Shown here: piece after piece, positions 1-64,000 of the stretch
Layout: each line of letters starts with the position of its first letter
Position numbering within the stretch: the stretch's first letter is position 1
Assembly: GCA_963978905.1 (NCBI GenBank)
Contig: OZ022256.1
Coordinates: forward strand, 26,933,426-26,997,425
Length of the DNA: 64,000 bases
Reading direction: 5' to 3'
Source: Trichostrongylus colubriformis
Lineage: Eukaryota > Nematoda > Chromadorea > Rhabditida > Trichostrongylidae
Program-made: the position numbers and the translations under genes
The notes under the pieces: generated by a model
Database searches by the model: none
Told to the model about the DNA's origin: nothing
The model's input: the letters and a program-made list of their open reading frames with translations, nothing else

Positions 1-1
1 G

Positions 2-781
2 AGGACCATTCTCTACGCTGACGACATTGCCCTGATAGCGGATACCAAAGAAGAACTTCAGGCGAAGGTGCAGAGGTGGCAGGCAAGGCTGGCAGAGAAC
101 GGCTTACGAGTAAACGTGAAGAAGACCAAATTCCTAAGCTCCGAAGACTGTCCGGTGTCCATCGTGGACCGCCATGGAGAAAGCATCGAAAGGGTTCAGG
201 ACTTCCGATACCTGGGAAGTGATATAGCCGAGGATGGTACGGTAGATCAGGCCGTGAAAGCCCGAATAAATACGGCATGGCTGAAATGGAGAGAGTCCAC
301 AAGAATCCTCTGCGATCGACGGTGCTCCAGGACTCTAAAGGGCAAGGTATACCAAACGGTGATAAGACCCGCAATGCTCTATGGCAGCGAGTGCTGGCCC
401 ATAACAAAGAATCTCGAGAAACAGCTACATTCCGCAGAAATGAGGATGCTGAGATGGGCATGTGGCTGGACGCGGCTCGACAGGATCAGGAACGAGGAAG
501 TCAGGGCAGTCATGCAGACGGCACCGGTCCAGCTGAAGTTGAGGGAGCAGCGGCTAAGATGGTATGGGCACGTGCTGAGAAGGTCGGCAGGCCATCCAAT
601 TAGGAAAGCGGTAGAGTTCGAAGTACCCGGCAAGCGACTACGAGGAGCCCCAAAGAAAAGGTGGAGGGACGTTATCAAAACGGACCTCACAGAAGTGGAA
701 GCCACGGCAGAAGATGCCTTGGATAGAAGAAAATGGCGGCGATTGACAAGAACAGCGGACCCCGCAACGGCGCGGGACTGA
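2..781 (+). mobile_element. non-LTR retrotransposon reverse transcriptase, 3' part, cut by window edge
   Basis: One frame is open from the first bases of the window to the TGA at 779-781. It begins inside the polymerase active site: LYADDIAL, with the catalytic YADD at about 18-29. The thumb and C-terminal region follow, with FRYLGSDI, the AMLYGSECW motif near 370-395, LRWYGHVLRR near 560-590 and a basic tail ending in WRRLTRTADPATARD. These are family features of nematode RTE-like endonuclease/reverse transcriptases, which copy their own RNA at a nicked target. No stop or frameshift is visible in this part, so the copy may be young. The endonuclease and RT fingers lie outside the window. The 3' UTR is short and its end is not clear. 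The RTE clade is inferred from these motifs. Confidence 0.85.
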
Positions 782-3700
782 CGCTAGGGAGAAGAAGAGA
801 ATATGCGGGAGCACAGCTGGCCTCCAGATTTTGAAGAACTCCTGAAGAAACCGGGAGGGGTCAGGAGATACAAATATTAGACGTGTTTCGCTGAAGTGCT
901 TGCAGGGTCCGTAAAAACTGCGATTCATGAATGGTGGAATCGGTGTTGTAGGAGTGGAATCTTCCCAGCATCATGGCGAAGTGCTGCCCAGAGCTTCACT
1001 GTCTTGGAGAGACAAAAAGAAATTATTCGATGGAATAGAGACGCGTGCCAGCGATCATGCGCCTCGCCAAGGCATTCGTCGCGTGTGCTGACCATCCCAC
1101 ACGCACCACAGCCATAGAACCTCGACATATTTTTCCTGATTGGATATTTAACGCAGTCACTCATCATACATTGTATGGAAAACATGAAGATAATTCTGAT
1201 ACAAGCCATTGCAATCGATTTTAAAGAAAAGTTACGATAAAAATTACAGGAATATCACTGACTACAAGTACTTAGTAGATGACGGGAAACAGTGTCGATA
1301 CGTTCAAAAGAGCGCTGTGCATGCTTGTTGTTTCTCTGTGGTCCATGGAGATTTCATGTTCATACAACAACAGCTGCGTTTCGGGTGCAAAACGCACTGA
1401 TATTCAGCGTTTGTTAAGTGTAATTACTCCTCACGTATGCGTTTCACCTTCTTATAATGTGCCTAAGGTAAACCTGACCTGGGCTGCCCTCCAGTTGTTT
1501 CTTACCACTGTACCAACTGTATCATGCACCCCCAGCAGATCTTCTACTATAAACGTTCTACACAAGCGATATTTCAATTTTTCTATCTCCATCGAGCCCG
1601 TTTCCGTGTGTTGATCAGCCTCCTCTGGGAATTCTATCGCAAATGAGAGGATCGAAACAGCGACGAAAGGAAGCCACACACAGACTACGAGTAATGTCAC
1701 AGCATAATTAGGTGTCACTTTGTTCTGTGAGGAAGTGCTAGGAACAAGCTTTTAAAGCATTCATTGGTGCACAATTCTTGCATCCCTATGGGCATAGTCG
1801 GCACAAGAGTGGCCAGGACGGTATCATTAGGCCGTCAGATACACAGTTTTTGAGCAGTCTGCTTTCAAAGAATTGATTCAACGGCACTAGGTATCTCTGG
1901 AAGTTATGGCGCCAGATTACCGCCATAGCAAAATTCAGAACATTCAAAGTACGTGTTAGCACTGGTCCGTAGAGATATGGGTAACTTTAAAATGAAACAG
2001 GGGAAATGCTAAAGTAGAAGGTGTCTATTCGGCCAACCACAAGACATACCTTCACTTTGCTAGAATATAAATTAAACTCGCTATGAAACGTCTTTCTCTG
2101 CAGGAATCTGAGCTGGAACAGAAACATGGTATGGCATGGTGTTTCAACTCCATTAGAGGACACACTTGTATATCCTGCACAGAAGCGATCAAGGAAGGGC
2201 TCAAAAGAAGGGATCCATATTCAGTAAAATAGCAAAGAGTGGGAAGAGAAAGATAATGTTCACCAGGCTTTGCCAACCGCAAGTTTAAGGGTGCCATCCG
2301 TGGTAACGAAGGCAGTCAGAAAGGGGAAACTTGCTTTCAGTAAGTGGAAGAACAAATTTCATGAGGTGATTTTCGGCAAGACTCACATTGAAAACGCCCA
2401 ACAGTTCTTGGTAGCTTTTGTTGGCGGAGTAGCTGTAAACCTGCAACGTTTGCGATTATGTGGCTTACCCTACCTGGTTACCTGCATCACTCTCTTCGGC
2501 AATGCAGGGGTGAGTAACCCGCATCCTTGACAGGATCCGTGGTAGGAAGAGCATCTTATCTACTGACCGTTTCATTTCGTTTTTTCTACACTTGAACTAC
2601 ATCGCGCTACTTTCATACCCCAAAATCGAGATGAATTACTCCTAGCGGTGTATTTGAAGTGCAATTCACACTTATATTGTGCGTCGCGATCATACCCCGG
2701 AGCCGTACGACACACGCCATGCACCCTCAACGCTGCCTCGGCCTGGCATGTAGGTTGAAGAGCGTGAGGTAGTATGTGCATGCTGAGGCTGGCACAAATC
2801 CCTACCGTAGCTCTCGAACACAGAGACATTAATACTCTAAAGGCAGCGGGAGGAGTAAGGAGAAATTGAGAACTGGCTCGCATTGAAAAGTCGCAGCTTG
2901 GAGTTTTACCACGATCCAGCAGCACGGCTTGTCATTCTGCAGTTCAACAGCCAGGCGAGTTGCGTGCGAGTGCGAGACAACGTTCGAGGCCTGATTTTGC
3001 ATCTGGCCTGTCTGCAGTTTACCCTCGGCTAGGAGCGCAGAGGATATAGAGAGAAGGGGGGAGGTTGATCTTTTCTTCCTCGGCTTTCTCGCCGTATTAT
3101 TATTATTTCTCTACTGTTTCACTGCTGAGCACCCCTACTTTCACATTCTGCAATCTGTCTGAGTAGAAAATTAACGTTACAAAGGCGAACGCTCAAGTGG
3201 TGACGGTACGCATAACATAGCTTCGTAAAAAAAGCTGTTCCCTTCTCTGAGCACTTCCTTCATTGCTTCTGTGCATGAATACGCAAGCGCATGCTTCATC
3301 GGTAGGAGGTTTGGAACTCGGCAGGATCCAGTTCGGTAGAGATGTTCGAATTGAAAGGGATTATTCAAAAAACGATGATGAAAGCGAAAATAGGACTTTG
3401 TGATTCTGACTGAACAGTAAACTATCACAGGAGAGACATCGAGCATCGATATGCAACATGCAGATGGCTTGCACTGGATTAAAGTAAAATTATTCTCGAT
3501 GTTCTTCTAAAAGTAGAAGAGCACCACTTACAGTCACCATCATGCCCTGCACATGAATCCATCTACCATTGCCGGCGACCTCTAGAAGACCAAGCCTGAA
3601 GTATGGGCAAATTCAAGGGAACATTGCCAGAATCTGTGACACTCAGTTGAGTTGATCAGTATAGAAAGAGCTTCCAAATGCCTTGGAACCTATCGAATCG

Positions 3701-3867
3701 ATGTAGAATGCAATTACCAACCAAAGTGTAGCCGCAGTGGTCAAAGTCGAGCAAGGAAAGCATCTCTTTTTCCGCTTAAATAAACGTACTTACCTTGACG
3801 TTTTGAAATAACGTCACTAGAGCTCTAAAGGCAGCGATAGGGAATTTCGGACGAACAGAAAAAATGG
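782..3867. other. no gene recognised
   Basis: Many short frames are open here but none has a recognisable domain, a run of matching splice signals or an extended reading frame. Around 3040-3150 lies one member of a dispersed family that contains TTTCTCTACTGTTTCACT and CTACTTTCACATT. Related copies sit near 5060-5130 and 51700-51800. Otherwise I see only AT-rich unique-looking DNA. Confidence 0.5.
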
Positions 3868-4135
3868 GGTGAGGGTCGATTGGTCGAATTTTCGCTTCGC
3901 TGCGTCGCACTCGCGGCGCAGTCAGCGAGAGTCGTTTAGAATTCCGCTCAAGACACACCTGGTACCGTATGGGATCCTTAGAGATAGGCGAGCTCCCAAA
4001 GCTTTTGACCTGCAATCTTTAAGGAATTCTTACGGTGTCAGACCATTGCGTCTTGAGCGGAATTCCAAACGACTCGTACTGACGGCGCCGTGAGCGCAAC
4101 ATAGCGAAGCGAAACTCGACATCGACCCTAACCCG
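3868..4135. repeat. CG-rich fold-back repeat, inverted arms about 85 bp
   Basis: The left arm (about 3868-3955) contains GTCGATTGGTCGAATTTTCGC, then a CG-rich CGTCGCACTCGCGGCGC block and GAATTCCGCTCAAGAC. The right arm (about 4048-4130) carries the reverse complement, from GTCTTGAGCGGAATTCC to GACATCGACCC. The arms flank a spacer of about 90 bp, so transcripts could fold into a hairpin. The same sequence recurs near 7505, 20017, 49262, 51320 and 52235, so it is a non-coding dispersed family, probably a MITE. No transposase is present. Confidence 0.65.
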
Positions 4136-4137
4136 TG

Positions 4138-4265
4138 AAAAATGTTAATTTGAGAATCGAGTAGCTTAGTAATACGATGGTAAAGAAAAAATAGGAAGAA
4201 GTTGCCAAAGACCCGGGAAAAGGCCCCCTTCCCACCGTTGATTCTTGTCCTCCTCTTGACGGACG
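4138..4265 (-). repeat. dispersed repeat, three copies in the window
   Basis: On the minus strand this reads GAATCAACGGTGGGAAGG, then GGGTCTTTGGC, then a pyrimidine-rich run and CTACTCGATTCTCAAATT. A plus-strand relative lies at about 10820-10945 with GAATCAACGGTGGGGAGG and GGGTCTTTGGCC, and a third, more diverged, at about 17405-17530. The copies carry no open frame. It is probably an ancient interspersed element. Confidence 0.5.
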
Positions 4266-5308
4266 ATCTTTTCGTCAAGAGGCGGAAAGTTCAAACGAGT
4301 TTCCCATTGGCATGTTGCCAAGTAAACACAAGGGAATGTTGGAAATACGACAGCTTCTATTTTCTGAAGTGAGCTTCAAGCTAAAACTCGAAAGTGCAGC
4401 GCGATGCCTTCACTTCTGCCGAATATCCATGGCCGCTCTCATCGTAGCCATTTAAGAATCACGTCGCTTGGAGGCGGGGCTGTCATCTAAAGGTGTCAGC
4501 TGTTAACCGTTACGCTATCGCTACAGCCAAAAGGCGCGCTTTTCGACCGGGAATTCGCCATAAATAGCTTCTTAGGCTCATAGTTTTCATTTCTTTTAAG
4601 GAATTTAAAGGAATTTTCCACTCTCTCTAGGAATTTCTCAACCACATTATCTCTAATCTTTGATTGCTTTAGTATCCTTAATGCTGTCTTTAATTGCTTA
4701 GAAAAACCAGTACCTGGCAATTTGAGGACCGTTAAAGGTATGGAAAAGGCAGAGCGTGGATGACATGTTTACTGTAAGCATAAAATGAAGAATCGAGCTT
4801 GAGAGAGTTAATCTACTACAAAACTCGCTATCAAAAAGCTCGTCCTAGGGTCATCTTCACGACATTGCTGTGTTGCTATACGCGCTTCCTCCATCCGCTG
4901 GGCGAGTCACCGAGAGGGCACTGCGATGTTCGGGGTGCTGGCATCATCTCTTGCCGTCTACTATTCGTGCTTAGCAGTTAATGATGCATAGCGGCGTGAG
5001 GAAAGGTGTCGGAAGGGGGAATTCGAGTTCCTAGGCTCCGATTTTTGAGCGTTTGATTCCGCTCTTTTCTTTTCCTTCTTTCTCTACTGTTGCACTAGTG
5101 ATCACTTCGACATTCACACTGCAAAATTATTCCACAATATGCCAAAGGTACCCCTCACGCTGCCTATGAAACAGAAATGAGGGACCATTAAAAGATTAGG
5201 GGATACTTTTTCACTGGAAATCAAAGTGGAAGCACGTAACTGATGCACTGATCTGAACAATAACCGAGAAATGAGGTAGTTGTTCAAGGGACAGTTTATC
5301 TACCTACA
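4266..5308. other. no gene recognised
   Basis: Small frames only. A diverged copy of the pyrimidine-rich dispersed family is present near 5050-5150. Nothing else is supported. Confidence 0.4.
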
Positions 5309-5310
5309 TA

Positions 5311-5810
5311 CAGTAGCGCTCAAAAGTCTTCGGCCAAATAGCTTTTCACTTGGGTTTTTCATTTGTAACTTTTTTTGCCACTGAACCAATCCAAGAGAAA
5401 TTTTAGTATGTTGTACTTGGAGACACTGCATACTTAATATACTGTTTCGGCGCTCAACGGTGTAGGTTACGTGGTCAAATGCAATTTTTTGTTTTTGGGG
5501 TGCCATCCCTATGCCGTCCCGCTGTGCCGCTGTCATCAAAAGTCGTGGTCTTTCTACAATATATTAACGTTCTCTGAGGCTTGCTCGTTTCGTTTTCGTA
5601 AAGAAAGTCGTTTATCCTGACCAAGCCTTTTACTTTTTTTCGGTGGTCTTTTAGTAAATTTTTGTAAAAAACCATGAAAAGAAATGCTGGCAATAGGATC
5701 AGGCACCATATCAAAATCAGGCACCATATATTAAAATTCTGTCAAATTTGGTCAAGTAGAAAAAAAGTTATGACAAAAAAGTTTTGGCCAAAGACTTTTG
5801 AGCGCTACTG
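5311..5810. mobile_element. Tc1/mariner-type MITE, 500 bp, TA target duplication
   Basis: The element starts CAGTAGCGCTCAAAAGTCTT and ends with the reverse complement, AAGACTTTTGAGCGCTACTG. The inverted ends match over about 28 bp with one mismatch. TA flanks each end at 5309-5310 and 5811-5812, as expected for Tc1/mariner insertion. The interior is AT-rich with no recognisable transposase, so it is non-autonomous. A sister element of almost equal length with the same CAGTAGCG start lies at 23281-23782. Confidence 0.88.
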
Positions 5811-5812
5811 TA

Positions 5813-7126
5813 CTATGCGAGATCAGAGGTAATATTTGACTCAGCCCGCAAACCCATTGTGTTGGACGGCTACACTTTGGGAAAAACTCAGAAGGATTTC
5901 CGTGAACAATTCGGCAGAATGAATGGTCGGGGAATCCTTGTAGCAGATGTCTATTTGGAGTAGGTGTAGATGTCAACAAACAACAACAATCTGAGTGTTC
6001 GATGCAGCAGGAAGTAAATCTCGGGGATCGAGGCGGCCAAACAACTGAGTCTTTTTGAGCGAAGAAAATATAAGGAGCCATAAACTTGCGTGCTTACGTC
6101 CGACCTATCACATGAAGCGGGTTACACTCCCTTGTATCGCAGTACATCATTCAGCTCTTAAGCGTGATTAGGTCCGCCAGTCTGACGGTTAACAACGCGG
6201 GCCCTATTTTTAAGACATCAGCTGTCCATATTTTGAAGCAAAAACTGGACATGCAAACAGCTCTACTGCCCACTCTTTCTATTCTAAAAACACTTGAAGA
6301 AAAGCTCTGAAGGATTAACAGGAATTATCGTTACAATTAGGTCGGCCAAAAAGTGTGCTTACAACCTCTCCATTTTAAGCAACAGCGTTAAGCACACAAT
6401 ACACCAAATGAAACTTACCATTAGTAAGCAAAGCGCGAATTTCACCTTGGAGATCCGAAGGAGGAAGATAATACAGGAATTATAAGACGAACGTCACACG
6501 GAAATGTAAAACTGACGGAGAATACGTTTTTCGGCGACCTTAAAAAAAGCAGTCGAAGGAATGGCCGAATGATCGAGGCGAATCTCGTTTGATGTATGTA
6601 TGAATCGCCGATGGAGAACAACTGTTGTCTGGGGCTAGCGCAGTCTACAATTAACCCTCGGTCGCATGATTGTTTATCTGCATGTCAGTGATAAACATCT
6701 CTAATCAGTCATGTTTCTGTTCTAAGAAAAATTGCTGGGAAAGAGTAATATAACAGATATAGATATCAATCTTGCACATAGAAGCTATGCATAACATTAT
6801 AGGAAGTGATATTTTCAGCTTTCTGATGTGATAAAATAAAGGTTTATTCGACAAGACTTTCTACGGTGTCTCCTTCTTAGAGCCTGATCTGGGGAATGGC
6901 TTCACTCCCATAATACGGATAAACTATCGAGACAGCGATAGGAAACTTTCGAGGATCATGGAAACTTGCAAGTTTACGTATGTAAGTACTGGGTGTAAAG
7001 GCAGTGACAACGCTATTCGATTGCCCGACAGTATTGAAGGTAGTGATGCTATGTAGTGCGGCAGTCGAAAAAAAAGTAAAATGGATTGGTCAAAAACTTC
7101 AGAAATTGAACCACTGAAATCGTGTT
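5813..7126. other. no gene recognised
   Basis: AT-rich DNA with short unrelated frames. I see no paired splice sites with coding-like sequence between them and no repeat match to the rest of the window. Confidence 0.4.
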
Positions 7127-7200
7127 CATGCTTTGCTCACTGACGCCACCGGCGTCAAAGTGCGCCGTCATCGGGTGTCGGGATCAGTGAGCAAAGCATG
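7127..7200. repeat. short hairpin repeat, 17-bp perfect arms
   Basis: CATGCTTTGCTCACTGA at 7127-7143 is repeated exactly in inverse as TCAGTGAGCAAAGCATG at 7184-7200, around a 40-base loop rich in CGCC/GGCG. The layout resembles the hairpin at 57851-57911, whose arms contain CATACTTTGCGCACTGACGCC. The two look like relatives of one small hairpin family. Confidence 0.6.
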
Positions 7201-7504
7201 GACGCCGTCTGACCTCCTGTTGCTTTTGCGGTGGACCTGTATCCAATGTGCCACATTAATGACCTATTGGATGGGGCAACGCGAATCTGCGAGTTATGGA
7301 GGTACCTGATGCACTTGCGTGTAGGTGCACCCTGCACAAGATGCGTTGAGCGGCTCGACATTGTTAAGTCGCTTAGTTCGCACCTTTAGGCTGAAACCCA
7401 CTATAACTGCCCTCTGCAATCACTAAATACAGTGTGCCTGTTCTCCTTCAGCACAGCTCGCATTGTGTTTAGTATTTTGGTTTCATCCGTGAGCAGAGAG
7501 CCGC

Positions 7505-7580
7505 GGGTGGGGGCCGATTGGTCGAATTTTCGCTTCGCGGCGTCCCACTCGCGGCGCCGCCAGCACGACTTCCTGCATTC
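7505..7580 (+). repeat. partial copy of the CG-rich fold-back repeat
   Basis: GATTGGTCGAATTTTCGCTT followed by CGCGGCGTCCCACTCGCGGCGCCG matches the left arm of the repeat at 3868. The inverted partner arm is missing, so this is a one-armed remnant. Confidence 0.6.
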
Positions 7581-7585
7581 TATTG

Positions 7586-8687
7586 GTTCAATATAGAACC
7601 GACGAAATTCTGGCATTAAGGTGACGCTATGAGGGGAGGAAGGTGGTAATGCTGAATCTCGGGTGGTGTACCAGAAAAAATTTTGCAAACGCTTCCTCCT
7701 ACGCTGTGATCTTGTTCAAGACCAAGGTTAGCAGGGCTCAGTTCATGGGATGCTTGAATATTATCGTATTTTCCTTTATTGCGAGTTCTTTAACATCCTC
7801 GGTAACTTGACTGAGTACGATAACCGACAAAATATCGTGAAGTGTGCTTTTAATACAAGGCAATCGAGCGAAGTAGGTGCCGCTCATGATACGGGTTTCT
7901 GATGTGCCTTCGCTCGAGATAACGAGATGAATGTTGCAAAATATCTCTCCATAAGATGGAGGAAGCCCATAGAGTTGGAACATCAATTCATCTGCCATCG
8001 CCAACTAGCTCATGGCGCACCTTCAACCAAGAGAATAACATCGGCGTATCTCAGATTAGTTCAATTACCTTCTTAGAAAAGTAGATCTCTGGAGGGCTAT
8101 CTGAAGTGCATATTTCTGCACCGCCACGGTGCGCCATCACAGCGCTAGCCAAAAACCGCTGACACATTCGAACTCGTTCTGATTACCCCTACTTTAATTC
8201 TCTTACTGGTCAGCGCATTCAAAGGGCGTGGTAAGAGCGGGCTCGAGCGGGTATGTATAACTCGGTTGAGTACTCTGGAAAAATGGTGACTGGCCGTGTT
8301 CACTCTTGATGGGAATGACTGTTAGTGGCTGCGATATCGGTACAAGATTCGGGAACGTCATAATGCCTACCGCCGCAGGTCTAGTGAACAATAATGGTGA
8401 CCGTTAAGCGAGCTCTTCAGTCCAAACTCACGCAAATGTGCCCCCACAGCAAGCCGTGATTTTCATGTGACGGCACCTCTTAAACTACAGCGCTAAATAT
8501 ACAATTGGTCTTTTCCCTGCAATGATTTGAACTAAAATTTGAGGTATCGCTCGGACATTGGTTTGCCGATAAAGACACCGTATCCAGTCAAGTGGTTTAC
8601 ATCGGGGACGTTCTCAAAAGGCCGTCATTTGAGCAAGTAGAACCATTCTGTAGCATATGGAGGTTAACAATTCTTCAAAAATGCAGC
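7586..8687. other. no firm gene; possible trace of a reverse transcriptase
   Basis: On the minus strand near 8013-8057 a short stretch reads LRYADVILLVEG, which resembles the catalytic box of RTE-like reverse transcriptases. It lacks the second Asp, and the sequence around it does not continue the family pattern. It may be a chance match or a very old relic. Nothing else is supported in this interval. Confidence 0.2.
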
Positions 8688-8693
8688 TTTATT
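8688..8693 (-). terminator. polyadenylation signal AATAAA of the NF-kB-like gene
   Basis: AATAAA on the minus strand lies 31 bases past the stop codon of the ankyrin/death-domain gene (stop at 8724-8726). That is a normal place for the cleavage and polyadenylation signal. Confidence 0.6.
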
Positions 8694-8723
8694 GGTGAGC
8701 AAAATATATCGACAACATGAAGC

Positions 8724-11700
8724 TCAGTAGATGAATCTGTCATCGATCAGCTTCACGGACTCCTCTTCTTGAAGTGTGTGCAGAGCCGAGCGAACGCGGG
8801 AGATCTTAGCTTCGGGCATTTGCTGAACTCGTGAAGTGAGGAAAATTGGTATGAACGCTGATAAAGACAAACAGCAATCATTTCACCTCAAACTGGTCCA
8901 GCAGAATCATCGTAGGACTGCTGTCATCGGAACAAATCGAAATCAATTCAATCATATGAGAACAACCTAGCTCCTGAAAGCAACAGAATTTACTGTAAAG
9001 CATGAATTCTTAGATAGTTAGATTGGATGAGCGGATTTGATCCGGTTTAAGACATGGAAGGGCGCGAACTATCAGAAAGGCCGTTGCGGCGACGTGAAGT
9101 GTCAAAGATGGGCTCAAACTTTCACAGCTGATGTGCTTACAAGTGTGCGATTGAGCACTCATGATTGCCTAGGCATCCGAGAAAACGGTGGCTGCGCCCA
9201 TTACCGCGTAGTTATTAACAATGGGATCAGCAAGGTGCTCTACCAGCATGGTGACCGAATTCAGGTGCCCTGTCGCACACTCAGTGCTGGTCGTGGGGAG
9301 TTATAGCCATTCCGCATGCCACGACATCGCGTTGTTGCTATAGCTTGATAATGCTGATTATGCCAATTTGTACTACACATCAGCCTGAAACCATCTGTCG
9401 CGAAAGGCGAGGATCGCTCCTTAGTTCCTGTGGCGCGCCGGCCTCCGTGGGTTTGACCGCCGCGGCTCCACGTTGGTCATATTCTGTGATCGTTCGATGT
9501 CGAACGACAGCCGCGCACCGCGGCACCATCACGGACCTCACCGGGCAGTCTTCTCGCTGGGTTCATCGAATGGTGTGGCGTGTCCATCTCTTTCGTCAAG
9601 ACCACACGGGCCTCGCTAACGAGGCCGGCGGCGGTACCACGGGGCTTGGGCCCTTAGAACAAGTAATGGAATTGTCTCAACTTCTGGACGCAACCTGAAA
9701 TATATAGGGTCGTCGGACGGGACTCGTAGCGAGAGCCCGGCGTGAGTTTGGTTCTAGTTCATTCTGTGTGTTTTAATGATTTCACTGATACTTCAATATA
9801 AACTAGTTGTGCCCCTTCTTGTATCTATCGTGTGTTAGTAGAGGTGAGTCCTCAGTCTTTCTCAGCGGTGTGTGTATGTTATTTCAGTAGGGTTTTACCT
9901 ACAGTAGAGCTTGTGGTTACCGGGTGAAAGTCCTCAGGCGTCGGCCTGTGTAATCCGGTTAATCTTCCCCAAGTAGTTCAGCTTCGCTAATTAGGACCTG
10001 GGAGGGTTAGGCTAGGCGTGGTCCGCGATCAATGCGGACCATCCATGGGGCGCCGTTTGCAACACCATCGACCGATGAGACTTCGAGCAATGACTGCGAA
10101 CTGTGTGAACGGCGGCTTGAGTTGGTGATGCGTCCTTTATCCCGTCTACTTATCAAATGAGAATGCACGCAACTTCAATGACTCCCTACGATTCTGCGTG
10201 AAATAGATTGCGTGGCGTATTCTCCACACCACATGGCCAACATAAATACTTCAGCTTATTTCTATGTACACCTTGCAGTATAGCTTTCACAACGCTTGTT
10301 AGCAGAAGTGCAAACAGTAACCCATTTGTGACCGTGGTAGCTACCGTGGCTGACACGAAGTCGGCCGATTTGGACAGTGACAGCCATATGTTGCTGACAG
10401 ACGTTTCATGGACCTCCTGATAGCACCTTCTGACATTCGAGAAAGTTTTTTTTGAATTAAAGACAGTGTCAGGGGTAATGTGGGTGATGAGAATCCCTAA
10501 GAGGAGTCATTCACTCGAAAACTACGGGTTTGGAAAGCCTATTTGCGGCAAAATCCCCCACGAAGGGTGCGCTCCCGAGCTGTGGCAGAGGCGGCCTTTT
10601 CTGCTCGAGCCGCCTTACTGTGCTCGGTCCGCCTCCTAGCGAGTGATCGGCTGGGGTGGGAATAGGAGGTATCGCGGCCCGCTTTCTCAGTCTTGGCTTG
10701 AAGCGCACTCCAGAAAAGGGATGCTTACTCATTCTCGAACATCTCTTCGTGTTTACAACATGGCAACACGCCAATGGAACACACGTCCGGACCACCCGCC
10801 TCTTCACGGTAATGCTCCACATCGAGAATCAACGGTGGGGAGGAGTCCTATTTCTCGGGTCTTTGGCCATTTCCATCCGTTTTTTCTTCTTCACTATCCT
10901 GTTACTAGGCATCTCGACTTTCACATTCACTACTTCTTTTACTTTTCTGCCGAATTCCCCAAACACTGCCTTTAAACAACTGCCTGCACCCTGCTGCTTT
11001 TATGCAAGCCATGGACCGGAGGAAGGGCCTGTACACTTATAAAAACTCCCAACCCTCAGCTGGGCGGAAAGAGTTTGCTCTAGGACTTTACCTAGTATTG
11101 GGGATATTCAGAGTGCTGATCACGTATACGTATACAACCTCCATCTTTGCCAATTTCACGCCAACGTCAAAAGACCATATTCGTGAAGCACCCCAAATTA
11201 CCCATACAGGCAAAGTTTCAGTAGAATCGACCAACTGTCTGGGGTAGCGATAGTTGAATGGTGCCAAAAGTCCCTTCCCCCACCTGAATACAGGCAAAAA
11301 AAGGATAGACGAGGAACAGAGTGTACAGAAATCCCATAAACTACATTAACAAAAAAACAAAAACCTTGAAAACAAAGAGCATCGAAAACTGGCCACGTGG
11401 GACTGTGTTAGGCACGTATAGCTGACAGTAAGTCGCCGGCCGCAAGTGATGCGGCCCGAACGCGTCATTTTGCAAAAAACGGTCGCAAATGGGTTAAATA
11501 TAGATGTCATTTCAGAGAGGATCTCGACTGAAAGCATCGCAATGGAGAAAAGTGCCGGTTGGGCGTTGCACATGCTGCAATCACTGATACAACATCAGCC
11601 GCGGTCTTGTATCGAAATTGAAGGGTGGTTTGCATAGTGTGTCTGCAGTTGTCCAGCACAAGAAAATAGGGATGGCAAATATTATATCACTCTCTTTTCC

Positions 11701-11862
11701 CTGATCTTGCACTAGAGAGAAGGATTCTGATGCCCCATAATGGATTTGGCAGTCTGCAGCAAAGAAAAAAATGAACCGTTGCTAGCTGTTGCCATTTCGA
11801 GTTCTCGTCCATCAGTTTAGAAAGTCTCAATCGTGTCAAGTAATCGAGGCAAGAAATATCGT
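8724..11862 (-). CDS. death-domain exons (16-18) of the NF-kB-like gene
   Basis: Exon 16 (11777-11862) encodes CLDYLTRLRLSKLMDENSKW followed by QQLAT. After a 2.8-kb intron, exon 17 (8887-8973) continues with ELGCSHMIELISICSDDSSP and TMILLDQFE. Exon 18 (8724-8822) ends ALHTLQEEESVKLIDDRFIY and stops. The W-x-x-LA-x-x-LG core, the SPT...LLDQFE helix and the terminal VKLI helix are the pattern of the death domain at the C-terminus of NF-kB p105/p100. That domain normally binds other death-domain or adaptor proteins. Junctions are ACG|GTTCAT to TTTCAG|GAG and GAG|GTGAAA to TTCAG|CAA, all in phase 0. The donor GTTCAT is not ideal, but the joined motif supports it. Confidence 0.8.
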
Positions 11863-14800
11863 CTGAAATGAACAAAGTTCCCTCCGGAATTGAGTAGATC
11901 AAAATGAAACTTACCCTGTGAAATTTTGCTAAGTCGAGCGCTTCTTCGAGATCTGTTAGCTGAGCTTGTGGATGGTTGATCGTCTACGTATTCCCCGTCA
12001 GAATCAACATCGACGTCACCCGATGCTCCTTCATCTCGATCTGAAAGAAAGTGTTCTTAGCAAACTTACTGAGGCATCACGTGCGCACTAACCATATGAA
12101 GGCTGTGACTGCTCCTGGTCATTCGGTGGATGTGCCCTGGATGGAACGGATGAACGATGCGAAGGAGGAGTCACCACATCAGGAGGTGCAGTTAGACTTC
12201 CGTGAAGATTTGGTAATGACCTACCGAAAAGCGCTGAGCGGGTTGTAGTCAGGTCAGATGGGACTGGTGGAGGTACCTCTTTTTCGGGCAGTTCGACTCT
12301 GAAAATTTTGCCTTTCCATTCACCACGCTTCTAATTTAGGTGTTTATGATGCTTCTAACACGGTAATACTGATAAATCTTTACTGAATTATTGCAAGAAA
12401 CGTCATTTTCCAGGGATCCTTATAACAACTTGCAAGTGTGTCATCGAACGTGATTTAACGCACTCAGGGACTCATCGTAAACATGATAGATAGCAAGTTT
12501 TACCTTCCGTTCAGGACAGTGGAAGTGCAGGGAAATCCCATGATTTTAATTTTTCTCAAAATCACTCCGCAAAATACAGTGCATGAATAGAATTTCATTC
12601 ATTCCAAAGCAGAGATCACAAATATTTAAAGCAAGAGCAACTCGTTTGAATACACGCCACAACGGGAGACGGGCCTTTCGCTCGGCCGGGCTGGCACGCA
12701 ACGATTTGCGCGGAAGACTGCGCGACGCCGCGTCCTTCCGCGGCAACTTTGACTGGAGCGCGAATTCGCATTTAGATCAAGATACTCAGGGGTTTTGTCA
12801 AGAAAAGGGCATTTCCTTCCAATAATGTGTGCTTATAAGGTGTTACCTTCAGGTGTTATGTTCTTATTCGTGCGACACTCTTATTACCACTCAGATTACT
12901 TGTTAATCTCCTTATGAACTAAATTTTGAAAAGTGATGGAATCCGCTATTATTTCGATGACAGTGGGATAGAATCCGTTTTTTCTTCTTACAACTGCCCC
13001 ACTCAACGACGCCGAGGTCGGCCGCGTCGCCGTGCACTTCTCCGCGCAAACTGCCGCGTGCCAGCGCGGACGAGCCAAAGCCCACACACCCCCTCCACAA
13101 CACTCGAACAGCCGCCAGAATGCAGCTCCAAGTTTTGCGCACAGTGCTGATTTGCTTCTCACTATGCTTCCCTGACCACGTGAGTGTCGCCTCTTTGCTG
13201 CTCAGCTCTCTAGCGAACCGAATATCAAAAAATCGTTGAATATGTGAATTACAGACTCAGAGGGAGGGGCAGGTGGAGGGTTGTAGTCTTAATAGTCGAA
13301 AACTCGAGAATCCACTTTTGTGTCTTCCTCAAAACGAAGGTGAGCTCTGTTAGCGAAAAGGGCGGGCTTTATTAGAACAAGTGGCAAAATTCGAAAGAGA
13401 TGGTTCATATAAACCTGATAGCGCTCCTTTCATGACCGAGTGGCCAAAAATTTGAGAGATGTGCTCCTGTCATGCGCCGGCTTCGGCAAGAGACGTGCAT
13501 CTCGATGTGAGGCAGACAGTCCTATGCCTATGCCCTTGGGAGACCATCACACAAAGGCGGTGAGAGCCTGTATCCTGGGAGGTGTGGGTCGATTCTATTA
13601 TATTGTGACTCAGACCGCGATGCGGCGCCAGTGAGCGGGGCATGCGACGTCGCACCCTTCGCGGCCAGAACAGGCTTTGAATCGTATGTGGGACTTCTTC
13701 TTCCATCAAAGAAGCACCGTTTTTTACAGAGGATAACTATTGTTCGATAAGTGATAATGTATTCTCTGGACATTGTATTTAAAGACACCAGAAGGAGGTA
13801 ATTTTGGCCTACGGTAGAACAGACGTAGTGTGGACGAGTTCAAGTGGCCGCCATTGCACAAACTCCCCAATTTGACGCCGTGGCATGGTGCCAAGGAAAG
13901 ATGTTTCTTTTATAAATTTGCTTTTTCCTTTTACTTTTTCCTTTATTCTTTCTTACACTGTTTCTAGATGTACTTACATGAAGATCGTATCGAAACCTAA
14001 TGTGCGACAGCGCGGGCGGTCGCGTGCGCATCGTTGCTGGGGCGCGCTAGTGGCGCCGTACTGAATGTGGAAGTCTTGTAGGACGTTTTGTATGCATCTG
14101 GTATCTCTTTATAATCTGCATCGTGAATCGTTTGTCGTATTGATCGTTAGTATTAATCCCTCGTTCTATTTCACAACGTATCCGACCATTTTCGCACTTT
14201 TGAAGTTGACGGCTTCATTTGTAAAGGAGAGCAAAACCACATAAATGTCTGAATTTGACGCACCCACGTATTATGAACAGCTCCCTTTATCCGGTGAAAT
14301 AGTTGGAGCTCGGTGTCCGGGGCTATTTTTGCCTGAGTTCTTAGCCTAAGCCTTACTCCCCAGAAAAGCCCCTACTTTCCTTAAAGAGGGCTTAGGTAAA
14401 AATATACTCTTGAGTTCACAAACTGATGACTGTGAAACGGTTTCGAGGGACGACAGCGCAACAGTGAGGGTCCTACTCCACAACTACGTTAGCACCTTTG
14501 CATCATCCTTTTCTCGTAGTGTAAAGACGGATGACGGATGAAAGACTACATTCCCATTTAATGTGACTGAATATAAAGAACACCAAACGGAGTCTTCGGT
14601 GCTTTTTCAAGAAGAGAAATCGTGAAACGTCAGTTCTATTGATCTTTTTTGCACTGTCAGTAGCTGATCATTGTTGACTGGATGTTGAAATGTCGACAAG
14701 AATAGAAACATCCCGTACATCTAGACTTTTTATAGCGCATAATATAGCGAATTTATATTTTTATAACGCATAACCACATGAAGCAGAGAAGGAGCGGAGA

Positions 14801-17800
14801 GATCTGAGCATCTATGTTGAAATCGCTGCGCGCCACTCCATCTCTCATTTTCAAAACGTTTGGCTCGCCCCAGCAACGATGCGCACGCGACCGCCCGCGC
14901 TGTCGCACCTTAGGTTTAGATATGATCCTTACATGAATGCTAATGTAGTTGGGAATGGCCACTCCACTGCGCTGGGAGTCAGGTGCTACAACTAATGTTG
15001 GACCACGGCCCGTCTCCTACAACGGGCAACTCGGAAAGTCAGTGCGATGGTGCGAATGAGGCGCGAATACACATCGCAGCGATGCACCTTTAAATTCGGG
15101 TTTTTTCACCGATTATCGCTTCTAACCTTCTGCGTTCGTTACAAAATGCTCATTTCTTTGTACTTTTCTCTTGTTTCGGACCCCTTCCGGTTCCTTTAAA
15201 CGAGTATTGTCTTATTATGAAGGTGAATAGGCTTTTCCAGTGAAGACGTCTGCCTTAACAACTGTTAACAACTGTGTTCTTTCATGGTTTTCACCCACTT
15301 CTGTCCTGTTCGTAGCTTATGTATATGTTTTGAAATGACGAATGTACTACAAAGGAAACTGACATCAATCTTCGTGAAGACTTTCATGAGAACAACTGTG
15401 GGCAAAGTATTTGGCTCAGAAAACTGTCGAGTTACTCGTTACGGTCATACTGAATGGTGTAGAAGAACGTTTTCATCTTAGAACGACGTTCAAAACAATA
15501 AATTCTCAATGCTTAAGCTCTCCATGCCAGCCGCAGCGCAAGTGGCCGCGCGTGGCGTGCACGACGCGACGCAATGGGTGTGAAGATAGAATCGGTCGTC
15601 CCTTATCTTGGGGAGAGCATTTCGCAGTGCGGCGTGCGACGCGATGCTTGCGAGGGAGCCTGCACTCAGTTGTTCCGGATATGTACCCTAATGTCAGGAT
15701 GCCGCTCGATGGCGAGCGGCGTGCGACACAGTGTATGCGAGCTGTGCGCGTCGCGGTAGTTGGGTCTCAAAACGATTACAACGTAATGCTAGGAGTGCGA
15801 TACGCAGTTGACTTCTAATCGCTTCGGGACCCAACAATTTAGCTCGTCCGCATTGCTTCGCTTGCGACATTCCGCAGTGCGGCATCCTGACATTAAGGTA
15901 CACATCCAGTTGTTCCGAGGCGATTTCACCTGAAGTAATGCGCACAACATGGCAATCGCTTCAGACTTCAACAACACAGCGCCCCTAACCTTACGCACCC
16001 TGCAGCTCCCCGCCTCGCCGCAAATCATGCCATAGCTACACATGCAGTTGAGAGCTGCAGGCGCAGGTTATGGTTATTTTTCTTCGAGCCCCTCTTATCA
16101 CAGAATGCGCCGTGTGCCGTCTACCTGAACTGCTTTAATTTTTCTTTCATTGTGAGATATCTCCCTTTACTGGAATATTGTTGTATCCCTGCCTTTAAAC
16201 TAAAACGCTGCTCTAGTGTGAAGCAACCACTCGTTCACATCCTCCAGATAATTATATATCATGTTTGCTGTGAAAAGTGTAGGTAGCTATATCGCATTTA
16301 TTTAGCCCTTCCCCTCTATTTATTTCAATATGAAGTATTTTCTGAGTTGGAGACTTGCGCATGACGTGCTTACCTTTCTCCAGCGATAATTCGTTGAACG
16401 GTCTCATCGGCACTTTCCGACAGCGAGTTTCCATTCCGATTTTGTTTCTTCGGATCACCTCCAGCATCGATCAGTAGGCCCATAATTCCGTAATTTGCAG
16501 TCTTCATGCACAATAAGAGTGGAGTCTCCGCAGATTCGTCTTCGACATTTGGATCGGCTCCTTTCTAGAAAATTACCACTGAAATAAACGAAAATGGAAA
16601 GCAGCAAAGGACTTGATCATTCAAGTGCTCAGCTGTGATTGGAGTGCATGCGAAGAATCGAGACGAAAATTACCCCAAGAAGAAACTGAACAATCTCAAC
16701 ATCGTTCATGTTCACGGCGTGGAATAGCGCGGTTCGACCAACGTGATCCTTTGAGTTTATGGAAGCGCCGGCTTCCAGAAGCATTTCGATCAGGCTTAGC
16801 TTCAATCTTCAAAAATTCAGAATTTACATGGAACTGGTACCACGAGTACTTGAAATATGGAGCAGGTTTTCTGGCTGTCTTTCTCACCTTCGGACAGCGA
16901 GATGCAGAGCAGAGAATCCTTCCTCGTTCAGAGCGTCCAGATCGTTTTCACACGATCCTGGTGCTTCGAGGATTTCTTTGAAAATCGCCTCATTGTATGC
17001 ATCAGCCAAGTAGTGGATCACCTAAAACGTGTAGATCAGTAAGCGCACGAAGAAACATTGCGATTTGAAAAAGAGTGAAAAATTCACGGAGTTCCTGTGA
17101 TTATCGAGGACCCTTGTTTCGCATCCATGACTCAACAAGTAGTGTACGCTGTCAGGATCACCAGCTCGCACGGCACAATGAAGAGCGGTTTGGCCTCGCG
17201 TATTACGCATATTCAATACATCTGTGAATTAAAATATGAAAAAGCGAATAAAAAGCTCATTCACCAAAGACCCACCATCCTTTTTATCTGATGGGAGCGC
17301 TGAGAGTAGTAGCTTCAGGGCAAAGCTTTGTGAGTTTTTTGCCGAGATATGCAGCACTCTAAATCGGAGTTGTTACTCAGTGGCAGTGGTATGGGTATTC
17401 GGATGTGGAGAAATTAGTGAATATGGAAGTCGAGCTGCTTAGTATAACGATAGTGAAGAATAAAAATGTAATGAAATGGTCAGATACTTGTGAAATAGGA
17501 CCCCCTCTCAATGACGATCCCCGAATCCCGCCGGTAGAACGCGGGCCAGATAAAGATGGCAGCAGCAGCATGAAAAGACGCCTCCTCTTTCCCTGGACTA
17601 CAATATTCATGCCGATAGATCACTTCAGGATTCCTCATTAACCACATTAACCATCTCATAGGATTTGACGGAATATCCGAAGACCATATGAGCGAGAATT
17701 TGAGGGTTCAGGAAGGCGAAAAAAGCCAGCTATGATTGAGCGCTGTATCTCCAAGCAGACAGAGTGTGACGGAATTTGCGCTAAAAAGAGCGATTATTTT

Positions 17801-20800
17801 GGGAATATTCCATTTTGAGGAACATTCCCTCGAGTAAATCACTGCGTTAACGATAAGCAATGAAGTCCGAGGAGGCGCTGTAGATAAAGAATATACAGAA
17901 GAAGCTCTAAAAAAGCCAGAATCAATGCTTGCGTCAGCTTGCTCGAGATTGCAGCGTCAAAGTGGATCTTTGGATTTATTCTCACTAGACTGTTCCCCAC
18001 AAAACTCAATGATATCACCTGCATTCCTATGTCAATGTAAACCATTCCAATTTGTTCTTTATCTTACGTCGTTCAAAAGCCTCCTCTACCGCGTCTTGCT
18101 AGCAGTCACGTTTATAGTGGGAGAGCTACCACGGCATGATAAATCGGGCTGTCTTCATGAGCTCGTTATAAGAGTGCGGTTGTTCACTCTCCCACATGAG
18201 CATGCTATATTCCCTTCACAACGTACAGTCCGTCAATGGTGATAGACCTTGAGTGGTAAACCAGCGGCTCAATAGAAATGGGCAGGACGACAAATGCGCT
18301 CGCAAAATCGTGTAACCATGCAAAGGCTGCTGAGCCCGAAGATGCAGCCTCCGTGGTGCCATTTCGAACTGTCTATCCATAGAGAGGGCATAGGATGTTT
18401 CTTCAGCAGGTTCGTTACGCTGGCAGACTGCCCTTGGTTGGGCTCCTCCCAAAACAAGAAAGTCGCTTGAAAGTACGTCACTGCTTCATGTTACGGATCC
18501 GCATGGTTCCCATCGATATCAGTGATGCGGCGTCTATGGTGAGAACCAAGGGGAGAACTGAGGTCCCGTTTTTCAGGTTTTCGGCATTTTATTTCGTTTT
18601 TTCTTGTCTGCATCACTATTTACAATAAACTGATTCTCTTTCGTTCTCAACAAACAAAAATTATAACTCCTATTGCTTTAGGTCAATTAACTGACGTGTT
18701 TCCTTCACTGTCACGGTCACCAATATGGCTTGCGAAAGGGAGGATAAGTGAAGAGATTTCACCGGTGGCAGCGAAATCGGCAAGGCTTTCAAATTGTGAT
18801 GCACCGTTGCTTTCCGATCTGAACATTCACAAATTCGGCATGCAATGGAATAAATCAATAGTAATAGTAAAAGAACAAGTAAAAGTGAAATGTGAACATG
18901 TGGCTCACCTGGTTTTGTAGGTGAAAGGTATACTTATGTGTAATGTTTGACTTCTCAAGGTTAGTTGCACACTTCGATCATGAGTGAACGGAAGCGTAGG
19001 GACGGTGAAAGTGAAGAGCTGAAAATTCCTGTAGGAACGGTAAAAGCGAGAGCAGAAAACTCCTATGTTAATAATTTATTTCAGGAGAACCAGTGGCGCT
19101 GGCCCAATGAGCGCAAGACACCCCCATCTTTCCATCTTCCTCACGCCGCGCCCCACATTCATCCTGTCATAAATTAAAATAATGGATACCTATTGTACTT
19201 ACGTGAAATCAATCTTGAGCCGTATGCCCGTGGGTGAACTGAAGGCCGAAAATCGAAACAAGCTCCAATTTTATCTCTATCAACCTACCTTATCTCTTTG
19301 AACAACCTCCTCTGCTGGAACTCCCTCCTCTTCGAGTGTGAATGATAAACACACAGGATCTTCAACCTGATTCGCCAATATCAGCCATAGCCTGGAATTT
19401 CAAGCCGCATTCCCGAAGTTTTGAACAAGTCTAAGCTTCTATCTAATAGAATCATGCTTTGAAGGGATAGCATACCTATCGCCAGCGAACCCTTCGGTGG
19501 CGCATATGTCCTCAATGAAGAGGCCTCGAGCCGACTGTGATTTTTGTAGTTGGGGAGCCACCACCTGCAAACACTTCTGTAAGGACCGTGTTTGATAACT
19601 GCTCGATCAATTCTACTCAGTACTGTCTCTTAGCTGTTGGTTCTACGAACTTACACGCCGAAGCCTTCCGGAAATTCTTCATCAAAAGGCGGAGAGAATT
19701 AGGAGTCCTGCCGGTTACACCCTTTACTACCAAGGGAGCTAAGATTTTCATCATAATGGGCATTACTAAATTTCGGTACTGTTTGGGTGGATATCGTGTT
19801 GTTGAATTGACCAACCACCAGAAGACAAATTCGCCTGATTCACCTTTCGTCAAGTTCGAGAACCCTTTTATGAGTTCACTGCTGTGATGCAGAGAAGAAT
19901 GCCATGAGTCTGACTCTCAGAAAGCAATGTTGCATCACGACAAAACATCAAGGTAATTGACAATTAGTGCGTCCCACGCTCACATGTATAATTCGCGTAA
20001 CTTTTGTTCAGCCCACTATATCACGACGGCGCGGCAGCGCGCAACGAGTGGGGCGGCGGGTACGAGTAGCAGTGGCAGGGAATGGCAGGCTTCAAGCGAG
20101 GCAGTGTGGCATGGGTGGAGGTGCAGAGGGGACGCAGCCACGCTCTGCCGGGCTCCAAAGGGTAATCGATTCGACAAGTCGTACTAATGGCGCCGCGAGT
20201 GCGACGCCGCGAAGCGATTCTCTGGTGTAAGTGCACACACCCCTACTTCACTAGCGCAGACAACAACTCAACTTGCTTTTCCTAGTGATGTTCGTTGTCA
20301 AGGTTGACTCTTTCAGAGTCATCGTACAGGAAAATGCAACACCCTAAACAGATCACGTACTCTCGAAGAGATTGATTATAGAGGCGTCGAATCAGCCATA
20401 TTATTTCACGTCAATAATGCGACTAACTTTCGCAATGGGTTACGTTACGAAGGGATGTGGTAAACGTCTTGGAATGCGTCCAGATTTCATTTAGGGAAGC
20501 GCCTCTAATACAAAGGCAAAGTGCCAGTATGAAACGAGGTGAGCTACAAAAGCTTCGGAGTGGAGCGATGAAGGGAAGGAACTGGAAGCAATGTTCTCTG
20601 AAAGAGTAGACTAGCTGTGAAGAGATAATCTGTGGTGAAACGCGCGCTTGAGGAGCACCCTCTATCGCGATCTCATGACGCCTCACTACCAGCTGCAGCG
20701 CTCCACTCGCTGAGTTGCTGCGAAGGTGAAGCAACGCCTGCGACTTCTCCTAGCCCCCTCGCTGCCTACATCTAACTCTCAGCGGCTACTAATGCGAAAG

Positions 20801-21823
20801 AGGCGAAAGGGAACGAGTGAAAAGCGAGTTCTATTTTTGCCGTTTTTGGCCGTCTCATCCTTATCCTCTGCTGTTGACTTGGCGAATCGACCTTCATATT
20901 CCGTGAATGGCCACAGATGCTCCTTCCAATGTAACGATACCTTTGCGAGTGCTCCCTCCCGTGGCAAAGCAATGAGCACTCACTCAACTGGGGAATATTA
21001 TCTTCTCATTCAACGCACTCCAAGGATGTGGTCCCGTGCAGCTACACTCGTACAGTCCCGAGGGCACATTTCGCGTTCTTTGGGAGGAGGCATTTTGTGA
21101 ACCATCGTCGTTGTTGAGGTGGCTTTTGTCACACCCCTGCAGTGGCAAGGGTTGGGAACGACACTCCTACCAACATTTTTATATAAGTAATGATAAAGGG
21201 AATTCCATTCCATCAGTAGTGATAAAGGGAATCCGTTGGTGAGCGTCTAATGTATTTCAAAACAACAATGATGTAAAGCAATTAGCAATATGGATAACTT
21301 GAAAACTTGCTGGCCACAGGTCACCTGTTAAATGACTTGATATCATTGACAGCTATGAAAACACACCATTGACTCGCGTCGCGTTTAATGAGTAAAACAG
21401 GGCCATAAAATGAAATGTTCCTCTTGCAAGACTTTTTAAAAGCTCAAAGGCGTTTGTTCTCGATTTCGTTCGAGTCTCACCTTGACCATGTAGGAACCGG
21501 AACGAGAATGTGAAGCTAATGAAAGACGAGAATAAATTTCATTGAATGGTTGAGAACAATGTTTTTGTGTTTTTTAAAGTGCAGAAAGAGGCCGTTGCAC
21601 TGGCGAAAAACCTTGGATAAGACTGACGGCGAGTGCAGCGCGTGCCTGTCACAGGAACGACAGTTGAGCAGCTACATCATTGAAGACTGCGTTGGCGTCA
21701 AAGGCGGTTGATTTCGTCATCTCCAGTAAAGATTCAGTGGGAATGTCTAGGTACTCATCCATCATGCCGCTGTTAGGTTCAGGCTGCACACACAGTTGCA
21801 GCATTGTCCTGCCTATTGTTTCT
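8724..21823 (-). CDS. NF-kB p105/Relish-like protein (IPT-like segment, ankyrin repeats, death domain), 18 exons
   Basis: Exons in order of translation: 21653-21823 (ATG at 21802-21804), 21481-21515, 21325-21352, 21019-21136, 20790-20987, 19476-19564, 19289-19391, 18909-19018, 18763-18818, 17088-17221, 16888-17021, 16674-16806, 16374-16564, 12093-12298, 11915-12040, 11777-11862, 8887-8973 and 8724-8822. Every junction is GT-AG and every phase agrees, giving 2085 nt and 694 residues. Rough domain order: acidic N-terminus 1-50; possible degenerate Rel DNA-binding half 51-177; Rel dimerisation (IPT)-like 178-278; ankyrin repeats about 297-495; Ser/Pro-rich acidic linker to about 604; death domain to the end. 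In other animals such proteins hold Rel factors in the cytoplasm and release them in immune signalling. The large introns (2.8, 4.1, 1.5 and 1.2 kb) hold mobile elements. The ankyrin and death-domain parts are firm, the IPT call is moderate and the first five exons are tentative. Confidence 0.75.
8974..11776. other. intron 16 contents: GC-rich block and dispersed repeats
   Basis: This 2.8-kb intron holds a GC-rich block at about 9395-9760 with small hairpins (GCCTCGCTAACGAGGC; GGACTCGTAGCGAGAGCC). A second structured-looking tract lies at about 9895-10080 with GGTCCGCGATCAATGCGGACC, and a dispersed repeat copy at 10820-10945. I could not assign the GC-rich block to a known element. No coding exon with matching splice phase was found. 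Confidence 0.4.
11915..12298 (-). CDS. Ser/Pro-rich acidic linker exons (14-15) of the NF-kB-like gene
   Basis: Exon 14 (12093-12298) reads VELPEKEVPPPVPSD and then a Ser/Pro/Thr-rich segment. Exon 15 (11915-12040) starts with an acidic run (DRDEGASGDVDVDSDGEY) and ends with a basic cluster, NRSRRSARLSK, that could be a nuclear localisation signal. The acceptor TTTTCAG at 12299 completes the split Arg codon left by the last ankyrin exon more than 4 kb upstream. That phase match is why I place these exons in the same gene. Low-complexity linkers between ankyrin repeats and a death domain are usual in p105-type proteins. Confidence 0.65.
12625..13115. repeat. CG-rich fold-back element in intron 13
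   Basis: Left arm near 12690-12735: GCTGGCACGCAACGATTTGC then GCGGAAGACTGCGCGACG. The right arm near 13010-13085, read in reverse, gives GCTGGCACGCGGCAGTTTGC then GCGGAGAAGTGCACGGCGAC. The arms are imperfect and separated by AT-rich DNA. It is non-coding and probably a MITE of a different CG-rich family. Confidence 0.5.
13778..15200. mobile_element. TTTAAA-ended MITE interrupted by a second element
   Basis: The left part (13778-13982) starts TTTAAAGACACCAGAAGG. The right part (14928-15200) ends CCTTCCGGTTCCTTTAAA. Together they match an uninterrupted relative at 58316-58774 along their length, including GGCCTACGGTAGAA, CATGGTGCCAAG and TCAGGTGCTACAACTAA. The ends are inverted repeats of TTTAAAGNNACCGGAAGG. 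The element lies in intron 13 of the NF-kB-like gene. The interior has no transposase. Confidence 0.85.
13983..14927. mobile_element. long-TIR DNA transposon (Mutator-like?), 945 bp, 10-bp target duplication
   Basis: The ends are inverted repeats of about 63 bp: GATCGTATCGAAACCTAATG leading into a CG-rich stretch with GTGCGCATCGTTGCTGGGGC, mirrored on the right and ending at 14927. Only about five mismatches are visible. CTTACATGAA is duplicated at 13973-13982 and 14928-14937, and the intact MITE at 58316 has a single copy. Long TIRs with a 9-11 bp duplication are typical of Mutator-like elements; the family assignment is inference. No transposase frame is present, so it is non-autonomous. 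Confidence 0.82.
15677..15907. repeat. fold-back repeat with about 29-bp arms
   Basis: GGATATGTACCCTAATGTCA followed by GGATGCCGC at 15677-15705 is repeated in inverse at 15879-15907 (GCGGCATCCTGACATTAAGG then TACACATCC), with two or three mismatches. TTGTTCCG flanks both arms in the same orientation. It is CG-rich and non-coding, in intron 13. Confidence 0.55.
16374..17221 (-). CDS. ankyrin-repeat exons (10-13) of the NF-kB-like gene
   Basis: Four exons (17088-17221, 16888-17021, 16674-16806, 16374-16564) encode five clear ankyrin repeats and a partial sixth. Hallmarks are RGQTALHCAVRAGDPDSVHY, NSVIHYLADAYNEAIFKEIL, EGFSALHLAVRR, LIEMLLEAGASINSKDHVGR, TALFHAVNMNDVEIVQFLLG and KGADPNVEDESAETPL. 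The repeat number, the long insertion before DALNEEGFSALHL and the G-RTAL-HAV repeat resemble the I-kappa-B and p105 ankyrin domain, which masks the nuclear localisation signal of Rel dimers. Donors are GTGAAT, GTGAGA, GTAATT and GTAAGC, each matched by an AG acceptor in the correct phase. Introns between these exons are only 66-109 bp. Confidence 0.88.
17405..17530 (-). repeat. diverged copy of the dispersed repeat seen at 4138 and 10820
   Basis: On the minus strand: GGGGGTCCTATTTCACAAG, TTCTTCACTATCGTTATACT and CTCGACTTCCATATTCACT. This parallels the plus-strand copy at 10840-10940 in motif order. It lies in intron 9 of the NF-kB-like gene. Confidence 0.45.
18763..19564 (-). CDS. Rel dimerisation (IPT)-like exons (6-9) of the NF-kB-like gene
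   Basis: Exon 6 (19476-19564) begins VVAPQLQKSQSARGLFIEDI and runs on to CATEGFAGDR. Exon 7 (19289-19391) gives LWLILANQVEDPVCLSF and an EEEG stretch. Exon 8 (18909-19018) gives LFTFTVPTLPF and then SVQLTLRSQ...IPFTY. Exon 9 (18763-18818) is a short Ser-rich linker. The order matches the Rel C-terminal fold: PVVSD-type entry, G-G-D-E-x-x-LLC strand, V-x-x-x-D-I-x-V-x-F strand, a TPPY-type turn, V-x-L-x-L-R and a final F-x-Y. Conservation is weak at individual residues, so the domain call is an inference from spacing. Exon phases 0, 2, 0, 2 and 1 agree at all junctions. Confidence 0.55.
20017..20240 (-). repeat. CG-rich repeat copy in intron 5
   Basis: Shares GCAGTGTGGCATGGGTGGA, a GACGCAGCCACGCTCTGCCGGG tract and GGCGCCGCGAGTGCGACGCC with the copies at 49262-49500 and 51320-51545. 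The last block is the reverse complement of the CG-rich core at 3868. It sits between exons 5 and 6 of the NF-kB-like gene. Confidence 0.55.
20790..21823 (-). CDS. 5' exons (1-5) of the NF-kB-like gene, possible degenerate Rel DNA-binding half
   Basis: Exon 1 (21653-21823) follows the acceptor CGTCAG and holds the ATG at 21802-21804. It encodes an acidic N-terminus with MMDEYLDIPTESLLEM. Exons 2 and 3 (35 and 28 nt) read FTFSFRFLHGQG and VNDIKSF. Exon 4 (21019-21136) contains VTKATSTTTMVHK and CPRDCTS. Exon 5 (20790-20987) ends IELAFHSFPFASFAL just before the VVAPQ entry of the IPT-like part. The order is reminiscent of the RFRY loop, the H..C...CT segment and the VRL-F-AFL strand of a Rel domain. 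However, the length is about 127 residues rather than about 185, and the conserved RFRYxCEG is not intact. Phases agree throughout, but these exons are tentative. Confidence 0.4.
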
Positions 21824-23280
21824 CTGACGAACTTAGAGAAGGGTTATTGTGCCCAGAGTATATCTGACAACGGGCCACATCCTCTCGGTTTCTGTTAGAA
21901 GCCGTCGGGAAAAAAGCGGACGGTTTTTTCGTGATGCCTACGGAGAATAGAAGTCCAAGAGGGCAGTGTGTCGACTCTGAACTCCATAACATTTAATTAT
22001 AGTATGCAGCTTCATGCGTTCAGTGCGAGCAAGCGTCATTCACTTGCGTAGCATTTCCACATCGTCGCGGCTCCGATCAGTATTCAGTTCTAAGACGCCG
22101 CGAAATTCGTCCATATCAAGATTAACAGTCGGGATACGATTCCCCCATATATTCATCATCAAAACACTGCTCGGTCTCATTCAAGTCCGCTGTTGAGCGC
22201 TGTACAGGGATCCCGTTAACACGCAACTTTACAAAGACTATTCTCAATGGTTTTATCAAGACTTCCCCTTCTCTCACCCTTCTCTTTCTCACTATCCCAC
22301 TACACAATAAAAAGCACGATAATAAAGTTCGCAGTAAGTAGGCGGTGTGATGCTACTTCATGTACCCGCGTTAACTCTAACCCGATGTCACAACTAAGAG
22401 ACCTGATCATGAAGGATGTCAGGATTGGTGACCCCAGCTCAACTATATTCGTTTTTTTAAAAACATGAATGTCGAGCAGATAATAAGGATCAATTACAGA
22501 TGCGCCTAATAACGTCATCTTCTATAGGATTTCCATTCCTTGGGCAAGTTTCCATGAAATTTAAAGAATTTTGTAGGTCAGCTGGGAAAGATAAAAAGTA
22601 ATGGTAGGATAGAAGAGAATCGAAAATGACCACACGACAAGTAAATTCATATTCATACTTTCGTTACTGAAACACTACTAATAGTACTAGCACTTGATTC
22701 AGAATGCTGAAGTCACCTACATATGATGACCCCCCTAAGTTCTTTGACCGTATCAAACAAGTGAGACCTCAGACACCTACAACCATCTGCACAAAAAAAG
22801 TCCGGATTTCTACAATAGTGCTAGGTTCTACAGCACCAACCCATCGGAAACACATCTGCATTTTGAAAGAGAAATTCTTTGCTCAAGCAAGCTGCGACTT
22901 GACAGGCTCAATAGGTGATTACGGCTGATACGTCAGCAGAATACAGTTCAAAGATGCCGGCCTCTCACTGTAGTACCACATAGATATGCTACATACTGGA
23001 GTTGATCAACTTGTTCCAGAATCCGAATGGATGTCAACGACTTCAGCGCACTTCTTCTCAACCCACATTGAGAGTTCTGCGCAGTACTATGCGCACGCAC
23101 AGTCGATCATGCCTTTCTAACATGGAACTGTCAGCAAAACTCACCGGAATTTCACTCCCATCTTCACATGTAACGGATGCATTCTTCTTCCCACATAAGA
23201 ACTACGTAACGAAATCCCTAGCCCAAGTCTTGTTTGGTCTCTTCTCACAACGTTTTTCTTTATTCTTCAAAATGTACATA
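21824..23280. other. no gene recognised
   Basis: This is the region upstream of the proposed first exon of the NF-kB-like gene. A minus-strand stretch at about 22120-22200 encodes ADLNETEQCFDDEYMG after an acceptor-like TGTACAG, and could be a further upstream exon. I could not link it by phase. The rest is AT-rich. Confidence 0.3.
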
Positions 23281-23782
23281 CAGTAGCGGTCAAAAATATA
23301 TGCGGTTATGGATTCTAACCATAACTTTGGTCGAAGTTTACATTTCTTATTCAATTTTTTTTTTGTTTTTTGAAGGCAACTGGTACTCAGTGAAGCAAAG
23401 TAGAGTGTAGTGTTGAGATTGGAAAATTTGTTAAACTAAAAACTCTGAAAATAGCCAAACCTTTCCAAAAATTCAATTGGCCATAAAAAGCTTATAACTC
23501 ATCGAAACGGGCAGGTGGGCAGAAAATAATACGGAATGAGGCTGGGACTTTGTTGCACGCTATTTCAAATCCTAACAGCACTGAGGCACGGAGTTGACCA
23601 TTTTCAGTGGTTTCAGTTAAATAATTTTTTCAACCTTCTCACTGCATCATACTCGGCTGAGATACTTTATTTCATTGAGCAACAGTTGCCTTCGGAACAC
23701 AAAAAAAATTGAGCGAGATATGCAAACATCGAACAAAGTTATGGTCAAAATCCCAAACCGCATATATTTTTGACCGCTACTG
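23281..23782. mobile_element. Tc1/mariner-type MITE, 502 bp, TA target duplication
   Basis: Starts CAGTAGCGGTCAAAAATATA followed by TGCGGTT and ends AACCGCA then TATATTTTTGACCGCTACTG. The 27-bp ends are perfectly inverted. TA flanks both sides (23279-23280 and 23783-23784). The interior is AT-rich and without transposase. Ends and length match the element at 5311-5810 (CAGTAGCG-GTCAAAA), so both probably used the same transposase. Confidence 0.9.
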
Positions 23783-23784
23783 TA

Positions 23785-26740
23785 TGTATTCGATAAAGCT
23801 TTTGCTGATCTGCAAAACCTTCACTGTTTCTTTTCAAAACAAAGTTGTTTCATATTTTTAAGTTTAATAAATAGATACTTAGGAGGCGAAATATACAGGT
23901 TCAGCCCCTGCTTTCTTTCACTTATGGTCGACGTTTTATCAATCGATTTCATTTAGTCAAAAACTTTAACTATAACTATAGATTGATTGAGGTTTATTAT
24001 GCCCTCATTCGATATGAAGCTCTCTGGATTTCGATGTTGAAATGAGCGCAGCTGTCGAAATATCAAACAACTGACTGATTAAATGAGCTAATAGCAGGGT
24101 CTTGTAGTGCAGAAAATGATCAATCAATTATTTGAACACACTTTGTCGAAAAACAAAGAGAATACTCACAAAATGGGAAATACGAGGATAACAAACCGAA
24201 AAATGCGCAAAATCGCGCAATCGCAATGTACGTACGTACATTCCACTACGTAGATCTCTCTACAAGCCCAAAAAACCATTGATAGGAAATTTCACAAATT
24301 CGAAGGATTCTAGGGCAACCGGTGCCATCAAATGAGCTAGCATTATGAAAACTGGGTGTATTTGACGAATTTAACGCTATTTCTTTGATTAAAAAGTCGC
24401 ACTCCATACCAGGTTGACCATGGTGAGCTGTACTATGTATTTGTATTCACTGAGTCATCAAATGCTATAAATGACTGGCATGTCTCGCTGTTGCAGACTG
24501 ACCTCGAAGATCGGGGTGCTCACCTCTGTGTCTGACAGCGACTTGGGCAACGTTCCTTTGCGTTCGTCGACAGCCACACCTTCGGGCATCAACAATTTTC
24601 TGGAACCACGACGTGATACGATCGAAATCGAAGGCGAACTCAAGTTCAAACTATCGAAATCGAATCAAAATCAAAGCTAAGTGGTGGAGTCACGACGGAG
24701 CACAGCTGTGATTGCACGTGATATTGACAGACGCACTCGGTATGAGGAGATATGTCGGTACATTTCAAACATCAAGAATCCTAGGCGTCATTTAAGCTCT
24801 CGGGAAGTATTGGTCAGTACATCAGACGATACAACTCTGTGGCCTGGATTAGGGGTGCGCACAGGAGGCACGATATTTGGAAATATAATATCTGCGGCTT
24901 CATTGATGGTCATATGGGTGAAGCTACACGTTAGAGGCTTTCAAGTCTCAGGAAGTCTCTCATCAAGTAGGATAAGACTGAATGTGAAATAAATGAAGAT
25001 CAGAAAAGACACGAATCGGCAATCGGTGAGCTGGAGTCAAGGGAATCGATTGCATCGTGAGTGTAAAGCGGACTAGCCGAACGCTCTGCCTCTTATTCAA
25101 ACACTCTCGAAATCAAGCCAACCTGACCTCTTAGACCACCTGATGTTCACGCATGCCACCCCACGCCAACACATCAGAAACTCAGAAATTATGTCCGGCT
25201 CTCAGGTATGGCATCTGAGATGACTCATCACTTATCATTCTACGGTCTCTGTGTAGGCCGGCAGGAAGAATGAAGATGAACGTTACAGGGGCAACAACTT
25301 TGACATCACTGGCTCCCACATGGTTAGTGGTCTTCACTCTTTACGAGGCTCAACGCAACTGGGATGTACTGTCGTAGGACTTGAACCTGGCGTGACTTGG
25401 GATAAGATATTACTACTGTAGACTGTGCCTGCGGAATTCGCAAAACTGCTTCTTCTCTCTTTCTTGTTCTTGAAGTAAAGGGAACTACTTGGTACCATTC
25501 TTCAAAACTAGGGATGATGATCTCTATACATCTATCAATGAAAATAAGAAGTAGCACGATTATTTCCTGGTATTAGAAGCTAAATCAAAGCCTTATTTCC
25601 GATGTAAAAGATGTGAAAAGGTTGAACTTGACAATAGAATAGAATGGCATGGATTTCATGGAGAGTCGTTCAACCTTAATGTTTCGAAATCCTCTGAGAG
25701 ATACTGCTGGAATGCCACCTGTTCATTGCTTCTTTGATAATTTGGATAATTGGATGTAGGATTGCTTTCTATTGGGCCTTTTCATCTCACAATTAGTGGG
25801 CTTCTATCGTTTGAAAGTAGTTATCAATTCCATCAGCATGTCGGAGATGGAGAGTAACGTCCAATACTTTGAAGAAGCGGAGCAAACAACGTGACGGTGC
25901 TAACAACTCACTCGTGAACATATTATAATTTGATGGTGGGCGAATAACTCCCAAGGGCGTCCCAGGGTTTTACATCTACGCAAGCAGCGCATTTCTTGAG
26001 AGACCATTCTCACTTGAAATAAGCAACAGCAAAACTCCTTTTCTTTGACTTTCGGCAGTTGTGACGCACAGAGTCAGTGACATCGAAAACATTCTTGGTT
26101 CACGAATTTGAAGAAGAAATATTGGATGCAATCGGGAACAATCGCTGCCTTTACGTTTTGTAACTTCCCAAAATAACTTTGATGTCTCACGACTCAAGTG
26201 CGAGTGGATATTTCAAGTGAGGAAAATCATTCTTCATGATTTGTATCGCGTTTCTCCTCACTCAGTGCATCAGAAAGAGAAAGAGTCACACAAAGTAATT
26301 TGTGCCATTCATGGTGATATCCTATCGCAAGTTACTTTCAAGTCCCACGCTAGTTTTTCCCAGCTGCTCTAAGCTGCCCATAAAGAGTGGTGACCACTCA
26401 TTATGTGGGTGTGCTGACGCTAAGGTTGCTGCCCCTACAGCATTCAACGGCATTCTCCTTGCCGGCCCACACAGCCCCGTTCAATGGGAGGTCCTCGGGA
26501 TATTGCTGCACGATTTAGCACGATTTCAATTATTACAGCAATATCGATTGAGATATGTACCTACAAACAAAAATTCCAAAAATACTTAATATAGAAATAA
26601 AATGACTCTCTTTTGTGACTGCGTGTTGTTCCTCTGTATATTTGCAAAAGAGGGTCACTGTACTTCGACTTATACGTGCAGAATGTAATATTCCAGGGTG
26701 TTTATCAAAATCGAGCGCTCGGGATTTTAATAATTCCGCA
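23785..26740. other. mostly unassigned; one possible minus-strand exon at 24524-24650
   Basis: On the minus strand, 24524-24650 lies between a TTTCGATAG acceptor and a GAG|GTGAGC donor and encodes SISIVSRRGSRKLLMPEGV and KGTLPKSLSDTE. That composition is coding-like (Ser/Pro-rich). The plus strand is also open here after a TTGCAG acceptor. I cannot connect either version to other exons. The rest of the interval shows nothing I can support. Confidence 0.25.
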
Positions 26741-27191
26741 AGTACAATACCGCTCACATCTCCTGGAAAATCGCCACCTGGCGATAGCGGTGCAAACCGT
26801 CGCACTGCCATAGCTTCATTTGATCTGGATAAAATGGAAAAAAATTGGGAGCGTTAGATTCATCTCGATGCGCCGAGTTCAACTACGTATAAGTTGTCGA
26901 AGTTAACTGAGTAGCTTCTCGGTGAAAGCTGCAACAATTACTTTTTTACCCTCAGGCAAGACTTTGACTCTTTTGGGCCTACATTCACATTCCAATTTTT
27001 GCTCGCCGCGGAACATGAGCGAGCAACTATGGGACACTTGAACGTAGGCCCAAAAAAGCTTCCAATTTTCCCATTTTATCCACTTTTTTCTCATTTTATC
27101 CACTTTATACGAAGCTATGACGGTGCAACGGTTTGTGCCGATCAATCCGTCGCCAGGTGTCGATTTTTCAAAAATGTGAGCGGTACTGTAC
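26741..27191. repeat. fold-back repeat, about 450 bp
   Basis: The left end has GTACAATACCGCTCACAT, CGCCACCTGGCGATAG and GCCATAGCTTCATTTGATC. The right end has the complementary series AAGCTATGACGG, CGTCGCCAGGTGTCG and ATGTGAGCGGTACTGTAC. Near the centre, TTTTGGGCCTACATTCAC and CTTGAACGTAGGCCCAAAA are again inverted. It is a non-coding palindromic MITE-like element just upstream of the ShKT gene. Confidence 0.55.
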
Positions 27192-27370
27192 AACCATAGA
27201 AGGTTATTGGCACACATCCTCACTAAAAAAGTGCATACATATTCCGCCATCGATGTATAGTTCACGAGCACTGTCACGGAAATACAACATTTGTACGTCG
27301 GAGAAAAGTACAGCCCATCCTAGTTCTGCCATATAAGCCGTATTGTTATCACGTCAATACAGAGTATCGC

Positions 27371-27758
27371 ATGTTCTATTTCATCGTCTGTGGGCTGCTT
27401 CTGCTGAGCGCCTTCACAGTTGAGGCAGAAACGTCCTTCTCCAGCTTTTTCTCTTCCACTAAAGCTCTCCTGGAACGTCTGGAAAGAGCGTTGGATGAGA
27501 TGAGAGCCAAAATTTTCGATTCTTATGGAACCTACTGGGTTGCAGCAAATGAAGTAGGTTTTGTGGTTTAGGTAAGCAGACGCTTTTACATGATTCCATC
27601 ATTTTTAGTGCTTCGACAAGTCTTCCACTGTATGCACGTCACTGGATGCAAAACACCTCTGCAAAGACGAGGAACTGGCGAAATACTACTGTCCCGTAAC
27701 TTGCCGTTATTGTACTCCGAAAAACATCACTTCAAAGATACACCCTTCTTTACAATAA
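27371..27758 (+). CDS. secreted single-ShKT-domain protein, two exons, 110 aa
   Basis: Exon 1 (27371-27553) starts MFYFIVCGLLLLSAFTVEA, a clear signal peptide, and continues with a helical segment (LLERLERALDEMRAKI). A 55-bp intron (27554-27608, GTAGGT...TTTTTAG) joins in phase 0 to exon 2 (27609-27758). Exon 2 encodes a six-Cys ShKT domain with CFDKSSTVC, LCKDEELAKYYC and PVTCRYC spacing, then TAA. ShKT domains are small disulphide-bonded modules common in nematode secreted and cuticle proteins; some block potassium channels, others only mediate binding. Only one domain is present and no enzyme is attached. The product is probably exported. Its role is unknown. Confidence 0.85.
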
Positions 27759-29111
27759 CACGTACCCTTGAACGGAGATTTCGAAAATTTTGTATGGAAA
27801 TATGCAGAAATACACCTTTTTCTTTTGACTACGTGCAGTTTCTCTTCATATTTGCCTTCACCCTGCTTCGTGCTCAAAATAATATATAGGCTGGGTTATA
27901 GCATGGTTGAATACTCAAGAAACAATGGAATGAAATGAAAAACTTGCTGATATGGGTTTCTTTCATGTGTCACTACGACTGTAAACACGTAAACTGGTGC
28001 GTGAGCCATTGTACGGACCGGCGTTTGCATTCACTAATAATGTGAGTGAAATCTTCATGCACAGCCCATTTCGCAGTGGAGCCGACCAAGGCTAGTATCA
28101 TCCTGTTGGATCACTGATTGTGAGAGCAGAAGATGTGCTCTAGTTATTGGAGACGCAATGGATCATTTTTTATGACAAATTCAAAGAAGATCTCGCTGGA
28201 GGGAAAACAAAATTCCCCGCCTGGCTCCCTTCGATATAACTTCCTTTTTTTGAACTATAAAGTAGTTTAGTCAATAGAAGGTGCCAGCCTCGTAGATCCC
28301 GCTTCGTATATCCACAGTCCACTCACAAACTTATGTTTGAAGAGAGTTATGTACGACCATTTGAAATAAACCATTTCGAAAATTTTCGAAACGCAGTGCT
28401 GCGAAAAGCCTCTATGCGTGTGAAAGGACTGCGCTGTCACTTACTGCTTTTGGCCTTTTTCACACCAGTTCTTTTTTAATTTATCCTTCAGTGCTCTCAG
28501 GAATCATTGCTATCTCCTCCTTTCTGATTCCTCCGATCTCCTTTGGTCGGCAGTCACAGTACACCACACAATATAATTTCCTGCTCCCTGCATGTAGATA
28601 AGTGGTGGTTGAGGTTGAGTACAATTTGTGAGGCTGCATTCCCTCTTTTAGAGTTTCCCAGATGCATAAACATTTTATAACACTCAGTTTAGTGACTCTT
28701 AACTGGTCTCCAGGTTTACGTTCAACAATGCCTGCAATTTACCTGCTCCGAAATTTTTTACTTGGCTTTGACATTGGTCGACATTTTGGTCGACGAAAAC
28801 ATAACCACTATTTTTGGGGTGTTGAAACGAATACTGCTAGCTAGAGTCAGATACGACTGTTGCTGCTCTCTATGAGCCTTCGCTATAGTTCGATGAGCCC
28901 TAGAGGGTTTAATGTCCCTGTCGGACAGGGGAAGAATTTGATGTCAAAAATGCAAATTTGAGTACTCATTGAATGAGCACTATTAAAAACAAACAAACCA
29001 CTAAACATAGGTGATGACTCGAAATTTTGTAAGAAAAGGTCAGCACCGTGAGGGTGAGAGCACTGAGCAAGATTTACACCTACTAACCTAGACCTTTTGT
29101 GGGTTAAGTTG
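27759..29111. other. no gene recognised
   Basis: Downstream of the ShKT gene. There are short frames without domains and no clear poly(A) signal close to the stop. Nothing repeats elsewhere in the window as far as I can see. Confidence 0.4.
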
Positions 29112-30152
29112 TTAATCAGAATTGGGTTCTTCCGATGAATGTACGGATTCTATATTGCCTGTATCACTTGTCGCCCCATCGCTTGTCCAGTGTCTGCAGC
29201 GGTGCCAGCAGCGTTTCCATTCATCCTTGCCTTGATCCAGACTAGTCCAGTGAACCCTTTTTGCTCCAGGGACAGCCTCCCCTGCCTCTCCTCCCTTCCG
29301 CGCAGAGCTTTGTTTGAATTTTGACCATCGGACCTGAGAATGTTCAGGTGTTGATTCGGCATCTCGAGGGATACAGTCAGTGATCGCTCTAGTCCAGCCA
29401 TCATAGCAGTATCGCATGATGTGTGCAGTCGCTCTGATCTTCGGTTCCTTGGCAAATTCGACGGTGTCCTCGCTCTCTGATAGTAGACCGAGTTCAAAAC
29501 TTCAGGTTTCCCTCTGCACCTGCTTGCATCGGGATACTTCGATTATTGGTTTTTTAATAGCGCGTTGAATGACGATGACCGTATCCTCATACTGCTCACA
29601 CAGGGTCCAAGTCCCTAAAGCATATGCAGGCGCTGAAAGAAGGGAAGAATGGGATGAGCGGGCGCAGATCCGGGGGTTCTTATAATTTTTCTCGATGATG
29701 TTCTTCTCGTAGAGCGAGAATATGGCGTTAGGTACTAGTCCATTTCTCATAAATACCGTCTTGGACGTTGAGCGCCAACCGACCTTTCCCATGGCAGTCG
29801 AAATCAGCTAGCATTTGCTTCAGTAACTCAAATGTCGGTGTTATGAGCACGACGTCGTCAGCGAGGCGGAGGTGATGTAGAGGGTGAGCAGTGACCCAAG
29901 GACATACATGCCCCAAGAAAGTGAGCCACTAATGTGATTATCGCGTCGTGTGCCTTTGAGCATAGAAATAAATTTCGCTGACTGTATCCCTCCCTTTATA
30001 GTGCAATTAACCCTTTTTTGACTTCCGCGTATTATATGAGAAATGGCTGACTTTACTGTGATGTTCACAAGATCAGAGAGACTTGCAAGGCAGCTAACCC
30101 GTCTTGCCTCAACTGCATTGTTCCCATGAAAATCTTCGTACCTACGCACCAT
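29112..30152 (-). pseudogene. RTE-type non-LTR reverse transcriptase, decayed
   Basis: Minus-strand pieces in different frames follow the RTE order. QGVRQGD is degraded to KGTRRDN (about 29950). LRLADDVVLITPTFELLKQM is the catalytic box (about 29860-29790). Then come a VFMRNGLVPNAIFSLY segment (about 29750), DGWTRAITDCIPRDAE (about 29400-29350) and WTSLDQGKDEWKRCW (about 29230-29190). Several frameshifts and stops separate the pieces and the endonuclease is missing. It is a dead 5'-truncated copy of a different subfamily from the intact element at 39504. Confidence 0.8.
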
Positions 30153-30213
30153 CCTACTGTGCTAACACCTACTGTGACGCGATCACATATCAGAATGGTT
30201 GCGAGTGTACTGA

Positions 30214-30490
30214 CAAGGGAAGGATGGTAAGTGGAAGTGGCCGTTTGAAATGGAGTTTCTACCGATGATAGGGCTCGGGATGCGATTCACCAATCTGCAT
30301 TCCATATCTGCTGTGCGTCTCTGGGAGCAGAGTTACAAGCGTTGAAAGAAAGTCAGCACATATGCGATTGGCCAGTGCAACAGATGTGTGGTTCGATAGC
30401 AAAGTGGTTATGAGCTAGGGCTGAAGAGGGCTCGGATCCTTGCTGAACGAACCCTTTTGCATTTTTCCCAAATTTCTTTCCGGACGACGA
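30214..30490 (+). repeat. tRNA-related SINE-like repeat, copy 1
   Basis: Begins AGGGAAGGATGGTAAGTGGA and includes CATTCCATATCTGCTGTGCG. In its middle are pol III-like boxes: an A box GGTTCGATAGCAAAGTGGTT at about 30390 and a B box GGCTCGGATCC near 30429. A second, inverted copy lies at 31010-31286. The tRNA-like centre within a longer conserved unit suggests a tRNA-derived SINE. Mutations in the B box make a functional tRNA unlikely. Confidence 0.6.
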
Positions 30491-31009
30491 TGAGGTCATC
30501 GTTAGTTGCCTCGCGGAGAATTTATGCGAAAGGGTCGATAAGCTTCTGTTCTTTCCTAGTTGGTGCACGCGTTGTATCACAAGGACCGAAGACCTTCAGC
30601 AGGTGCGCTAACACAACCTTGGGGCAGAACATTTCTCACAACCAGCACTTTATAGATAACAATGACCCTTTGGAGTAATGTGAGTTCTGCCAAGATTGCC
30701 ACTTGAATTTAAGGCAGGTTGTGTTGAAATATACTCGGCATTAGTACAAACGTTCGTCTGGATTCTCATTAAACCATGTAATTATTCGGAAGAGACACAA
30801 CTTGGTTAGTGTCCGTGTAAACCATGTCCACTTCTAGATTAATTCATACACTAACTGTGAAATACATGTTTGTGAAGACAATAAACGAAGAAGTGGAAAT
30901 GTACAAGATAAAACAGCGAAAATGGATCCATTTCCTCGGAAATGCTCTTTCGTAGTGAGATCGAGCTCTCAGAGCATGTAATTCCTTGTCTGTAACGCTC
31001 GGGAAGTAA

Positions 31010-31286
31010 TTTGGGAGAAATGCAAAAAGGCACATTGAGCAGGAATCCGAACCCTGACCCCTCGAACTTGAGGCCTAGCACATAAGCACTTTGCTATCGA
31101 AGCACACATCCTTTGCACTTGCCTATCGCATATGTGCTGAGTTGCTTCTCTTTCAACGCTTGTAACTCTGCTCCCATAGACGCACAGCAGATATGGAATG
31201 CAGATTGGTGAATGACATCCCGAGCCCTATCATTGGTATAAACCCCATTTCAAACGGCCACTTCGACTTACCATCCTTCCCTTGTG
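31010..31286 (-). repeat. tRNA-related SINE-like repeat, copy 2, inverted
   Basis: On the minus strand this copy reads AGGGAAGGATGGTAAGTCGA, CATTCCATATCTGCTGTGCG, GCTTCGATAGCAAAGTGCTT and a better B box, GGGTTCGGATTCC (about 31040-31054). It matches copy 1 along nearly its whole length in the opposite direction, with about 520 bp between them. Confidence 0.6.
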
Positions 31287-31548
31287 AGTAGCTCCTGTTT
31301 AACTAGCGTGTACGTTAGAGTTGTGACAGCAAGTGCTATCACAACTATAACATGGCTTTAGATCAAATGCCCAGCACCATTCTGTTTCTATTTTCAGTTC
31401 TACATTGAAGAGTAGTCCTCCATCATCCGCATCACAGCCACTCACTTGAGCATACAGACATACCGGCCGATAAAGCGATAAACAGATCGAAACACAAATT
31501 GACACACAAGGTGGTGTATGTGATAGAGGGATTGCGACGACATGTCTA

Positions 31549-32795
31549 TTTATTTATTACATGTACAAGGCGTACATGAATTGGGATGGTTGTCCCACAT
31601 ATATAAAACATGTAGAACATATTAGTACAATAGCAACAACAAAAACCTAAAAAAACATCAAACAAGAAATTGGGAGCCACCAACCACGAAATTCAATAAT
31701 CAAAAGCAGTACAAAGCAAGAAAGCAAGGTTCTAACTGTAAAACTTACTCATAGAAGATTTGAGCTGAGCAATATCAGAAGGCATCAGGAACTTTTTGCA
31801 AAACTTGCCGAACTCAGAAGAAGCGCGCACAGACAAAATCTGGATCTTATACCCGTCTTCGATCTAGGACATAGAATTTTATACTTATCACTCGGTGTAA
31901 TAGATGGAAGCAGCACGAAGAGGTTTTCGATTTTGATCGATACTCTGCCTGTGATGATTTTATATAGCAGGATTAAATGAAATTTTTCTAATTCAAGAGA
32001 TTCAAGCCCAAATATCTTGTTCCTAATAACACCTCTAGGTATGGCATTGCGGTTGAAGCCCAAAGCGAGAATCAACATTTTCTGGTAAAAATGTTTTGGA
32101 CAGCTTCTGATCTCAATATCAACTTTTTCATATGAGGGCAATACACTGCTGTCCAATACTCCATTATAGGGCGGATATACATTTTGTATGCCTTTATAAG
32201 CGTACCAGGGTCGTCGGTATACAAGCTTCTCAAAGCTGGAAAAGTCTTGCCTCGGCTTTCCTAGCAATAAAGTTACAATGAGATTCAAATGCCAGCTTAC
32301 TATCACTGATTATGCCTAGATCCTTGAATCCACTAGGTTTCGTAGCTCACGATCGCCCGCGTACTAAGTGCTGGTAAGCCGGGTCTGACCTATGTGTAAG
32401 ACTGTAGTTTCTCAAAAGCTAATGGTAGTTCCCAAAGTTTGGACCACCTAGCGATAGCATTAATAACTTTTGTATGCTGGATACGTCATGTTCATCAGCT
32501 GCTGTTTTGTAAATTTTTGAATCATCAGCAAAAGTTTACATTTCACACCTGAGTCCCTAACAACAAACGGAAGATCATATGTGTAAATGCAAAACAACAC
32601 CGGTGATAAAACACCTACTTTAGGAACACCGCTTGGAGCAAATCTAATACTAGAGAAGGACTCATTGATTCTTACTTGGAAGGAGCGCAAAAATGTCGCA
32701 AAAATTATCCTGCTACGTCGTGCTAAAATGGCGCTATCCCAAGAAAATGTAGGAAGGAGCATTTGCTGAATGTGTCGGACTGACTGCAATGGCAA
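31549..32795 (-). pseudogene. CR1/jockey-like non-LTR retrotransposon, decayed 3' part
   Basis: Minus-strand frame 32795-32460 carries VRINESFSSIRFAPSGVPKV followed by GVLSPVLFCIYTYDLPF, the conserved G-V-x-Q-G-x-x-LSP-x-LF box of reverse transcriptase. Frame 32306-31785 holds the C-terminal region (LVYRRPWYAYKGIQNVYPPY, LLYKIITGRVSIKIENLFVL). The catalytic ADD is disrupted between the two frames. Downstream, to about 31549, is an AT-rich 3' region. Frameshifts show it is inactive. The CR1/jockey placement comes from these motifs. Confidence 0.75.
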
Positions 32796-33129
32796 ACTTG
32801 TTCATTTTTCAGCCTAAACCTGCCTTTATACAACTGACTAATGAACTTTAAATGGCGCATACATAATAATTGTAAAGCGACGATGATCGACAACTATCCC
32901 TTTTCCGCATCCTTGGTTTTTTCCGTGTGTTCTTTTTTTCTTTTTATGCACTGGGAAGCAGTAGTTCGGCTTCGACCAAATCGCGTTCTCTGCGACAAAA
33001 GAGTAAAGGAAGAACGGAAGATTCATAGAACCGACAATCGACCGTGCACGACCTATAGCGGAGAAGCCTGGGTAGTGGATATCGAGCCGGAATGGAAGAA
33101 CGCATGAGACGAAAATGCTGTGTTAGACG

Positions 33130-33440
33130 GCCGAAATCACGCGTTTGGGGCATGATGAAAATGACACAACACAGCCAAGCTTCGGCGTGGCTCCAATAAC
33201 TAGCAAAATGTGGCAGCCCTGTTTCGGTGGTATGTCCACATCCTCCGAGCTAGTGAAAGTGCTGTTTGCAAAGGGGTTTCTGCTCCAATTTGGACAGTCT
33301 GTTACCGAAAGGGCCTCTCAAGCAGCACTGGTCGGAAACATTACGTGCAGAACTGTAGCTTAGCCGGCACAACTCCTGCTGACAATAAGGCATTCCATCG
33401 GGATGACTGGCGCCTGTATGCCACAAAATCGAACTTTCAA
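33130..33440 (+). pseudogene. C-terminal scrap of an RTE-like reverse transcriptase
   Basis: A plus-strand frame reads FRWYVHILRASESAVCKGV and later NKAFHRDDWRLYATKSNF. This resembles the L-RWYGHVLR...W-R-x-x-RKADPA C-terminus seen intact at 560-780. It is short, with internal damage (GRPKQRW is not preserved). Confidence 0.5.
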
Positions 33441-34349
33441 TTAAGTGAGAAAACGGCGAAGAAGAAGGAGAGCAGAGGAGGGGTTCTTGTAGCTTTCTTT
33501 CTTTCTTTCTTGTGGGAGAAATGACATCAAAAAATACGCCATTGATACATTAGTAAAGGCATGTTATTGTTTTACAGGTTAACGGTTTGACACGTCGGCC
33601 CTGCTAGGGTTTGACCATTTATTGGAATGTCATCATCTCTCCCTCCTCCCACCTCACTTGGGATAGCACTGAAGAAGAATCTGTCATAACCGTTTCGTCT
33701 TGCCTCTTTGTGTCTATTATATGCGTGTCATATTTCTCTTGTCGTTTGCTCTACACCATATTCTAGTTTGTCGATGTATCACAAGAGGGAGCGTCGGCTG
33801 GCGCCATTTAAATCACGCGGGATCTCATACATAAAAGGCGGTGTCAGGACCCTTCGGGGCTACTTGCTCAGGGGCTCTGCTCAGTTGCTCTTTTTAGCTC
33901 CCAGTGGTTTATTGTGTTGCTCTTGGCGCATTTTTGCGCTCTGGTTGATTTCTTGGTGTCATTTTACCGCGTGGTGCTATTTTCTCGTTTCACCTTTTGT
34001 CTCCCATTTTTGTTTGTTCTGTATTAACTTGGCTTCACTGTTTGAGGCGTCGTATCACATTGGTTGTGGTTGGCCGCGCCGTTGGTGGGAACTAGCAGCT
34101 CGCTTGCCGCCTTAGTAAGCCTGACCACCACGTCAGGGGCACGAAATCCGCGACCGCAACCAAAGTGGTACTGTTCGGTCGCACTGTTTAACAAGTATTT
34201 GAAGATAAACGTTTTGTGTTGGGGACGGTTTGCTCATCGAACCTATCAGGTCAGACAGCCTGTCTGTGTACCTGTAAATAGACGAACCGGTGATTAATCT
34301 GCACGTGCTAAATAATTTACTACTCACGTTTCACTTGTAGTGAGAAATA
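33441..34349. other. no gene recognised
   Basis: T-rich DNA leading up to the first 134-bp direct repeat. There is a tract with TGTCAGGACCCTTCGGGG at about 33841, loosely similar to GTAGGACCCCTTGAGGG in the downstream repeat flank (35435). It may be the outer part of the same element, but I cannot show that. Confidence 0.3.
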
Positions 34350-34483
34350 TAGATACATTGTATAGCTGTTACACAACCTATGTATGTTACCTCTCTATTA
34401 TCCATAGACTAGATGTGGCATTGTCACTTACTTACGTTACCTCTCTTGTTATTGTTACTCCCCATTACCTCATTCACTACGTG
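34350..34483 (+). repeat. 134-bp direct repeat, left copy
   Basis: Runs from TAGATACATTGTATAGCTGT to CATTCACTACGTG. The copy at 35259-35392 has the same length and differs at about five positions. The pair flanks one reading frame, as LTRs or recombination remnants would. Confidence 0.85.
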
Positions 34484-35227
34484 ACCTCAATCATCGTCGT
34501 ATGGCCGGATACGACACCGGAAAGTAGTCACATTCGTCAGGTCCTGATCGCTCTCGAGCGTCATTTGCAGTCTGGAGACTTGCTTGCGTTCTTCCCGAGC
34601 CCGTATGACGACGATAATGAAGCCGAATGGATGCACATGGGGAGAGTGTGCGCGGAATATGTCTGCTATATGACGGACCCGCATCGAGCATTCGAGGCGA
34701 TTGTAGGAGACCATCATAGCAACGTCCTGAAGGGTGCTCCCTACACCCATCCAGCAGCATGTCTCGGAACACATCCACGGCGAGGACGCTGTCAGTTCGG
34801 GGCCTACCAGATTAGGCTGTTTCTCGATAAACTCCGGCTGACAGTCAATGACTTGATCAAGATGGACGAATTCGAGATCGCCTCCGCAGAGCTTCGTGAA
34901 CGCAGACTGAGAGAAAAGGAGGCGCAGCGTAGGCGCCGACGTGAGGAAAGGATGCCAAATTTCTTCGTGATCCAGGATCCAGCACGCGTACGTCACAGCC
35001 GCCCGATCTCATTCCGAAGACCGACGCAGGATGGAGGACGCCGACGGTCACGGGAACGCCAGAGGTCAACAAGAAGCCGTAATGAGCCTCATTCGAGAAG
35101 CCGATCAAGGAGACCAGAACGTGAAGATCGACCATGTTCAAGCCGGCAGCCTCGAGAAGGACACCGAAGCGGAACAAGCCAAGCCGCGCGCTCGTCGCAA
35201 CGTCACGGACATGGAAAAGCTTGAGAG
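34484..35227 (+). CDS. unrecognised protein between direct repeats, possibly part of an LTR element
   Basis: This frame is open from inside the left repeat to the TGA at 35225-35227. The first in-frame ATG is near 34630, so the 5' end may be cut off by the repeat junction. The N-terminal half is globular (HIRQVLIALERHLQSGDLLA, YVCYMTDPHRAFEAIVGDHH). A coiled, very basic stretch follows (REKEAQRRRRREERM), then an Arg/Ser-rich tail (SRSRSRRPERED). No RT, protease, integrase or zinc knuckle is visible. Position and basic tail would suit a Gag-like nucleic-acid-binding protein of a small non-autonomous LTR element. That is only a guess. Confidence 0.4.
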
Positions 35228-35258
35228 TCGGGATGACTCTCCACCAAGTGGCGGCATG

Positions 35259-35392
35259 TAGATACATTGCATAGTTGTTACACTACCTATGTATGTTACC
35301 TCTCTATTATCCATAGACTAGATGTGGCATTGTCACTTTCTTACGTTACCTCTCTTGTTATTGTTAATCCCCATTACCTCATTCACTACGTG
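35259..35392 (+). repeat. 134-bp direct repeat, right copy, likely start of an LTR
   Basis: Matches the left copy at about 96 percent. It lies 31 bases after the stop of the enclosed frame, preceded by AGTGGCGGCA and a TG start at 35256. Downstream (35393-35640) are features expected in an LTR: CTATATGAGG, CCAATAAAGC (poly(A)-type signal at about 35541) and a GC-rich tail. The gypsy-type LTR begins immediately after, at 35658. Confidence 0.65.
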
Positions 35393-35657
35393 TTGATCTA
35401 CATTGCCATTTGAAATGCACAGTATCTCTGTTCACTGTAGGACCCCTTGAGGGCCACGCCCTCCTCGTCACTATATGAGGCGAGTGTAGCAAGCCTTTAT
35501 TATTCTGATCCTCCACGTTAACTGCCGAGCGGTTGCTCATCCAATAAAGCTTCGAAGGAACTGACCAACACCCCTAGACAAGCCAAGAACCCCCAGACGA
35601 CCACGTCAGCCCGACAGAAATTCGGAAGTAATTAAGAGCAGGGTCAAGCCTTTTCTT

Positions 35658-35958
35658 TATCAGATAATAGGTTCATGACGTCTATTACTGAAGGGGTAGG
35701 TGTAGCGGTGGGGTATACGATGAGGTACAAGACACATGGGCTATATATATTTATTACTAATAGGATTACATAAGAGGGAAGAAGGGAATGGTGAGGAGGT
35801 GAGGTGGTGACTGCCGGGAATGACTGCCACTGCTGGATGGCAGCAGCTTAAATACCCGCAGGCTGGCTCTCAGATCGAGGTGGCACCGCCTGATTGGCCG
35901 CCGACGCATGATGACGAGTTCTTGAGGATTGATGGGCTGGAGGAGCTGACACCTGACA
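35658..35958 (-). repeat. 3' LTR of the gypsy-type element
   Basis: Counterpart of 48625-48925. On the minus strand it is preceded by a purine-rich tract, TAAGGAATGGAGA (35959-35971), fitting the primer for plus-strand DNA synthesis. Confidence 0.9.
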
Positions 35959-37201
35959 TCTCCATTCCTTACAGTGAGCTCGTCCTCGAGCTCGAAGTAC
36001 CATAACGTTTCAAGAGTTAGTATCCTTCACTGCATAGAGATAGGTATAACCGATGACAATGATATGCAACATGAACAGATGCCTTAGAAGACAGAGAGCC
36101 ACTACATGACTACGTCTTCGCTCTAGGCATGGTCATCAAATGGTCATTCATTACTGACTAAATTCTTGATGCTGAGATGTAGAGGCATTACGATGAAAAC
36201 GTCGTATGAGGAATATACACAAGAAACATTTACGCCTGTATGCTAAGAGTGTTCCAGTACAGTATGGCCGAGCCGATCACTTACACCTTGGAGAGATAGC
36301 TCGTCCTCGAGCGTTGAGGTGTACGGTAAAGGGGTGAGATACAATATATGGGGTTGTTAATGATATACTTATTCTACGAGTTAAAGAATACACATCAAAT
36401 TTGTAATTTTAGGTTCAACAAGACATAAATGACAGCGGAAGTGTAGTCCATGGGTTAAACTATTCGTAGAAAAGTAAATGGAACATAAGAATAGATTTAG
36501 CCCTTTGTTTTTTTTTCATTTTTGATTTTCGATATTATGAGTATATGTGAGATAACATAGAGATGTGCGTATTTATATGAAATAGGCACTGTACATAGAT
36601 AACAAAACGATGTGAAATAATACGCGTACTAATCTTTTTATAATAATAGTCGATTAGTACACGGGCGTGTGAAGGGGAGATTTTTTTTTTGTTTTGGCTG
36701 CCCTATGTCTTTCTTTGAACCGCCAATCCAAAGAAAGATAGTATATTCGCGACTTTGCGGCTAATGGAAGAAAAGACAAACTGACCTAGGAGAATCAAGT
36801 GAATGATTCTTCTTCATTCGTCCATGGTGTCGTTGAATCCAGCCTGTGTAATTTGTAAACGACGCGAACGTCTTACATTGGTTTGTTCAGTGGCAGCTGA
36901 TGTTTCCTTGGAGTTTAAAATAGTTTGTGGTTGTGGGGTTGGTGTGGAAACGTTAGCCGTCATTGAACGAGGCGAATACAATTTGAAGCGATTGATATGA
37001 ACAGTTTGTCGTACGAGACGACCTATTATGTTAGCAATTTCTATGTTAGGATGGTTGATATCGTCAACCTTGAACGAGCCTTTCCATTGGTTTGGTAATT
37101 TTGGACGAACTGGTTGTCGTTTAGGAGAACTAAATCACCAATGGAAAGTCCTGTGGGTTATACCTTGTGTGAGCGGTCATATCCTGTCTTATATCGCAGT
37201 C

Positions 37202-39372
37202 TTATTCGCAATCCTGTTGCCAACTTCCATGTTGGTGTTTTCTAAGCCGGCTGCAAAGTGATCTGCAAAGTCGTCGGAGGTGAACACGAGTCAAGTTGGA
37301 AGCTCGTGGAGAGGTTGCTTTCTTGACTCGGTGGCGACCATATACCACGAAAAAAGGATAACCTGTAGGGGTATGTTTACTACAGTTATATGCAAATACC
37401 ATTGGTTGGAGGAAATCCGAACAGACGTCTCTGGCATCGGAACAATAAACGGTGAGAAAGTCAGTGGTGACTTTCACAACCATTCCGCCTGGCCGTTAGC
37501 TTTGTGATCATAAGTGGTAGTAAACTATTAGTTATACCTTGCGCCTTACTGATTCTTATGAGCATTTTGCTGTAGTAGTTAGAACTACGATCTGAAATGA
37601 TCTACTTGAGGATGCCATGTTGTGAGATGGCATCGTTGATGAAAGCTTTGGTGACCAACTCAGTGGTTTGTTATATGAGTGCTGCACACACTACGAATTT
37701 GGATTTTTTTTTTTTTGCGAAAGGGCACTGGGGTACAGGTATTGATCCCAATTCGTCACGTGTGATGTGTTTAAATGGAGTTTTGACTTTTTGCCAAATT
37801 AGGCAGGAAGTAATACACGTGGAAACATCGTGGTATAGACTTGGTCAGAAATATTTTTCTTTTTTTTGTATTCCTAGATATGATCCTAATGGTGGTGTAT
37901 CATAGAGCATTGTTATGATTACCAATTGTTTCACCTGGAATAGTTTCACCTGGAATAGCTAATTTTTGGTTATCATGTATTGAATAAAAAAATTGCAATG
38001 TATAGAGAAATGATCTGATTTGTTTTCAAATTCTCGCGGTGGTTCATCTATCTCGTTGTTCAAGAATTTGATGAGCTGGCCGTATTTTGAGCTTCTTTGG
38101 CTTTCCTGAACGTCTGCAAGGGAAGGTATAGTGTTGCTATGATGGAGCCTATACGCAGTAAAGGAAGTGTGAGGAAATCACAGAATGTATTGTGTTTCAT
38201 AGCGCGATATTCGATTGTGAGGTCGTATGCTTGAATTGAAGTTTGGTATTTGGCAAGGCGGCCGACTAAATCGGACCTGTGAAGAAGTGATTTTAGCGGA
38301 GGTGGACTGTTACCATGGTTATCCGTGCGTTTGCTACGTAGGGGTAGAAATGTGTGAGAGCAAAAACGATGGCTAGAGCTTCGAGATCAATGACAGCGTA
38401 GTTCTCATGTTCGTTGAGGGAGCGGCTACAGTACGCGATAGGTTGTTCGCTTTTGGTCGTGGGATTGATTGCAATAAACATACTCCTAAACCAATGGTGG
38501 AGCGTCTGTTTGTATGATGTATGGTTGTCCAAAAGCGGGGGCAACAAGAAGTGGAGCCTTAATGAGAGCCTGTTTTAGAGCTAGGAACGCTTTTTCGTGG
38601 ATCTCGGTCCAGATGAAGGGTGCGTCCTTGACAAGCAGATTATTGAGTGGGTTGCAATCATAGAAAATCGCGGGATGTAGCGAGGGAAATGCGAGGCAGC
38701 TCCAAGAAATGACTCTACTTCTTTTACGTTTTTGAGGCCTGGGATCTGAGCAATGCTGGCCACTTTTTGTGGGTTAAGGCGAGTGCCGTTTTTGCTAATA
38801 AAGACGCCTAGATATTGTGCTTCGGTTTGGAAAAATGAACATTTTTCAGGAGTTAGTTTCATACCAAACCTTTTTATACGTACAAGTACTTCTTCTAGGT
38901 CAAGCAGATGTTGGCTAATTGACTGACTGGCAATGATAATGTCGTCAATGTAAGCGAAACAGCATGCTTTGATGTCGCGTATTAGATGGTTGGCTACTCG
39001 TTGAGACCTTCGAGGCCTTGTGTCATTACAATGAAGTGGTACAGTCCCATGAAAGAAGAGAAGGCCGTACGTTCCTTATGTTCCTTCGTTAAAGGGATTT
39101 GAAAAAAAGACCACTTTTAAAATCGAGAACGGGACATATCTCTTTACCATTTACAAGATCTAGAATGTTCTGCATATGGGAGATACAATAGGTCTCTGTT
39201 TCTGTAATAGCATTTATTTGACGATAGTCCACTGTGAATCTCCACTGATCTTTATTTGGTCCCTTTTCAACCAATACTGTAGGAGATACAAATGGACTGG
39301 TACTGGGTTCAATGATCCTTGTTCTTAGCATCTCTTTGATTTGATGCTCTATTTCTCGTCGTTTTTCCAAAG
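37202..39372 (-). pseudogene. gypsy-type reverse transcriptase, RNase H and integrase, frameshifted
   Basis: Minus-strand blocks in order: RT fingers VPLEKRREIEHQIKEMLRT with WRFTVDYRQINAIT (39372-39089); RT thumb KLTPEKCSFF and YLGVFISKNG (38862-38581); RNase H AYCSRSLNEHENYAVIDLEA (about 38450-38370); integrase pieces DAISQHGILK, SDRSSNYYSK and VFAYNCSKHTPTGYPFFVVY (about 37740-37300). These are standard Ty3/gypsy pol domains. Frame changes occur between the blocks, and the YxDD box falls in a damaged stretch around 38900-39090. Pol is split from its upstream part by the insertion at 39387. Confidence 0.85.
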
Positions 39373-39386
39373 GTACCCGACAAGTG

Positions 39387-42300
39387 GGGGTGCGTATACA
39401 AGCTTACTGATACCTGCACGTGGTACCCCTGCTTTTACTGAACTCAGTAAGCGTTCGTAGTATACGCTGGAATCACGCGAGCTATATAAGTTGCACACTT
39501 ATCATGGCAAAAGTTTTACATATATTGCAAGAAGGTGCTGGTGTCCAGCCCAAAGCCATAGCCCATGGTGACCTGTCAGGTTTTATACCTGCGACAAGTG
39601 TGGGGTCTTTGGCTACAAATATCCAGTTCGTCACGCTGAACTGCCGCTCATTGTCAAGCGAACTGCAACGGGCCGCACTGTCCAGACTACTAAGATATCT
39701 CCATGCGCCGTTTGCTGCACTTCAAGAAACACGCATCAGAGATCAGCCCGTCCTCAACATCGAGAATTATACCATCTATTCGGGCGATGCTGACGAAAGA
39801 GGTGTGGGAGGATGTGCAGTAGCTGTGAGGAACGACTATAAGAACCTGATAAAGGATTTTGGCTCAACGTCGTCCAGAAGTGCGTTCGTGCGACTGCGGG
39901 ATCACAGAGGGGTCAACCTTTGGATCGTGAGCGCTCATGCGCCTACCGAAGCTGCAGAGGATTATAAGAAGGACGCATTCTATGATGAACTCAACACGTT
40001 GATGTCTAAGATACCTAGTCAGCACGCTGTTGTTGTCGGAATCGATGCAAACGCGAAGATGGGTCTCGATCAAGAGTCTGATGCCCTCGGAAAGTGGTAT
40101 TATCCAGCGGAACATACATCGGACAACGGGCATCGACTGATCGACTTCTGCGAGCAGAGGAACCTCATCATCGCGTCGACATTCAAGAGAAACCGACGCC
40201 GTAATCAGCTCACGTGGCAAGGATACACATCCTTGACGCCAGAAGAACAGCGCAGACGGAAAATGAATGTTTTGAAACTGCAGCTTGATTACGTCCTGAC
40301 GAGGAATATACATTTGTCGAATATACGGAGGTCTCGAGCTGTGTGGGATGTAGCATTTGATTCCGACCACCGCCCAGTTCTTCTAAGCTTCAAAGCTTCT
40401 CTTCAGAAGAGGAAGCGTGGAGTTCCACTTCAGTCGAGGATGGACATAACTGGCCTAAAAGATGAAAACTGCAGGAAGAAGTTTCGCCAGCGTGTCTCCG
40501 TCCATATTGGTGTACGGACTAGGAAGAAGCTTGATGATGCAGATTCTTTCATTAGATGCATTCAAGATGCTGCCAAGGAAACACTGCCGGTTCTACAGCC
40601 GAGAAAGAAGTATGCGTACGCATCCGCGGAGACAAGGTCTACGTACAACTCCGTGTGTGTTGCTCGTTCTGCTGGAGATCTGAAGCAGGAAATGCGTCTA
40701 AGAAGAAAACTGCGCCGTCAGCTGCAACGCGATCGTGAGAGCGAATGGATGTCGAGGGCGGAGGAATTCGAGAAGGCGTGGGAGGACAGGAACCCGAGGA
40801 AGGCCTACACACTACTCCGGCAGTATAGTGGCAAGATGAAGAGATGTTCCCCTGTCCTCAGTACTGCCGATGGAGTCGCTTTCGGTGAGGCAACACTTCC
40901 AATTTGGAGAGACCATTTCAATTCGTTGCTGAACCGACAAGCGCCATCGCTTCCTGAACTTCATCACGTCCAGAGACCAGTATATGCGGTCAGTGTTGAC
41001 CCACCCGATGAACCGGAGGTTCTTGCTTGTGTCCGGAAAATGAAAAATGGAAAATGCGGCGGAGACGATGGAATTACTGCGGAAATGCTGAAATCACTTC
41101 CTCCATGTGGATTTCGTGAAATGACGAAAATTATCCGTTCTATATGGATTGAAGAAAGGATACCTGATTCGTGGAGGCACGCGATCATTATACCACTCCA
41201 CAAGAAGCTGTCCGTCACGAATCCTAAGAACTATCGAGGAATCTCGTTGCTGCGCGTTACGTACAAGGTCTTAGAGCGGATCATCTTGGACAGGCTCATC
41301 AAACATCGAGAAGAAACCACCCGTGATGAGCAAGCCGGCTTCCGTCCTGGCCGATCCACAGTCGACCAGGTATTTATTGTTAGGAGAGTGATTGAAGTGT
41401 GGCAGCGGTACTCGAAGTCAATGCAGCTAGCCTTCTTAGATTTCGAGGCTGCTTTCGACTCTCCACACCGAGGCCGTCTACTCAACGCACTAAGAGCCGA
41501 CGGAGTTCCTGGAAAATTCGTTCGTCTAATTGACGACATGAATCGACAGACAACGGCAGCAGTTCGCACACCTTCCGGATGCACGGCACCGTTCGAGGTT
41601 AAAACTGGAGTGAGACAAGGGGCAGTAGCAGGACCGTTTCTTTTCAACTTCGCCGTTGACGATATCATGCGAAGAGTGACGGAACGATATCCTGCAGACG
41701 TTGTCCTCTCGCCATCAGGACGTTCCTTGCTCGATCTCGAGTACGCCGACGATGTCGTTATATTTGCGGAGAGCAATGCGAAGTTGCAGCGTGTCGTCAA
41801 CCTTGTGTCAAAACTAGCTGCAGCCTATGGATTACGCCTTCGCCCTGACAAATGCAAACAAATGTGGATTTCAGTGAAACCTACAACGGGAGTCAAGGTG
41901 GATGGACAACCAATAGAACTTGTGGAGGAGTTTTGTTATCTGGGCTGTATGCTGAAGAACAACGGCAGCTGTGAAACGGATATCCAGCAGCGCTGCGCTA
42001 AAGCCGTATCGGCGTTCAACTCCTTAAACAGGTGTCTGTGGTCGACTCCTATTGCCAACGAAGTCAAGCTGCGTGTGTACCTGTCCGCCATTCGACCCAT
42101 CATGATGTACGGATCGGAGACATGGGCAGCGCCGTCCACGGTAATGGAGAAACTCGACTGCACGGAGAGAAAACTTCTGAGACGGATACTAGGCTACTTC
42201 TGGCCAAGGGTATGCCACAACGAAGAACTTTATGCGCAAGTGGATTTGGTATATCGCAGGATGAGTCGTGGGAAACAGCAGCATCTTCCCCCTCCATCTG

Positions 42301-42666
42301 AAGTAGCTATGCAGAATCGTCTACGCTTCTTGGGTCACCTTTTGAGGAAACAGCCGGATCGCCTTGTTCAACTTTCGCTGAAGATGCTTCCGGATCCTAG
42401 CTGGAGAAGGCCGCCCGGCCGCAAGCGGAGATTCTGGACAGATGTGGTGAAGGAAGACCTGAGGATGCTCGGCGTTGATCGGCAGTTTAAGCGAGACATT
42501 TCGTTTCGCAGATTATGGAACAGCGACGAATGGATGGATTCTATACGACCTATCGCCGAAGATCGTGATCGATGGGCTCAGCTCTGCTCATGGACAACAC
42601 ACCTCGGCGAAGATGCGGCGTGACTGCGTCAGGCAACTTGCCAGCCGATTAAGTCAAGTAAGTCAA
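39387..42666 (+). mobile_element. intact APE-RT non-LTR retrotransposon nested in the gypsy element
   Basis: The insert is bounded by a 14-bp duplication, GTACCCGACAAGTG (39373-39386 and 42667-42680). It has a 5' UTR of about 117 bp, a single long ORF and a 3' end after the stop with short repeats (AAGTCAAGTAAGTCAA). There is no long poly(A). Short 3' repeats and a single APE-RT ORF suit the RTE type. It lies on the plus strand, opposite to its host element. Confidence 0.9.
39504..42623 (+). CDS. endonuclease-reverse transcriptase, 1039 aa, uninterrupted
   Basis: The ATG at 39504 is the first in frame; the frame itself is open from 39420. N-terminal APE-type endonuclease (about 45-310): FVTLNCRSLS, ALQETRI, VGIDANAKMG and SDHRPVLLSF carry the N, E, D and SDH catalytic residues. 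Reverse transcriptase (about 530-830): EQAGFRPGRSTVDQ, LAFLDFEAAFDS, GVRQGAVAGPFLFN and the active-site LEYADDVVIFAE. The C-terminus has MMYGSETWAAPS and LRFLGHLLRK. It nicks target DNA and reverse-transcribes the element RNA there. No stop or shift was found in over 1000 codons and all catalytic residues visible to me are kept, so this copy may be active. Confidence 0.93.
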   Translation: MAKVLHILQEGAGVQPKAIAHGDLSGFIPATSVGSLATNIQFVTLNCRSLSSELQRAALSRLLRYLHAPFAALQETRIRDQPVLNIENYTIYSGDADERGVGGCAVAVRNDYKNLIKDFGSTSSRSAFVRLRDHRGVNLWIVSAHAPTEAAEDYKKDAFYDELNTLMSKIPSQHAVVVGIDANAKMGLDQESDALGKWYYPAEHTSDNGHRLIDFCEQRNLIIASTFKRNRRRNQLTWQGYTSLTPEEQRRRKMNVLKLQLDYVLTRNIHLSNIRRSRAVWDVAFDSDHRPVLLSFKASLQKRKRGVPLQSRMDITGLKDENCRKKFRQRVSVHIGVRTRKKLDDADSFIRCIQDAAKETLPVLQPRKKYAYASAETRSTYNSVCVARSAGDLKQEMRLRRKLRRQLQRDRESEWMSRAEEFEKAWEDRNPRKAYTLLRQYSGKMKRCSPVLSTADGVAFGEATLPIWRDHFNSLLNRQAPSLPELHHVQRPVYAVSVDPPDEPEVLACVRKMKNGKCGGDDGITAEMLKSLPPCGFREMTKIIRSIWIEERIPDSWRHAIIIPLHKKLSVTNPKNYRGISLLRVTYKVLERIILDRLIKHREETTRDEQAGFRPGRSTVDQVFIVRRVIEVWQRYSKSMQLAFLDFEAAFDSPHRGRLLNALRADGVPGKFVRLIDDMNRQTTAAVRTPSGCTAPFEVKTGVRQGAVAGPFLFNFAVDDIMRRVTERYPADVVLSPSGRSLLDLEYADDVVIFAESNAKLQRVVNLVSKLAAAYGLRLRPDKCKQMWISVKPTTGVKVDGQPIELVEEFCYLGCMLKNNGSCETDIQQRCAKAVSAFNSLNRCLWSTPIANEVKLRVYLSAIRPIMMYGSETWAAPSTVMEKLDCTERKLLRRILGYFWPRVCHNEELYAQVDLVYRRMSRGKQQHLPPPSEVAMQNRLRFLGHLLRKQPDRLVQLSLKMLPDPSWRRPPGRKRRFWTDVVKEDLRMLGVDRQFKRDISFRRLWNSDEWMDSIRPIAEDRDRWAQLCSWTTHLGEDAA

Positions 42667-42680
42667 GTACCCGACAAGTG

Positions 42681-42740
42681 CGTTGTTTGGGGATTTTATA
42701 GTGTGGGATAAAATTAATGCTGTGGGTAAAGGGTCCTGTA
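42681..42740 (-). pseudogene. upstream flank of the interrupted gypsy RT
   Basis: Directly beyond the right target duplication, the minus strand reads YKIPKQRT in the same frame that resumes at 39386 on the other side of the inserted element. The open frame therefore continues across the insertion when one copy of the 14-bp duplication is removed. That places the insertion inside the RT coding region. Confidence 0.6.
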
Positions 42741-43046
42741 TTACGACCGAGATTTCCGTCGTTACCTACGATACATTGTTTATACTTACTAAGTAAAATT
42801 TTAAGCGTAAAAATAGCTGTTATTTAAAATAGAGTGATTGTATTGAATTCTACTCAAAAGTGGTTTGCGTGGTTGAACATTTGGAAAAGGGGTAGATCTT
42901 TTACAGGAATATCAGGAATATTCTTTATCATTCCTTTACAGGAATGAGCGCCGGAAGGGGTATATTCGGCATTTATATGTTTTAGTGATAAAGCATGGTT
43001 GAGTTGGTTGTAGATCGAAAATACTGGGAGCCATGGTATAATGTAC

Positions 43047-43716
43047 CTACGAAGCTTGCGGTGGCTGTGGTGGTGTTTTCGGCAAAAATGTGGGTTCAGG
43101 GTTTGAATTATATATGCGTTTCAGAACTGATCCTTCCACATTTGGGCATGAAAGGGTTCTACCAACGAGTAGCCCTTCTGGGAGGGGGCTCATTGGGTCA
43201 TCTGTGGTAAAAACTTCCCATCTCTGAGGAAATGTGGTATAGGTTGTTCCTGTAACCGCATTATCAGAGAAGGGTGGTAAAGTGGTATCTTGAGTGAGGT
43301 AGACTGAAGTTTGACTGGTAACAAAAGCAATGGTTGTTTCGTCAAACGAAATGGTGTTCGCTCCATAATCTATCAATAGTTTTTGGGTGAGTTGAGGAAT
43401 GGTATCGTTTCCTAAGATGAAAGGAGAGGAGTAGTTTTCATCTGCTGCGACATAACATGTAAATTCTACCGTTTTGTCACCGATGAGGAGAGTTGGAGTA
43501 AACTGTCCAAGGAAGTGTATTGGAGTACCATTTGCGGTGATTCCTTTGGCAACAGAAGGTCGGAGAATGCATGCTTTGATCTGTCGGGCTACACTTTCCC
43601 AAACGAGAGATATCGATAAGTGCTATGATGTGCTTATTATTGAGGTGGGTTTGGATATACATTAGTGGACTGGTGGATGCCCGGAGGATGCACGATACGC
43701 TGGGGAGAAAACTCAA
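43047..43716 (-). pseudogene. retroviral-type aspartic protease, active site lost
   Basis: A minus-strand frame to about 43617 reads HIIALID, the lead-in to the D-T/S-G-A catalytic triad of retropepsins. The next residues are in another frame: ISLVWESVARQIKACILRPS. Further on, SPFILGNDTIPQL is the I-L-G-x-D flap-side motif, and LLIDYGANTISF continues toward RT. A small deletion between ALID and ISLVW removed the TGA residues and shifted the frame. The enzyme that would process the polyprotein is therefore inactive in this copy. Confidence 0.65.
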
Positions 43717-45043
43717 GAAATCTTTGTCGCCTTGGTTGGGGTGTTGGAGATTGAAGTTTGGTCGATGATATGGGGAGGGTTGTAGCTTGCTGGGGTGGGT
43801 TTTTCGGTTGGCTCAAGCTTTTGGTAGGTAGTAGTAAATGGTTGTTGGATCCTATTTGTTCGGAATGTTGTTTGTTGACTGCACAAAGAGGTGTCATATC
43901 GTTAAGTGGAACATCTGAGAATGGTGGGAATTGAACTGAAATACTAGTTGGTTCAGCGGCTTCGTCAAATTCTTGTCGAGCATGGCGTTGTCTTCGCGCC
44001 GTGACAAGGGGTCTATCAGTAGCGGATGATGGGTTTGGGGGTTGTAAGCTCTTCTTGCTGAAGAGTGTTGAGGCACTGAAGGAGATGCCAATAGCGATGG
44101 ATTCGAGAGCTATGTTAACACCTAGTCGAACAAAGGTGCTCTGGATATAGAGAAGAGTTAGCATTGCGAGGGAGTATGCCAAATGAACGATAACAAGCGT
44201 GCGGACCCATTGATGTAGTCCAATAGACGCCAGAATTTTCTGTTTTTGTGTCTGGAGGACATGTTCTGCGTTAGCCTCAAGAAATGGTGCCGTGTTAGCA
44301 AGCAGTGGAAAAGATGTAGGATCTATGTCGATAGAAGCAGATTTTGATTTGACAGTTTCGAATTGTCGATGGAGTGGAACCATTAGGAAGATTCAAGTGA
44401 ATGTTAGTGATCGAGGTGTAACCTGAGGATGATTTGTAATGGTTGTTCCCATCATTGTACATAGATACCAAATGGTAGGTGTCCACAGTCAGCTTCTGGG
44501 CTGGATGTGACGAGTTCCCTTGTCCCTGGTTGAATAAAATAATGGGTTTTCCCGGATCAAACGGGTGTGTAAATGTAACGTGTACCTCCTATGTTGTGAT
44601 CGAAAATAATTTCTTCCACAATGATTTCTATGCATTTAGAAATCATTAAAACGTCTTCCGTAGCCAAGGCAGATATATCGTCCCTCTGTAATAAGGTACG
44701 AGCAGCGCTAGTGAGGGTAATTTGAGCTATGCTGTTTATAGATTGGATTTTGAAGTTTACTAAAGAGCATATGCGATCAAATAGAAAGTTGGAGGCTTGT
44801 TTTATGAAATCTGGTTCTAACTTATGATATCTTCCATTTAAAGCTTTAGAAATTGTATTTTATCGTTGAATTCTGCATGGCGGCTATCTTGGCATTGTTC
44901 AAAGGCATAGGGTCATTATTCATCACCGTGAAATATGGTTTTGAATTCATTTCAATGTGGAAAGCAATTTTAGCGGAGACACTGTATAGAATTTGGTTAT
45001 ATGGTTGCGGTGAAATTTCCAATCGAGAAGTTATACATTGCAC
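43637..45043 (-). pseudogene. membrane-protein-like region upstream of protease, frameshifted
   Basis: Four minus-strand frames follow one another with shifts near 44860, 44590 and 44395. They encode a long extracellular-looking region (LVSMYNDGNNHYKSSSGYTS), then in the last frame (44383-43637) a hydrophobic segment, WVRTLVIVHLAYSLAMLTLL, of transmembrane character. A Pro/Gln-rich tail (NPPQQATTLPISSTKLQSPT) runs into the protease. A protein with a membrane anchor at the place where Gag normally lies is unusual. It could be a glycoprotein-like gene acquired by the element. I do not recognise the family. It is broken in this copy. Confidence 0.45.
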
Positions 45044-45049
45044 CGAGCC

Positions 45050-48000
45050 AGTGTGGGCGAGAGGTCAGCTTGATTTAGCCGATGCCCACAATTGCTTACT
45101 TGGGAGAGTAAGTACTTGCTGGAGATATGAGAGAGTAAACACTAGCAAACACAAAGGAAGAGGTATAGAACTGAACAGTGGCTTATGATTTGGGATAGTT
45201 ATTGAATTAACTTGAAAGTGTGATGAGGAAATTCTATGATTTTGATTTTATGTGAGTTATTTAAATAATTCCTTGGTTTGCGAAAGTAGGTGGTTTTGGT
45301 CTCTAGGACGCTTTCTATGGGGGACGGTGCCAAATGTTACCGTATTCCATGGTAGAGAGTTGTTTTGTTAATTATGGTGATAAGTATATGGATGTGTATT
45401 GATTTTTTGCTCTAAAATTAGAACAGTGAGGGCGTTTATTCGACAAAAAAAATGTTAAAGTTGTATGAGCGTTCCAGAAGGTAGATGGACGAGAAAAAGA
45501 AGGGTTATGAACGTAGAAAGTCTTTTTGAAAGAAGATATTGTTTTTCAGCTATGTTAAAGAATTGAAATAGAGGTAGAGGCAGAGCCGACCGAACTGGAG
45601 AATTTCAGACGATGGGGCGATGATTCGGTGGCGAGAAGACAAAAAGTTGGCTTCAAATGTGGAGTAGTATGCAGTGGGTGACTGGTTTTCCGGGATTTCA
45701 TGTGTTATTGGCGGGTGGATTACGGTAGTCTTTATTAATCGATTTATTTTGCTGGAATTGTTGGTTGGGGAGTATTTGGCCTTTTTATACGTTTAAATAA
45801 TAATACTTAGTGGATGGTTGAATGACTTGAAAGATTTTGGTTCGAAAAGACCAACAGTTATTGAAAAAAATGCTTTTTCGAGTCTAGAAATGAATATAGT
45901 TGATATTCTTCTCAAAATCAACTCATGAACTGATTTTGATGGGGAAATGGGTTTCTAGACACGGGTTATTGATGAAATGAGTTACATTTGTTGCGTTCAA
46001 AAGGTGGGTTGAAATTAGGAAAGAATAGAATAGGAAACAAGATGATTTAATGAGGTTAATTTAATGAGGATTGAGCCGTGAGTGTGGCTCTGAGTATTTT
46101 AAAAAAATTGTTTGGAAGGTTAGAGATTGTAGAAGGGTGATATTTTGATTTTGTAGTAATTATTTAGAAAAGTGGAAGACGAGGAATCGCGAAATTCATT
46201 GTGAAAGGTGATTTTCTCTTGTTTTTATGGATTGCGCCATGTTGTTTAATTTTGTTCGTATTGTTGATACGTTGTGAAGGTCTATTATTATATCTACTTT
46301 TTGAGAATGTATATGAATGAGGGAGCGGGATATTTGGACTGTGGTAATTGATATGACTTGAGGTAATTAGGATTGCGCCACGTGGTTGGCTTATAGTTGA
46401 ATTATTGCTGTGTTGGGAAGGTTTATTATTATTTATGACTATAGAGAGCAAGTATGAGTGTCCTGGAATGGGTATGTTGGGGGGATTGCTGTTAATCTAT
46501 CCATTCTAGGATTGCGCCATGTGGTGGAATCCTAAGTGTTCTGAAAACTTGTTTGGAGGGTTTGTTTTCCATTGAATGGTGGTATCTAAGTATTGCACAG
46601 CTAGCATGTTTGGGTGGAAGACTAAAATACAAAAACTATCGTTGAAGTTGTTATTGTTGGATGCGCCAAGCTGTTCCCCTGTGATGATATTGCTGATGTA
46701 GTGGAAAGATCTATCATGGTTTTTACTATTAATAATGGATGAAAATGCTTAGAGGGGAGGCTTTTTATTTAAGGGTATTGATATCATAGTAGCCTATGAT
46801 CATGCCGCAGGACATCAAGGAAGACCTTAATGTTGACTTTTCATTAATTGATTATTTTTCATTGGAACATGGGAGTGAAGGGCGGATAGTGGTGTTAGGT
46901 GATGTGAAACGGTTTTGTTTTGCTTGATAGAAGCTTAATATTTGCATAGGGGTGGAGGTTTTGGCATAAATTGGGTTTTCTAGATTAAGTTATTGCTGCG
47001 ATTTAAAATTGCTTCGTTCAAGTACAGTTGGATAACGTTTGAAATTGTATAAGTGTTAGGAGAGTGAGGAGTTTCGCGGTGAAGTGAGCAAAATGTGAAG
47101 TTTGGAGTGACTGTGCGGGTTTTTGAGTAAAGCAATCTGGTAGGAACGTCGGCTTGTCAACAATTATTAACTTGACAGCCTTGTTAGCGCGCTCGAAAAG
47201 ATTGGAGTGAACATAGAAATGTCATTTTATTTTTAATTTGAAGTGACTTCATCTGTTTCTATGGTGGTTTGTTAGACTAGCAACTGCTTGGGGACCTTAT
47301 GGGTTTATGGAGTGTGGATACATGTTCCATTTTATTGGAAAGTTTCAGTGCAGACAGGATAAGCTTAAGGAATTGGCCAGGTACCGTAATCTAATTGCGA
47401 AATCCGATCGCGGTGGTTGGGTTAGGAGTCGCGGCTGTCAGAGTTGATGTATACATGACACCGAAGTGACACCTGTTAACGTTGGATCTCTTTGCCTCAC
47501 CGAGGTACCGAGTGAGTTTCGCAATCCAGACTAATAAATCTTGGTTGGCGATCCGCATGTGCCAAGGTGCGTTGTAATGCGGCCGCCTTGGCATTAAAAC
47601 TTCACTATACACTCGGAAATAGGAGAGATACATAGATATATGATTTTGCTGTCTATCTCCTAGTACCGTCTCTGAACCGGTATCGTAGCAGCAAAGGGTC
47701 ATATAGTGAGTGAGAATAGCTAGTTCTCAAGAAAAAGTGCGCAGAATGGCGAGCAAGTCCTTTTCAAAAATTCGGCAATTAAAATGGTTACTCATTAAAT
47801 ACTGGTTGTCAATAAAGAATTCAAGCGATTAGTAAATACTGGTTGTCAATAAGGAATTCAAGCGATTTCACGAATTCTATTATTTCATTATTTTCCCACA
47901 TACTAATACCGGTTTTTACACCAGATTTTATACCTATTATACTATTCTTACTTCATTGTATTCTATTCAGTTTTGTACCAATTATACTATTCTTATTTCA

Positions 48001-48608
48001 TTGTACTTCATCTAGTTCATTTTTTTTTGGTGAAACATATTCGTTTCATATTTCATTTGTATCTGAGCTTATCTCAATTTCCACTTGTTCCACAGGTCTA
48101 CTTGACTGATTGCAGTCGAAGCTATTATATCGACCTGATTGGAGGAACGTGTAGAGATTGATCGGAAGTTTGGTATACTGTAGCTAGCGCGGGCGTCTTA
48201 TGAAACTGACAGCCGAGCAGCGGTCTGCCGGGTGTCATTGATTACTATAGTGATTTATTATCCCTTTTATGTGAATTATACTTCTTAATAATATCAACTG
48301 GTACGCCGTGAGAAGAAAGAAAGGGGAACTTGTCGCCAGGACTTCTTAATTACACCGTTTTAGGTGTCAAAATCTTCTTAATTACACCATTTTAGGTGTC
48401 AAAAACTACTACTTACCCCTTGTTATGATTGTTCGCGAGAGAAAAAAAATTACTTACGTAAGTCGTTGTTCGTTTTCTCCATCTTCTGCGCGGGAAGACG
48501 AAGTCGTTGGTTGAGTCGAAGGGAATATGGGTTGGGAGGGGAATGCATTCTACTGAAAGAGAAGAGAGGGGAGCAAAAATTAGTTTCGAAAACGGGTGTG
48601 AAAAAAAT
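45050..48608 (-). other. repeat-rich leader of the gypsy-type element
   Basis: No Gag-like frame is recognisable in 3.5 kb. Instead there are tandem repeats: a 32-bp pair at 48342-48405 (TTACACCGTTTTAGGTGTC), a 37-bp pair at 47796-47869 (TAAATACTGGTTGTCAATAA), a looser pair of about 45 bp near 47925-48015, and about five degenerate units of 138-158 bp starting at 46071, 46229, 46372, 46510 and 46659, each headed by GATTGCGCCA or a variant. The gag gene may have been replaced or eroded. Confidence 0.5.
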
Positions 48609-48624
48609 CTCCCTGGGTCCTCCA
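48609..48624 (-). other. primer-binding site of the gypsy-type element
   Basis: TGGAGGACCCAGGGAG follows the 5' LTR directly on the minus strand. It starts with TGG, complementary to the CCA end of a tRNA. I could not decide which tRNA. Confidence 0.6.
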
Positions 48625-48925
48625 TATCAGATAATAGGTTCATGACGTCTATTACTGAAGGGGTAGGTGTAGCGGTGGGGTATACGATGAGGTACAAGAC
48701 ACATGGGCTATATATATTTATTACTAATAGGATTACATAAGAGGGAAGAAGGGAATGGTGAGGAGGTGAGGTGGTGACTGCCGGGAATGACTGCCACTGC
48801 TGGATGGCAGCAGCTTAAATACCCGCAGGCTGGCTCTCAGATCGAGGTGGCACCGCCTGATTGGCCGCCGACGCATGATGACGAGTTCTTGAGGATTGAT
48901 GGGCTGGAGGAGCTGACACCTGACA
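48625..48925 (-). repeat. 5' LTR of the gypsy-type element
   Basis: 301 bp, TGTCAGGTGTCAGCTCC to CCTATTATCTGATA on the minus strand. It contains a CCAATCAGGCGG block, a TATATATAG run that could serve as TATA box and AATAAA. It is the same in length and, as read, in sequence as the LTR at 35658-35958. Confidence 0.9.
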
Positions 48926-48929
48926 TCTT

Positions 48930-50576
48930 GAGAAATGCCACACTCCCTTCCCAAGATTTTTTGGAGACTTCCTGGTCGACCCAAAAAACACGTGATCGTT
49001 GAGGATTGCTCGAGAGACTTTCTTGAAATTACGTCCCCCTTTTTCCAAACACGCTCCTCTCCCACCCTTGAGTTCCCCCAACCCGTGATTTAATCTGTTG
49101 AGTGCGTGTACAAGTAAAACGGGTGACCATAGAGGACCTGAAAAGTATCGTTAACTGGATTCAATCCACTGTGCAGAATATAAAGGCCTTCATCACCATT
49201 CATCATTCATCGTAACTGTTCTCGAAGAACGGATGGCAACCAGGGGGTAGGGCTACTTACGCCAGGAAATCGCGTGACCGCCCGCGACGAGCTGCGCGGC
49301 GAGTGCGAGTGCCAGTGCAGGGCATGGCAGCAGTGTGGCAGGGTGGAGGAGGCAGCGTGGCATGGGTGCAGGAGGCATTGTGGCATGGGTGGAAGCGCAG
49401 AGGTGACGCAGCCACGTTCTGCCGGGTCTCAGGGGCAATCGCTTCGAAAGAAAGTCGCACTGGTGGCGCCGCGAGTGCGACGCCGTGACGATATTCTGGC
49501 GTAAGTAGCCTCACCCCATCCAGGGCACTCCCAGATGTCGAAGAATATAGCCGCTTCGATACGACTCTTCCCTTCTACGGGGATCAGATATGTCCCCCCT
49601 TGTGACCTCTACAATAGCTGTTACCGAATTGTATAGCTGCAAAGCGTTTTATTGTTATGTACTCTCACCTGAAATTTATTTCACATTTCCTCGCACAGGT
49701 TCGCTGTAAATGCTCTTCCCATCTCATCTGCTTATTGGAAATTTGGATAGTAGTGCTTGTCGCTGATCTCTGCAGGTACGACCCCCTAGTGTCTGGTCAA
49801 AACGACCCTTCTGTCGAGAGCTCCTCGACTCCCGGTGTACCGTAACATTCGGAGAAAATATTTACGTCCTGTTATGTTCCACTACAATACATACTACTAA
49901 GTCACTAACTCAGGTGGATTAATACTTTTTCGCCTAGCGCAAATGCTGGAAAGAATGAACGAAGCAACACCACTTCAGCATGGCAAAATGCGACCTTTGA
50001 AAACTATCAAGTGTTGCGTCGGAAAATCGGAAAACCCTGTTAGCTTATCGATCACCGTTCAGTGAATGGTTCAAAACTTACAATTATATCATCACACTAT
50101 ACTTCTCTTAATGTTCTGCATAGTTTCGAGCCATACACTATCCAGTGAACGACCCCATCACCTTTTCTGTAAATAGAAATCAAAGTTGGAGGTGTTTTCG
50201 TCGATGAAGTCCGCCATCAGTGAAACATCCGCCCATCGCACCACCAAAAATGTGCTGATAAGATTACACATATAAACGGCGCCTACAATGTTATCAGTTC
50301 GTGTAACGTTCCTTTCAAAGTATTTCGTTTTTTCTCATGCCATCTTTCAGGTGAATCGATGTACTTTGACATTGTGACATTTAATTGCGACATTTAATTG
50401 CATAGTGTGATACTTCTAGATTTTATTTTTGATATTTTCATTGCTTGCCGTATCCTTTGCCCTGCTGTCATATTTCCCTCAAGAAAGCGATCAGGCTTTC
50501 AATTGACCGCATTTATTCTTATTTGATGATCAAAGGTAAACTCAATTGTAGTGACACAAGGTTAATAAATTTAGGC
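48930..50576. other. no gene; repeats only
   Basis: Contains the CG-rich repeat at 49262-49500 and, at about 49590-49846, a dispersed repeat with TGTATAGCTGCAAAGCG, ATTGTTATGTA and CAGGTACGACCCCCTAG. A relative of the latter hosts the palindrome at 60556-62230. The last 500 bp upstream of the ELO gene show no clear promoter signal. Confidence 0.45.
49262..49500 (-). repeat. CG-rich repeat copy
   Basis: GCGAGTGCGAGTGCCAGTGC, two GCATGGGTG units and GGCGCCGCGAGTGCGACGCC match the copies at 20017 and 51320. It carries an internal duplication (GTGGCATGGGTG occurs twice, 49358 and 49380). Confidence 0.55.
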
Positions 50577-53500
50577 ATGCCGTCACTCCTGGAGGTCACC
50601 ACCACCTTACCATTCAGTTATGAAAGTGCTAAGGAGTACACGAGAAGCGTGGAAAGGCCCACTTTCTGGATCTCTATGGCTTACGTCGTGGTCATATTCA
50701 GTATAAAGGCCATAATGACGAATTTCAAGCCGTTTCAAGTGAGAAGATTATGACAAGAATTTGTTACAGAACTCGCAGCTTACAGCTGTTGTTATAGTTG
50801 ACTTCCGCGCTCAATTTCTGGAATGCTTGGTTGGCGATATTCAGCACGATCGGGAGCTTGGTCACAGGATATGGTCTATTCTATGAAATCTATCATAGGG
50901 GGCTTGTATGTAAGTAAAGTATTGACTTACACTATTGACTACAGTATTTGCAATTGTAAATAGAAACAATGAAAAGAGTGAAAATGAAAGCGACACAGGT
51001 TCTACTAGGGACGCTTACGCAAGCACATGATAGAGTAAAGGGCAGTGGATTTGGTCATTTCACTATTCGGAAATGGTGTGATTACCTACCACAAGCACTA
51101 TGAGTAAAAGCTGACTTTGTTGTGCACACTTTGAGAGCGAAACTTCAGGGCACCGAGAGAAATAAGGAGAAAGCGAGAAACGGGAATACATGTTCATTGA
51201 AAACGAACCTTCCACTTCAGAGGAGGTGATGTGTATCCAACTCGCATTGAAAAAGCGCGGCTCAGGGTCTAATCACGACCCCTCAGCATGGCGCGTCGTA
51301 CTCAGTCCATGGGTGTGTGCAGATATGACGGAGAATCGCGCGGCCGCCCCCGGCGAACGGCGCGGCGAGTGCGAGTGCCAGTGGCAAGGCATGGCAGCCT
51401 TGAAGCGAGGCAGTGTGGCATGGGTGGAAGCGCAGTGTAACGCAGTTACGTTCTGCCGGGCTCTCAAGAACAATCGATTCGCAATTCGTACTGGTGGCGC
51501 TGCGAGTGGAACGCCGCGAAGCTTCTCCGTCATATCTGCACACGCCCCACCCAAAGTGTGGGTGTGTGCATATGACGGAGCATCGCATCAGCCGGCGAGT
51601 TGCCGACAAAGGTGGAACATCGTTCGCGGCCAGCTGATTTAGCCTCTCCGCCCGTCTCTAGTCTACCCGGGGAGACGCAGAGGAGCACAATAAAGAAGAT
51701 GGATTCTTGGGTTCCTACTTCTCGTTTTTTTTGCCCTTTTATTTCGCTCTTCTCTACTGTTACACTGCTGAGAACTCCTACTTTCATATAACACATATCC
51801 CGCAATATGCCAAATTTTCCTTCCAAAATATTCGACAAGACCCTTACGAAAACCTCCAGATACCCTTGACTATTTCTGTACCGCACCTGGAAACAAGTAA
51901 TCATTTTGTGGCAGGACGTCATATCTATGGATTTCTCGGTCGTCATCCTTTTATGTCCATGACTATAGTAATAAGTAGTCTGGGATAAGAGAATTAGAGA
52001 ACATGAAAAGGTGGTGTTCCGATACCGTTCAAAACTTATTGGGAGGCTATGATTATTATTTATTTCATTTTCTTATTTTTTATTCATTCATTCACTTTCT
52101 CCAACTCTGCGACTACTTCACGCATGTTTGCAGTGTCAAGGGAAATAAATGCACATTGATATACTCACTGAGTTGCAGTGAAAACCATTCACTTTTATGT
52201 CAGGCCTGTTTGGGAGGATGCATAAATTAACCTGTAATAGGTGGGGGTCGATTGGTCGAATTTTCGCTTTGCGGCGTCGCACTCGCCACGCCGTCCATAC
52301 GAGTCGTTTGGAGTTCCACTCAGACGCAGTGGGCGGTACCGTGAGGGATCTTTAAAGATTGCACCTCTTGTTAGCAATATGTTATGAATTAGGAATTCCT
52401 ATGACTGCAATATGAGCTCTCCATCGTCCTTCAGAGCTAATAAAGACATAGTTATCACTGCTTTTATTGTACTTGAGGTTGTTGTTGATTGTTGTGTATG
52501 ATGCTTTAATGCTTTTATTCCTCACAGGGGGATAAACAGCGTGAACCAGCCCGATTCTGATAGGAACTATAATGAAGTGCGCATTCTGAAAACAGAGGGA
52601 TTAATGTCAAAAACTGCATCCTTTTTCATCCTTCCTCGTTCACATATAATCATTCATTCCCTAATTTCAGCCTCCTATACGCACATCGGTGATTACTTCC
52701 ACGGCTACAGTGGGCTGCTGACGTTCCTGTTCGTGATGAGCAAAGTTCTTGAGTTTGGGGATACAATTCTGCTGGTTCTGCGCAAGAAACCTCTCATTTT
52801 CCTGCACTGGTTGGTAGACACTTCCTATAGTAATCTGTGAGTAGTTGCATGGGAATGAACCCATCTTCCAGGTATCATCATGTTCTGACAATGAACTATG
52901 CTATAATGTCGTACTCACATGATATCGCATATAATAGTTGGATCACTTGGATGAACTTCACGGTACATTCGATTATGTATGGGTGAGTCGGCCATGGAAC
53001 ACAGTAAGGATGTTCTCTGTCGAAAATTATTTTTCAGGTATTACATGTTACGCTCGATGGGTGTGAGAGTTCCGGCTTGGGTGGCGAAGAACATTACAAC
53101 AATGCAGATACTGCAGTTCGTTATCACTCACCTGATTCTTTTCCATGTCGGATACCTCGTCAGTCAAGGAGTGGAAGTTGACAGCACACCTACAGTATTC
53201 TGGTTAGTAGAATCTTTCTCAAATCCACTGTATACAACCACATTGAACTATCTGCTAACACATGCTTAGTGAAACTATCTTTGATCTTGAAGTATGAAAC
53301 ATTTCCTGGTTTTTTTTTTCTGAGAATCGACGAAAAGGATTAGGAACTATGTCATACTCAAATTAGTGTCCACTAGGAAAGATATGACCTTTCTGGATAA
53401 ACCCTTGAAAATGCAAACCAAATGGGAACAGTGCCGTGGTTGAAAACCGCAAAAAGTTTGGAGTGACCTGATTTGTCGCAATCTCTAAGAAAAGATGGTT

Positions 53501-53620
53501 TTCAGGAGCTGTCTCGCAATGGAGTTCTCGTACGTGGTGTTGTTTGGAAACTTCTACTTCCAATCCTATATCAAAGGAGGTGGTAAAAAGTTCATCCAAG
53601 AAAAAACCAAGAAGCAGTAA
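50577..53620 (+). CDS. very-long-chain fatty acid elongase (ELO family), six exons, 267 aa
   Basis: Exons: 50577-50738, 50798-50909, 52671-52809, 52872-52982, 53038-53202 and 53506-53620. All junctions are GT-AG and in phase, giving 804 nt. ELO proteins are ER membrane condensing enzymes that add two-carbon units from malonyl-CoA to long-chain acyl-CoA. Seen here: KVLEFGDT (KxxExxDT-type motif), LRKKPLIFLHWYHH holding the HxxHH catalytic box (H137 to H141, split by an intron), MNFTVHSIMYGYY, LQFVITH, several hydrophobic membrane segments and a lysine-rich end (KTKKQ) suited to ER retention. Length is normal for the family (about 260-310). The start follows an AATTTAG acceptor two bases before the ATG, fitting trans-splicing. 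Intron 2 (1761 bp) carries several repeats. Fatty acid specificity cannot be read from the sequence. Confidence 0.92.
51320..51545 (-). repeat. CG-rich repeat copy in ELO intron 2
   Basis: Contains GCGCGGCGAGTGCGAGTGCC, AGCGAGGCAGTGTGGCATGG and TCTGCCGGG as in the copies at 20017 and 49262. Short direct repeats GTGTGTGCAGATATGACGG (51313) and GTGTGTGCATATGACGG (51563) lie around it, suggesting duplicated flanks. Confidence 0.55.
51690..51830 (+). repeat. pyrimidine-rich dispersed repeat in ELO intron 2
   Basis: CTCTTCTCTACTGTTACACT, CTGAGAACTCCTACTTTC and CCCGCAATATGCCAAA are shared with sequence near 3090-3150 and 5060-5150. It is non-coding. Confidence 0.45.
52235..52372 (+). repeat. CG-rich repeat, single arm, in ELO intron 2
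   Basis: GTCGATTGGTCGAATTTTCG, GCGGCGTCGCACTCGCCACG and GTCGTTTGGAGTTCC match the left arm at 3868-3955 closely. Confidence 0.6.
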
Positions 53621-55191
53621 ACGAGCCGACAGCAGTCATCCATTTTCTATGATTTCTACTGTCGACATATATTGTTTTGACAATATAGGAATACAGAAGA
53701 ATATATAGCAGTGCTTATTTAATTCATTGAGTAAAGCATCTGCCAGTGTATTATACATGCCAGTATAATTATCAAGCTAACCAGCCGGAAAATCATGATA
53801 AAAAAGCTTATCTTGAACTATGACAAGCGATTACAATCGAATTCCTGTACAGTAACACAATTCAGATACAACCATTACCGCCCCCATTCACCCTTCTTTA
53901 TGAGGGAACAGCGTTACCACCTCCATGCCCATAAAGACACCGGGAGGGAGGGGAGGAGAGGATTATTTGGAAACACTACTCACTGTAAACGAACATTTGA
54001 GCATGGAAGATAATGTGTGGAGAAACTCGCGCTGAAAAAACGCGCTTTCAGGGCGCTATTGAATCCTAGCGCCGTCCTTCACCCTCGAACTGCGCGCTTC
54101 AGTGGCCGAGTTGACTATCGGCAGCGGACGGAGAAGGGGGATTGGTTTTTCCATGATTACGTTAAACAAATGACGGAGACAGACAAGTAGAACGATGAAG
54201 TGAAGAAGAAGTCTCTTAGAGCAGGCGACGGAAAAATGAGTTTTTTTTCTACCCATATATTTATGCTGTATTTGCTTATGAGCACCGCATGGAAAATTTC
54301 GAGAAAAAGTGAGGATACAGCTAAGATACAGCTCCTCAGAGCTGCTGAAGGGGTGAAGCCTTATGCCAACTGCTCGCCCCGTCGTCGTTTAGAGTGGGTC
54401 TGTTTACCCAACTTAGACTGGGTCTGTTTACCCTACTTCCTCATCCCGCTATGTGTCGTCCAATGCGACGGACGACGGGAGCATTCACAAGGCCCCGCTC
54501 CCTCGGCCGTCACCTTGAAGGGGCTGTATCTTAGTCGGGTCCTCACTTTTTCGCGTGAATTTTTGCATACGACCCTGTGGCAAATACAACATAAATATAC
54601 AGGTAATAGAGAAAGCATTTTTCCAGGCACAATTCCTTCAAGTAGAAGTGCTCGCGACAGAATATGTAATCGTTCCACCACGCGCAGCGCGGTTTCGCAG
54701 GCGGTAAACGCCTCCTGATCACCACGGTCATATTATCATCATAACGTTCCTGGTCCCAAAGAAAGTTGCACATAGTATTCGCAATATCGGCAAATCAGCG
54801 GACGTAGTGCTGGCTATTCCTCATCATCTTTATTAGTCTGATTGCTCTTAACTACTCATGGAAAGGCAAAACTACACCTCCTCTTTCATTTCAAAATGGA
54901 GAGGGTCCTGCACCTCCACAGCAATTCCAAGGTTTAGAACTTGAAAAAGAAAAGAACTATCCCTGTCATATGTCACACATCACATTGTGGTATGGGAGAG
55001 ACAATTTTATGTCTTTGCTGACGATCAATTCCTTGTAAGGATGCATGTTTTTATACTGGTTAGCTGGTGCACTCTGCCGCGCGCGTCACGCGATGGCCGT
55101 CAATAGGTTGATCGGAATTGCTCTTTTTTGTTAACTTTACACAGTACCCACAACCACTGAAATGAAACATAGGAACTCATCTCTATAGCAT
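53621..55191. other. no gene recognised
   Basis: Downstream of the elongase gene. No convincing exon pairs. A short direct duplication, GGGTCTGTTTACCC, occurs at 54395 and 54419. The rest appears unique. Confidence 0.4.
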
Positions 55192-55520
55192 GGGGTTCCA
55201 TGGAATTCCCATCTCTGGTGAAGCATCATCAACCCGTTGAAGTGTTCGATTACCCATTTGTGGCCCGCTACAAAAATAGCGATAATCATGAATGATGTCG
55301 AACAATAGCCCGTGGTTTCATGGATTTTTCACTTCCGTGGCTCTACCAACCCACTGCAGTGGCCCATCACCCATTCCCGGTCCTCTACACAAAAACCGAT
55401 AGTATCGATCAGTAGTGGGTTCGTGGTTCCATGAAATTATCACATCCGTAGCATTACCCACCCGCTGTAGTGCTGGTCCTCTACACAAAAATCTATCATC
55501 TCGATCGATATCGGTCTCTG
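55192..55520. repeat. degenerate tandem repeat, about three units of 110-120 bp
   Basis: Units start near 55193, 55312 and 55422 with GGTT(T/C)CATGGA or CATGAAAT. Each contains a CCCGTTGAAGTG / CCCACTGCAGTGG / CCCGCTGTAGTGC block, and the second and third a GGTCCTCTACACAAAAA block. It is non-coding. Confidence 0.5.
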
Positions 55521-57613
55521 AGCAGTTATGTTTTCCCACTAATGGAGTCCAACACTCGTTTTCTGCCTCTTATATCTGACTTTCAAGCCTCAGCACTCAC
55601 ATCGCGTTCGACTCCCACTCCTCGTGATAGCATTGGCCTCACACTTTTATTCATCTTTTTTCCGCACCCAGACTTCTGGAGCCATATTAGCAATTTCATT
55701 ACCATTTAAGCTCCGCCAACCATCGCAAAAGCTTCGCCCACCTTTGGAACTTGTCCTCCTTTCCTAGCGCTAGCCCCAGCTGACCACTCCAACTTTTTTC
55801 CGGTCTCTAAACCACTCTCGAAATAAATTGCAATCTTTGCAGTGAGCACCACCCGATGCTCACTCTAGGTGTCTTCATATCCTGGACATTGGTTATCTCT
55901 ACTGATCTTCTCCTAGTCTCTACGCTGCGTTGTGACCGAGATGTGAACATTTTCTGTAGGAACCGCTCATTCACGGCGAACCCAGCCCACTTCGAGTGAT
56001 CTTCTAGCATATCTTCACGTGCGTATGAAGAACCAGCGGACGCTCGTAAGTGCAGACGTGCAAGGAATTCTAGCTTTGGTCAGTTCATGCTCTAGGGTCT
56101 ACAATGCTTGTCAGAAAGATTTCACATCGTATGCCAGGCAAAGATTGGTAGGCAGCTAATGAAGATGAAGCAGTTCAGAAGATTACCTTGAGGAGGCGTG
56201 TTCGTTTCTAAGGAGAGGTGAAAAAATGGCGTTATCGTGGAATCAACGCGACCCTGAGACGACTCTGGGAGATGATATAAGCAAAGGCTGTAAGGGAACA
56301 GTACACAAAAGAGAGAAATATATAGTGTCATCAGTATAAGCATCCGCTTAAAAAAAGTATGGGGAGTTCCAGAAAGGACAATGTAAGAGTAAGGAAACTG
56401 CAATTCTGGAGGTATACCAGCTACGATCACAGCGTTGTGACGCCGTCAGTCGGTGCGTCGAACGCTTCAGCCGCAGCAAGAGCCCATGATTTGGCGTTCG
56501 GTCAATATGAAATTGTAAATAATTTTCTGGAATAATATGTGTGCATAGGTCTACTCAATTATGATCATCGATATGGTCGACCGTGCAGCCGAAGTGATAG
56601 CAATGGTGAGTTGAGGTGGATTAACCTTTGATGCGCGAAATGTATCTAGCCACGGATAGCACCGCTTTCGATACAGCACCCTTACTTCCACACCTTGGAG
56701 GTATACATGCTTTATGACAGGCTCCGACTCTCTCTATGCTGCGGAAATATGCATCTTCTGCCTTATGTGAGAGAAAGTACTAGTGCGGTGTTTTCACAGG
56801 TTGACGACCATCTGACACGACGTCGTGCCACACCTTGTTGCCCACGTGGAACTGTGAGTCACGACGTCTTGTCACCTTTACTTTCGCGGCTTGTTTTCAA
56901 AATCCTGAGCGAACGTTTTTATATAATATAAAACCATCATACATGCAAATAGCTCCCAGTTGATAAGTTATTTTTGAATATATATGGGTGGATTACCGAT
57001 ACTGAGAGCACTTTTTGGGCTCATATTGAAACCTCAACGCACAAATAAAGCTGGCATTGTATCCTTAACAAACTATTATAAAAGAGTAAACTCGAGCAGT
57101 AATCATTCAGTTAGACATATACACCAAATGGGTATTATAACCCCAAATATCTGTGGTTGGGGAAAAACCACTCCATTCTCTAATAGTCGTACATATGCCC
57201 TCACATCTAAGCGCACTCACGGTCCTTGTATCTCAGCTATGGATCACTACAACATTTTAACATGAGAATAAACCAAACGAAAAGTTTCTTGGGGGTGATG
57301 AGTTTTAGAAGCGTCGCGCCATGCCATGAGCGTGAGGAAATAGAGCCACTCCCACGCGGCAGACCACTGTAAACGACGCGGTCGTTTGCGTGTGAACCAA
57401 GTTTTTGCGCCGACTGCATCGGTAAAAAAACGGCCCTCAATGTATCCGTCAGCAACGTCGCAATTAGGCTTGACTACCCTTGGGTAAGATTGTCATGAGT
57501 TTTGTTATCTTTTAAAAAATGTGGTGGTATGGCTGCCATAAGTGGTAGTTCGAAAAAAGCGTAAAGCGTTCACGATTGCGAGCAAACTCAAAACGCGCAA
57601 GATCGTACTTATA
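55521..57613. other. no gene recognised
   Basis: Mixed-composition DNA without recognisable domains or matched splice phases. I see no repeat related to the rest of the window. Confidence 0.4.
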
Positions 57614-58089
57614 CTAATACTCTGAAAGGGCTGTGCTGACATAACCAACGAACATGAACTGCCGTTCCACGCCATCGCAACCTGGCTCTGTGCCTGTTGG
57701 AAACGCCTCGCAAGTATAGGAAGTAAGAGAGGCCTGCGCTGTCGCGGTACCTCCTGCTGCTCTGTTCTCGTACGAATTTTGCATGATAGTTAAGAAGAAC
57801 ATACAGAGGGAAACTATTGATGCAACTCTGCACTTGCGAAAGAAAGTAAGGCTGCGTTCATACTTTGCGCACTGACGCCGTCGCCGCCGGTGCGCAAAGT
57901 ATGAACGCGGCCTAACCATTGAGAGGAGGTGGTGTAGTGACACGTGGTACGCACTTTCACCTTCATGCACTGGAACGGGATACAATTCAGCACAAGTGCC
58001 ACCGAGGCAGACTAGTCCTCCTCCCTTTCGGATGAGTGGATCGGCATTATACTCGCTTGGTAGGATAAAGAAACCGGTTTGCACATCAG
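57614..58089 (-). CDS. possible two-exon gene fragment, secreted or membrane protein
   Basis: Exon A (57961-58089) follows a GGGTCAG acceptor and ends GAAG|GTGAAA. It encodes DVQTGFFILPSEYNADPLIR and CLGGTCAELYPVPVHE. After a 147-bp intron, exon B (57614-57813) encodes a hydrophobic stretch, SLCMFFLTIM, then SYTCEAFPTGTEPGCDGVER and a TAG at 57614-57616. Phases agree (one base plus two). Cys-rich segments suggest an extracellular protein. The first exons would lie further upstream on the minus strand. I recognise no family. The hairpin at 57851-57911 sits in the intron. Exon B has a second open frame, so this is uncertain. Confidence 0.35.
57851..57911. repeat. hairpin repeat, 22-bp arms
   Basis: GCTGCGTTCATACTTTGCGC then AC at 57851-57872 pairs with GTGCGCAAAGTATGAACGCG then GC at 57890-57911, with a single mismatch and a 17-base CG-rich loop. 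It resembles the hairpin at 7127-7200. Confidence 0.7.
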
Positions 58090-58315
58090 CTGACCCCACA
58101 AGTCATTGCACACCATATCGCATCCTCCTGTCACCACGATTTAAGACTTCCCACAAAGGGAGTAATAAAAACCAGAACATTATCCTTGATATTGTTCGTC
58201 AGCTGTCAGCGTGGCCTAATTGATTTGCGCATGAGCCGTAAAGGCGAATATCCGCTGAGGCTAGGTCCCAAGTAATGGGGATGATTCATAATCACCTTTT
58301 GGAGCTTTAAAGACA

Positions 58316-58774
58316 CCGGAAGGGGGTGATTTTGGCCTACGGTAGAAGAGACGTAGTGTGGACGAGTTTAAGTGGCCGCCATTGCACAAATCCGCAAATT
58401 TGACGCCTTGGCATGGTGCCAAGAAAAGATGTTTCTATTATAAATTTGTTTTTTCCTTTTACTTTTTCCTTTCTTCTTTCTTATATTAATTCTAGATGTA
58501 CTTACATGAATGCTAATGTTGTTGGGAATGGCCACTCCATTGCGCTGGCAGTCAGGTGCTACAACTAACGTTGGCCCGCGGCCCGTCTCCTACAGCGGAT
58601 AACTCGGAAAGTCAGTGTGTTGGATGCGAATGGGATGCGATTACACACCGCAGCCTTGCGCTTTTGAATCCGTATCTTTTCACCGATTATCGCTCCTAAC
58701 CTTCAGTGCTCGTTACAAAATGCTCATTTCTTTGCATCTTCCTCTTGTTTCGGACCCCTTCCGGTTCCTTTAAA
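58316..58774. mobile_element. TTTAAA-ended MITE, uninterrupted copy
   Basis: Starts TTTAAAGACACCGGAAGG and ends CCTTCCGGTTCCTTTAAA (459 bp). It corresponds to the two halves at 13778-13982 and 14928-15200 without the 945-bp insertion, so it shows the pre-insertion state. No coding capacity. A TTAA-containing end suggests a TTAA-targeting (piggyBac-like) mobiliser; this is inference. Confidence 0.8.
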
Positions 58775-58775
58775 G

Positions 58776-59120
58776 AATTCTCTTGACGCTTTTCCTTGTG
58801 ATACCGCGCACTGTCATGCAGCAGAATTACTTGCCGCCTTTTGATGGTTCTTTTCAGAAGGAATGCATGTTCATCTTGATCGAACTGGGCTATATTAAGA
58901 AACTTGTCGAGCTACTTCTTCCTCTCAAGCATTTCCCGAAGTAGTGAACCCAGTCCTACCAAACAGAAACCTTCTTGGAGTAGAGGTGTGGCTTTACTCC
59001 TGGCATTATCGTGCTTCCTGAAGCCATCCACTCATTTTTCTAGTTGCATAGAAACACTTTCTAGAAGGAATGCATGTTCATCTTGATCGAACTGGGCTAT
59101 ATTAAGGGCTTGTCGAGCCA
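58776..59120 (-). pseudogene. mariner-type transposase scraps with a local duplication
   Basis: On the minus strand around 58800-58900 the sequence reads FDQDEHAFLLKRTIKRR and QVILLHDSARYHKE, resembling the VILLHDNARPH box with the second catalytic Asp of mariner transposases. The block with GGAATGCATGTTCATCTTGA is repeated at about 59070, so part of the relic is duplicated. The rest of the transposase is missing. Confidence 0.4.
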
Positions 59121-59785
59121 TTTTGCATCAGAAACACCATTTTTCATATCCATTTTGCATATCCAATGATGATTACGATAGTAGTAGCTTTTGATAGCGT
59201 CGAGACGGCTGTAGGCATCTTCATTATTGTTATGTGTTCACCTTCGATCATCGAGGAAGGTGCCATAATGGAACTGGGAGGTGCCAAAAGAAGTATGAGT
59301 GTGTCCACGAAATCGCGTACCGAACGGGGACCATCCCGGGTAATACTCGCTGTGATAGGGAGTAGTAGCAGTTCTGAGAAAGCCAAATGGGTAAATGACG
59401 CAGCACATAATTAACAACCCATACGTTAAAAGCGAACAAGGTTGGAAGAGGCAAAAATAAAAGACCAGCTGGAGAACGGATAGGTTTGGCTCGCAGAGGT
59501 TGAAACTGCTGTGCTTGCGCAAGGGCTGACATCTTTGTTAAAGATTGTGGATGAGAGTACAAGTGCAGAGGTGTTAATATGGAGTGATTATCGATGCTAC
59601 GGGAAGAGGGAAAGGGTGAATGGTTGCCCTCCGTGCACAAGCAGGTAAGTTTCAGAGAGAAAAAAATCAAACCTGGTTGTACAGGAGAGCGGGAAAAGCC
59701 ACTCTTTATGAAGTACTTCTTTTCATTTTTTCGCCATTGAAAATGATCTCAGGCTTCGACTCAGCATCTGTAACTATTAGGTCTA

Positions 59786-60451
59786 TGCAGAATAAATGGC
59801 CAAAACGGACTACTTTTTTCAAAACGCCATAACTTCGCTCAGACACAACTTTATTTGACGAAATAAAAACCATTCGAATCTACACAACCTTGCCAACGAT
59901 CTGGTAAAGAAAATATGCCATCATGATCAAATTCTGGATTGCGAAAATTAATGAAGTCAACGATGGCATTTTCAACATGCATCGTTTCGGCGAACTCCTT
60001 CTGACCCAGGTTTGCATCGAGAACCGGGAAAAAGTGGTAATTCGTCAGAGATAGGTCTGAGGAATAAGGGGGGTGAGGGAGAGTCTCGATCAGTTTCTGC
60101 CGGGTGACTTGCGAACTGTGGGGTTTTGCGTTGTTTTGCGCACCCAGTAAAAAAATGATGCAGTTAGGCATCGAGCCTCTCCCTCACCCCCCTTATTCCC
60201 CAGACCTATCCCTGACGGATTACCACTTTTTCCGGGTTCCCGATGCAAACCTGCGGCAGAAAAATTATGCACGGTAAAAATGCCATTCTTGACTTTATTG
60301 ATTCTCGCAATCCAGAATTTGATCGTGATGGTATACTTTCCTTACCAGATCGTTGGCAAAATTCTGTAGATTCGAATGGTTTTTATTTCGACAAATAAAG
60401 TTGTGTTTGAGCGAAGTTATGGCCAGTTACGTTTCGGCCATTTATTCTGCA
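59786..60451. mobile_element. palindromic mariner derivative, two 3' ends head to head, 666 bp
   Basis: Both outer ends are TGCAGAATAAATGGCC in inverted orientation, flanked by TA (59784-59785 and 60452-60453). The left arm on the minus strand encodes the transposase C-terminus, LPHPPYSSDLSLTNYHFF, with the final catalytic residue in the PHPPYSxDL region. The right arm on the plus strand carries the same region, degraded (PYSPDLSLTDYHFFRV-type). Both transposase 5' ends are lost and the copies meet near 60093-60170. It is an inverted duplication of one transposon end. Confidence 0.8.
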
Positions 60452-60555
60452 TACACCTAATAGTCGGCATACGAACGTTGCCGCCAGTCAGGGCAATCCC
60501 ATGGTCGAGAAAGTAACTGCCTCAGTACGACAACCACTCTAAGTGCACCAAATAC

Positions 60556-62230
60556 GACCCCCTTTTTGACCTCCACGATGCCAGCAACTGTTGCAGGATT
60601 ATATAGTTGCAATTTGTTTAATTGCTATGTATTATATATTGTATTACACCTGAAGCAAAAGGATATTTTTCTACATTTCCTTGTAGGATTCACTGTTAAA
60701 TATCATTCGCTTCTCCTCTGTTTATTCGGAGTTCAGATTCTAGTGCTTGCTATTCTATTGGGTTGAGGAATATGTCCCCGCGGTTTTTTCTAACCCCGTT
60801 TTTCACAATGTTTCCTTCATCTTTTGACAAAGTTCATATATGTTTTCGATAGAGCTTTTTTTGCTCTACAAAATGCTACTATCTGTTTTTCGATTCCTTC
60901 CACTACCTAATATTTATGAGGTTTGGAGATGAAGTAAGCTGAAGGCAAAAAATTGGCACTGGCGCACCTCATCTTTCTCGTCTGCCATCAAGATCAAAAA
61001 ATGTATGTGTATATGTTTCGATAGAGCTTTTTCAGCTCTACTGAATGGTACTACTTTTTATTCAAATCGCTCAACTTTTCGCTATTTTTAAGACCCACAA
61101 TTGCAGTGCTCGCAAAAGTGTGCACTTCGGTTATCTTTTCTCCCTCCCTACCATCAAGATTGGGGAGCATGTGCATATATGCATTCGATAGAGCTTTTCT
61201 TGCTCTACAAGATGATACCTCTCTTCTTTTGTATCCTCTCATATTTTAGCATGTAGGAATTAGTTTCCACATGTTTTTCAATTCAAAATTGCGTAATGAA
61301 AATGAATTTTATCGGCACAATTTTTTCTACTATTCGATTGAGCTCTTTTCGCTCTACAGAAAAGTGTTTACGGTTTTTGTTCGAATAAATTTTTGACATT
61401 TTTTAGATCATTCAAAAGTCGGCGAAATCGAGCATTTTCGTCAAATGGTGTCAAAAATGCTCGATTTCGTCGACTTTTAAATGATCTAAAAAATGTCAAA
61501 AATTTATTCGAACTAAAACCGTATGAACCGTTTTGTAGAGCGAAAAGAGCTCTATCGAATTGTAGAAAACATTGCCGATAAAATTCATTTTCATTACGCA
61601 ATTTTGAATTGAAAAACACGTGGAAACTCATTCCTACATGCTAAAATATGAGCGGATATAAAAGAAGAGTGGTATCATCTTGCAGAGCAAGAAAAGCTCT
61701 ATCGAATGCATATATGCACATGCTCCCCAATCTTGATGGTAGGGAGGGAGAAAAGATAACCAAAGTGCACACTTTTGCGAGCACTGCAATTGTGAGTCTT
61801 AAAAACAGCGAAAAGTTGAGCGATTTGAATAAAAAAAAGTACCATTCTGTAGAGCTGAAAAAGCTCTATCGAAACATATACACATACATTTTTTGATCTT
61901 GATGGCAGACGAGAAAGATGAGGTGCGCCAGTGCCAGTTTTTTGCCTTCAGCTTACTTCATTTCCTAATCTCATAAATATTAGATAGTTAAAGGAATCGA
62001 AAAACAGATAGTAGCATTTTGTAGAGCAAAAAAAAGCTCTATCGAAAACGTATATGAGCTTCGTCAAAAGATGAAGGCAACATTGTAAAAAAACGGGGTT
62101 GAAAAAAAACCGCGGGGACTTATTCTTCAACCCAATAGATTCTAGTGCTGACCTCTGCAAGTACGATTCCCTTTCCACTCCGGTTAAATACGACCCCCCT
62201 GAATCGCCAGGTCCCGGTGTACCCTGGTTG
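60556..62230 (+). repeat. dispersed repeat split by the large palindrome
   Basis: The left part (about 60556-60756) has ATATAGTTGCAATTTG, ATTGCTATGTA and GATTCTAGTGCT. The right part (62137-62230) resumes with AGATTCTAGTGCT, CCTCTGCAAGTACGATTCCC and CCCGGTGTACC. Together they parallel the uninterrupted copy at about 49590-49846. Confidence 0.6.
60757..62136. repeat. 1380-bp near-perfect palindrome made of repeated small hairpins
   Basis: Arms begin ATTGGGTTGAGGAATATGTC (60757) and end with the complementary GACTTATTCTTCAACCCAAT (62136). The centre is near 61446, with GAAATCGAGCATTTT facing AAAATGCTCGATTTC. Each arm carries four units spaced 149-172 bp (left arm at 60848, 61020, 61187 and 61336), each with an inner hairpin of the form TAGAGCTTTTTTTGCTCTA. 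A 13-bp sequence, AGATTCTAGTGCT, flanks the structure (60735-60747 and 62137-62149), with 9 extra bases on the left. No coding capacity. Transcription in either direction would give a long double-stranded RNA hairpin. Confidence 0.85.
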
Positions 62231-62348
62231 CAGCACCAGTAGCCGGCTTACGGTAGCCGCAAACTGCGGTTAGTTGTTAATACAGACACTACCTCTCATA
62301 TGACGTCGGCATGGCATTATAGCAAGTGACGCTTTTCCTCCTTTCTGG

Positions 62349-63347
62349 ATGGCATATTCCTCTCGTAATGTTGTTGGTAGATGTATGACAATGTGTCCAG
62401 AGGCTGAGATTCGATTTCGTCTTGCCAACAACATGGTACATAATCTGGAGAAAGCTGGTGAAAGCACTTCTGACAGTTCGGAAAATGTTCGCCACAGAAT
62501 GGTGAAAGAATATACGCGACCAGCAGCCGGTTCTGATCATTTGCATCCGGATACCCTGCGGCCTCCCAAAGTGCTTCTTTCAACTGTGCATTACCTACTG
62601 GATCTGTACAAGGAAGGAAGGAGGAAGCAATTCAATTTAGTTTATTCATTTGTATGTGACCGTCTTCGTGCTATAAGACAGGACATGATTCTTCAAGATG
62701 TTTCTGCTGCAGAATCTCTGCGAATACTTGAGGCGATGATTCCTTTCTATCTGGAAACGGATTACCTATGCCGAACCAGCAAATGTGACACTTACGACTG
62801 GAAACTTCATTCTACTCAACTGGAAGAGTGCCTCTCAAGGTGGGCGGAAGCTGTAGCGGCCCTTCCCCGCGATTCTGTGAGCAATTCCATCCTGTGTTCC
62901 TATATCTTACACGGAATATCAAGCTCGACAGCCTTGTTGGACCTATACGCTTGGAAGGGCTACTTGGACTGCTATACTTTTTGCATCCTTCGCGACATCA
63001 TCATTGCTTTCCGTAGCTGTAATTACGTCAGATTCTTCCGACAGCTCTCGAAATTGCCTCAGGGCACCACAATCTTTGCTGCCGTCGAAGTGGTACGGAT
63101 ACTACGACTTCGAGCACTACGCACGATCATTGCTGCATATAAATCTCCTGGCCTTAAAATTTCTAAAAGCACCTTGGCGAGGTGGCTTCACCATGACGAC
63201 ATTTCTGATTTACTCTCCTGTTTCGGAGCTTCATTTCCCGATTCAGATTTTGTTCCCATCTCTTCCATAGATTTGAATGTTGCTCCCGAAAATGATTCGA
63301 AAATACAGTTGTCGATGATGTACATTTCAAACTCTAATACACCTTGA
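62349..63347 (+). CDS. SAC3D1: SAC3/GANP-domain protein, SAC3D1-like, single exon, 332 aa
   Basis: ATG at 62349 and TGA at 63345-63347. The N-terminus VGRCMTMCPEAEIRFR matches the G-x-C-x-DMCP-x-x-E-R signature of the SAC3/GANP family. Then come VKEYTRPAAG, LRPPKVLLSTVHYLLDLY and FNLVYSFVCDRLRAIRQDM, the helical core that in larger family members scaffolds mRNA export and in SAC3D1 (Shd1) is linked to centrosome and spindle function. Length (332) is close to human SAC3D1 and far below GANP, with no germinal-centre or PCI-plus-MCM3AP extensions. No intron is seen, unusual next to the split genes around it. An acceptor-like ATTATAG lies about 30 bp upstream. The AATAAA at 63382 follows the stop. 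Confidence 0.85.
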   Translation: MAYSSRNVVGRCMTMCPEAEIRFRLANNMVHNLEKAGESTSDSSENVRHRMVKEYTRPAAGSDHLHPDTLRPPKVLLSTVHYLLDLYKEGRRKQFNLVYSFVCDRLRAIRQDMILQDVSAAESLRILEAMIPFYLETDYLCRTSKCDTYDWKLHSTQLEECLSRWAEAVAALPRDSVSNSILCSYILHGISSSTALLDLYAWKGYLDCYTFCILRDIIIAFRSCNYVRFFRQLSKLPQGTTIFAAVEVVRILRLRALRTIIAAYKSPGLKISKSTLARWLHHDDISDLLSCFGASFPDSDFVPISSIDLNVAPENDSKIQLSMMYISNSNTP

Positions 63348-63381
63348 TTCGCCGTTATTATTCGCTCTGTGATGTGTTTCT

Positions 63382-63398
63382 AATAAATATGGTTTCAG
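63382..63398 (+). promoter_or_regulatory. intercistronic poly(A) signal and trans-splice acceptor
   Basis: AATAAA (63382-63387) is followed ten bases later by TTTCAG (63393-63398), just upstream of the PWP1 start codon at 63406. Poly(A) signal and downstream acceptor this close together are the arrangement found between genes of nematode operons processed by spliced-leader trans-splicing. Confidence 0.6.
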
Positions 63399-63405
63399 AA
63401 ACACT

Positions 63406-63517
63406 ATGGATGGAGTAGTTATGATATCTGATATAGCATGGATTCAGAGAGGAGTACCAAAAAAAGTTCCTGATAAAATAAGGTTGGACCCCGATCAGAT
63501 GAAGCAACTTATCGAAG
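63406..63517 (+). CDS. PWP1: PWP1 (periodic tryptophan protein 1), first exon, continues past window
   Basis: MISDIAWIQRGVPKKVPDKI followed by RLDPDQMKQLIE matches the N-terminus of PWP1, which begins with a VAWV-RCGVAKE-PDKVEL pattern before its WD repeats. PWP1 is a nucleolar WD40 protein involved in ribosome biogenesis and rDNA transcription. The first in-frame ATG (63406) adds five residues; a second at 63421 would also suit. The exon ends ATCGAAG|GTATTC in phase 1. No next exon is recognisable before the window ends, so the WD repeats lie outside. It is probably co-transcribed with the SAC3D1-like gene. Confidence 0.75.
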
Positions 63518-64000
63518 GTATTCTTTTCCATCGCTTCAATAAGTGTTATAATATCAACTGTGTGTGGTGCCACAGTCGAACTCTGTTATTCTTCTTTCTT
63601 CATTCCACTTTCTGAGAAGACCTTCAAGATATCAATTTTTCATTATATCTATTGGTTTAATTTTAATTAACACTATTAATGTTCGCTATGTCACACACAC
63701 GTTGTTTCGATCAATTCTGCATCACTGATAATCGTGAGCGGGAAGCTATTGCCAAGAAGTCGCAGCATGAAAAAGCGAACCATTTCTGCAAGAATATCGT
63801 TTCATGACAGAATTGTCTGGTAATAACGTTTCCCTGAAGGGAAAGTGGTTTGGATCAAGTTGAATGCTTTTAGTGTTATTTGTGTAGCGATCTTGATTCT
63901 TGTTTTTGTTAGTCATCACCTTCGCCTTTGCTACCACTCAACGCTTGACGTTTCTATTCTATGCTGCTTCCCGAGGGTTGGCCCTAGAACCCTCCATCGC
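63518..64000 (+). other. intron 1 of PWP1, continuing
   Basis: T-rich sequence after the GTATTC donor. No acceptor with PWP1-like coding sequence follows before the window edge. Confidence 0.5.

Follow-up and report, generated by a model that had tools for sequence, protein, structure and literature searches.

The nematode Caenorhabditis elegans is reported to have IkB-like proteins but no NF-kB of the Rel family. According to the accessible text of one study (PMC7527347), C. elegans IKB-1 is mainly cytoplasmic and expressed in muscle, was found in association with the chromatin of 210 genes, binds PRC2 subunits and the histones H2A and H3, and did not co-precipitate mammalian p50 or p65. NFKI-1 has been placed in a complex with MALT-1 (excerpts of PMC7190641). 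It is described as a matter of continuing debate if NF-kB was lost in nematodes or was absent from the outset, and the closing statement is that the action of IkB proteins in immunity and stress is older than NF-kB itself (both in the accessible text of PMC7527347). Passages from two other papers speak of the loss of NF-kB in C. elegans (PMC8391683, PMC3517549), and in the part available of a third, Nematoda are given as lacking p50/p105 proteins (PMC11432056). A Trichinella spiralis protein was grouped with IkB-epsilon (excerpts of PMC3553144), and a Relish homologue was reported in P. varius and in a priapulid (excerpts of PMC7056985). As far as these excerpts go, the latter finding suggests that the ancestor had NF-kB. 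P. varius is a nematomorph.

Here we describe a gene found in a window of 64,000 nucleotides (the whole stretch of DNA that was analysed) from Trichostrongylus colubriformis, contig OZ022256.1. From its sequence, this gene is identified as the strongylid orthologue of C. elegans ikb-1. As a gene it is ordinary; its interest lies in how it may be read, i.e., as an NF-kB that has lost its head and hides a dimerisation domain.

The ikb-1 orthologue and its gene model

The gene occupies positions 24589 to 8724 of the minus strand and comprises 15 exons that are joined in phase and encode 589 residues, a structure supported by orthologues (Table 1). All 14 introns are GT-AG and phase-compatible, and the donor after exon 13 (gttcat) is weak-looking. 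Fourteen exons were obtained by reading the ankyrin and death-domain frames together with the splice sites, and exon 1 by tblastn of orthologous proteins: the 22 residues that precede VVAPQ in the Haemonchus contortus protein (P0001) are encoded in the window at 24589-24524, and the exon at 19564-19476 comes next, in phase 0. The public T. colubriformis IKB-1 model (P0005) differs at the 5' end, where it takes a donor 7 codons downstream and has one additional exon further upstream (25174-25127); for this reason the start position is given as likely. The same model skips exons 11-13, is 11 residues short in the first ankyrin and carries a short stretch of intron (SKFCCFQ) instead; it differs from the window protein at seven of the 445 aligned residues, six of which fall together where P0005 runs into intron. 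So few differences suggest a worm that is T. colubriformis or very near to it. Joins of exons 3 and 4 through an acceptor at 19028 or through a small exon near 19239 were dropped, since the orthologues show the acceptor at 19018.

Table 1. Exons of the T. colubriformis ikb-1 orthologue, numbered from the first letter of the window
Feature	Position	Strand	Content	Basis
Exon 1	24524..24589	-	likely start codon and 22 residues, MPEGVAVDERKGTLPKSLSDTE; donor gtgagc; outside the interval of the initial annotation	tblastn, N-termini of P0001 and P0005
Exon 2	19476..19564	-	linker and first IPT strands; phase 0 in, 2 out	
Exon 3	19289..19391	-	IPT core, LWLILANQVEDPVCLSF	
Exon 4	18909..19018	-	C-terminal IPT strands, LFTFTVPTLPF ... 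SIPFTYKTR	acceptor from orthologue sequence
Exon 5	18696..18818	-	p105-type half-repeat (SLADFAATGEISSLI...) running into ankyrin 1	
Exon 6	17276..17358	-	ankyrin	
Exon 7	17088..17221	-	ankyrin	
Exon 8	16888..17021	-	ankyrin	
Exon 9	16674..16806	-	ankyrin	
Exon 10	16374..16564	-	last ankyrins and C-cap (VQRIIAGER)	
Exon 11	12093..12298	-	Ser/Pro-rich linker; LFGRS at residue 412	
Exon 12	11915..12040	-	acidic/Ser-rich linker	
Exon 13	11777..11862	-	death domain, first part	
Exon 14	8887..8973	-	death domain, middle	
Exon 15	8724..8822	-	death domain end and stop codon	

An initial annotation of this DNA had proposed 18 exons joined into 694 codons, without an exon list, so that only the ends of its interval and two of its junctions could be compared with the orthologue-based model. 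Several of its elements are confirmed: the minus-strand ankyrin exons and the C-terminal death domain match Pfam Ank and Death above the curated cut-offs, the stop lies at 8724, and the junction 16374/12298 is read straight through by H. contortus P0001 and by two proteins from short contigs, P0003 and P0004. The N-terminal part had to be replaced, together with the totals of exons and codons. The exons at 21823-20790 are used by neither P0001 nor P0005 and have the support of no examined orthologue, and in place of the junction 20790/19564 the H. contortus residues before exon 2 map to exon 1. Of four ORFs taken from this interval and from the neighbouring stretch at 19.6-19.9 kb, none passed the Pfam cut-off, the best reaching 12.1 bits versus 25.

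A protein search, whose query carried one wrong exon join, gave 1,069 matches, of which 120 were listed. Among the matches listed, the closest was H. contortus P0001, with 87% identity over 100% of the query and an E value of 0.0, and on this account a chance match can be excluded for the core of the gene. Other close relatives among the matches listed were found in Necator, in T. colubriformis itself (IKB-1, P0005), in C. briggsae (CBR-IKB-1, P0034) and in Brugia (BMA-IKB-1, P0049), while Trichinella proteins named NF-kappa-B subunit (P0054) were more distant. Orthology with nematode IKB-1 is co-linear, and full-length relatives are present in several species. The gene is not confined to one lineage: as ikb-1 it occurs both in Rhabditina and in Spirurina, and Trichinella has a relative that is more distant. 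Compared part by part with H. contortus, the identity is 83/89 in the IPT-like domain, 27/38 in the half-repeat, 204/230 in the ankyrins, 86/110 in the linker and 87/89 in the death domain; compared with P0017, which is 47% identical overall, it is 30/89 in the IPT-like domain and 130/230 in the ankyrins. From these figures, the N-terminal domain is kept among close relatives but diverges faster than the ankyrins.

Several other features of the gene and its surroundings were recorded. The motif LFGRS, in the linker between the ankyrins and the death domain (residue 412, exon 11), occurs in 26 of the 41 relatives, and LFGHS in 2 of the 41; it could be a docking or modification site. Introns 1 and 10 contain inverted repeats, at 23275-23367/23696-23788 (93 nt, 87%), 13983-14047/14863-14927 (65 nt, 94%) and 15677-15743/15841-15907 (67 nt, 70%), which are perhaps small transposons. 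Elsewhere in the window, an uninterrupted ORF of 1,070 residues on the plus strand (39411-42623) shows endonuclease-like and reverse-transcriptase-like stretches (YADDVV), presumably those of a non-LTR retrotransposon, and it is flanked on the minus strand, at 38581-39075 and 43047-44392, by ORFs that by eye resemble an LTR-type reverse transcriptase fragment and neighbouring polyprotein pieces. GC skew is at its strongest in the window (0.23-0.33) at 42001-48000, over about 6 kb. A 347-residue ORF on the plus strand (62304-63347) is SAC3/GANP-like by eye (CMTMCPEAEIRFR), and Rfam and tRNA scans found nothing.

The domains that remain and those that are missing

The ankyrin domain is of the IkB type, with six to seven repeats; in the predicted model, seven helix pairs are seen at residues 129-360, the first of them being the half-repeat. 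The half-repeat, the ankyrins and the death domain fit p105 in one alignment (IKB-1 135-591 to p105 552-942, with the linker gapped), which covers 375 columns with 29% identity and an E value of 2.5e-49, so that the ankyrins and the C-terminal death domain are co-linear with those of p105. In the ranking of ankyrin folds p100 and Bcl-3 lead, tied with ankyrin-B.

Directly before the ankyrins, the AlphaFold model of P0001 (41 sequences) shows nine strands at residues 39-121, a predicted beta-sandwich, with pLDDT values of 85-92 by tens from 41 to 120. A profile of this N-terminal domain, made of 21 sequences including that of the window, was searched against 177,635 PDB sequences, and the top two of the 12 matches listed were the p105 chain 1u36, with an E value of 0.1 over 27 columns, and c-Rel (1gji), with an E value of 0.13, where positions 14-88 of the profile fall on 191-271 of the chain. 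Chain 1u36 carries a Trp where the family has an invariant Trp, a position occupied by Tyr or Phe in the eight p105/p100-type proteins compared, and is probably an engineered variant; none of the other p50 chains in the library was matched at E 10 by the N-domain profile. The c-Rel match is unaffected by this objection. The Tyr that p105 has at this place is presumably a residue of the dimer interface. A p105 IPT query against the same library retrieved 50 sequences at E 0.001, 49 of them named NF-kB/Rel and one NFAT5, and a single N-domain sequence with the wrong exon join gave a best E of 0.41, to an unrelated protein. In whole-protein fold searches the match lists are filled by the ankyrins, and because of this the absence of a Rel IPT domain from them carries no meaning.

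The N-domain profile was also aligned by hhalign to 12 p105/p100-type proteins, all from deuterostomes. Against the full-length target, the IPT domain was the single meaningful match (columns 12-90 to 253-346, score 29.2, P 0.002, probability 13.8%), with a P of 0.73 for the next alignment; against the IPT slice the score was 27.2 (P 0.00018, probability 48.3%), and against the DNA-binding half of p105 it was 11.0 (P 0.43). When columns were permuted, none of 200 profiles reached the real scores (maxima of 24.5 for the full length and 17.6 for the IPT slice), and the reversed profile scored 15.3 and 14.8. Masking the invariant Trp column left scores of 27.9 and 25.8, and the 16 Rhabditina alone gave 25.7 and 26.2, in both cases with 0/100 permutations as high for each target. 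With four strongylids alone, the scores were 16.8 and 14.4 and were equalled in 20/100 and 9/100 permutations, and no signal was obtained with the window sequence alone (16.6) or with five Spirurina (12.3). The IPT signal needs a family profile, i.e., of 21 or 16 sequences.

The initial annotation had put forward an IPT-like segment and, among its checks, a Pfam comparison. In this comparison Ank and Death were matched, and neither of the Rel domains, PF00554 and RHD_dimer, was found in any of the 41 relatives at E values up to 10. The IPT-like segment draws on the predicted strands, the profile-profile alignment and the PDB profile search, each of which is a weak test, and has no Pfam counterpart; its identity as a Rel IPT domain is supported but not proved. 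The kinship with p105/Relish that had been claimed is upheld by the PDB profile search, by hhalign with its controls and by the p105 alignment.

The Rel N-terminal DNA-binding domain is missing: the IPT-like domain is preceded by no more than tens of residues, both in the window model and in the rhabditid orthologues compared. A weak scan of 2,753 six-frame ORFs of the window with an RHD-N profile gave a best E of 3; alone this proves little, because a p105 IPT HMM (best E 2.3) also misses the window's own IPT exons, which the family's N-domain profile finds at 6.5e-12, 5.6e-11 and 0.0055. No basic nuclear-localisation cluster is present in the 589 residues (there is no run of four K/R, and the residues after the IPT-like domain are RSESNGASQF), and a glycine-rich region was not found in the protein, which has a single GG. 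The IKK degron DSGxxS is also absent, since the 589 residues contain no DSG; likewise, the accessible text on C. elegans IKB-1 describes it as lacking this degron (PMC7527347).

A probable decapitated NF-kB and the alternatives

As far as sequence can tell, the gene model, its orthology, the ankyrins, the death domain and the absence of the parts listed above are firm. The gene has no space in which a Rel DNA-binding half could lie, and it encodes neither the nuclear-localisation cluster nor the glycine-rich region; the protein is therefore not a full-length NF-kB, and we think it probable that IKB-1 is a decapitated p105/Relish-type NF-kB whose remaining domains keep their original order. It would have lost the Rel DNA-binding half, the nuclear-localisation cluster and the glycine-rich processing region, and would have retained a divergent Rel dimerisation (IPT) domain, the p105-type half-repeat with the ankyrins, and the death domain. 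Such a protein could not act as a DNA-binding factor and would instead work as an adaptor and co-regulator similar to IkB or Bcl-3: the ankyrins would hold partners, the death domain would take signals from death-domain kinases or scaffolds, and the IPT-like domain might either pair two copies or pack on and cover the ankyrins.

The alternative that fares best, unlikely as we consider it, is that IKB-1 is a true IkB of the Bcl-3 type that never had a Rel half and that acquired its N-terminal beta-sandwich and its death domain in separate events. By BLASTP, BCL3 is the closest protein according to the accessible text of PMC7527347, Bcl-3 and p100 are level by VIA (25.2 versus 25.5), IkB-beta and IkB-alpha come first for the Setaria model, and Pfam finds no Rel domain. 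However, the half-repeat, the ankyrins and the death domain fit p105 in one alignment, the N-domain profile points to a Rel IPT domain in the place where one is expected, and two independent additions that yield the order of p105 would be less parsimonious.

A DBB domain has an IPT-like fold and is located before the ankyrins in the adaptors Dof, BCAP and BANK. That the N-terminal domain is a DBB domain is very improbable: a Pfam DBB match was obtained (E 0.14, residues 30-95 of an N-domain query with the wrong exon join), but its 12.5 bits fall short of the cut-off of 22.2 bits, the families listed for the 41 full-length members do not include DBB, and IKB-1 has a death domain and a p105-type half-repeat.

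The conclusion of the initial annotation was that a full-length NF-kB precursor had been preserved, in altered form, in this lineage. The order of the domains is right and an IPT-like domain is present, but such a full-length, DNA-binding protein is hardly tenable: the tens of residues before the IPT-like domain in the rhabditid orthologues compared are too few for a Rel DNA-binding half, the short-contig protein P0004 (2,044 bases) starts at MPDS, the RHD-N scan, of limited sensitivity, gave no match in the window, the exons proposed further upstream lack support from P0001 and P0005, and four ORFs there and nearby have none from Pfam. Least credible of all is a misjoining of two neighbouring genes, with the IPT-like and the ankyrin/death exons on separate transcripts, for which introns of 4.1 kb and 2.8 kb, the lack of exons 11-13 in P0005 and the unrelated residues with which P0003 ends past exon 13, as if entering the intron, could be invoked, but relatives of whole length occur across several species, and P0004 (594 aa, all domains) and P0003 come from contigs of 2,044 and 2,147 bases, so short that they are probably spliced products.

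Comparison with known systems

The Trichinella proteins named NF-kappa-B subunit (P0054, P0124, P0126) have ankyrins in common with IKB-1, and a Pfam death domain is found in P0124-P0126; no IPT domain was seen by eye in the models P0054, P0124 and P0126. At their start, RLKIIQQPKKFCRF is similar to the stretch with which the Rel domain opens (16 columns on the slice), a borderline result in which permutations scored as high in 0/100 cases for the RHD-N slice and in 1/100 for the full length. Residues 1-165 of Spirurina gave no signal of a Rel DNA-binding remnant, permutations scoring as high in 7/100 cases with full-length p105 and in 24/100 with the RHD-N slice. A wider proposal, which we advance tentatively and regard as possible rather than probable, is that NF-kB was never lost outright in nematodes and that ikb-1 is the NF-kB gene, stripped stepwise: Trichinella would retain the first Rel DNA-binding stretch, Spirurina a beta-rich N-terminal remnant (seen in a low-confidence model, with no profile support), and Rhabditina only the IPT-like domain, the ankyrins and the death domain, IKB-1 still being paired through its IPT domain and acting on chromatin instead of reading DNA.

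C. elegans IKB-1, CBR-IKB-1 and BMA-IKB-1 represent the same gene with the same domain order, and no difference in kind was seen (no listed match was named C. elegans). What is new here for IKB-1 is the reading of its N-terminal domain as a remnant of a Rel IPT domain; a literature search, covering the best-ranked results and with subscription papers mostly outside it, found no report of an IPT domain or Rel remnant in this protein. If IKB-1 is a headless NF-kB, it would be a relict of the transcription factor itself, and its role on chromatin would be derived and not ancestral; the deletion of the IPT exons in C. elegans would then probe the action of NF-kB without DNA binding.

In comparison with Bcl-3, IkB-alpha, IkB-beta and IkB-zeta, IKB-1 differs by its death domain and its N-terminal sandwich, and the window protein also by the absence of DSGxxS. 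In comparison with p105, p100 and Relish, it lacks the Rel DNA-binding half, the basic cluster after the IPT domain and the glycine-rich region, and the IPT-like domain and the half-repeat are separated by about ten residues, in contrast with well over a hundred in the p105 proteins compared. Nevertheless, the IPT-like domain, the half-repeat, the ankyrins and the death domain follow one another in IKB-1 in the same order as in p105/p100 and Relish.
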